Source of the DNA: Proteobacteria bacterium TMED61
Lineage (GTDB): Bacteria; Pseudomonadota; Gammaproteobacteria; Arenicellales; UBA868
Reading direction: 5' to 3'
Length of the DNA: 35,580 nucleotides
Assembly: GCA_002171735.1 (NCBI GenBank)
Contig: NHDO01000005.1
Coordinates: 1 to 35,580 of the forward strand
Under the pieces are notes generated by a model that worked only from the letters and a program-made list of their open reading frames with translations, ran no database searches and was not told the origin of the DNA. Positions 1 through 35,580 of the stretch are shown piece by piece (within the stretch, counting starts at the first letter, position 1; each line of letters opens with the position of its first letter). Made by a program: the position numbers and the translations under genes.

Positions 1-562
1 CTCCCATTCCAACTTTTTGTCCTTGACCAATAAAAACTTCAATTCCATCAGCAAGTTGTGCGTGATGAGGATTAAATCCATATCTTGATTGAATACATTG
101 GTAATACCATTTTTCTGAATATCTTCTTTCGTCAGGTATCATTCCTCCTTCACCTGAACATGTTGCACTGCCAGCCATAGTCGCTCCTCTTGCTAAAGCT
201 GTTTTTGCCTCATATGAAAGTGCCCCAAAACTCATTCCAGTAATATATACAGGGATATCTAACTCTATAGGGTTTTCACAACGTGGACCAATTATAGTTT
301 TAGTTTCACATTTTTCTCTATAACCCTCAATTACAAATCTTGTTAATGTTCCTGGTAAAAAAACCAAGTCATCAAAAGTAGGAATTTTTTTCATTAATGC
401 CATTCCACGCATTCTATATCTTCCTAGCTGAGCTTTAATATGAATGTCATTAATCACATCAGGAGTAAAAATTGCATTTTGACCCAATAAACTTTTACTT
501 TGGTCTACACTTTTTGTTTTACCGTTTGTTTTACCATTTGTTTTTTTCTTTTTTTTAGCCAT
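1..562 (-). CDS. mgsC: N-methylglutamate synthase subunit C (GlxD-like, FMN-binding glutamate synthase family), partial
   Basis: The N-terminal 187 codons are present; the 3' end lies beyond the left edge of the window. The product begins with a Lys-rich stretch (MAKKKKK) and continues into a glutamate synthase large-chain-like segment, with a motif reading TGMSFGALSYEA that is typical of the FMN/glutamate synthase barrel domain. In this family it is the catalytic FMN/iron-sulfur subunit that reductively transfers the amide/methylamine nitrogen to 2-oxoglutarate. Its start ATG overlaps the TAA of the upstream subunit by one base (TAATG), so translation is coupled. Position after mgsA, mgsB and next to gmaS favours N-methylglutamate synthase over ordinary glutamate synthase. 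Family is clear; the substrate rests on context. Confidence 0.85.
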   Translation of the reverse strand, partial: MAKKKKKTNGKTNGKTKSVDQSKSLLGQNAIFTPDVINDIHIKAQLGRYRMRGMALMKKIPTFDDLVFLPGTLTRFVIEGYREKCETKTIIGPRCENPIELDIPVYITGMSFGALSYEAKTALARGATMAGSATCSGEGGMIPDERRYSEKWYYQCIQSRYGFNPHHAQLADGIEVFIGQGQKVGMG

Positions 563-1416
563 TAAATTGCTCCTTTTTTTTCTGTAGGTTCTAAATTGTC
601 ATAATTCCAAAGTTTTTTACCTGCAACAATTTTTTTAATCTTTGATAAATCAAAATTTTCGCCAATCTCAGCAACTTTTAGTTTTCTTTTTAACCAATCT
701 TTGTCATTTGGAGTTAGGTCAGACTCAACAGCATCGCTACCAAAAGAGCCAATTTTTCCTCCAATAAATATTGTTCCGTCATACATTGAGTCTCCTAAAT
801 TTATCCCGACATCTCCTAAGATAATTATCCTTCCTCTTTGCATCATAAAACCTGTAAAAGCACCTGCGTCACCACCAACAATGATTGTTCCACCTTTCAT
901 ATCGATACCAGTTCTTGCGCCAACACTTCCTTTGCAAATTAAATCACCACCTCTTATAGCTGCTCCAAAACAAGATCCAGCATTTTTTTCTATAACAACT
1001 TTGCCGGCCATCAGGTTTTCAGCACAAGACCACCCAACTCTTCCATTAATTCTTACTGTAGGTCCATCACAAGAACCAATTCCAAAATACCCCAAACTTC
1101 CTTCAAAAATTAAATTTAATTTATTTAAAATTCCAACCCCTAAACTATGCTTACCTTGAGGGTTTTTAATTACAATTGTTCCATAACCTTGACTCATTAA
1201 ATTATCAATTTCTTTATTAGCTTCTCCCGCAGACATATCTTTAACGTCAAGATCTGTTCTTTTGTTGAAATCAACATCATAGGTTCCAAAATAGTAAAAA
1301 TTTTCTGCTTCATCAGGGTTAAAAAATTTTTGCTGTGTTCTACCTGTTAAAACTTCAGTATGCATTCCCATCGATTGGGCTTTTGATTTTTTTTCTAAAT
1401 TTTTTAAATTTGCCAT
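562..1416 (-). CDS. mgsB: N-methylglutamate synthase subunit B (GlxC-like, GXGXG domain)
   Basis: 284 residues. The middle and C-terminal parts are a run of short Gly-rich strands (IGSCDGPTVRINGRVGW, GSVGARTGIDMKGG, GGDAGAFTGFMMQRGR, LGDVGINLGDSMYDG), the parallel beta-helix repeat of the GXGXG domain that forms the C-terminus of GltB. As a separate polypeptide of this size it matches GlxC/MgsB. It should form a structural/channelling part of the MgsABC complex that turns gamma-glutamylmethylamide plus 2-oxoglutarate into N-methylglutamate plus glutamate. The start overlaps the end of mgsA by 13 bases and has GGAG about 10 bases upstream inside mgsA. Very likely translated from one mRNA with gmaS and its neighbours. 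Confidence 0.88.
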   Translation of the reverse strand: MANLKNLEKKSKAQSMGMHTEVLTGRTQQKFFNPDEAENFYYFGTYDVDFNKRTDLDVKDMSAGEANKEIDNLMSQGYGTIVIKNPQGKHSLGVGILNKLNLIFEGSLGYFGIGSCDGPTVRINGRVGWSCAENLMAGKVVIEKNAGSCFGAAIRGGDLICKGSVGARTGIDMKGGTIIVGGDAGAFTGFMMQRGRIIILGDVGINLGDSMYDGTIFIGGKIGSFGSDAVESDLTPNDKDWLKRKLKVAEIGENFDLSKIKKIVAGKKLWNYDNLEPTEKKGAI

Positions 1417-2345
1417 ACTTTTACTTCTCCATCAAAAGGATCATATGTATCTATTTCTTGTGGAAGAATTGCTCTAATTGCAATTTCTTCAGATCCCATA
1501 GCTACTAAATTATCTGATTCATAAAGAACTAATGGCTTCGCTGCCATAGTATCTTTTGCCATACCCAGTGAATCTTTTGTCGCAACAAAATAAGTAAATA
1601 CACCATCTAGACCAGTTAAAGAATCTTTCATACCTTCTTCCAGAGATGCTCCATTTCTCATTTTTTCTGCAATATATACTGCAATAAGCTCAGAGTCACA
1701 TTCTGACATAAATCTCATACCTTTATTTTCTAATGCTCTTCTGTTGTTCCAATAATTTGTTAACTGGCCATTATGAACTACAGCAACGTCACTAAATGGA
1801 TAGCCCCAAAAAGGGTGAGCTGATTTAATATCAACACCAGATTCAGTTGCCATTCTTGCATGACCAATTCCATGTGTGCCAGTAATTTTATTTAAATTAT
1901 ATCTTTCTGAAACTTCTTTAGCATCTCCTAAGTCCTTTATAAGTTCTAAAGATTTACCAATTGATAAAATTTCAACCCCAGGAACGCTTTCAATTTTTTT
2001 AGAAAATTCCATTAAATCTTTGTTATAATTCATTTCATATCTTAATGAATAAGGTGTAATTCTTTCTTCTTTAATAATTGATGCTCCCAAATCTGCAAGA
2101 TACTTATCTACAAGTTTTTTTCTTTCGTCATACACCGAGGAATCTTCATTAAAGGCATTACTACCTTCACCTACGTTTTCACCAACCTTAAATCTCATGA
2201 TAAAATTTTTACCATCTGTATCACCATATAGAGCAAAACCAGTTGAGTCCGGCCCTCTATGTTTTAAAGCTTGGAGCATTCCTTGAAGTTCTGACCCTAT
2301 ACCTACTGACTTTCCTTTATGTATTACCCCTGCAATTCCACACAT
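1404..2345 (-). CDS. mgsA: N-methylglutamate synthase subunit A (GlxB-like class II glutamine amidotransferase)
   Basis: 313 residues beginning MCGIAGVIHKGK: the Cys after the initiator Met is the N-terminal nucleophile of class II (Ntn) glutamine amidotransferases. Other family blocks visible are RGPDSTGFALY (about 31-41), HGIGHARMATES and HPFWGYPFSDVAVVHNGQLTNY, with CDSELIA further on. In the Mgs complex this subunit is expected to hydrolyse the gamma-glutamyl amide bond and deliver methylamine to the synthase subunit. It lies 32 bases after gmaS; the start has an AAAAGG-type binding site. Length fits stand-alone GlxB proteins. The alternative, a plain GltB-type amidotransferase subunit, is less likely given gmaS and tdm upstream. 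Confidence 0.88.
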   Translation of the reverse strand: MCGIAGVIHKGKSVGIGSELQGMLQALKHRGPDSTGFALYGDTDGKNFIMRFKVGENVGEGSNAFNEDSSVYDERKKLVDKYLADLGASIIKEERITPYSLRYEMNYNKDLMEFSKKIESVPGVEILSIGKSLELIKDLGDAKEVSERYNLNKITGTHGIGHARMATESGVDIKSAHPFWGYPFSDVAVVHNGQLTNYWNNRRALENKGMRFMSECDSELIAVYIAEKMRNGASLEEGMKDSLTGLDGVFTYFVATKDSLGMAKDTMAAKPLVLYESDNLVAMGSEEIAIRAILPQEIDTYDPFDGEVKVWQI

Positions 2346-2377
2346 ATTTTACCTTTTCTAATATTATAATTTTAATT

Positions 2378-3847
2378 CTAAGGAAGACAATCTAGATAAG
2401 TGTCTAGATCCCATTGAGTTGTTGCACCTAAGAATTTTTCCCACTCATCATTTTTATACCAATGAAAAACTTTATACATTTCATCTGGCATAGCTGATTG
2501 AATAACCTTGTCTTCAGCTAAACGATCTAAAGCTTGACCAAGACTTAAAGGCAATTTTTTAACCTCTTTTCCAGCTGCTTGAGCCTCGTACATACTTCTT
2601 GATTCAGGTTTTCCTGGATCAATATTGTTAGTTATTCCATCATCAAAACATTTTAATAATCCTGAACCCATTAAATAAGGGTTATGCATTGAGTCAACTG
2701 AACGATATTCAAATCTTCCTGGAGCAGATACTCTTAATCCACATGTTCTGTTTTGATATCCCCAGTCTGCATAAACTGGTGCCCAAAATCCAGTGTCCCA
2801 TAATCTTCTATAGGAGTTTACTGTAGAAGATCCTATTGCAGTTAAAGCACCCAAATGTTTCATAACTCCACCTATAGCCTTTAAACCAATTTTACCTGGT
2901 AGCTGGATATCTTTAGTGTCAGGCATAAACGTATTAGTTCCACCTTCAACATAAGTGAATACTTCATCCATACCTGGTAAAGATTTATGTCCTAGTTTAT
3001 TAATTTTATCTTTTCCACCTGTCCATAAAGACATATTTGTATGACAACCACTTGCTGAGACTCCCATAAATGGTTTTGTCATAAAACAAGCTATTAGATT
3101 AAATTCTCTTGCAACTTGAGCACAAATTTGTCTGTAAGTAGAAAGTCTATCTGCGTTTCTTAAAACATCGTCATAAGTCCAGTTCAATTCTAATTGTCCT
3201 GGAGCATCTTCATGATCACCTTGAATCATATCAAAACCCATTGCTCTAGCGTACTCCATAACTTTCATGAATACTGGTCTTAAAGATTCAAATTGATCAA
3301 TGTGATAACAGTAAGGCTTAGAAAAACCTTTTCCAGTTGGTGTTCCATCTTCATTCTTGGTTAACCACATCATTTCTGGTTCTGTTCCAACTCTTAACTG
3401 ATAACCGTGTTTTTTTTTAAATTCTTGCGCATGTATTCTTAAATTTCCTCTACAATCTGATGTTAAGTGAGCTCCTGGATTTTCTCTTTCTTCTCTGTTT
3501 CTAAAACAAGTAACAAATACTCTTGCGACTTTTTTATCCCAAGGTAGTTGAACAAAAGTTTCAGGATCAGGAATACCAACTAACTCTTTAGCTTCTGGCC
3601 CGTACCCAATATAATTACTATGACGATCAACAAACAAGTTTGCAGTTGCTCCGTAAACTAATTGAAATCCTTTTTCACAAGTTCTTTCCCAATGATCAGC
3701 TGGGATACCTTTACCAACAACTCTTCCAGTTACAGATATAAATTGGAAAAATATATAAGTAATTCCAAGTTCATTAATTTTTGCTCTTACTTGTTTAACT
3801 AATTTATCTCTACCTGGTTGATTAACGTGTTTTTCTAAATCAGTCAT
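2378..3847 (-). CDS. gmaS: Gamma-glutamylmethylamide synthetase (glutamine synthetase family, GmaS/GlnT)
   Basis: 489 residues with a full glutamine synthetase fold: an N-terminal beta-grasp (to about residue 110), then the catalytic domain with GTEPEMMWL (first metal-binding Glu pair), QGDHEDAPGQLELNW, the HTNMSLW block and RYEYRSVDS-like RFEYRSVDSMHNPYL near the C-terminus. Ordinary GlnA has a different N-terminus and a Tyr adenylylation site; this sequence resembles the GlnT/GmaS branch. The reaction is ATP + glutamate + methylamine to gamma-glutamylmethylamide in the cytoplasm. Next to mgsABC and downstream of tdm, it takes methylamine into the N-methylglutamate pathway. AAGGA lies 9 bases before the ATG. 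Substrate assignment is by family and context. Confidence 0.88.
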   Translation of the reverse strand: MTDLEKHVNQPGRDKLVKQVRAKINELGITYIFFQFISVTGRVVGKGIPADHWERTCEKGFQLVYGATANLFVDRHSNYIGYGPEAKELVGIPDPETFVQLPWDKKVARVFVTCFRNREERENPGAHLTSDCRGNLRIHAQEFKKKHGYQLRVGTEPEMMWLTKNEDGTPTGKGFSKPYCYHIDQFESLRPVFMKVMEYARAMGFDMIQGDHEDAPGQLELNWTYDDVLRNADRLSTYRQICAQVAREFNLIACFMTKPFMGVSASGCHTNMSLWTGGKDKINKLGHKSLPGMDEVFTYVEGGTNTFMPDTKDIQLPGKIGLKAIGGVMKHLGALTAIGSSTVNSYRRLWDTGFWAPVYADWGYQNRTCGLRVSAPGRFEYRSVDSMHNPYLMGSGLLKCFDDGITNNIDPGKPESRSMYEAQAAGKEVKKLPLSLGQALDRLAEDKVIQSAMPDEMYKVFHWYKNDEWEKFLGATTQWDLDTYLDCLP

Positions 3848-3921
3848 TTAAACATGTCCTTTGATAGTTTTATTTGAAATTAAAGGTAACTGAAAATTTA
3901 ATTAGTGTCTAGTTAGGAAGT

Positions 3922-5250
3922 TTAACTCCAAGGGAAAGGACTATTAGAAGTAGGGTGAAGTTTACCTTTCTCGTAACGGTTGAATCTAAATGGTTTTAAC
4001 AAATCACTTTCTGTTCCAAGAATTTCTTTTGCAACAAGTTCTCCAACTCCAATCATTTTATAACCATGGTTAGCATCCGCTATCATATAAACATTTTCTA
4101 AAAATCTATCAAAGATTGGAAAAGAATCTGGTGTCATACATCCAAGACCTCCAGATGGTCCTTTTCTATATAAACCCGACTTACCTTCAAATCTTTTTTG
4201 ACAATGAGCTAAAGCCGAACACCACATTTCATTAAATGCTTCTGTTGTTTGAAACTCAGGAGATTCAATTCCATATGGATCTACATTTACTTTATCAAAA
4301 TGTTTATCAACTATATAAGGAGATGTCCCACCTTGAACGCCAAGACCTTCAATATCTGGTTTGTAATAAATTCCCCAAATTTTATCTGTAATTAATTTTT
4401 TAGTTGTATCTGAATATAATGGAGCAGTTGAATCTACATGAATAACTGGAGGTTGGCCACCGTCATTCATTTTTAAAAAATCTTTATCTACTCCAATTAC
4501 ACCTTCTTGTAACATCCAGTATTTCCACATTTCAGTTTTATGAATTGTTCCGTCCTCACCCTTTATATTGGCAGTTTTTGGAAGTTCTAACATATTCCAA
4601 AAATCTCTAACCCATGGTCCGGCACCTACAACAACTTGCTCACACTCAATAGTTCCTTTGTCCGTCTCAACACCAGTAACAGCTTTACTATTACTTCCTC
4701 TTTTAAAGCCTGTAACTTTAACACCTTTAACTACGTTTACACCATTTGTAACAGATTTATTCTCAAGAGCTTTTATTGAATCTTTGTTAAAAGCATAACC
4801 ACCTTTTTTTTCATGAAGTACGGATGTTATTTCTTGCGCTTGCCAATCATCGAACATACCTCTCATATATTTGGTGCAATCTTTTTCACCTTCTATAAAT
4901 TCTGATTCATATCCTATAGCTTTTTGTTGTTCATAAATTGAAGCAACATCTTTGTGCATAACTTCTGGAGATATCTGTAAGTATCCAACAGCATTGTATT
5001 TCCAAGCTTTTGGATCACTTTCCCAAACTGAAACTGAATGAGCCATTAACTCTCTCATAGCTGGTTGAAAATAATTATTTCTTACAACTCCACACGCTAT
5101 TCCACTCGCACCTGCTGCTGTATCTTTTTTTTCTATAACCACAATATCATTTGGATTTTTATAAGTTTCAGAAAGTTTCCAAGCCGTACTTAGTCCATGA
5201 ATTCCACCACCTATGATTACTATTTTTGCTTTTTTGGGTAGTACGCTCAT
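3922..5250 (-). CDS. FAD-dependent amine oxidoreductase (DAO family), substrate unknown
   Basis: 442 residues. The N-terminus carries the FAD dinucleotide-binding motif GGGIHGLSTAWKL (about 14-26) followed by VVIEKKDTAAGASGIACG, and the C-terminus has the second FAD contact region (YMIADANHGYKMIGVGEL). This is the D-amino acid / sarcosine oxidase-beta class, single subunit without a fused GcvT domain. Its ATG overlaps the stop of tdm (ATGA), so the two are co-translated, and gmaS follows 74 bases later. Context suggests oxidation of an N-methyl group: dimethylamine (the Tdm product) or N-methylglutamate (the Mgs product). No dmmDABC-like dimethylamine monooxygenase gene is seen here. The family call is firm; the substrate is inference. 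Confidence 0.8.
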   Translation of the reverse strand: MSVLPKKAKIVIIGGGIHGLSTAWKLSETYKNPNDIVVIEKKDTAAGASGIACGVVRNNYFQPAMRELMAHSVSVWESDPKAWKYNAVGYLQISPEVMHKDVASIYEQQKAIGYESEFIEGEKDCTKYMRGMFDDWQAQEITSVLHEKKGGYAFNKDSIKALENKSVTNGVNVVKGVKVTGFKRGSNSKAVTGVETDKGTIECEQVVVGAGPWVRDFWNMLELPKTANIKGEDGTIHKTEMWKYWMLQEGVIGVDKDFLKMNDGGQPPVIHVDSTAPLYSDTTKKLITDKIWGIYYKPDIEGLGVQGGTSPYIVDKHFDKVNVDPYGIESPEFQTTEAFNEMWCSALAHCQKRFEGKSGLYRKGPSGGLGCMTPDSFPIFDRFLENVYMIADANHGYKMIGVGELVAKEILGTESDLLKPFRFNRYEKGKLHPTSNSPFPWS

Positions 5251-7580
5251 GCTCTTACTTTCTTTTTTTCTGGATCATAGAAAGGAAACTTAATAACTTT
5301 AGCCCCAATTCTTTTTTGATGTCCATCAAGTTTACCAATTTCAACATTTATACCTATATCCGAATATTTAACATCCATTCTACAAAGTGCAATATTTTTG
5401 TTTAATTTAGGTGATATCATTCCACTAGTAATAACGCCAACAGTCGCACGTCCAACGTGTACACTATCACCATGAACAGCCTGTTCTTTACCTATTAACT
5501 CTAAGCCTACTAATTTTTTTTGTGGTGAAGATTTTCTTTTTATTAAGGCTTCTTTACCAACAAAATCATCTTCTTTAGTTTTTAATGGAACTGAAAAACC
5601 TATACCAGCTTCAAAAGGATCAGTTTGATCATTAAACTCATAACCATAAAATATTAGTCCAGCTTCTATTCTAACCATATCTAGGCCTTCCAAACCCATA
5701 GGTGTTAAACCTAAATCTTTTCCGTGTTCAAAAACCTTTTTCCAAACTTTACTAGCATCATTTGGATGACACCAAATTTCGTAACCTAATTCACCAGTAT
5801 ACCCAGTTCTAGATACAATAATTGGTATTCCAACATGGTCATCAATTCTAGCAATACTAAATCTAAACCATTGAAGTTCATTTATTGTAGGTTGAGCAGG
5901 AGCAGTCCAAACAAATTTTTCTAAAATTTTTCTACTATTAGGACCTTGTACAGAAATGTTGTGTATTTGATCAGTAGAAGACTTTACCCAAGCCTTATAA
6001 TTTTTTTTCTTTGCAAGTTCTCTTAACCATGTGCCACCATATTCCTGACCACCGATCCATCTAAAATTATCTTTAGCCAAACGGAAAATAGTTCCGTCAT
6101 CTATCATTCCACCATTTTCATAACACATAGCAGAATAACTAACCTGACCTACAGCAATTTTTTTTATATTTCGTGTTAATGCATATTGCATTAAATTTTC
6201 TGAATCAGGACCAACTACTTCAAATTTTCTTAGAGGAGATAGATCAATTGCTATAGCCTTTTCTCTACAAGCGTTATATTCTTTTATAGTTCCTGAGTTT
6301 GTGTAATTATTTGCCAACCAATAACCATTATAATCAATAAAATTTCTGGTAAGTTTAGACGTATCTTTATGAAATCCAGTTTCTTTTGTCAGTTTAGGTT
6401 CCGAATCTTCTTTCATTCTAAATGCTATTGCTTTTGAATATTTTTGTTCCTTAGGATATGTTCTAACAAATATATCAGTTGGATTCCATCCATTTGCTGG
6501 GTCTACATCGCAAGGACAAGCAGAAGATGCACAAATTAAATCTTTTGTGGCTCTTAATAACACATAATCACCTGGTCTAGACCAAGGTTCATCAAAAGAA
6601 GCAACATTTAATTGATCAATACTTGTATTAAAAAAAAGATTAATAGCTATCCAACCTTTTCTTGGTTTAACTTCATATTTTATAAAAGCTTTACTAAAAT
6701 TATCAGAACAATTTATATGACCAAAATAACCCATATCCTCATAGTACTTTGAAGTACAAGCATAATTAAAAGTATCATGTCTACCTACAGTATCTCTAAC
6801 TACTTCGATCATGGGATCATGATAGGCATCATAAAATTTTGAAAACAAACCTGGTGTAGGGTAAGCAGAACCCATAAATGTACGAGTAGCTGTAGGGTCA
6901 ATTATACTTTCAATTCCTTTATCTAGTTTTGCCTTATCAAAAGTTAAAAAATCTGAACACTGTCTTCCTGCTGTATCTATTATTTGAATATAATCTCCTT
7001 TTTTCACTTCATAAATTTCTACGGTACGTCTTTTAACTAATTTTTCAAATAACGGATCACCGAGAGGTTCTGGCAAAATAAATTGTTCTTCATTTTCTTC
7101 AAATTTAGATTTATTCAAAAAGATAGTAAGATCTGTAGGAGGATTTTGCTCATGTACATTCATAGCTTCTCCAGGTGCCGCAATTATTACTGTACACTTG
7201 TCTTTTGATTTTAAAATTACTTTTTCACCTTCGATACAGTCTTTATCAAATATTATTGATGATTTTGCTTTATCAAGATCAATGCCTTTACGCTTAAATA
7301 ATTTAAAAATCTTTTCGTCTTGATAAATTGCTTTTTTTGAAAAATCAGCTTCTCCATTTTCTTTTAAATTTAAAATTGATAAATCACATTTGCCTTTAGA
7401 ATTAAAAACTACTAACTCACAAATTTGCTTACCTTCATCATTAATAATTTCTATTTTATCTTCAGCTGAAATTTCTATAACAGATAATCCGCCACCTTGA
7501 ACAAAGTATCTTTCAACCCCTGGTGGTAAAAATCTAAGACCAGGGTTTTTAATATCAAGACTGGTTAAATTATTGTCCAT
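5247..7580 (-). CDS. tdm: Trimethylamine N-oxide demethylase (Tdm; DUF1989-GcvT fusion)
   Basis: Two-domain protein: an N-terminal DUF1989-type metal domain (to about residue 400) and a C-terminal GcvT/aminomethyltransferase domain (about 430-775) with GQEYGGTWLREL, SRTGYTGELGYEIW and PMGLEGLDMVRIEAGL. This is the Tdm architecture: TMAO goes to dimethylamine plus formaldehyde, with the GcvT domain offering tetrahydrofolate as acceptor. Metal-site Cys candidates lie in GHINCSDN and SSACPCDVD; spacing from the first Cys to the CPC pair (64 and 66 residues) agrees with the Zn site I recall for Methylocella Tdm. An open frame begins four codons earlier at TTG (7592), but ATG at 7580 is the better start (777 residues). 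Divergent from tmoX and overlapping the next gene by 4 bases. Confidence 0.9.
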   Translation of the reverse strand: MDNNLTSLDIKNPGLRFLPPGVERYFVQGGGLSVIEISAEDKIEIINDEGKQICELVVFNSKGKCDLSILNLKENGEADFSKKAIYQDEKIFKLFKRKGIDLDKAKSSIIFDKDCIEGEKVILKSKDKCTVIIAAPGEAMNVHEQNPPTDLTIFLNKSKFEENEEQFILPEPLGDPLFEKLVKRRTVEIYEVKKGDYIQIIDTAGRQCSDFLTFDKAKLDKGIESIIDPTATRTFMGSAYPTPGLFSKFYDAYHDPMIEVVRDTVGRHDTFNYACTSKYYEDMGYFGHINCSDNFSKAFIKYEVKPRKGWIAINLFFNTSIDQLNVASFDEPWSRPGDYVLLRATKDLICASSACPCDVDPANGWNPTDIFVRTYPKEQKYSKAIAFRMKEDSEPKLTKETGFHKDTSKLTRNFIDYNGYWLANNYTNSGTIKEYNACREKAIAIDLSPLRKFEVVGPDSENLMQYALTRNIKKIAVGQVSYSAMCYENGGMIDDGTIFRLAKDNFRWIGGQEYGGTWLRELAKKKNYKAWVKSSTDQIHNISVQGPNSRKILEKFVWTAPAQPTINELQWFRFSIARIDDHVGIPIIVSRTGYTGELGYEIWCHPNDASKVWKKVFEHGKDLGLTPMGLEGLDMVRIEAGLIFYGYEFNDQTDPFEAGIGFSVPLKTKEDDFVGKEALIKRKSSPQKKLVGLELIGKEQAVHGDSVHVGRATVGVITSGMISPKLNKNIALCRMDVKYSDIGINVEIGKLDGHQKRIGAKVIKFPFYDPEKKKVRA

Positions 7581-7591
7581 ATATAAGAACA

Positions 7592-7619
7592 ACTATATCA
7601 GTGTGACAAAAGTATGCAA
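7592..7619 (-). promoter_or_regulatory. Candidate promoter for the tdm operon
   Basis: On the minus strand a -35-like TTGCAT (7619-7614) is followed after 16 bases by a -10-like TATAGT (7597-7592). If used, transcription would begin only a few bases before the ATG at 7580, giving an almost leaderless tdm message; this agrees with the absence of any Shine-Dalgarno sequence there. Pattern match only. Confidence 0.35.
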
Positions 7620-7625
7620 TTCACA

Positions 7626-7654
7626 TTGACTCGTAAAAAATGAGGTCATAAACT
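7626..7654 (+). promoter_or_regulatory. Candidate promoter for tmoX
   Basis: TTGACT (7626-7631, five of six matches to the sigma-70 -35 box) is followed after 17 bases by TAAACT (7649-7654, four of six). It lies in the 116-base divergent spacer between tdm and tmoX, about 43 bases before the tmoX ATG. The spacer must hold the control elements for both directions of TMAO metabolism. Confidence 0.4.
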
Positions 7655-7696
7655 TTAAATATAAATAAGACCAAGGTTAATTTACAGGAGGTAAAT

Positions 7697-8659
7697 ATGA
7701 CAAAAAAACAACAACCGATGCTTATTGTCGGTATTTTAATAGTTATAGCAGCTATTATTTATTTTGTTACTCAAGGAGATAAAGGTACAAAAACTGCTGG
7801 AGATAGTAGTGCTCCAATAGTTATTCCTACACACAATTGGTCAAGCCAAATAGTTATGGCTCACGTAATTGGTGGAATTTTTGAAGCAAACGGTAACAAT
7901 GTTAAATATGTTCCAGCTGACTCTCAGGCAGTATATGAATCAATTCGTATTGGTGATGTACATATATCGCATGAAGTTTGGGAATCTGCTTTTGGTAAAT
8001 CATTTACTACAGCTATGGACAAAGGTGGTGTTCTAGATTGGGGAGATCATGAAGCAAGAACTCTTGAAGACATGGGGTATCCAAACTGGGTAGCTGAATT
8101 ATGTCCAGGACTTCCAGATTGGAATGCATTAAAAAGTCCTGATTGTGCTAAAAACTTTGTAACACCTGACTCAGGTGGAAAAGGAAGAATGTTAGAAGGT
8201 CCTCAAAGTTGGCATGGAGATCTAATTCCTCAAAGAATAGAAGCTTTAGGTTTAGGAGATCTTTGGACAGTTAAATTTGCTGGAAGTGCTGATGCACTTT
8301 GGGCAGAATTAGAAGCAGCTAAAAAAGAGGGAAGAGGAACTATAATATTTAATTGGACACCAAACTTCACTGATGGTGCTGGTTTTACATTTATAGATTT
8401 TCCACCTTACACGGCGGGTTGCAGACCAGTAGACGGTGGTGATGGAAAATGTGGTTCACCAGATGGTTATTTGAAAAAGGCTGTAAATGCAGACTTTCCA
8501 AAAACTCATCCAAGTGCTGCGGCAATTTTCAAAAAGATGTCATTTACAACAAGTCAAATTGGTGCAATGGCAGCTTTAGTTGATACAGACAAAATGACTC
8601 ATGAAGATGCTGCTAAAAAATGGTTAGCTGATAATGAGAAAGTTTGGAAAGCTTTTTAA
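7697..8659 (+). CDS. tmoX: TMAO ABC transporter, periplasmic substrate-binding protein (OpuAC/ProX family)
   Basis: 320 residues. An N-terminal hydrophobic segment (about 8-27) serves as signal or anchor; no clear lipobox is seen. The mature part is an OpuAC-type binding protein with several Trp residues in ligand-site-like contexts (THNWSSQ, SHEVWESAF, GPQSWHGD, FNWTPNF), as expected for an aromatic cage around a trimethylammonium head group. Divergence from tdm argues for TMAO as ligand; glycine betaine or another betaine is the alternative. It has the strongest ribosome-binding site in the window (AGGAGGT, 6 bases before ATG) and ends at a strong terminator, so it is probably made in large excess over the membrane parts tmoVW. 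Confidence 0.87.
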   Translation: MTKKQQPMLIVGILIVIAAIIYFVTQGDKGTKTAGDSSAPIVIPTHNWSSQIVMAHVIGGIFEANGNNVKYVPADSQAVYESIRIGDVHISHEVWESAFGKSFTTAMDKGGVLDWGDHEARTLEDMGYPNWVAELCPGLPDWNALKSPDCAKNFVTPDSGGKGRMLEGPQSWHGDLIPQRIEALGLGDLWTVKFAGSADALWAELEAAKKEGRGTIIFNWTPNFTDGAGFTFIDFPPYTAGCRPVDGGDGKCGSPDGYLKKAVNADFPKTHPSAAAIFKKMSFTTSQIGAMAALVDTDKMTHEDAAKKWLADNEKVWKAF

Positions 8660-8688
8660 ATAAGTAAGGATAAAAGCCAACAAATTAT

Positions 8689-8728
8689 AATCTCCCCCGA
8701 CATATTATGTTGGGGGGGATTTTTTTTT
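8689..8728 (+). terminator. Strong rho-independent terminator after tmoX
   Basis: A near-perfect stem pairs AATCTCCCCCGACA (8689-8702) with TGTTGGGGGGGATT (8708-8721), with two G-U pairs and a loop of about five bases, followed by a run of T to 8728. The G/C-rich stem stands out in this AT-rich sequence. It separates tmoX from the MORN gene and would reduce or block read-through towards tmoV and tmoW. Confidence 0.88.
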
Positions 8729-8753
8729 AAATAAATTAGTGTAAAATGTAATA

Positions 8754-9128
8754 ATGAAAAAATATATCATTTATATAGTTTTAAGTTTTTTAATTACAAC
8801 CTCTGTATCAGCTAGAAAAACAGGTTGTGAAGGAAATTGTGAAAATGGTTTTGGTAAATGGACTTATACAGACAAAACAACTTATGAAGGGAATTGGGTT
8901 GATACCAAGAAACATGGTGAAGGAATTGAAACTTGGCCTAACGGATATATTTATGAAGGTGAATTTAAAAATAGTCAGTGGAGCGGCCAAGGAATTTTAA
9001 CTTTTCCTGATGGATCAACTTATAAAGGAGAATGGAAAAATGGGTTCATGAATGGCAAAGGAACATTTACTTGGTCTGATGGAAAAGAGATAAAAGGCAA
9101 CTGGATAAATGGAAAATTAAAAAAATAA
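8754..9128 (+). CDS. Exported MORN-repeat protein
   Basis: 124 residues with a signal peptide (Lys-Lys start, hydrophobic core about 4-17, SVSA-R cleavage region) and then MORN-type repeats: YEGNWVDTKKHGEGIETWPNG, YEGEFKNSQWSGQGILTFPDG, YKGEWKNGFMNGKGTFTWSDG and a shorter last unit, preceded by a degenerate unit containing two Cys (CEGNC). The repeats fill nearly the whole mature protein, so this is a small periplasmic or surface beta-sheet protein with no catalytic domain. It begins 25 bases after the tmoX terminator and is followed 6 bases later by the next gene, so these two form a pair. Function unknown; MORN proteins bind lipids or proteins in other systems. Confidence 0.85.
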   Translation: MKKYIIYIVLSFLITTSVSARKTGCEGNCENGFGKWTYTDKTTYEGNWVDTKKHGEGIETWPNGYIYEGEFKNSQWSGQGILTFPDGSTYKGEWKNGFMNGKGTFTWSDGKEIKGNWINGKLKK

Positions 9129-9134
9129 TTTAAA

Positions 9135-9686
9135 ATGTTACAAGAAATCTATTTAAATAAATTAAAAGAACTACCAGAACATACCAAAAAGTTCGTAGGA
9201 CTTGTAGCTATAGTAATTATAGTAATATTATCTTTTGCTATTTTAAATGCTTTTTTTGGTCAAGGCGACGAGTTGGTTGAAAAAATGAAAAAAGAAGAAG
9301 AAAGAATTGCACAAGAACAAAAATTAAGTGAACTGATTTCAACTCTTCCATCAGGTATTTTAGTACCTTTCCAAAGTAAAGGTAATCATAAATTGTCCAA
9401 AGAACAATATAAGGCAGTTTGCAATGCAACAAAAATTGTAAGTCAGCGTGCAGTTATGGGTGCCAATTTAATAAACTTTAAAGCACATAAAATATATACC
9501 ATCAATGGTAATAAAATTGATGAAACATTTGTTAAATGGGACAAAGAAAACAATAAATGTTTTGCAGGTTTTGTTTTAAGTGGAAGTAATGTTGGTATAA
9601 ACGAAACAATTACTGTAAGCGGAGAAGCTTTAAGTTTTTTTAACACAGGAATTGACACAAGAGTTTATTTTATTAAAAATTTTTAG
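9135..9686 (+). CDS. Hypothetical single-pass membrane protein
   Basis: 183 residues, not recognised. A short cytoplasmic N-terminus is followed by one membrane segment (about 21-41, VGLVAIVIIVILSFAILNAFF), a charged helical stretch likely to form a coiled coil (about 44-68, rich in Glu and Lys) and a globular C-terminal domain of about 110 residues, presumably periplasmic, with two Cys (in AVCNATK and NKCFAGF). Starts 6 bases after the MORN gene and ends 62 bases before tmoV. Location between tmoX and tmoV suggests co-expression with the transporter, but nothing in the sequence shows a transport role. Confidence 0.75.
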   Translation: MLQEIYLNKLKELPEHTKKFVGLVAIVIIVILSFAILNAFFGQGDELVEKMKKEEERIAQEQKLSELISTLPSGILVPFQSKGNHKLSKEQYKAVCNATKIVSQRAVMGANLINFKAHKIYTINGNKIDETFVKWDKENNKCFAGFVLSGSNVGINETITVSGEALSFFNTGIDTRVYFIKNF

Positions 9687-9748
9687 GAGGTAAAAACAGC
9701 AAATAGTGTATATATTTATTTCTACTTTGTGAAACTTATTAAAAAATT

Positions 9749-10780
9749 ATGACTGATGCGGTAATTAAATGTGAGTCTGTATATAAAATTTTTGGAGCAA
9801 ACGCTAAAAAAATGCTCCAAGAAGCAAACGGGAATGTAGATGCAAAAACATTTCAGAAAAAAGGATGTATTGTAGGTGTAAACAATGCTTCGTTTGAAGT
9901 TTCAAAAGGAGAAATGTTGGTTGTAATGGGTTTGTCTGGCTCAGGTAAATCCACATTATTAAGATGCATTTCTAGATTAACAGATGCAACTGATGGAAAA
10001 ATTTATATAGAAGGTCAAGATTTACTTTCATTAAAAAACAAAGAACTAATTGAACTTAGAAGAAATAAGATGGGAATGGTCTTTCAAAGTTTTGCTTTAC
10101 TTCCACATAAAACAGTTTTGGAAAATATTGCCTTTCCACTTCAAATTAAAGGAATTGAAGTTGAAGATAGTATAAACAAAGCTGTAGACATGACTAAACT
10201 TGTTGGTCTTGAAGGAAGAGAAAACTATTTTCCAAGAGAGCTTTCTGGTGGACAACAACAAAGAGTAGGTATCGCTCGATCATTAGCTGTAGAACCAGAT
10301 ATTTGGTTTTTAGATGAACCTTTTTCTGCTTTAGACCCATTAATTAGAAAAGAAATGCAAGATGAATTTTTAAGACTTCAAGAAAAATTAAAAAAAACAA
10401 TTATGTTTATTACTCATGATTTTGATGAAGCGTTAAAACTTGCAGATCGTATTGCAATTATGAAAGATGGAATAATTGAGCAATTAGATACTCCAGCTAA
10501 AATTGTACTAAATCCAGCAACAGAATATGTAAAAAAATTTACTGAAGAAGTTCCTAGGGAAAAAGTTTTAAAAATAGAAGATGTAATGGAAAAATCAAAT
10601 AATGAAAATACAAGCAATTTAAAAGTTTTAAAGGATGAGATAATTGAAAATGTTGCAGAAAAAATTTTAACTCAAGAAAAATCAGTAACTGTAATCGATA
10701 AAAATAATAAAGTTGTTGGAACAGTTTATCCTTCAAAAATAATTCATACTGTTTTTGGAGGAAGAAAAAATAATAGTTAA
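9749..10780 (+). CDS. tmoV: TMAO ABC transporter, ATP-binding protein (ProV/OpuAA family)
   Basis: 343 residues. Walker A GLSGSGKST (61-69), Q-loop VFQSFALLPHKTVLENIAFP, signature LSGGQQQRVGIARSL, Walker B WFLDEPFSALDP and switch His in FITHDFDEA are all intact. After the ATPase core, the last 70 residues include one CBS-like motif (VTVIDKNNKVVGTVYPSKI), less than the CBS pair of osmoregulated OpuAA proteins. It powers the tmoW permease; the gap to tmoW is 3 bases. The long N-terminal section before Walker A (with a KKMLQEANGNVDAKTFQKK insert) is typical of quaternary-amine transporters of the ProV type. No Shine-Dalgarno sequence precedes the ATG. Confidence 0.87.
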   Translation: MTDAVIKCESVYKIFGANAKKMLQEANGNVDAKTFQKKGCIVGVNNASFEVSKGEMLVVMGLSGSGKSTLLRCISRLTDATDGKIYIEGQDLLSLKNKELIELRRNKMGMVFQSFALLPHKTVLENIAFPLQIKGIEVEDSINKAVDMTKLVGLEGRENYFPRELSGGQQQRVGIARSLAVEPDIWFLDEPFSALDPLIRKEMQDEFLRLQEKLKKTIMFITHDFDEALKLADRIAIMKDGIIEQLDTPAKIVLNPATEYVKKFTEEVPREKVLKIEDVMEKSNNENTSNLKVLKDEIIENVAEKILTQEKSVTVIDKNNKVVGTVYPSKIIHTVFGGRKNNS

Positions 10781-10783
10781 ATT

Positions 10784-12937
10784 ATGGAATTATTAAAAAA
10801 ATATCCAAAATTATTTCAATGGTTATTTTTGCTAATTATATTTTTTGGTTTATGCTTTGCAATTGATGTTCCTGAAACCTACAAATTTATAAGAGGCCAA
10901 GCTGAGTTCATTAAAGATCCAAATCAAAGTGCTTACACACTTTTTGGTGCTGAAGTAAGGTATTATGCTTTTGATGTTTTTTGGCGACTACCTCCTTTAC
11001 TTGGATGGTTACCTATTTGGGTAAACGATTCTTTATTTTTCTTGTTGAATGAGTGGATGCCAATGGAATTTTGGGACTCAAGTGTTCAAGAATATAGAAC
11101 TCGTCCTTTAGTTCTTCAAATAACAAGAAACTTGACTGCGTTTATGACATTTCTCATTGAATTAATTAGAGAAATTTTATTAGGTGGAGTTGAGACAGTA
11201 GTTGCATTTACAAGTTGGGATTTTGTGAGCGCATATTCTTGGGCAAAATTACCAGGCTTGCCTTGGACAATCGTTGCAGCAGGTGCAGCGATATTAGGTT
11301 ATAAACTAAGTGGTAAGGGCCTAGCTATATTTGCTGGTTTAGTCATGATTTATATTTCTATATTTGGTCAATGGAAACCTTCAATGCAAACACTCTCTTT
11401 TATATTAGTAGCAGCACCACTTTCTTTTATTTTTGGTTTGACTTTAGGCATCATGGCTTACAAGAGTAAACGTGTTGAGAAAGCCTTATATCCAATACTT
11501 TTAGTTATGCAAACAATGCCTCAATACGCAGTACTTGTCCCTGCAATGGTTTTGTTTGGTATTGGTGATCATGCTGCAGTTATTATAACGATGGTTGTTG
11601 CTATTCCTCCAATGATCTTATTAACTTTATTAGGTCTTAGAGCAGTACCACCCGAAGTTATTGAAGCTGGTAAAATGAGCGGATGTAGCAATTGGCAACT
11701 TATGACTAACGTATTAATTCCAACCGCAAGAAGAGATATATTAATTGGAGTGAACCAGGTGATAATGGTTTGTTTTGCTATGGCGGTTATTGCGGCCTTT
11801 ATAGGTGCAAAAGGATTAGGATGGAATTTATTAGTAGCCTTAAATCAACTAAATATTGGATTAGCATTAGAAGCTGGCTTATGTATTAGTTTGATTGCCA
11901 TACTGTTAGATAAAATGTCTTTAGCTTGGGCAAATAAAAAAGAAGATTATTTTGGTAACCTGACATTTTTTCATCGTTATAAAAATTCGTTATTTTTTGC
12001 TGGTGCGGTATTAGTTGGAATGATACTTGCTTATGTCGGGTCTTTTTTCTTTAAAGAAGGTTTTAATTACTTATATGAAGTTCCACATAACAAAGGAATA
12101 TCAACTGCAGATTTCTGGAATAAAGGTGTTGATTGGATTTGGGATACATTTTTTCAAACTTTAAAAATTTTTAATACATGGTTAATTACAGAAGTTCTTC
12201 AACCAATGAGAGCTTTATATCTAAGAATGCCAGCAGTTGCTACCTTGGTATTAGTCATTGGAGCTGGTTATATAATCGGTGGAATTCGTTCTGCTTTAAT
12301 AGTAGGTGGATTAACATTATTCATAGCACTAAGCCCATGGTGGGATAGAGCATTAGTTACAACTTACATGGCAACTTTTGGAGTTATTATATCTTGTATA
12401 ATTGGACTAACTGTTGGAACCATATGTCAACAAAATAAACATTCCACAAATTTTATGTTGGCAGTTTGTGATATTTTTCAAACTTTTCCATCTTTTGTAT
12501 ACTTGATTCCAGTAATGATGCTTTTTGGAGTAACTGACACGTCTGTATTAATTGCTGTAATTGTTTATGCAACTATACCTGCTACAAGATATACCATTGA
12601 AGGATTAAGAAGTGTTCCATCGGCATTACATGACGCCGCCACAATGTCAGGAGTAACGAAAATACAAAGATTATTAAAAATAGAATTTCCAATAGCATTT
12701 CCTCACATGATGCTTGGTTTAAATCAAACAATAGTTTTTGCGTTATTTATGGTAATAATTGGAGCATTTATTGGGACAGAAGATTTAGGGCAATATATTT
12801 TAAAAGCTTTATCTGATAAAGCTGGTGGAGGAAAAGGATTGATACTTGGTATTTGTGTAGCTTTCATAGGTTTAATATTTGATAATTTAATAAGAACTTG
12901 GGTAGAAAAAAGAAAAAAACATCTGGGTTTAAACTAG
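10784..12937 (+). CDS. tmoW: TMAO ABC transporter, duplicated permease (ProW family)
   Basis: 717 residues, about twice the length of a single ProW subunit. Two permease cores are visible, each with an ABC-coupling (EAA) loop: EAGKMSGCSNWQLMTNVLIP in the first half (about residue 295) and HDAATMSGVTKIQRLLKIEFP in the second (about residue 620). Each core is surrounded by several hydrophobic segments, and a long hydrophilic stretch with aromatic residues (about 410-470) links them. One polypeptide could thus form the complete transmembrane channel used with a TmoV dimer. The stop codon is 2 bases before the next gene's ATG, so the transporter and the following alcohol dehydrogenase are probably on one mRNA. 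Confidence 0.87.
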   Translation: MELLKKYPKLFQWLFLLIIFFGLCFAIDVPETYKFIRGQAEFIKDPNQSAYTLFGAEVRYYAFDVFWRLPPLLGWLPIWVNDSLFFLLNEWMPMEFWDSSVQEYRTRPLVLQITRNLTAFMTFLIELIREILLGGVETVVAFTSWDFVSAYSWAKLPGLPWTIVAAGAAILGYKLSGKGLAIFAGLVMIYISIFGQWKPSMQTLSFILVAAPLSFIFGLTLGIMAYKSKRVEKALYPILLVMQTMPQYAVLVPAMVLFGIGDHAAVIITMVVAIPPMILLTLLGLRAVPPEVIEAGKMSGCSNWQLMTNVLIPTARRDILIGVNQVIMVCFAMAVIAAFIGAKGLGWNLLVALNQLNIGLALEAGLCISLIAILLDKMSLAWANKKEDYFGNLTFFHRYKNSLFFAGAVLVGMILAYVGSFFFKEGFNYLYEVPHNKGISTADFWNKGVDWIWDTFFQTLKIFNTWLITEVLQPMRALYLRMPAVATLVLVIGAGYIIGGIRSALIVGGLTLFIALSPWWDRALVTTYMATFGVIISCIIGLTVGTICQQNKHSTNFMLAVCDIFQTFPSFVYLIPVMMLFGVTDTSVLIAVIVYATIPATRYTIEGLRSVPSALHDAATMSGVTKIQRLLKIEFPIAFPHMMLGLNQTIVFALFMVIIGAFIGTEDLGQYILKALSDKAGGGKGLILGICVAFIGLIFDNLIRTWVEKRKKHLGLN

Positions 12938-12939
12938 AA

Positions 12940-14109
12940 ATGTCTATATCTAATTGGAATTACCCAACCACAGTTTGGTTTGGAGAGGGAAGGGTAAAGG
13001 ATCTTCATATCGCTTGTAGAAACCTAGGAATTAAAAAACCACTTTTTGTAACTGATAAAGATTTAGCAAAAACCCATTTAGTAAAAAAAATAATTAGCGA
13101 TAGTAGTTTAAAAAATTTTTCAATAAACATTTTTTCAAATATAAAAGGAAATCCAGTAGGTTCTAACGTTGATGAAGGTGTGAAAGTTTTTAAAAAAGGA
13201 AATCACGATGGAGTTATTGCCTTTGGTGGTGGAAGTGGTCTAGACGTTGGAAAGGCTATTGCTTTTATGTCATGTCAGAATAGACCAATTTGGGATTTTG
13301 AAGATGTTGGTGATAATTGGACTAGAGCAAATAGTGATAAAATTGCTCCTATTATTGCTATACCTACTACAGCAGGAACAGGTTCAGAAACTGGTAGAGC
13401 TTCTTTAATTACAAATGAAGAGACACAAACAAAAAAAATTATTTTTCATCCAAAGTTTATGCCTTCAATTGTTATTTTAGACCCAAATTTAACAATTGAT
13501 TTACCATCAAATTTAACTGCTGCTACGGGGATGGATGCTTTAGCTCATAATCTTGAAGCTTACTGTGCTTCAGGGTTTCACCCTATGGCTGATGGAATAG
13601 CTTTAGAAGGAATGAGGTTGATAAAAGAATGGTTGCTAACAGCAGTAAATGACGGAACAAATTTAAAAGCAAGATCTGCTATGTTAGTTGCTGCAACGAT
13701 GGGATCTACAGCTTTTCAAAAAGGTTTAGGAGCCATTCATTCTTTAAGCCATCCTGTTAATTCAGTTTACAATGTTCATCATGGCTTATCTAATGCAATT
13801 TTTATGCCTTATGTAATCACATTTAATAAAAATGAAATAGAAAAAAAAATAGTTAAGTTAAGCGAATATTTAGAATTAAAGGAAAAAAATTTTAATGGTT
13901 TCTTAAATTGGATATTAAAATTAAGAAAAAAACTTAAAATACCTCATAAACTATCAGATGTAATTAATGTAAAAGAAGATGACATCGACAAATTATCTGC
14001 AATGGCTTTAGAAGATCCTTCAACAAGTGGTAACCCTAAAAAACTTACATCTAGCGATTTAAAATTAATGTATCAATATAGTCTAAAAGGAAAGTTGTTT
14101 CACCAATAA
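12940..14109 (+). CDS. Iron-containing (type III) alcohol dehydrogenase
   Basis: 389 residues from the ATG at 12940; a longer frame from TTG at 12898 overlaps tmoW and adds only a Lys-rich tail, so it is rejected. NAD-binding block FGGGSGLDVGKAIA and PTTAGTGSETGRAS are clear. The four metal ligands are present with family spacing: Asp199 and His203 (GMDALAHNLEAY) and His267 and His281 (GAIHSLSH...HHGLSNAI). The reaction is NAD(P)-dependent interconversion of an alcohol and an aldehyde in the cytoplasm. Substrate unknown; candidates from context are succinate semialdehyde or a related short hydroxy acid, or choline as for the GbsB relatives. It follows tmoW by 2 bases. Confidence 0.85.
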   Translation: MSISNWNYPTTVWFGEGRVKDLHIACRNLGIKKPLFVTDKDLAKTHLVKKIISDSSLKNFSINIFSNIKGNPVGSNVDEGVKVFKKGNHDGVIAFGGGSGLDVGKAIAFMSCQNRPIWDFEDVGDNWTRANSDKIAPIIAIPTTAGTGSETGRASLITNEETQTKKIIFHPKFMPSIVILDPNLTIDLPSNLTAATGMDALAHNLEAYCASGFHPMADGIALEGMRLIKEWLLTAVNDGTNLKARSAMLVAATMGSTAFQKGLGAIHSLSHPVNSVYNVHHGLSNAIFMPYVITFNKNEIEKKIVKLSEYLELKEKNFNGFLNWILKLRKKLKIPHKLSDVINVKEDDIDKLSAMALEDPSTSGNPKKLTSSDLKLMYQYSLKGKLFHQ

Positions 14110-14113
14110 GTTT

Positions 14114-14911
14114 ATGTCAAAGGAAATAAAACTATTAATTATTGAAGGAAACACCAAAGAAGAAAATGATAATTTTAAAGAAGCAGGTTGTGTATCTCAA
14201 TCAGAAAATTTTAAACAACACATTAAAAAAATTGATACTAATTGTATAATAGATATTGTTTCACCAGGAAATGATGAATCTATCAAAAAAATAATTCCAT
14301 TTTTAAAAGATTATAATGGAATAATTTTAACTGGCAGCACCTTAAGAGTTAATGATGATAGTTTAGAAGTTAGAAAACATATACAGTTTGCAAAAAAATG
14401 TTTTGAAGTAGAAAGTTTTATTTTTGCAGCTTGTTGGGGGCTGCAAATAACTGTTACAGCTGCTGGAGGCAAATGCAGAGTCTCTCCCAATGGATCACAT
14501 ATTGGTATAGCCCAAGATATTATATTAACTAATGATGGAAAAAAACATAATTTATATTTTGAAAAAGAAAATAAATTTTCTTCTCCTGCCTTTAATCATG
14601 ATGAAGTTGTTATACCTCCAAATAATTCTACGATATTAGCAAGTGATAAAATAAATAAATTTATGGCTTTACAGTTTCATGTAAATAAAGCTGAAATATG
14701 GGGAATCCAGTATCATCCAGAAATACCCTATGACTATATGCTTAAACTTATTAAGCATAGATCTAAAGGATTATTAAATAGAAAAATTTTTAAAGATAGT
14801 GATGAGTTAGGTCAGCATATTAAAGTAATAGAACAAGCTAAAGTTGAGTTAAAAGATCAAATACGTACTTTAGAACTAAAAAATTGGATAAATTACATAA
14901 AAAATAAGTAA
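14114..14911 (+). CDS. Class I glutamine amidotransferase-like protein
   Basis: 265 residues with the triad of class I amidotransferases: Cys107 in FAACWGLQ, His201 and Glu203 in GIQYHPEIP. There is no fused synthetase domain. Such stand-alone proteins either supply ammonia to a partner or hydrolyse gamma-glutamyl amides. It starts 4 bases after the alcohol dehydrogenase. In a neighbourhood handling gamma-glutamylmethylamide, a gamma-glutamyl hydrolase or transferase role is an attractive guess but not shown. The C-terminal tail (about 215-265) is helical and charged. Confidence 0.75.
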   Translation: MSKEIKLLIIEGNTKEENDNFKEAGCVSQSENFKQHIKKIDTNCIIDIVSPGNDESIKKIIPFLKDYNGIILTGSTLRVNDDSLEVRKHIQFAKKCFEVESFIFAACWGLQITVTAAGGKCRVSPNGSHIGIAQDIILTNDGKKHNLYFEKENKFSSPAFNHDEVVIPPNNSTILASDKINKFMALQFHVNKAEIWGIQYHPEIPYDYMLKLIKHRSKGLLNRKIFKDSDELGQHIKVIEQAKVELKDQIRTLELKNWINYIKNK

Positions 14912-15048
14912 ATTATTTTAAAAAAAATTTTTTAAAACAAAAAGATAGCTTGCAACAATTATAGTTTTTGATACATTTTTAAAACAGCGATACATAACTC
15001 ATCATAATGATATGAAAGTGGGATCGGTCGTTAGCAATGGAGCTGATG
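14912..15048 (+). promoter_or_regulatory. Intergenic leader before the monooxygenase operon; candidate promoters
   Basis: This spacer opens with an A/T-only dyad (14916-14937) that could act as a weak terminator. Two promoter-like pairs follow: TTGCAA (14950-14955), 16 bases, TACATT (14972-14977); and TTGATA (14968-14973), 17 bases, TACATA (14991-14996). A short dyad ATCAT-A-ATGAT (15001-15011) may be an operator. GGAG at 15039-15042 is 6 bases before the ATG at 15049 and decides that start. Sequence patterns only. Confidence 0.35.
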
Positions 15049-16215
15049 ATGAAAATAGGATATTTTTGTAACACTACAAATTGGAATAATAAACCTTACG
15101 AAAAAATTTTAGAAGAGACTAGAGAAATAACAATATTTTGTGATCAAAATAATTGGGATTCTATTTGGTATACTGAACATCATTTTAATCACGAAGGAAT
15201 GGAAGCTTGTACTAATCCTTTAATGATGGGAACTGATGCTGCTGCAAGAACAAATAGAATAAAAATTGGGCAAGCTTGCAATGTAATAACTTTCCATAAC
15301 CCAATCAGACTAGCCGAAGACATAGCAATGCTAGATCAGTTATCCAAAGGTAGAGTTCTAGTAGGAATCGGAAGGGGAATTTATGGACGTGAAGCTATAA
15401 ACATGAACAAAGAAGCTGATTTAAAAGATCAAGCAAAAAACTTTAGATTATTTGAAGAAACATTAACAATTATGAAAAAAGCGTGGACTGAAAATTTCTT
15501 TAGTCATAAAGGTGAATTCTACACTTATCCAGCTCCAAACTTTGTTTGGCAGCATGACATGAGTCCTCCAAGTGAAGAGTTTTTAGATACAGCAACTAAT
15601 GAAATAAAAAAGATTAGTATAGTGCCAAAAACATATCAAAAACCACATCCTCCAATTTGGCAAGTTGTTGATGGTGCTAGATCGATTGAATGGGCAGCAC
15701 AAAATGGAATTAATACCATCATGTGGATACCAACAGTTAAAGCCTTAAAAAAGAGATTTCAAATATATAAAGATGCTAAGTCTAAAAGTGAAAAAAGAGA
15801 TGTACCCTTAGGAGAGGGAATTTCTTTAGTTAGAGATATGTTTGTTGCAGAAACAATGGAAGAAGCTGAAAAATTGGCTGGAGAACATATTATAAACTAT
15901 ATGAAATGGGTATGTCATTGGAGAGGTCTTGGTAACCACATGGACCCAGGTGAGGAACTACCTGAAACCAAACACAAGTTAGATCTTTTAGATTATGAAT
16001 TTTTACATAAAAGAAATTTATTATTTGGAACTCCAGAATATGTAATTGATAAGATAAAAGAATTACAATCAGAATTAAATTTACAAAATTTACAAGTTTG
16101 GTCTAATTTTCCTGGAATCAAACATGAGGATTGTATGAGAAGCATTAAATTATTTAATGATGAAGTGATTCCTAAAATTACTTCAATTAATTCAAAAGTT
16201 CAAAAAGCAAGTTAA
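15049..16215 (+). CDS. Luciferase-like (LLM class) flavin-dependent monooxygenase
   Basis: 388 residues from ATG 15049, chosen because GGAG is correctly spaced and MKIGYFCNTT is a typical LLM start; an ATG 12 bases earlier would overlap that binding site. Features of the bacterial luciferase family are the early YTEHHFNHEG block, NPIRLAEDIAMLDQLSKGRVLVGIGRG (flavin-binding region) and the C-terminal FGTPEYVIDKIKEL. Such enzymes use reduced FMN from a separate reductase and O2 for Baeyer-Villiger or ring-opening oxidations. No flavin reductase gene lies in the window. It heads a run of five genes ending in an aldehyde dehydrogenase. By analogy with TgnB of trigonelline degradation it may open an N-methylated heterocycle. 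Confidence 0.85.
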   Translation: MKIGYFCNTTNWNNKPYEKILEETREITIFCDQNNWDSIWYTEHHFNHEGMEACTNPLMMGTDAAARTNRIKIGQACNVITFHNPIRLAEDIAMLDQLSKGRVLVGIGRGIYGREAINMNKEADLKDQAKNFRLFEETLTIMKKAWTENFFSHKGEFYTYPAPNFVWQHDMSPPSEEFLDTATNEIKKISIVPKTYQKPHPPIWQVVDGARSIEWAAQNGINTIMWIPTVKALKKRFQIYKDAKSKSEKRDVPLGEGISLVRDMFVAETMEEAEKLAGEHIINYMKWVCHWRGLGNHMDPGEELPETKHKLDLLDYEFLHKRNLLFGTPEYVIDKIKELQSELNLQNLQVWSNFPGIKHEDCMRSIKLFNDEVIPKITSINSKVQKAS

Positions 16216-16235
16216 TATAAGTTACTGCTTAATAA

Positions 16236-16258
16236 GAGGAGTTTAAATTAAAAAGATG
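16236..16258 (+). promoter_or_regulatory. Ribosome-binding site suggesting an ATT or distant ATG start for the methyltransferase
   Basis: GAGGAG (16236-16241) is a strong Shine-Dalgarno sequence, but the first ATG (16256) is 14 bases away, beyond usual range. An in-frame ATT at 16247 is 5 bases away and would add three residues. Either the ATG is used with poor spacing or an ATT start is used. Confidence 0.4.
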
Positions 16259-16882
16259 TCCCAAAAAGATGTAGGAAACAAACTTCCAATCTATAAGTTA
16301 AAAGCTGGAAAACAAGTAGAAGAATATTATGATGAATGGACTATAAAAAATAAATATGATGAAGACATGTCTAACTGGAAATATTCAGGACCAAAAGAAA
16401 CAGTTGATCTATTTTCAAAGTATACCAATAAAAAAGATCTAAAAATTTTAGATGCAGGATGTGGCACAGGACTTGTAGGAATTGAATTAAATAAAAAAGG
16501 ATTTAATAATATTGATGGAGCAGATTTTTCTCAAGCAATGTTAGATCTTATTCCTAAAAATATTTATAAAGATTTATTTAAGATAGATTTAAATAAAAAA
16601 CTAAATATTAGTGATAAAACTTATGATGGAATTACCTGTGTAGGAACGTTTACTTTTGGACATGTCAATCCACCATGTTTAGATGAGATGGTGCGAATAT
16701 GTAAAAAAGGATCTCAAATTTGTTTTACAATTAATATAGGAATATATGAAGAATATGGGTTTGACAAAAAGATTAAAGAATTAGAAGATAACAAATCATG
16801 GAAGGTGCTTGAATTTTATAAATCTGATTATATTGCAAGTAAAAATGTAAATGCTTGGTTGGTATTAGCTAAAACAATTTAG
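16256..16882 (+). CDS. Class I SAM-dependent methyltransferase
   Basis: 208 residues. Motif I is ILDAGCGTGLVGIEL (about 63-77), followed by an acidic residue at the end of the second strand (DGADFSQAML) and a later strand YDGITCVGTFTFGHV, as in small-molecule methyltransferases of the Methyltransf_11 type. An N-terminal helix with YYDEWTIKNKYDEDM resembles the lid of such enzymes. It sits between the monooxygenase and the DUF1185 protein, in a catabolic set where a methyltransferase is unexpected; it could methylate an intermediate or carry out a non-methyl SAM-fold reaction. Substrate unknown. Start codon choice is discussed in the adjacent ribosome-binding-site entry. Confidence 0.8.
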   Translation: MSQKDVGNKLPIYKLKAGKQVEEYYDEWTIKNKYDEDMSNWKYSGPKETVDLFSKYTNKKDLKILDAGCGTGLVGIELNKKGFNNIDGADFSQAMLDLIPKNIYKDLFKIDLNKKLNISDKTYDGITCVGTFTFGHVNPPCLDEMVRICKKGSQICFTINIGIYEEYGFDKKIKELEDNKSWKVLEFYKSDYIASKNVNAWLVLAKTI

Positions 16883-16895
16883 GATTATTTTAATA

Positions 16896-17486
16896 ATGGA
16901 CATAAATTTAAGAAAACTTACAAAATTTGTTGATAAAACTTTTATAGAAGGAGGAAAGATAGCAAAAAAACCTGTTTTAATGGTATCTGTTGCTGCTGTT
17001 TTCAAGAATCCTTGGCATGGAAAAGGTTTTGTTGAAGATTTAAAACCAGTAATTTTAGATTTGGCACCAAAACTTGGTGATATTCTTGTTCCAGAATTAA
17101 TTAAAGAAATCGGTTCAGCAGAAAAAATTTTAGCATACGGGAAAGCAGGTGTTGTAGGAATAGAGGGTGAAATAGAGCATGCATCAGCTTTTATTCATAC
17201 CTTAAGATTTGGTAACAAATTTAGAGACGCAGTTGGAGGAACTTCTTATTTAAGTTTTACAAATACAAGAGGACCTGCTGGATGTAAAATTTCTATTCCA
17301 ATGATGCATAAAACTGACTCTGGTTTAAGGCCATATTATTTGACACATGAATTTACAATTCATGATGCACCAATTGGTAATGAAATTGTTATAGCTATCG
17401 GTGGTGCTTCCAGCGGAAGAGCTCATGCAAGAACTGGTGACCGTTATCAAGATATGAAAGAAATGGGAATAAAAAATCCAAAATAA
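16896..17486 (+). CDS. 'Amino acid synthesis' family protein (DUF1185)
   Basis: 196 residues. The blocks KIAKKPVLMVSVAAVFKNPW, AYGKAGVVGIEGEIEHASAF, SFTNTRGPAGCKISIPMMHK and IAIGGASSGRAHARTGDRYQD mark the PF06684-type family, named 'amino acid synthesis' although I know of no firm reaction for it. The protein is soluble, with no signal or membrane segment. Members often occur beside LLM monooxygenases, alpha/beta hydrolases and aldehyde dehydrogenases, as here. That suggests a role in hydrolysis or isomerisation of a ring-opened intermediate, but this is inference. Separated by 13 bases from the methyltransferase and 26 from the hydrolase. Confidence 0.8.
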   Translation: MDINLRKLTKFVDKTFIEGGKIAKKPVLMVSVAAVFKNPWHGKGFVEDLKPVILDLAPKLGDILVPELIKEIGSAEKILAYGKAGVVGIEGEIEHASAFIHTLRFGNKFRDAVGGTSYLSFTNTRGPAGCKISIPMMHKTDSGLRPYYLTHEFTIHDAPIGNEIVIAIGGASSGRAHARTGDRYQDMKEMGIKNPK

Positions 17487-17512
17487 CTTTATTTCTTAAA
17501 AAATATTAATAT

Positions 17513-18307
17513 ATGTCAAAAACTTCAGACTTATTTGAAACTTATTACATGTTTAATAAGGTTAATGAAACAGACCCAATTATATTTATTCATGGCGTTG
17601 GTTTAGATCATAGAATATGGGATGACCAAATTAAATATTTTAAAAATTATAATACAATTGTTTATGATTTAATTGGTCATGGAAAAACTTCTTTAAAAAA
17701 AGATAAAATAACTATGAAAGATTTTTCAAACCAATTATTAAAATTAGCTAATGATTTAAAGATTGATAAATTTCATTTAATAGGTTTTTCACTAGGATCA
17801 CTTATTGCCAGAGATTTTGCATCCTTGCATAATAATAGATTATCCTCATTAACAATTTTTGGAACTGTATATAAAAGAACTGAAGAACAAAAACGAGCGA
17901 TTATTAGCAGATATGAGATGATGAAACTTAAAAAAGATATTACTAAAAAAAGAGCTTTATCCAGATGGTTTACAGAAACTTTTATTCAAAAAAATCCAGA
18001 AATTTATAAAAAAATATATTCTATGCTAGAAAATACTAATTTTAAAACTTGGCTAAAAGTATATAAACTTTTTGTTTATCATGAAGATAATGATGATAAC
18101 ATCAAACAAATTAAAGCCAATACCCTTGTAGTAACTGGTAAAGACGATATAGGATCAAAACCTATAATGAGTGAAAAACTAAGTGAATTGATTAAAGGAA
18201 GCAAGTATAAAACAATAGATAAAGGTAAACATCTTTGTAATATAGAGTGTGCAGAAGCTTTTAATAAAATGATTAAAAAATTTATTGATAGTAATAAAAA
18301 TGTCTAA
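17513..18307 (+). CDS. Alpha/beta hydrolase
   Basis: 264 residues with a complete alpha/beta hydrolase frame: oxyanion-hole region IFIHGVGLDHRIWDDQI, nucleophile elbow GFSLGS (Ser93), an acidic residue in VTGKDDIGS (Asp211 or Asp212) and His240 in DKGKHLCNIE. No signal peptide, so cytoplasmic. Size and motifs match the family of 3-oxoadipate enol-lactonase and of TgnD, which hydrolyses the ring-opened trigonelline intermediate. It overlaps the next gene by 8 bases, implying coupled translation with the aldehyde dehydrogenase. Substrate not determinable from sequence. Confidence 0.82.
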   Translation: MSKTSDLFETYYMFNKVNETDPIIFIHGVGLDHRIWDDQIKYFKNYNTIVYDLIGHGKTSLKKDKITMKDFSNQLLKLANDLKIDKFHLIGFSLGSLIARDFASLHNNRLSSLTIFGTVYKRTEEQKRAIISRYEMMKLKKDITKKRALSRWFTETFIQKNPEIYKKIYSMLENTNFKTWLKVYKLFVYHEDNDDNIKQIKANTLVVTGKDDIGSKPIMSEKLSELIKGSKYKTIDKGKHLCNIECAEAFNKMIKKFIDSNKNV

Positions 18308-19781
18308 AATTAAAGAATATAAAATGTTCATTGATGGAGAATGGGTTAACTCAGAAAGTAACAAAACATTTGAAACTTTAAATCCTGAAAATAATAAACC
18401 TTGGGCAAAAGTCCCTGAAGCAAGCATCAAAGATGTTGATAGAGCTGTGAAAGCAGCACAAAAAGCTTTTGAGGGTACTTGGCCAAAATTATTGCCAAGA
18501 GAAAGAGGAAAATATTTAAAAGCTATAGCAACTCAATTAAGAGAAAATGCTGAAGCATTAGGAAAAATAGAAACTATTGATACAGGAAAACTTTTTAGAG
18601 AAACTAAAACTCAAGCAAATTATATTGCAGAATATTATGATTATTTTGCGGGGCTTGCTGACAAAGTTGAAGGCACAGTAGTTCCTATAGATAAACCAGA
18701 AATGCAAGTTATAACTACTCGCATTCCAATAGGTGTTGTTGCTGCTATTATTCCTTGGAACTCACAAATGCTGTTAACAGCTGTTAAACTAGCACCAGCC
18801 TTAGCTATGGGTAATACTGTTGTAATTAAAGCATCTGAACTTGCTCCAGTAACTTTATTAGAATTTGGAAAACTGATTGAAAAATCTGGAATACCTAAAG
18901 GAGTAGTTAACATCATTACTGGCTTAGGAGAACCTTGTGGCAAAGCATTAACATCACATAATTTAGTTGAAAGAATTGCTTTCACTGGAGGCCCTGAAAC
19001 TGCAAAACATATTATTAAAAACTCAGCTGAAAATTTATCTCAAGTAAGTTTAGAATTAGGAGGAAAAAGCCCCGTTGTAGTTTTTAATGATGCAGAACAA
19101 GAAAATGCATTAAATGGAATAACTGCAGGAATATTTGGAGCTAGTGGACAAAGCTGTATAGCAGGATCAAGGCTTTATATTCAATCAAAAATTTATGAAG
19201 AGTTTTTAGATAAATTAATATCTAAAGCTGAAAAAATAATATTAGGCGCTCCTATGGAATTAAAAACTCAAATGGGTCCATTAAACAGTTTTAAACAATT
19301 AGAAAATATTGAAAAAAATATTAAAGCTACTTTAGAACAAGGTGGAAAACTTCGATGTGGAGGTAAAAGGTCAAAATTATCCAATGAAGGTTATTATTTT
19401 CCAGCAACAATAATTGAATGCAAAAATCACAACTTACCTTCAGCTGAAAATGAATTATTCGGTCCAATTTTATCAGTTATGAAATTTGAAACCGAAGAAG
19501 AAGCAATTACAAAAATGAATGATAATAAATATGGACTATCATCAGGTGTTTATACTGCAAATTTTGGAAAAGCTATGAGAGTTTCTAAAGCGATAAGAGC
19601 AGGAATTGTTTTTGTAAATACTTATAGATTAATTTCTCCTATGGCTCCATTTGGAGGAATTAAAGATAGTGGGTTTGGTAAGGAAGCAGGAATAGAATCA
19701 ATTAAAGAGTACACAAGAATAAAAACTATATGGTTAAATTCATCAGATAAACCGATGACTGATCCATTCACAATGGGTTAA
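18300..19781 (+). CDS. NAD(P)-dependent aldehyde dehydrogenase
   Basis: 493 residues from ATG 18300; an upstream TTG at 18285 would add five residues but is less likely. Motifs: PWNSQMLLTAVKLAPALAMGNTVVIKASE (cofactor site), FTGGPETAKHI, catalytic base Glu252 in SLELGGKSP, and nucleophile Cys286 in GASGQSCIAGSR. It is close to the betaine-aldehyde / hydroxymuconic semialdehyde dehydrogenase group in length and motifs. In the proposed pathway it would oxidise the aldehyde or lactol released after ring opening (compare TgnC). An alternative with the iron alcohol dehydrogenase is choline-to-betaine oxidation. The next gene starts 2 bases after its stop. Confidence 0.87.
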   Translation: MSKIKEYKMFIDGEWVNSESNKTFETLNPENNKPWAKVPEASIKDVDRAVKAAQKAFEGTWPKLLPRERGKYLKAIATQLRENAEALGKIETIDTGKLFRETKTQANYIAEYYDYFAGLADKVEGTVVPIDKPEMQVITTRIPIGVVAAIIPWNSQMLLTAVKLAPALAMGNTVVIKASELAPVTLLEFGKLIEKSGIPKGVVNIITGLGEPCGKALTSHNLVERIAFTGGPETAKHIIKNSAENLSQVSLELGGKSPVVVFNDAEQENALNGITAGIFGASGQSCIAGSRLYIQSKIYEEFLDKLISKAEKIILGAPMELKTQMGPLNSFKQLENIEKNIKATLEQGGKLRCGGKRSKLSNEGYYFPATIIECKNHNLPSAENELFGPILSVMKFETEEEAITKMNDNKYGLSSGVYTANFGKAMRVSKAIRAGIVFVNTYRLISPMAPFGGIKDSGFGKEAGIESIKEYTRIKTIWLNSSDKPMTDPFTMG

Positions 19782-19783
19782 AT

Positions 19784-20641
19784 TTGTCTACCAAACATAT
19801 ATTTCTTGCATTATTAATAATGGCACTTTTTGGAAGTGCATTTGTTGCAGGTAAAGTAGTTTTAAATACAAGTGTACCACCTATTTTATTTGGTTCATTA
19901 AGGCTATTAATAGTTTTAATTTGTTTAATTCCTTTTTGGAGATTTAAGATTCCTTCAAAAAAATATATTTTTCCTCTTATAATTTTTTCTCTATCAATGG
20001 GCGTAGGTGTAACAATGTGTACGTATTTAGCTTTAAATGCATCATCAATTGTTTCACCTGTAATAATTGGATCTCAATTAACAGTTCCTTTTGCTATAAT
20101 TCTTAGTTCTTTATTTATTAATGAAAAAATTAGTTATAAAAAATGGTTTTTTGTTTTAAGTGCTTTTGCGGGAATTGTATTGATAGGATTTGATCCAAAA
20201 CTTGTTGATAATACTCTTGCTTTATTTTTAACTACTTTAATGGCACTTTTTTATTCAATAGCAAATGTATCTTCACGTAAAATTAAGAATATAAACATTG
20301 TAATTACTAATGGATTTATGGCTCTTACTGGTTTGGTAGTTCTTATAATTTTATCTTATATATTTGAAGGTGATCCTTTAGAAAATATTAAAAATATTGA
20401 ATTTGAGGTTTGGTTTTTGATTCTTCATTCTGGATTAATTGTTTCAGTTTGTGCACACATGTCTTTATTTTACCTTTATAAATACTATTCAGTAGGACAG
20501 GTTTTACCATTTTATGCATTATTCCCTGTATTCGGGTTAATACAGACTTTTTTAATATTTGGTGAGATTCCCAGTCTACTTGTTACTCTAGGTGGAATTA
20601 TAGTAATTAGCTCAGTTTATATGGTTCAAAAGGTAAAATAA
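19784..20641 (+). CDS. EamA/DMT-family permease, TTG start
   Basis: 285 residues, almost entirely hydrophobic, with about ten membrane segments in two similar halves, as in drug/metabolite transporters (EamA). The first helix contains ALFGSAFVAGKVVL and the second half ends with the FGEIPSLLVTLGGIIVISSVYM block typical of the family. The only start that keeps the first helix whole is TTG at 19784, 2 bases after the aldehyde dehydrogenase stop; the first ATG (19820) would cut into that helix. Cotranscription with the catabolic set suggests import of its substrate or export of a product. It converges on fhs with a 10-base gap. Confidence 0.82.
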   Translation: MSTKHIFLALLIMALFGSAFVAGKVVLNTSVPPILFGSLRLLIVLICLIPFWRFKIPSKKYIFPLIIFSLSMGVGVTMCTYLALNASSIVSPVIIGSQLTVPFAIILSSLFINEKISYKKWFFVLSAFAGIVLIGFDPKLVDNTLALFLTTLMALFYSIANVSSRKIKNINIVITNGFMALTGLVVLIILSYIFEGDPLENIKNIEFEVWFLILHSGLIVSVCAHMSLFYLYKYYSVGQVLPFYALFPVFGLIQTFLIFGEIPSLLVTLGGIIVISSVYMVQKVK

Positions 20642-20651
20642 TTCTATTGGA

Positions 20652-22337
20652 TTAGAAGAGTCCCTCAACTTCTCCATTTTTGTTTAACTTAATTACATCA
20701 GCAGCTGGCTTTTTTGGAAGACCAGGCATAGTCATTATTGCTCCACAAATAATAACAATAAATTCTGCACCACTAGATAGCCTTACTTCTCTAATTGACA
20801 AAACATGTCCTGAAGGAGCTCCTTTTAAATTTGGATCTGTTGAAAAACTATATTGAGTTTTTGCAACACAAACAGGAAATTCTCCAAACCCATTTTCTTC
20901 CATTTGTTTTAATTGATCTCTTACTTTTGTATCAGCTACTACTTCACTTGCACCGTATATTTCTTTTGCAATTTTTTCAATTTTCTTCCATAAAGATTCT
21001 TTATCTTGATATAAAAATTTGAATTTATTTTGATTACCTTTTTCACAAATTTTAACCACATTGTTTGCAAGATCTTTTGTTCCTTCACCACCATTAGACC
21101 AATGTTTACAAAGACTGACACCAATATTAAGTTTTTTACAATAGTCTTGAATAATTTTTATTTCATTATCTGTGTCAGTAATAAAATGATTTATAGCAAC
21201 AACAACTTCTAAATTAAATTTTTTTATATTCTGAATATGCCTTTCTAAATTTGGCAATCCTTTTTTTAATGCTTCCAAGTTCTCTTTTTTTAAATCTTCT
21301 TTTTTTATTCCTCCATGCATTTTTAGCGCTCTTATTGTTGCTACTAAAACAACACAACTAGGTTTGATATTTCCTTTTCTACATTTGATATCTAAAAATT
21401 TTTCTGCACCAAGATCAGCACCAAAACCAGCTTCTGTCACAACATAGTCAGATAATTTTAAAGCAGTTTTGGTTGCAATAATAGAATTACAACCATGTGC
21501 AATATTTGCAAAAGGACCTCCATGGATTATAGCAGGGTTGTTTTCAAGTGTTTGTGTAAAATTTGGACGCAATGCATCTTTTAATAAAACAGTCATAGCT
21601 CCATGGGCATTTATATCTTTAGCATAAACAGGCTTTTTCTCTCTTGTATAAGCTATAGTAATGTTTCCAATTTTTTCTTCTAATTCTTTTAAAGTATTTG
21701 ATAAACAAAAAATTGCCATTATTTCTGAGGCAACTGTAATATCAAAGCCATCTTCTCTAGGAAAGCCATTAGCTATACCACCAAGATTAATATTTATTGA
21801 ACGAAGCGCACGATCATTTAAATCAACCACTCTTCTCCAAACAACTCTTCTAGTATCGATATTTAGTTTATTACCCCAATAGATGTGATTATCTATCAAA
21901 GCGGAAAGAAGATTGTGAGCAGATGTTATTGCGTGAAAATCTCCAGTGAAATGTAAATTAATTTGTTCCATAGGTACCACTTGCGCATAACCACCTCCAG
22001 CAGCCCCTCCTTTCATTCCAAAAGATGGACCAAGACTTGGCTCTCTTAAGCAAACAATTGATTTTTTTCCTATTTTATTTAAACCATCACTTAAACCAAC
22101 CGAAGTTGTTGTTTTACCCTCTCCTGCAGGTGTGGGGGTTATAGCTGTAACCAAAATTAAGTTACTCTTTTTTTCTTTTAATTTTTGAATATACTCTAGG
22201 TTTACTTTAGCAATATGTCGTCCCATAGGGCTAAAAGCACCAGGCTCATCAGGAACACCAACCTTAGCAAGAATGTCTTTAATAGGCTGCATTTTTGCTG
22301 CTCTAGCTATTTCAATATCTGATTTTATATCGCTCAT
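20652..22337 (-). CDS. fhs: Formate-tetrahydrofolate ligase
   Basis: 561 residues, full length for the family. The ATP-binding P-loop region [21 protein letters not shown] (about 67-87) and [25 protein letters not shown] are diagnostic. The reaction is formate + ATP + tetrahydrofolate to 10-formyl-tetrahydrofolate, reversible; in a methyl-oxidising marine cell it can run backwards to release formate and gain ATP from methyl groups. It is divergent from the SoxBDAG-type demethylase operon, whose formaldehyde is delivered to tetrahydrofolate, so the pair makes sense together. The folD step in between is not in the window. Confidence 0.95.
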
Positions 22338-22426
22338 TGTGACCCATATATATTAAAAATATTATTTCGTATACATTATAATTTTAAGGTCTTTTATAAT
22401 TTTTATGATTATATAATATCAAAAAT
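22338..22426. promoter_or_regulatory. Divergent promoter region between fhs and the demethylase operon
   Basis: An 89-base, very AT-rich spacer. Rightward, a perfect TATAAT (22412-22417) lies only 9 bases before the ATG at 22427, so transcription from it would give a nearly leaderless message. Leftward, TATAAT on the minus strand (22380-22375) lies about 37 bases before the fhs ATG. No convincing -35 boxes are seen. Confidence 0.4.
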
Positions 22427-23683
22427 ATGCAAAAATATTCGATATTCAGTTTAATTAAAAATGCATTCACCAACCATCAAAACTGGGATGTTGTTTGGAG
22501 AGATCCAACACCTAAAAAAGAATACGATGCAATTATTATTGGTGGCGGGGGTCACGGTCTTGCAACTGCATATTATTTAGCTAAAGAGCATAAAATTACA
22601 AATGTAGCTATTTTAGAAAAAGGTTGGATTGGAGGGGGCAATGTAGCCAGAAACACCACAATATTAAGATCAAATTATATGTGGGATGCAAATAGTGTTT
22701 TTTATGAACATGGAATGAAACTTTGGGAAAATCTATCTCAAGAATTAAATTATAATGTTATGTATTCACCTAGAGGAATTATAAACCTTGCACATTCAGA
22801 CGCTCAATTAAACGCATATTCAAGAAGAGGAAATTCAATGAGATTAAATGGTATAGATGCTTTGATGTTAGGAAGGGAAGATTTAAAAAAAATGATTCCT
22901 TTTGCTGACTTTTCATCATCAGCAAGATTTCCAATCTTTGGTGCTTTGATGCAGCCACGTGGTGGAACAGCCAGACATGATGCCGTAGCTTGGGGTTACG
23001 CAAGACAAGCAGATTCAATGGGTGTTGATATTATTCAGCATTGTGAAGTTACAGGTTTTGATATTCAAAATGGAAAAATACAAGGTGTTCAAACTTCTAG
23101 AGGAAATATTAAAACAAAAAAAGTAGGATTATGTGTAGCTGGTAGCACTTCTATATTAGCAGAAAAATTAAACATGACACTTCCAATCGAAGCACATGTA
23201 CTACAAGCTTGCGTTTCAGAACCAGTAAAACCTTTTTTAGATCATGTAGTAACATTTGGTGCAGGGCATTTTTATTGTAGTCAGTCTGATAAAGGTGAAA
23301 TGGTAATGGGTGGAGATCTAGACGGTTATAACAGCTATGCTCAAAGAGGAAATCTTCCAACTATACAACATGTTTTATCTGAAGGAGTTGCTATGTTTCC
23401 AAATTTAAGCAGATTAAAAATGTTACGAACCTGGGGTGGAATAATGGACATGTCTATGGATGGATCTCCTGTTATTGATAAAAGCCATATTGATGGACTT
23501 TATTTAAATTTTGGGTGGTGCTATGGTGGTTTTAAAGCAACGCCAGTTTCAGGATTTACTTTTGCGCATACTATAGCTCAAGACAAACCTCATAAATTAA
23601 ATGAAAAATTTAAATTAAATAGATTTAGTACTGGAAACCTTATTGATGAGAAAGGTTTAGGAACAAAAACATGGATAGGATAA
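22427..23683 (+). CDS. soxB: Heterotetrameric sarcosine oxidase / N-methylglutamate dehydrogenase, beta-type subunit
   Basis: 418 residues. FAD-binding IIIGGGGHGLATAYYLA (about 36-52) and the block WIGGGNVARNTTILRSNY match SoxB. His184 in TARHDAVAWGYAR is positioned like the His that holds FMN covalently in heterotetrameric sarcosine oxidase. The subunit oxidises the N-methyl group. With the next three genes it is in the order SoxB-D-A-G, shared by sarcosine oxidase and by N-methylglutamate dehydrogenase (MgdABCD). Because gmaS and mgsABC are present nearby, N-methylglutamate is a strong candidate substrate. Symbol is given for the subunit type, not the substrate. Confidence 0.85.
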   Translation: MQKYSIFSLIKNAFTNHQNWDVVWRDPTPKKEYDAIIIGGGGHGLATAYYLAKEHKITNVAILEKGWIGGGNVARNTTILRSNYMWDANSVFYEHGMKLWENLSQELNYNVMYSPRGIINLAHSDAQLNAYSRRGNSMRLNGIDALMLGREDLKKMIPFADFSSSARFPIFGALMQPRGGTARHDAVAWGYARQADSMGVDIIQHCEVTGFDIQNGKIQGVQTSRGNIKTKKVGLCVAGSTSILAEKLNMTLPIEAHVLQACVSEPVKPFLDHVVTFGAGHFYCSQSDKGEMVMGGDLDGYNSYAQRGNLPTIQHVLSEGVAMFPNLSRLKMLRTWGGIMDMSMDGSPVIDKSHIDGLYLNFGWCYGGFKATPVSGFTFAHTIAQDKPHKLNEKFKLNRFSTGNLIDEKGLGTKTWIG

Positions 23684-23686
23684 ATA

Positions 23687-23953
23687 ATGTTGGAAATTAA
23701 TTGCCCATATTGTGGAAAAAGATCTCAAAATGAATTTTCATATGGTGGAGATGCAAGTGTGAAAAGACCCGAACTAGGTAAAGAAGTGTCAGATAAAGAA
23801 TGGGATGAATTTATTTATTTTAGAAAAAACATAAAAGGAAAACATTCAGAATTTTGGCATCATATTGCTGGCTGTCGACAATGGTTTAAAGTACTTAGAA
23901 GTACTTCAACACATGAAATTTTTAAAACAGCTAAAATAGAAGAAGAATTATAA
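23687..23953 (+). CDS. soxD: Sarcosine oxidase / N-methylglutamate dehydrogenase, delta-type (zinc) subunit
   Basis: 88 residues, beginning MLEINCPYCGKRSQNEF, with CPYC and a later HHIAGCRQWF: three Cys and a His that bind Zn in SoxD. The central DKEWDEFIYFRKN and the end RSTSTHEI are also family features. This small subunit stabilises the complex between the beta and alpha subunits. It is 3 bases after soxB and 4 bases before soxA. Confidence 0.88.
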   Translation: MLEINCPYCGKRSQNEFSYGGDASVKRPELGKEVSDKEWDEFIYFRKNIKGKHSEFWHHIAGCRQWFKVLRSTSTHEIFKTAKIEEEL

Positions 23954-23957
23954 GCTT

Positions 23958-26954
23958 ATGTCTCAAAAATTTAGATTAGAAAAAGCTGGCTATATAAACA
24001 GAGATAAAGAGATTTCATTTAAGTTTAATGGAAAAAAATATTTTGGTTATGAAGGAGATACATTAGCATCAGCACTTTTGGCTAATGGAATTCATTTAAT
24101 TGGTAGAAGTTTTAAATATCATAGACCCAGAGGTTTTGTTGGAGCTGGGATAGACGAACCTAATGCTCAAGTTCAATTGTACAGTGGAGAAAAAACAGAA
24201 CCAAATGCAATAGCTACAACAATTGAGCTAGTAGAAGGATTAATTGCTACAAGCCAAAATTGCTGGCCATCTGTTTCTTTTGATTTTGGTGAAATTAACA
24301 ATCTTTTAAATAAATTTTTTCCAGCTGGTTTTTATTATAAAACATTTATGTGGCCTAAAAGCTTTTGGTATAAAATTTATGAACCTATTATTAGAAAAGC
24401 AGCAGGTTTGGGCATAGCACCATTAAAACCAGATCCTGACAGATATGAACATAAATTTGAACATTGTGATGTTTTGGTTGTTGGATCTGGTCCAGCTGGT
24501 CTAGCTAGCGCTTTAGCAGCCTCAAAAAATGGAGCTAGAGTTATATTAGCAGAAGATAAACCAAGATTTGGAGGAAGCCTATTAACCGACGAAGTTACAA
24601 TAGGAAATAAAAAAGGAAAAGATTGGGCAGATGAAACAATTGAACAATTAAAATCAATGCCAAATGTTATTGTAAAAAATAGATCACAAGTTTTTGGTTA
24701 CTATGATCACAATATGATGGTTATGTTTGAAAAAACAAAAGATCATATTTCAAATGCATCAAAATTTACACCAAGACAAAGACTTTGGTATATAAGAGCA
24801 AAAGAAGTGATAATTTCAACAGGATCGATAGAAAGACCTTTAGTTTTTGGCAACAATGACAGACCAGGCGTTATGTTAGCGTCAGCAGCCAAAGAGTTTA
24901 TGAAAGTTTATGGAGTGCTTATTGGAAAAAAACCAATTATTTTTACTAATAATGACACTGGATATGAGGCTGCTATAGAATTTAAAAATAATGGAATAGA
25001 TCCTCTAGTATTAGATGTTAGAAAAAATCCTGAAGGTTCAATAATAAAAGAAGCAAAAAATTTAAATATTAAAATCAGGTTTTCATATGGAGTCATTAAC
25101 GCTGAAGGACATTTAAGAGTAAATAAAGCAATAATTGGAAAATTAAATGATGATAAAACTGGTTATGAAAACATTGAACATATTAGTTGTGATAGCATAT
25201 GTGTTTCAGGAAATTGGACTCCAACTGTTCATCTTTCTTCTCAATCAGGGAATAAACTAAAATTTGATGATAAGATTAATGCTTTTGTTCCAAATCAATC
25301 ACGTCAAAATGAAAATACAATAGGTTCAGCTAAAGGCACATATTCTTTAAAAGAAAGTTTGGAAGATGGGTTTAAAGCTGGTTATGAATTATCAAAAAAA
25401 ATAACTGGGCAAGATACAAAAAGCTCAGTTCCTAAAATTAATGAAAAAAAATATGGAGAACAAGATAAATTTTGGTGCATGCCTGTTCCAAAAAATAAAA
25501 ATTATAAAAGATGTGTAGATTTCCAAAACGATGTATATGTTTCAGATATTGAACTAGCTATAAGGGAAGGTTTTAGATCAATTGAACACGTAAAAAGATA
25601 CACAACACTTGGTATGGCAACTGACCAAGGCAGAACAAGCAATTTAAATGGTTTGCAATTAGTTGCAAATATTGAAAAAAAAATAGTCCCAGAAGTTGGT
25701 CATACTACTTTTAGACCACCTTTCACACCTGTTACAATCGGGACAATCGTAGGACGTGAGGTAGGTAAACATTATAGGCCAATAAGAAAATCTCCAATTC
25801 ATGATTGGCATGAAAAAAATAATGCAGTCTTTGTTGATGCAGGATTATGGGTGAGACCAAGGTATTATAAAAAAAATAATGAAACATTAATACAAGCTGC
25901 AAAACGTGAAGCTACTAATGTCAGAAAGAATGTAGGAGTTTGTGATGTAACTTCACTTGGAAAAATAGATATTAAAGGCCCTGATGCAGCTGAATTTTTA
26001 AATAGAGTTTATACAAATGCCTGGATGAAGCTTCCAGTGGGGAAAACTAGATATGGTTTAATGTTAAGAGAAGATGGAATTGTGTTTGATGATGGAACAA
26101 CTACTCGAATAGCAGAAAATCATTTTCATATGACAACTACAACAGCACAAGCAGCAAATGTTTTAGCTCATTTAGAATATTATCTTCAAATAGTTTGGCC
26201 AGAATTGGATGTTAACGTTTTATCTACAACTGAGCAATGGGCAGGTGTAGCAATAGCAGGACCTAACTCCAGGAATTTATTGGTTAAGCTTTTTCCAAAC
26301 ATAGATGTATCAAATGAAGCTTTGCCATTTATGGGTTATAAGGAAGCAAAATTATTTGATATTCCAGCTAGAATTTTTAGAATTTCATTTTCTGGTGAGC
26401 TAGCTTATGAAGTAAATGTAGAATCTAATTATGGATTATTTTTATGGGAAAAAATAATTGATTTAGGTAGAGAAATGAATATTGAACCTTACGGAACAGA
26501 AGCTTTATCAACATTGCGAATTGAAATGGGACATGTAGCTGGTTCAGAAATTGACGGAAGAGTAATTGCTTCAGATTTATCTCTAGATGGATTAATAAGT
26601 AAGAAAAAAGATTTTATTGGAAAAAGATCATTAAATAGAAATGCATTTTTAAAAACAGATAGAGAAAAAATAGTCGGATTAGTTCCATTGGATAAAAAAA
26701 CTATGATACCCGAAGGATCTCATTTAGTACTAGATAAAAATGCTTCATTACCAAACCCAAAACTTGGGCATGTTTCTGCTTCTTGCTGGAGTGTTGAATT
26801 TAATAATCCTTTTTCTTTAGCTATACTTCAAGACGGTAAAAATAGAATTGGACAAAAACTTTTTGCAGTTTCACCCCTAAAGAATAAAAATATTCAAGTA
26901 GAAGTAGTTTCTTCCCATTATGTTGACCCCAAAGGTGAAAGAGTTAGATCATGA
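23958..26954 (+). CDS. soxA: Sarcosine oxidase / N-methylglutamate dehydrogenase, alpha-type subunit
   Basis: 998 residues, full length. N-terminal ferredoxin-like fold without the Cys ligands (SFKFNGKKYFGYEGDTLASALLANG, FKYHRPRGFVGAG), a nucleotide-binding Rossmann domain with VVGSGPAGLASALAASKNGARVILAEDKPRFGG (about 173-206), and a C-terminal GcvT-like folate domain (about 610-990) with RYGLMLREDGIVFDDGTTTRI, SFSGELAYEVNV and GTEALSTLRIEMGH. The folate domain takes formaldehyde equivalents to give 5,10-methylene-tetrahydrofolate. The last 4 bases overlap soxG (ATGA). Confidence 0.9.
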   Translation: MSQKFRLEKAGYINRDKEISFKFNGKKYFGYEGDTLASALLANGIHLIGRSFKYHRPRGFVGAGIDEPNAQVQLYSGEKTEPNAIATTIELVEGLIATSQNCWPSVSFDFGEINNLLNKFFPAGFYYKTFMWPKSFWYKIYEPIIRKAAGLGIAPLKPDPDRYEHKFEHCDVLVVGSGPAGLASALAASKNGARVILAEDKPRFGGSLLTDEVTIGNKKGKDWADETIEQLKSMPNVIVKNRSQVFGYYDHNMMVMFEKTKDHISNASKFTPRQRLWYIRAKEVIISTGSIERPLVFGNNDRPGVMLASAAKEFMKVYGVLIGKKPIIFTNNDTGYEAAIEFKNNGIDPLVLDVRKNPEGSIIKEAKNLNIKIRFSYGVINAEGHLRVNKAIIGKLNDDKTGYENIEHISCDSICVSGNWTPTVHLSSQSGNKLKFDDKINAFVPNQSRQNENTIGSAKGTYSLKESLEDGFKAGYELSKKITGQDTKSSVPKINEKKYGEQDKFWCMPVPKNKNYKRCVDFQNDVYVSDIELAIREGFRSIEHVKRYTTLGMATDQGRTSNLNGLQLVANIEKKIVPEVGHTTFRPPFTPVTIGTIVGREVGKHYRPIRKSPIHDWHEKNNAVFVDAGLWVRPRYYKKNNETLIQAAKREATNVRKNVGVCDVTSLGKIDIKGPDAAEFLNRVYTNAWMKLPVGKTRYGLMLREDGIVFDDGTTTRIAENHFHMTTTTAQAANVLAHLEYYLQIVWPELDVNVLSTTEQWAGVAIAGPNSRNLLVKLFPNIDVSNEALPFMGYKEAKLFDIPARIFRISFSGELAYEVNVESNYGLFLWEKIIDLGREMNIEPYGTEALSTLRIEMGHVAGSEIDGRVIASDLSLDGLISKKKDFIGKRSLNRNAFLKTDREKIVGLVPLDKKTMIPEGSHLVLDKNASLPNPKLGHVSASCWSVEFNNPFSLAILQDGKNRIGQKLFAVSPLKNKNIQVEVVSSHYVDPKGERVRS

Positions 26955-27538
26955 CAAGTATTTCACCATTAAAATTTATTCATAAAAAAGGCGTATTTGG
27001 CAATCATTACAAAACTAATGAAAAAGATTTGATTAAAATTTCAGAAATAAAAGATTTAAATATATTTCAAATTTATCATTATAAAAAATCAACAATTTCA
27101 AATCAAAATCTTAAAATTGATAATTTAAGATTTCCAATTGAAAACTCAAAAGTAAACTCTAGTTCACAAACAAGAGTCATTTGGAGTGCACCAAGAACAT
27201 GGCTAATTATTACAAAAGACAACAATATAGCTAAAACAGTTTATACTGAGTTCGACCCTAAACATTTTGGCATTACAGATATATCAAATTCCAGAGCTGT
27301 AATTCAAATAGAAGGATTTAACTCTATTGAGATTTTAAAAAAAGGGTCACCAATTAACTTTAATGAATTTAAAAAAGATGATGCAGTAAGTACAGTTTTT
27401 CATGGAATAAATATTTTAATAGATTTTGTAGATAAGAATCCTGATAGATTAAATTTATTTTGTTTAAGAAGTTTTGGAGAAACGTTTTACCATCATATTA
27501 CAGATGCAAGCTTAGAATATGGTTATAATGGTAATTAA
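26951..27538 (+). CDS. soxG: Sarcosine oxidase / N-methylglutamate dehydrogenase, gamma-type subunit
   Basis: 195 residues. The core TRVIWSAPRTWLIITKD, FGITDISNSRAVIQIEGFNSIEILKKGSPINFNEF and the end RSFGETFYHHITDASLEYG match SoxG, a small GcvT-like subunit. The N-terminal 30 residues are less conserved. Expected to complete the four-subunit membrane-free complex. It is the last gene of the operon; 64 bases later a tRNA begins. No clear terminator is seen between them. Confidence 0.85.
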   Translation: MTSISPLKFIHKKGVFGNHYKTNEKDLIKISEIKDLNIFQIYHYKKSTISNQNLKIDNLRFPIENSKVNSSSQTRVIWSAPRTWLIITKDNNIAKTVYTEFDPKHFGITDISNSRAVIQIEGFNSIEILKKGSPINFNEFKKDDAVSTVFHGINILIDFVDKNPDRLNLFCLRSFGETFYHHITDASLEYGYNGN

Positions 27539-27554
27539 TTAGGTTATGTATAAA

Positions 27555-27583
27555 TTGATTGAACTAAAAATAGAAAGTATTAT
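27555..27583 (+). promoter_or_regulatory. Candidate promoter for the tRNA and transaldolase-family gene
   Basis: TTGATT (27555-27560), 17 bases, TATTAT (27578-27583, five of six matches). Transcription would begin near 27590, about 13 bases before the mature tRNA. Good spacing and position; not tested. Confidence 0.55.
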
Positions 27584-27602
27584 AAATCAAAAGAAATTTA
27601 AC

Positions 27603-27679
27603 GGCGGGATAGCTCAGGTGGTTAGAGCGCAGCACTCATAACGCTGAGGTCGGCAGTTCGAGTCTGCCTCCCGCTACCA
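27603..27679 (+). tRNA. tRNA-Met (CAT anticodon), elongator type; tRNA-Ile2 is the alternative
   Basis: A full cloverleaf of 77 bases with encoded CCA. Acceptor GGCGGGA pairs with TCCCGCT (first pair G-U), D-arm AGCTCAGGTGGTTAGAGC, anticodon loop CTCATAA and T-arm GGCAGTTCGAGTCTGCC. It lacks the three G-C pairs of the initiator anticodon stem, so it is elongator Met or the lysidine-modified Ile2. The innermost anticodon-stem pair (A31, C39) is a mismatch, which is unusual. It ends 5 bases before the next ATG. Confidence 0.93.
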
Positions 27680-27684
27680 AATAT

Positions 27685-28386
27685 ATGAAAAAAAAAATTA
27701 AAATTTTTTGTGATACAGCAAATATTTTGTTAATAAAAAAATATAACAAACATTCTTTAGTTAAGGGATTTACAACAAACCCATCATTAATGAAACTGTC
27801 AGGAGCAAAAAATTACGAAAATTATTCAAAAAAAATATTGAAAATTTGTAAAGATAAACCAATTTCTTTTGAAGTTTTTTCTGATGACCCTTTTAATATG
27901 GAACAACAAGCGCTCAAAATAAATTCATGGGGCAAAAATGTTTATGTAAAAATACCTGTTGTTAATACTAAAGGTAAATTTATGGGACCATTAATAAAGA
28001 AGCTAAGTAAAAAAGGAATAAAATTAAATATCACCGCTGTATATACCATAAAGCAAGTCCAATATATTTTGAATAATATTGATAAATCTAAAGTAATAAT
28101 ATCAATTTTTGCTGGAAGGATGGCAGACGCAGGGAAAGATCCTGTTCCAATAATTAAAACAGCAACTAAAATGTCTATTAAGAAAAAAAATGTTGAAATT
28201 TTATGGGCCAGCACTAGAGAGGCTTATAATCATCTTCAAGCAAAACAATTAAATTGCCATATCATTACCACACCACCTGCTATAATAGATAAAATATCAA
28301 ATTTTGGAAAATCTTATGAACAACTTACGCTCGACACTGTTCAAGCTTTTTATAAAGATGCTAAAAATGCAAAATTTAAATTATAG
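27685..28386 (+). CDS. Transaldolase / fructose-6-phosphate aldolase family protein
   Basis: 233 residues, matching the short transaldolase (TalC/FSA) subfamily. Conserved blocks: KIFCDTAN at the start, GFTTNPSLMKLSG (about 28-40), and VYVKIPVV with Lys89 as the Schiff-base residue, then NITAVYTIKQ, SIFAGRMADAGKDP and ILWASTREA. Transfers or cleaves dihydroxyacetone units between sugar phosphates in the pentose phosphate pathway. The ATG is 5 bases after the tRNA CCA end, leaving no room for a ribosome-binding site outside the tRNA; after tRNA processing the message would be leaderless. Converges on fbpC with a 5-base gap. Confidence 0.87.
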   Translation: MKKKIKIFCDTANILLIKKYNKHSLVKGFTTNPSLMKLSGAKNYENYSKKILKICKDKPISFEVFSDDPFNMEQQALKINSWGKNVYVKIPVVNTKGKFMGPLIKKLSKKGIKLNITAVYTIKQVQYILNNIDKSKVIISIFAGRMADAGKDPVPIIKTATKMSIKKKNVEILWASTREAYNHLQAKQLNCHIITTPPAIIDKISNFGKSYEQLTLDTVQAFYKDAKNAKFKL

Positions 28387-28391
28387 TTTTT

Positions 28392-29450
28392 TTAAAAACA
28401 AACTATGTGATCAACATATATTGGTCTTTTAATTCCAAATTTTTCATCTACTTGATGCTGATGTATATGATGTGAGTGAACAAAAACTGGAATAAATAAA
28501 TTACTTAAAGTTTTTAAAGTATAAATAAAATTTGTACCTCTAAATTTTCTATCAACCACTTCTAATTTTAGATTACTTTTATCATCATGCTCAAGATCTT
28601 CTGGTTGTAATAAAAGCTGTACGTTAGATCCTTTTGGATAATGTTTAATAAAATTTCCTTTAATTGTACCCAGATCAGCATTTTCTAAACTATTTTCACC
28701 TGTAACTTTAGCTGGGATTAAAATTCCTCTATTTAAAAAATTTACAACTTCTATTGAATTTGGAAAATGATATACGTTATATGGATCATCGTATTGCTTA
28801 AGATTACCATTTAAAATTATACCACATTTTGTTCCTAAATAAAAAGCTTCGTATGAATCATGTGTAACAATAATTGTAGTTATTTTTAGTTCAGTTAAAA
28901 TCTTTTTTAATTTAATTTGTATTTCTTCTTTAAAACTTTGATCAATATTTGATAATGGTTCGTCTAATAATAGCAAATCAGGTTTTGAAAGCAGTGACCT
29001 TGCTAAAGAAGCTCTTTGAGCTTCTCCAGCACTAATTTGGTGAGGAAATTTATTTTTTATATGCTTTAAATTTAAAAATTCTATTACATCTTCTATATTC
29101 AAATTTTTATTTTTTTTTTTATTTCTTGCAGCACCAAATTCAATATTTTGAATAACAGTATAGTGAGGAAATAAACAATTATCTTGAAATGAAAGTGAAA
29201 TATTTCTATTTTCAGGTTCAGTGTGAATATTTTTTGAAGATATAATCTTATTTTGTAATAAAATCTCACCTGATTTAATTTTTTCTAAACCAGCAATAGT
29301 TCTTAATATTGTTGTTTTTCCTATTCCTGACGGCCCAAGAAGACAAATAATATCACCTTCTTTTTCAATAGTTAAAGAAACATTATTAACTTTATTCTTA
29401 TTACTTGCTGCAAAAGTAACATTTTTTAATTCAAAAAAATTTTTTTTCAT
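28392..29450 (-). CDS. fbpC: Fe(III) ABC transporter, ATP-binding protein (FbpC/SfuC type)
   Basis: 352 residues. Walker A GPSGIGKTT (39-47), Q-loop LSFQDNCLFPHYTVIQNIEFG, Walker B LLLLDEPLSNID and switch His in IIVTHDSYEAF are present. The ABC signature reads ISAGEAQRASLARSL rather than LSGGQ, a visible departure. A C-terminal regulatory (TOBE-like) part of about 120 residues includes LLLQPEDL and RKFRGTNFIYTL, as in FbpC/PotA proteins. It starts 5 bases after fbpB. Ferric iron is inferred from the fbpB and fbpA neighbours; a polyamine or thiamine importer is less likely. Confidence 0.83.
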   Translation of the reverse strand: MKKNFFELKNVTFAASNKNKVNNVSLTIEKEGDIICLLGPSGIGKTTILRTIAGLEKIKSGEILLQNKIISSKNIHTEPENRNISLSFQDNCLFPHYTVIQNIEFGAARNKKKNKNLNIEDVIEFLNLKHIKNKFPHQISAGEAQRASLARSLLSKPDLLLLDEPLSNIDQSFKEEIQIKLKKILTELKITTIIVTHDSYEAFYLGTKCGIILNGNLKQYDDPYNVYHFPNSIEVVNFLNRGILIPAKVTGENSLENADLGTIKGNFIKHYPKGSNVQLLLQPEDLEHDDKSNLKLEVVDRKFRGTNFIYTLKTLSNLFIPVFVHSHHIHQHQVDEKFGIKRPIYVDHIVCF

Positions 29451-29455
29451 TTTAA

Positions 29456-31075
29456 TTAGTCTTTAAGAATATACCTTGATGAGATTAAAATAAAGAAACT
29501 TGCAATAATTACAAGAAATAATGAAGGTGCAGCCGCTGCTTCAAGTAAGTCTTGGGATGCAAAAATATATGCAGTTGTTGCAAACGTTTCAAAGTTAAAA
29601 GGTCTCATAATAAGAGTTATAGGAAGTTCTTTTATTATCTCGATAGCAATTAGAACACTTATTAGCAAAACTGAGTTTTTTAAGTAAGGAATATGAATAC
29701 TGGTAAACGTTTTAAATTTGGAATAACCCAACAAATAAGAACTTTCATCAATTGAATAATTTATCTTTAGATAACCAGATTTAATTCCATTGCTTGCTAA
29801 TGAGTAGAACCTAACAAAATAAACCAAAACTAATCCAAAAATAGATCCTATAAAAATATTTTTGATAGTTTTTAGCTCAAAAAAACTAATAATATTATTA
29901 TCAAACCAAGAAATAAAACTCATATATGCAACAGCCAAAATAATACCTGGAATAGCATAGCCAGATATTGAAAAAGTAGTTAAAGCTTCAAGAAATTTAC
30001 TTTTAGACACTCTGTTACCATAGCTAGAGATAAAAGCTAGAGATATTAAAACACAGCTTGATAAAAACACTAGCAGCATAGTGTTCAAAAATAGATTGAT
30101 AATATTTAGATCGATTAAATGTTTTGGAAAAATAATAGTCCAGTAAAGCATTTGAAGAACTGGAAATAAAAAACTAACAAAAAATACAAACATACAAAAA
30201 GAAAAAACTATTTTTGCTTTATAACCAGTTAAATGATTTATAGATTTTGATTTAAAACCACTTTTAGTAGAAGAGTGATATTGGGCTTTTTTTCTTGAAA
30301 AATTTTCTAAAGCAAATAAACCTAAAATAAAAACTAATAAAAAAAATGATAACCTATTTGCCAAAGCCAGATCATCAAAAGAAATCCATGCATTATAAAT
30401 TCCAGTTGTTAGAGTAGAAATTCCAAAAAAAGAAACTGAACCAAAATCTGAAAGAGTTTCCATTGCCACCAAAGAAAGGCCAGCAATTATTGCTGGTCTC
30501 GCTGAAGGAAGAATAATTTTTAAAAAAGATTTTTTTTTATTAAAACCTAAATTTTTTCCAAGCTCAATAAGATTTTGAGATTGATAAAGAAATGAAGCTC
30601 TGGTTAAAACGTAAACATAACCAAATAATGAAAATGAAATTGAAATTATTGCTCCTAACATTCCATCAAACTTAGGTATTATCGAATTATAATTTCCTTC
30701 ACCAAAAATATTTTTTAGTATTGAGAAAGCGGTTCCATAATTTTCAAAAAAAGCTGTTAAAGAATATGCATATATATAAGCTGGCACAGCAAAAGATAAT
30801 ATTAAAGCCCATTTGAAAAAATTTACACCAGGGAATTTATAAAATGACACAGCATAAGCACAACCTACACCTAAAATAAAAGTTAAAACCAAAACTCCAA
30901 CTAAAAGAATTAAAGAATTAAAAATATATTCATAAAGAAAAGTATTTTTAATAATCGATGAGTAATTTCCTGTTGTTTCAAAAAAACTAGAAAATACAGT
31001 GATGATGGGTATAACAATCGTCAAAGAAATTAAAAATGAACTTAAGTACCAAATATTTATTTTTTTAAAAGACAT
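29456..31075 (-). CDS. fbpB: Fe(III) ABC transporter, permease (FbpB/SfuB type)
   Basis: 539 residues with about twelve hydrophobic segments arranged as two permease cores, as in FbpB. EAA-type coupling loops are seen at ELGKNLGFNKKKSFLKIILPSARPAI in the first half and DESSYLLGYSKFKTFTSIHIPYL in the second. Forms the inner-membrane channel used with FbpC and FbpA. It lies 5 bases from fbpC and about 44 bases after the peroxiredoxin stop, so fbpBC are separated from fbpA by two other genes and a terminator, and may have a separate promoter. Confidence 0.87.
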   Translation of the reverse strand: MSFKKINIWYLSSFLISLTIVIPIITVFSSFFETTGNYSSIIKNTFLYEYIFNSLILLVGVLVLTFILGVGCAYAVSFYKFPGVNFFKWALILSFAVPAYIYAYSLTAFFENYGTAFSILKNIFGEGNYNSIIPKFDGMLGAIISISFSLFGYVYVLTRASFLYQSQNLIELGKNLGFNKKKSFLKIILPSARPAIIAGLSLVAMETLSDFGSVSFFGISTLTTGIYNAWISFDDLALANRLSFFLLVFILGLFALENFSRKKAQYHSSTKSGFKSKSINHLTGYKAKIVFSFCMFVFFVSFLFPVLQMLYWTIIFPKHLIDLNIINLFLNTMLLVFLSSCVLISLAFISSYGNRVSKSKFLEALTTFSISGYAIPGIILAVAYMSFISWFDNNIISFFELKTIKNIFIGSIFGLVLVYFVRFYSLASNGIKSGYLKINYSIDESSYLLGYSKFKTFTSIHIPYLKNSVLLISVLIAIEIIKELPITLIMRPFNFETFATTAYIFASQDLLEAAAAPSLFLVIIASFFILISSRYILKD

Positions 31076-31119
31076 ATCTATATTTTTTTAAGATTTTAAA
31101 GGACTTCATGCCAAAAAGA

Positions 31120-31626
31120 TTATTTTTTTTCTAAATAATTCATGCAATTTTCAGGCGTAGTCTCTATATATGGATCCGGATCACTTCCTTCGTTATTCAT
31201 TCCAGGCTCTTGCCACCATTTTTCAATAATACTATCATTAATAACAGCACAATATCTCCAACTTCTTAATCCAAAACCAACATGGTTTTTATTAACAAGC
31301 ATACCCATAGATCGAGTAAAATCTCCATTACCATCTGGTAAAATCTTAATTTTCTTAATTTTTTGATGATCCGCCCAAGCATTCATCACAAAACCATCGT
31401 TAACACTAATACAATAAATTTCATCTATACCCATTTTTTTTAGCTTATCATAATTTTCTTCAAAACCAGGCAACTGTTTTTCAGAGCATACAGGAGTAAA
31501 AGCACCAGGCAATGAAAATATTATAATTCTTTTTTTTTTAAAAAGTTCATCTGTATTAACTTCAATCCATTTACCAATTTTTCTTACTTTTAATACTATG
31601 TTAGAGCATTTCTTTCCTTCTATCAT
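31120..31626 (-). CDS. Peroxiredoxin, Prx5-type (AhpC/TSA superfamily)
   Basis: 168 residues from the ATG at 31626. The peroxidatic Cys47 is in PGAFTPVCSEKQLPGF, the Prx5 signature, followed by DEIYCISVNDGFVMNAWADHQ and LLVNKNHVGFGLRSWRYCAVI-like blocks and a long C-terminus. It reduces peroxides using thiols. A longer frame starts at ATG 31674, but that codon touches the T-run of the upstream terminator and adds a Lys/Asn-rich tail not seen in the family, so the internal start is preferred. Placement within the iron-uptake genes fits protection from iron-driven peroxide damage. Confidence 0.85.
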   Translation of the reverse strand: MIEGKKCSNIVLKVRKIGKWIEVNTDELFKKKRIIIFSLPGAFTPVCSEKQLPGFEENYDKLKKMGIDEIYCISVNDGFVMNAWADHQKIKKIKILPDGNGDFTRSMGMLVNKNHVGFGLRSWRYCAVINDSIIEKWWQEPGMNNEGSDPDPYIETTPENCMNYLEKK

Positions 31627-31675
31627 TTTGTTTCTATTATTTATTAAATGTTTTGTAAATTTTATAATTTTCATA

Positions 31676-31716
31676 AAAAACTGATGTCTACAAAGAAAAT
31701 TTTCTTTGTAGACATC
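31676..31716 (-). terminator. Perfect 34-base palindrome, probable terminator of the fbpA unit
   Basis: Positions 31683-31716 form an uninterrupted perfect palindrome (arms of 17, one arm beginning GATGTCTACAAAG). Read on the minus strand it is followed by AG and then TTTTTT (31681-31675 region), the form of a rho-independent terminator. It starts 17 bases after the stop of the small Cys-rich ORF. The T-run ends directly at an ATG (31674) that could be read as the peroxiredoxin start. As a perfect palindrome it could also serve as a symmetric protein-binding site. Confidence 0.75.
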
Positions 31717-31733
31717 GAACTTAAATAACTATT

Positions 31734-31922
31734 TTACAAATCAAAAACTTTTAGAATGTGTGGGATATCTGTGTTTTTGATCTTAGATAGTTTTTGTCCA
31801 TTTATTTTTTTATTGATTTTTTCACACTCTGACTTACAGGGAAGGCAAGGTTCAGAAGAATTATTATAATCAATGTTAAATAAATCTTTTTTATTGCTTT
31901 GTTTTACCACAACTATTTCCAT
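31734..31922 (-). CDS. Small Cys-rich protein downstream of fbpA (hypothetical)
   Basis: 62 residues, not recognised. The middle contains CLPCKSEC, a C-x2-C-x3-C cluster suited to metal binding or redox work; the rest is rich in Lys and Asn. There is no signal peptide. Its ATG overlaps the 3' end of fbpA by 10 bases in another frame, and its stop is followed 17 bases later by the palindromic terminator, so it exactly fills the remaining part of the fbpA transcript. This placement supports a real gene, coupled to fbpA translation, but no homolog comes to mind. Confidence 0.5.
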   Translation of the reverse strand: MEIVVVKQSNKKDLFNIDYNNSSEPCLPCKSECEKINKKINGQKLSKIKNTDIPHILKVFDL

Positions 31923-32944
31923 TTAGCCGCTAGCATTACTTCTAAAGCATCAGCTTGTTTTTTACCATATGATGCAACTTTAGTTTTAAGATCTTGTTTA
32001 AAATCTAAACCCATTTGAACAACCAATTTATGTGGTCTTACACCATCAGCCATTGGATATTCGAATGTATTATTAACAATATGTTCTTGAGCTTCTTTAG
32101 TTAATAAAAACTCTAATAACTTAATAGCGTTAGCTTTATTTGGAGCATATTTTAAAATTCCACCACCACTAACATTCATATGTGTTCCTCTATTGTCTTG
32201 GTTAGGAAAAAATGGTTTAACTTTTTTTGCTGCAGCTTGTTGTTCGGGACCTTTTTTTCCAGACAACATTAGTGCAAGATAGTAAGTATTTGCTACTGCA
32301 AGATCTGCTTCACCTGCAGCTACTGCTAATATTTGAGCTCTATCGTTACCTTTAGAATCTCTAGCCATATTTGAAACTACTCCTTTTGCCCATTCAGCAG
32401 TTTTCTTTTTACCATTATTCTGAATTAACGAAGCAACAAGAGATTGATTATATACATTGTTTGATTTTCTTATAACAACTTTACCTTTCCACTTAGGGTC
32501 TGCTAAACCTTCGTAAGTTAATCCTTTAAGGTCAGCTTGACTTACTCTTTCTGGAGAATAATAAATTATTCTTGCTCTTTTTGCTATTCCAGTCCAATAA
32601 GCTGTTCTAAAGTTAGATGGTACTACTGCTTTTACAGCTTTTGAACTTGCACCTTTTTGAAACATTCCTTTTGCTTGAAATGCTCCTAATCTTCCAGCAT
32701 CAGCAGTAATATATAAATCAGCAATACAATCTTTACCTTCTTCAGTTATTCTTTTTTGTAATGCTTTGTCTTTACCTGAAACTATATTAACTTTGATACC
32801 AGTTTTTTTTGTAAATTTTTCATATAACTGAATATCAGAGTCGTAATGTCTTGCGCTAAAAACATTAACCTCAGCAGAAAAAACTTTGGTAATTGAACTC
32901 ATCATTACAAACATTGCAATTAATGAAACTAAAATTTTCTTCAT
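31913..32944 (-). CDS. fbpA: Fe(III) ABC transporter, periplasmic binding protein (FbpA/FutA type)
   Basis: 343 residues with a signal peptide (KKILVSLIAMFVMMSSITKVFSA, cleavage near residue 24). The mature N-terminus VNVFSARHYDSD contains the His33/Tyr34 pair expected in FutA/SfuA-like proteins, and ANTYYLALM carries the twin Tyr that bind Fe(III). Further blocks GRLGAFQAKGMFQKG and FEYPMADGV are family features. It binds ferric iron in the periplasm and passes it to FbpBC. The upstream promoter is overlaid by two Fur-box-like sequences, so iron starvation should induce it. The first gene of its transcript. Confidence 0.92.
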   Translation of the reverse strand: MKKILVSLIAMFVMMSSITKVFSAEVNVFSARHYDSDIQLYEKFTKKTGIKVNIVSGKDKALQKRITEEGKDCIADLYITADAGRLGAFQAKGMFQKGASSKAVKAVVPSNFRTAYWTGIAKRARIIYYSPERVSQADLKGLTYEGLADPKWKGKVVIRKSNNVYNQSLVASLIQNNGKKKTAEWAKGVVSNMARDSKGNDRAQILAVAAGEADLAVANTYYLALMLSGKKGPEQQAAAKKVKPFFPNQDNRGTHMNVSGGGILKYAPNKANAIKLLEFLLTKEAQEHIVNNTFEYPMADGVRPHKLVVQMGLDFKQDLKTKVASYGKKQADALEVMLAAKWK

Positions 32945-32980
32945 TTTTTTTCTTTTTTTATATTATTATTAATCGAGATC

Positions 32981-33009
32981 TATATATTGATAATGATAAT
33001 TATTGTCAA
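32981..33009 (-). promoter_or_regulatory. fbpA promoter
   Basis: On the minus strand, TTGACA (33009-33004, perfect -35), 17 bases, TATATA (32986-32981, four of six -10 matches). Transcription would begin about 30 bases before the fbpA ATG. The best sigma-70 pattern in the window; the spacer is itself a Fur-box-like sequence. Confidence 0.75.
32989..33007. promoter_or_regulatory. Fur-box-like operator 1 at the fbpA promoter
   Basis: GATAATGATAATTATTGTC matches 17 of 19 positions of the classical Fur consensus GATAATGATAATCATTATC. It fills the space between the -10 and -35 boxes and overlaps the -35, so a bound iron-loaded repressor would exclude RNA polymerase. Confidence 0.78.
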
Positions 33010-33016
33010 TAGGATT

Positions 33017-33035
33017 AATAATCATTATCATTATA
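33017..33035. promoter_or_regulatory. Fur-box-like operator 2 upstream of fbpA
   Basis: AATAATCATTATCATTATA; its reverse complement matches 16 of 19 positions of the classical Fur consensus. It lies just upstream of the -35 box, 9 bases from operator 1, allowing two dimers to bind side by side. Confidence 0.65.
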
Positions 33036-33082
33036 ATATTATACAACTCTTACGTGTATAAGTATTTTTGAAATAGTTTTAT

Positions 33083-33610
33083 TTAGTGACCGGGAAACTC
33101 TAAAAGATTGATTGTTTTATAGGATTGTTTAACTAATAAATCATTTCCACCAAGATCAAATAAGTTTATCACAAAAACAAAAGCAGCCACTTTAGCCTTA
33201 GCAAGCTCAATTAATTTGGCAGCAGCTTCTGCTGTACCACCTGTAGCAATCAAATCGTCAACAATTAAAACTTTTTCATTCATCTCAAGCGAGTCCTTGT
33301 GCATTTCTAAAGTGGCCTTCCCATATTCAAGTTCAAAATCTATAGAATATTTTTCAGAAGGTAATTTATTTTTTTTTCTTAATAAAATAAGAGGTTTATT
33401 TAAAGAATATGATAGGGCAGAAGCAAATAGAAATCCCCTAGATTCTATTGCTGCAATTTTATTGAATTCTAAACCTTTAGTGAGATCAATCATTTGATCA
33501 ATACTATTTTTAAAGGCATCTTTATCTTTAACCAGGGTTGTAATATCCCTAAAAAGTATCCCTTTTTTAGGGTAATCTTTAATTGACCTTATATATTTTT
33601 TTAAGTCCAT
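33083..33610 (-). CDS. apt: Adenine phosphoribosyltransferase
   Basis: 175 residues, standard length. The PRPP-binding motif VLIVDDLIATGGTAEAA and the N-terminal IKDYPKKGILFRDITTLVKD are diagnostic, with AAIESRGFLFASAL between. Converts adenine plus PRPP to AMP. It is divergent from mtnP by 47 bases, which releases adenine from methylthioadenosine, so the two remove and reuse the same base. The spacer is A/T-only in most parts and must hold both promoters. Confidence 0.95.
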   Translation of the reverse strand: MDLKKYIRSIKDYPKKGILFRDITTLVKDKDAFKNSIDQMIDLTKGLEFNKIAAIESRGFLFASALSYSLNKPLILLRKKNKLPSEKYSIDFELEYGKATLEMHKDSLEMNEKVLIVDDLIATGGTAEAAAKLIELAKAKVAAFVFVINLFDLGGNDLLVKQSYKTINLLEFPGH

Positions 33611-33657
33611 TTTTTTTTAAAATTATAATAAATAGAGTATAGTAATAATATTATTAT

Positions 33658-34530
33658 ATGACAAATTCAAAATTAGCAATCATTGGAGGTAGTGGTCTTT
33701 ATGATGTTGAGGATTTTAAAGATAGAGAATTAATAAAAATACAAACTCCATGGGGAGAGCCCTCTGATAGTATTATAAAAACCAGATATAACAATAAAGA
33801 AATATTTTTTTTACCAAGACATGGACGTGGACATTTTATATCTCCATCTAATATAAACTTTAGAGCAAATATTGACGCTTTAAAACAATTAGGTGTTAGT
33901 GACATTGTGTCTATTTCAGCCGTTGGATCTCTTAAAGAAAATTTACAACCAGGAAAGTTTGTAATTGTTGATCAATTTATTGATAGAACGTTTGCAAGAA
34001 ATAAAACTTTTTTTGATGATGAAATTGTTGCTCATGTTTCTATGGCTTATCCGACTTCAAGTGGTTTAATGAATGCTTGCGAAGAAGCAATTAAAAAAGA
34101 AAAAATTGAATATCAACGTGGCGGCACATATGTGGTTATGGAAGGTCCACAATTTTCAACTTTAGCAGAATCTAATCTTTATAGATCATGGAAAGCTGAT
34201 GTTATTGGAATGACAAATATGCCAGAAGCTAAATTAGCTAGAGAGGCAGAAATAAGATATGCATCAGTATCAATGGTTACCGATTATGATTGTTGGCATC
34301 CTGATCATGAAAATGTTGACGTTCAACAAGTCATAAAAGTTCTTTTAGGCAATGCAGCTAAAGCAAAAAATATGATTAAAAATCTTATAGATAATTTTGA
34401 AAAACATATTGATCCAAAAGACCCTACTAACAATTGTTTAGATGTAGCAATTATTACGGCTCCAGAAAAAAGAACTCAAAAAACAAAAGATAAATTAAAA
34501 ACGGTCGCAGGTAGAGTATTAAATAAATGA
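33658..34530 (+). CDS. mtnP: S-methyl-5'-thioadenosine phosphorylase
   Basis: 290 residues, PNP/MTAP family. IGGSGLYDVEDF at the start (phosphate site), FLPRHGRGHFISPSNINFRANIDALKQLGV, EGPQFSTLAESNLYRSWKADVIGMTNMPEAKLAREAEIRYASVSMVTDYDCW: the TNMPE and TDYDCW blocks mark MTAP-type proteins. It splits methylthioadenosine (from polyamine, quorum-signal or ethylene-type reactions of SAM) into adenine and methylthioribose-1-phosphate. It overlaps the next gene by 4 bases (ATGA), and mtnA follows that gene, making a methionine-salvage unit. Confidence 0.93.
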   Translation: MTNSKLAIIGGSGLYDVEDFKDRELIKIQTPWGEPSDSIIKTRYNNKEIFFLPRHGRGHFISPSNINFRANIDALKQLGVSDIVSISAVGSLKENLQPGKFVIVDQFIDRTFARNKTFFDDEIVAHVSMAYPTSSGLMNACEEAIKKEKIEYQRGGTYVVMEGPQFSTLAESNLYRSWKADVIGMTNMPEAKLAREAEIRYASVSMVTDYDCWHPDHENVDVQQVIKVLLGNAAKAKNMIKNLIDNFEKHIDPKDPTNNCLDVAIITAPEKRTQKTKDKLKTVAGRVLNK

Positions 34531-35456
34531 AGAAAATATTATTATTATTAATAGCAATAACTTTTTCAACCAATTTATATGCAGATAAGCTTCTTAAAAA
34601 TGGTTTTCTTAATAATAAAATGAACTATGAAAAAGATCAGAATATTAACGATCCAACAAATAAAATAATTCTTATTTATAATCATGGCCAAAACACTCAT
34701 GATGGCAAATCTTCTAATTGTGTATGGAAAAATGGGATAAGAAATATTTCCTCTTTAGTTGGAGAAAAAGTTAAAGGAAAAGAAATAATGGTTTATCTTT
34801 TGTGCACAGGTAAATTAGCAGGTGATGATAAAAGATTATGGAAAAAGAAAAAATTTAAACCACCCTATAAAGGAAAACCTAAATTAGAAAAAAGATTGGA
34901 CGCCAACTTAGAACTCATTGATTCATTTGTTTCAAAAGGAGTTCCTAATAAACAAATTATTTTAACAGGTCATTCTTGTGGAGGGTGGATGACTATGATG
35001 CTATTGGCAAGATATCCCGATAAAGCAAGTGGTGGAATTTCATTAATGCAAGCTTGTTATGGAGAAATATCTAGAGATTTTAAAGTTAAGAAAGTTGGAA
35101 TAGATAAAGCTTTAGAAAAGTTTAGAAAAAAAGAAGGTTCAGGACCAGCTGATATGCGACAAGCACAAATTGATGAAATTAAAAAAAGTAAAAATTTACC
35201 TGTTTTGGTTTTTACACATCCAAAAGATCCTTATGATGGATTGTTATCTGATTGGGTAGAAGAAATTCCAGGTGTCCAAAGAATAATTATTTCAGAAGAC
35301 AAAACAATTAATGGAAAAAAATGTTACAGAATTGGAATTAATAATGGTGAAAAATGGAAGGAACCTGTTAAAAACTATCACGACATGGATATGACAGATT
35401 GTTTTCAGTATTATAATCCAACAATATTAAAATATATAGCTTCAAGATTAAAATGA
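34527..35456 (+). CDS. Exported alpha/beta hydrolase-like protein inside the methionine salvage operon
   Basis: 309 residues with a signal peptide (KKILLLLIAITFSTNLYA, cleavage near residue 19). The hydrolase elements are IILIYNHGQNTHDG (oxyanion-hole region), nucleophile elbow TGHSCGGW (Ser), an Asp in THPKDPYDG and a His in KNYHDMDMTD. Three or four Cys may form disulfides in the periplasm. It overlaps mtnP and mtnA by 4 bases each (ATGA on both sides), so it is co-translated with cytoplasmic salvage enzymes although its own product is exported. Substrate unknown. Confidence 0.8.
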   Translation: MKKILLLLIAITFSTNLYADKLLKNGFLNNKMNYEKDQNINDPTNKIILIYNHGQNTHDGKSSNCVWKNGIRNISSLVGEKVKGKEIMVYLLCTGKLAGDDKRLWKKKKFKPPYKGKPKLEKRLDANLELIDSFVSKGVPNKQIILTGHSCGGWMTMMLLARYPDKASGGISLMQACYGEISRDFKVKKVGIDKALEKFRKKEGSGPADMRQAQIDEIKKSKNLPVLVFTHPKDPYDGLLSDWVEEIPGVQRIIISEDKTINGKKCYRIGINNGEKWKEPVKNYHDMDMTDCFQYYNPTILKYIASRLK

Positions 35457-35580
35457 AAATAGAAGGAAAAGAATATCGTACAATTTGGTTTGATGAAAAA
35501 AATCAAGCTGTAAAAATTATTGATCAAACAAAACTTCCACATCAATTTATAATTAAAGATCTTAAAACAGTAAAAGATGC
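35453..35580 (+). CDS. mtnA: S-methyl-5-thioribose-1-phosphate isomerase, partial (N-terminus)
   Basis: Only the first 42 codons are in the window; the rest lies beyond the right edge. MKIEGKEYRTIWFDE followed by IIDQTKLPHQFIIKDLKTV is the usual N-terminus of MtnA (the (Y/F)RT(I/L)W...DQ..LP pattern). It isomerises methylthioribose-1-phosphate, the product of MtnP, to methylthioribulose-1-phosphate. Starts in ATGA overlap with the exported hydrolase gene. Confidence 0.88.
   Translation, partial: MKIEGKEYRTIWFDEKNQAVKIIDQTKLPHQFIIKDLKTVKD

Follow-up and report, generated by a model that had tools for sequence, protein, structure and literature searches.

The question raised by this locus is whether the genes that lie between a quaternary-amine transporter and a formate-tetrahydrofolate ligase form a single catabolic cluster, and which class of compound such a cluster may degrade. 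The window (the whole stretch of DNA that was analysed, 35,580 nucleotides) is SAR11 DNA that was mis-binned into an unrelated MAG. A preliminary description had named eight genes, proposed that together they open an N-methylated heterocycle of the homarine or trigonelline type, and placed a quaternary-amine transporter directly upstream of them. The transporter and all eight genes are present at the coordinates below, and the families of the eight agree with profile matches.

7697-12937, + strand: betaine/TMAO-type ABC transporter of the ProX/ProV/ProW type, with substrate-binding, ATPase and fused permease parts (profile matches)
12940-14109, + strand: iron-containing alcohol dehydrogenase, Fe-ADH (family match; the mechanical ORF begins at TTG 12898)
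14114-14911, + strand: protein with a class-I glutamine amidotransferase (GAT) fold (family match)
15049-16215, + strand: luciferase-like (LLM) flavin monooxygenase (PF00296, 146.7 bits)
16256-16882, + strand: class I SAM methyltransferase, accessory (family match)
16896-17486, + strand: AA_synth/DUF1185 protein, TgnF-like (PF06684, 212.5 bits, cutoff 27)
17513-18307, + strand: alpha/beta hydrolase, PcaD-like (family match)
18300-19781, + strand: aldehyde dehydrogenase (ALDH), TgnC-like (family match and tree)
19784-20641, + strand: EamA permease with a TTG start (family match)
20652-22337, - strand: formate-tetrahydrofolate ligase, fhs (NF010030, 917 bits, cutoff 652)
22427-27538, + strand: SoxB, SoxA and SoxG, of the N-methylglutamate dehydrogenase or sarcosine oxidase type (profile matches)

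The LLM open reading frame opens at 15037; the ATG used by its relatives corresponds to 15049. A profile scan also located GS-like, mgs-like and Tdm genes in the flanks alongside fhs and soxB/A/G. The LLM cassette of the window sits between methylamine/N-methylglutamate genes and the formate-tetrahydrofolate ligase, a possible formate sink adjoining it. The transporter genes, which we take to be TmoXWV, run in the order tmoX, MORN, an unknown gene of 183 aa, tmoV and tmoW, an order that is repeated in a second locus (L162). This naming follows PMC13390433. According to PMC3160333, SAR11 has two sox operons, and which of them has the N-methylglutamate dehydrogenase role and which the sarcosine oxidase role is ambiguous. 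An Rfam scan of the window gave a tRNA at 27603-27676 as its sole match. Promoter-like sites were not above shuffled sequence (41 vs 42.9) and terminator-like sites numbered 5 vs 2.3 in shuffles (sd 1.8).

The eight genes look like two units, 12940-14911 and 15037-20641. A gap of 125 bases separates the amidotransferase from the LLM open reading frame; it contains a weak promoter-like match (14979-15008), and the window scan found no terminator-like site in it. The Fe-ADH and amidotransferase appear to be residents of the SAR11 fhs locus, forming a pair of their own outside the LLM cassette. Two further loci (L163 and L164) carry Fe-ADH next to GAT-fhs-sox without an LLM gene. In strain HTCC1062, the C1/methanol genes SAR11_1285-1287 are numbered consecutively as fhs, amidotransferase (SAR11_1286) and Fe-ADH (SAR11_1287) (PMC3160333). 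The window has this same set with the LLM cassette lying between amidotransferase and fhs, and its Fe-ADH would be the orthologue of SAR11_1287, judging by gene position rather than sequence comparison. The flanks of 80 SAR11 LLM loci, 52 of which had at least 8 kb on both sides, contained no Fe-ADH, fhs or sox matches and 2 weak amidotransferase matches (30-32%). Thus, the eight genes are not the one conserved cluster that had been described. The amidotransferase itself is loosely tied to LLM, being found in 143 of the 247 SAR11-order genomes and in 62 of the 82 that bear LLM.

From its sequence, the amidotransferase is probably a gamma-glutamyl-amide hydrolase. It carries the motifs C-W-G-L-Q and Q-Y-H-P-E, and its top-scoring solved chain is gamma-glutamyl peptidase 1 (9.7e-07). 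Its plasmid relatives adjoin GS and ALDH or GS and P450 genes; in the four matches that were opened, a GS-like gene was adjacent in two and an ALDH gene in two, with neither at L109. The two best-ranked plasmid relatives of the Fe-ADH, both opened, adjoin glutamine-synthetase-like and ALDH genes.

The core of the second unit consists of the LLM, DUF1185, hydrolase and ALDH genes. In a survey of 247 genomes of the SAR11 order, LLM (counted at E<=1e-60) was present in 82, DUF1185 in 81 and both in 79 (Fisher 3e-58, uncorrected for kinship). The order LLM, DUF1185, hydrolase, ALDH was kept in 92 of 100 SAR11 loci, intervening genes allowed; the remaining eight are partial and at least one of them (L138) ends at a contig edge. 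Because of this co-occurrence and the kept gene order, the cassette is more than a chance assembly. The window LLM is 84-88% identical to the LLM in all 80 kept Pelagibacterales loci. The methyltransferase occupies its window slot in one of the 100 loci (L128, 79%), and the spacing between LLM and DUF1185 suggests that it may be present in G207, G241 and G314 as well. An EamA relative lies 3' of the cassette in 33 of the 100 loci. A thiamine-diphosphate (ThDP) enzyme, Xsc-like, lies inside the operon in 13; no tgn step needs such an enzyme, which counts against a tgn-like reading. Neither fhs nor sox genes were near the cassette in any of 100 other SAR11 loci, and mgs-like genes (88-92%) were near it in one other locus (L029). 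Among the papers searched, none named both 'SAR11' and 'luciferase-like monooxygenase', and PMC2954203, PMC4213383 and PMC12636525 gave no information on the substrate.

Among plasmids, ten cassettes were opened through the cassette genes, and all contain LLM, DUF1185, hydrolase, ALDH and flavin reductase, the last seen by tblastn alone in L104. Gene content, rather than a comparison to A. baylyi proteins, was the basis for calling some of them tgn-type. In A. fabrum, a ProX/W/V betaine transporter lies next to the cassette.

Of the four core proteins in the window, three have kin in tgn-type cassettes. The DUF1185 family is homologous to TgnF (PMC7913881), and therefore this gene, which the preliminary description had counted among extra members that do not fit the Tgn set, belongs to the published set; the Fe-ADH and amidotransferase, counted likewise, are beside the point as the separate pair that they appear to be. 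The window DUF1185 is 55-59% identical to four cassette DUF1185s and 52-57% to tgn-type copies, and the four plasmid matches that were opened, of 387 records, all sit in cassettes. Its tree joins the SAR11 group with G565 at 90/92 and leaves the position of this group among the cassette types weakly supported (66/45). For the ALDH, the top two of 2473 matching plasmid records (55.6% and 54.6%) are both in LLM/DUF1185 cassettes, identity to the tgn-type copies is 49-51%, and the tree places it with TgnC-like and type-3 ALDHs at 99/98, apart from GS-linked ALDHs. A second ALDH corresponding to the succinate semialdehyde dehydrogenase TgnE was absent from the scanned window ORFs of at least 100 aa. 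The hydrolase falls in the same fold family as the cassette hydrolases and is more diverged, sharing 19-23% identity with the copies in S. meliloti and Shinella and 30-31% with type 2, in a poorly resolved tree. Its residues H27, S93, D212 and H240 are near-invariant in 19 sequences; three plasmid relatives are in opened cassettes (L097, L103 and L145), and at least three further plasmid matches adjoin an LLM or DUF1185 gene by coordinates.

The LLM is the exception. It is 25-28% identical to the cassette LLMs, and this distance, like an fhs/sox adjacency and amine genes that are not general in SAR11, counts against a tgn-like reading. In a tree of 30 rows it falls outside the TgnB/type 2/type 3 clade with a split at 100/100, the TgnB-like rows being cassettes named by gene content and not A. 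baylyi TgnB itself. A closer relative is a Peribacillus enzyme (36%) that has other gene neighbours, and DUF1185 was absent from all three plasmid stretches found through the window LLM (L094, L095 and L096). An AlphaFold2 model of the LLM, calculated with five close sequences, had a mean pLDDT of 38.3 and was discarded. Thus, the trigonelline-like chemistry that had been proposed holds in part: the DUF1185, hydrolase and ALDH match the types found in trigonelline cassettes, but the LLM does not. Phylogenetic placement of the monooxygenase and hydrolase with unrelated families was to have spoken against that proposal; since the LLM lies outside the TgnB-like clade, this test went half against it.

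No gene for a TgnA-type flavin reductase was found among the window genes. A PF01613 flavin reductase is present in 8 of the 82 LLM-bearing SAR11 genomes, always on a different contig. PF03358 was considered as an alternative FMN reductase; it is present in 208 of the 247 genomes with best shown scores of about 40-54 bits and therefore does not discriminate. In one other alphaproteobacterium (L147), a flavin reductase (119.6 bits) accompanies a SAR11-type LLM (55%), a DUF1185 (63%) and a TgnC-like ALDH that is 62% identical to that of the S. meliloti cassette. By sequence, this locus appears to link the SAR11-type LLM with tgn-type partners.

With moderate confidence, positions 15049-20641 are best explained as the SAR11 version of a tgn-type oxidative ring-opening module, in which a first enzyme drawn from another LLM branch opens an N-methylated pyridinium betaine. 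The reactions, the substrate and the ties to the neighbouring genes would then be as follows. The LLM, supplied with FMNH2 by an unlinked reductase, would insert O2 and open the ring beside the nitrogen. The TgnC-like ALDH would oxidise the resulting aldehyde, the hydrolase, in the role of TgnD, would remove the N-formyl group, and the TgnF-like DUF1185 protein may assist a late step. The adjacent Fhs could take up the formate, and GmaS/Mgs/SoxBDAG the methylamine or N-methylamino acid.

Given a different ring-opening enzyme, the cassette probably uses a related compound of marine origin, with homarine tentatively the leading candidate; trigonelline is an improbable second, and otherwise the substrate would be another N-heterocycle. 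According to PMC8269262, homarine and related compounds make a real contribution to labile nitrogen, and measurements on marine particles gave much less trigonelline than homarine; a downward correction of the homarine values followed (PMC10134881). PMC3160333 ranks SAR11 first in abundance among ocean heterotrophs, and a linked four-gene core in about one third of the sampled SAR11-order genomes offers a small, testable target for identifying consumers and following the fate of formate and methylamine.

A serious possibility, compatible with the tgn-type module, is that the cassette belongs to the published homarine (Hom) pathway, as its SAR11 branch, and is hence already known. Mgd-type genes flank the window cassette, PMC13390433 cites Ferrer-Gonzalez et al. 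on homarine, and the preliminary description mentions hom genes in SAR11. However, a SAR11-type LLM (E<=1e-70) in 8 of 385 sampled alphaproteobacterial genomes fits poorly with a widely conserved pathway, and no imine reductase able to make N-methylglutamate is annotated among the cassette genes. Seven other alphaproteobacterial genomes have a SAR11-type LLM, and the stretch taken contains the full cassette set in two of them, a point against the tgn-type reading. If this is the published operon, the present analysis confirms it and corrects a gene boundary; otherwise it describes a new branch of ring-opening enzymes. A more speculative and rather unlikely extension is that the distinct LLM branch of SAR11 and a few other alphaproteobacteria, with tgn-type partners and sometimes the Xsc-like ThDP enzyme, opens an N-methylated heterocycle of marine origin along a route found in neither Tgn nor Hom, and that one lineage moved the cassette into a methylamine/formate locus beside its product sinks.

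It is about equally doubtful that the substrate has no N-heterocycle, with Baeyer-Villiger or aldehyde oxygenation by the LLM, a lactonase role for the hydrolase and oxidation of a semialdehyde by the ALDH. In the PDB, the LLM has luciferases and 3,6-diketocamphane monooxygenase as neighbours, its Peribacillus and Sulfitobacter relatives adjoin lactonase/MBL genes, and the hydrolase is nearest to 3-oxoadipate enol-lactonase. The Xsc-like enzyme of some operons would also suit such a route, and the DUF1185 family, with a member in a coumarin cluster (PMC7913881), is therefore not specific to N-heterocycles. Nevertheless, all the core proteins but the LLM are near proteins of trigonelline-type flavin-reductase/LLM cassettes.

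The trigonelline pathway proper, in which the LLM would carry out the TgnB reaction and the products would be methylamine, formate, CO2 and succinate semialdehyde, is quite unlikely. The TgnC-like ALDH, TgnF-like DUF1185 and hydrolase agree with it, but the LLM lies outside the TgnB-like clade, neither TgnA nor TgnE is linked, and trigonelline is the scarcer compound in marine particles (PMC8269262). A single route for a gamma-glutamylated amine that uses all eight genes, Fe-ADH, ALDH and amidotransferase included, is very improbable and was rejected: the Fe-ADH and amidotransferase relatives accompany GS-like and ALDH genes and the window has a GS-like gene, but its ALDH clusters with TgnC-like rather than GS-linked ALDHs, the Fe-ADH-GAT pair and the cassette each occur without the other, and the 125-base gap parts the two units.

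Among known systems, the tgn-type module resembles the Tgn genes of Acinetobacter baylyi, by way of plasmid look-alikes in A. venetianus, S. meliloti pSymA, Shinella and Leisingera, in a common run of LLM, DUF1185, alpha/beta hydrolase and ALDH genes. It differs from Tgn in an LLM from another branch and in having neither a linked flavin reductase nor a linked succinate semialdehyde dehydrogenase. The type-3 cassettes of Parasedimentitalea marina (L104) and Aminobacter sp. SR38 (L142) have the nearest plasmid ALDHs (55-56%) and resemble the window in the kind of DUF1185 and hydrolase that they carry; in contrast, their LLM belongs to the TgnB-like clade, and RidA, BKACE and acyl-CoA genes are present. 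The Hom pathway (Ferrer-Gonzalez et al. 2026), as represented in the citing paper PMC13390433, would share with the SAR11 cassette the expected substrate class and a possible link to N-methylglutamate dehydrogenase.

All eight genes that the preliminary description had placed at positions 12940-20641 are present there. The start of the Fe-ADH is probably at 12940 and that of the aldehyde dehydrogenase (ALDH) at 18300, while the luciferase-like flavin monooxygenase (LLM) probably begins at 15049, since its relatives begin at that position.

Features flanking the eight genes
Upstream: ProX/V/W-type transporter
Upstream, opposite strand: Tdm, FAD enzyme, glutamine synthetase (GS)-like enzyme and mgs-like genes
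Downstream, minus strand: fhs
Downstream: soxB/A/G

Between tmoX and tmoV (window 8754-9686) lie a MORN-repeat protein and one of 183 aa with zero Pfam matches, and relatives of both occupy the same position in two other stretches (L162, L163).

The window is an entire contig (G000:C96, 35580 bases) of a 2.6 Mb MAG that belongs to another group and has 6.65% contamination. Its G+C content is 30.6%; nine stretches taken elsewhere, from six of the bin's contigs, have 42-57%. Among the best 80 of 280 LLM relatives, all 80 are on contigs titled Pelagibacteraceae, Pelagibacterales or Pelagibacter (84-88% identity), and within the bin's own order an LLM match was found in 3 other genomes of 109 searched (E<=1e-40, 32-33%). 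Thus, the contig is most likely SAR11 DNA that was mis-binned into an unrelated MAG.

The proposal of one eight-gene cluster was not borne out, and the boundary was corrected to give two units. In 80 SAR11 loci centred on the LLM (52 with at least 8 kb on both sides), no match to the Fe-ADH, fhs or sox genes was found and the amidotransferase gave two weak matches (30-32%); 20 further SAR11 stretches had no match to any of these. Conversely, five stretches were taken around amidotransferase relatives (L162-L166). Two of the five (L163, L164) carry Fe-ADH, amidotransferase, fhs and sox with the LLM absent, two (L165, L166) have the amidotransferase close to fhs without the Fe-ADH, and in L162 it adjoins tmoW. 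A passage of PMC3160333 lists SAR11_1285 as fhs, SAR11_1286 as a putative glutamine amidotransferase and SAR11_1287 as an Fe-ADH with methanol and short-chain alcohols as proposed substrates; these were assigned to the window genes from their position and family rather than from a sequence comparison. The two best-ranked plasmid relatives of the Fe-ADH both adjoin GS-like and ALDH genes, and among four opened for the amidotransferase, two have a GS-like neighbour, two an ALDH neighbour and one neither. Against solved chains, the amidotransferase scored highest with gamma-glutamyl peptidase 1; it is separated from the LLM by 125 bases. The Fe-ADH and amidotransferase are taken to be residents of the locus, a pair for gamma-glutamyl-amines or alcohols.

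In 247 genomes from the order of the Pelagibacter genome G110, the LLM was found in 82, DUF1185 in 81 and both in 79. The LLM occurs without DUF1185 in G151, G153 and G163 (the contig ends within about 1 kb downstream in the last two), and DUF1185 without the LLM in G139, 628 bases from the contig start, and G351. The order LLM, DUF1185, hydrolase, ALDH is kept in 92 of 100 SAR11 loci, intervening genes allowed, and the methyltransferase recurs only in L128; therefore the core is these four genes and the methyltransferase is accessory. The cassette is followed by EamA in 33 loci and by a LivK-like binding protein in 56. A thiamine-diphosphate (ThDP) enzyme, absent from the window copy, follows the LLM in 13/100; its best models are Xsc-like (sulfoacetaldehyde acetyltransferase; 402-422 bits, below the cutoffs of 620 and 676).

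Examples of the ThDP enzyme
L128:10084-11784
L136:10100-11797

A ThDP enzyme 41% identical to it lies in a Ruegeria plasmid operon (L140, L141) with an MttB-family methyltransferase, a class III aminotransferase and two FAD oxidoreductases. Immediately upstream of the cassette in one SAR11 locus are DoeA-like (ectoine hydrolase) and EutA-like genes (L014:7953-9869), relatives of which are near the cassette in L120, L121, L125, L126 and L130. Near the cassette, a single locus of the 80 (L029) carries genes resembling mgsA and FwdC, 88-92% identical to those of the window, which makes it a second place joining the cassette to N-methylglutamate genes. One SAR11 genome encodes a second LLM-family protein of 344 aa (L158:18585-19619), with a BKACE-type gene (53%) nearby as well as a protein of 314 aa that resembles a dehydrogenase by eye.

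By sequence relationships, DUF1185, the hydrolase and the ALDH all lead to the same kind of cassette. DUF1185 matches 387 plasmid records, and all four opened sit in cassettes that also encode an LLM, an ALDH, a hydrolase and a flavin reductase. The top two of 2473 ALDH records are also inside LLM/DUF1185-type cassettes; opened cassettes contain three of the hydrolase matches, and coordinates put at least three others next to an LLM or a DUF1185 gene. The window LLM has six plasmid matches (E<=1e-30, 28-36%), and DUF1185 was not found in the three opened stretches carrying them. In the LLM tree (30 rows; 10 rows dropped), the SAR11 LLM stands apart from those of three plasmid cassette types (100/100). 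The SAR11 ALDH groups with tgn-type and type-3 ALDHs (99/98), outside GS-linked ALDHs, and its nearest plasmid relative is of the third type; the hydrolase and DUF1185 trees place no one type nearest. Tgn-type cassettes, labelled by gene content and genus, are represented by one on the S. meliloti plasmid pSymA, close to nod genes and followed by an SSADH gene, and one in Acinetobacter venetianus. The second type (L103, L145, L097, L100) combines LLM, flavin reductase, ALDH, hydrolase and DUF1185 with a carboxymuconolactone-decarboxylase-like protein, and in A. fabrum C58 adjoins a ProX/W/V betaine transporter. The third (L142, L104) has RidA, 3-hydroxyacyl-CoA dehydrogenase, BKACE, and enoyl-CoA hydratase or carnitinyl-CoA dehydratase.

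At E<=1e-70, the LLM was found in 8/385 alphaproteobacterial genomes, the SAR11 centre being one of them. Of the other seven, G565 carries flavin reductase, LLM (55%), DUF1185 (63%), hydrolase (31%) and an ALDH that is 62% identical to that of S. meliloti, and G580 carries LLM (45-46%), DUF1185 (58%), hydrolase and ALDH. The remaining five genomes were covered by seven stretches, in one of which, just 10 kb long, the LLM lies at a contig start; none of these showed a partner gene. This gene content suggests that a non-TgnB LLM teams with tgn-type partners beyond SAR11 as well, but not always.

In the proposed scheme, FMNH2-dependent oxygenation would open an N-methylpyridinium ring beside the nitrogen, the ALDH would oxidize the aldehyde, the hydrolase would deformylate, and the DUF1185 protein would assist; the products of neighbouring genes would take over formate and methylamine or an N-methylamino acid. 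A passage of PMC8269262 argues on steric grounds that homarine is an unlikely substrate of TgnA/B, and by this argument a homarine version could consist of the same partner enzymes joined to another oxygenase. Several points speak against the scheme: no linked flavin reductase was found in SAR11 (PF01613 is in 44/247 genomes and in 8/82 with the LLM, each on another contig), no imine reductase is annotated among the cassette genes, and the scheme does not account for the ThDP enzyme. The cassette may be the SAR11 hom operon, of a pathway published in 2026 as cited in a passage of PMC13390433. Among the papers searched, none contains both 'SAR11' and 'luciferase-like monooxygenase'.

Perchat et al. 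reportedly described in 2018 a trigonelline pathway of TgnA reductase, TgnB oxygenase, TgnC dehydrogenase, TgnD hydrolase and TgnE SSADH. While Tgn has its TgnA reductase, the SAR11 cassette is without a linked one, and judged by its oxygenase it is not a member. A passage of PMC7913881 describes HcdD, a DUF1185 protein homologous to TgnF, and states that TgnF stimulates TgnE, no equivalent effect having been observed for HcdD. The earlier interpretation as a trigonelline- or homarine-type cluster is partly supported: the oxygenase falls outside Tgn, but the cassette seems to operate in the manner of a tgn module.
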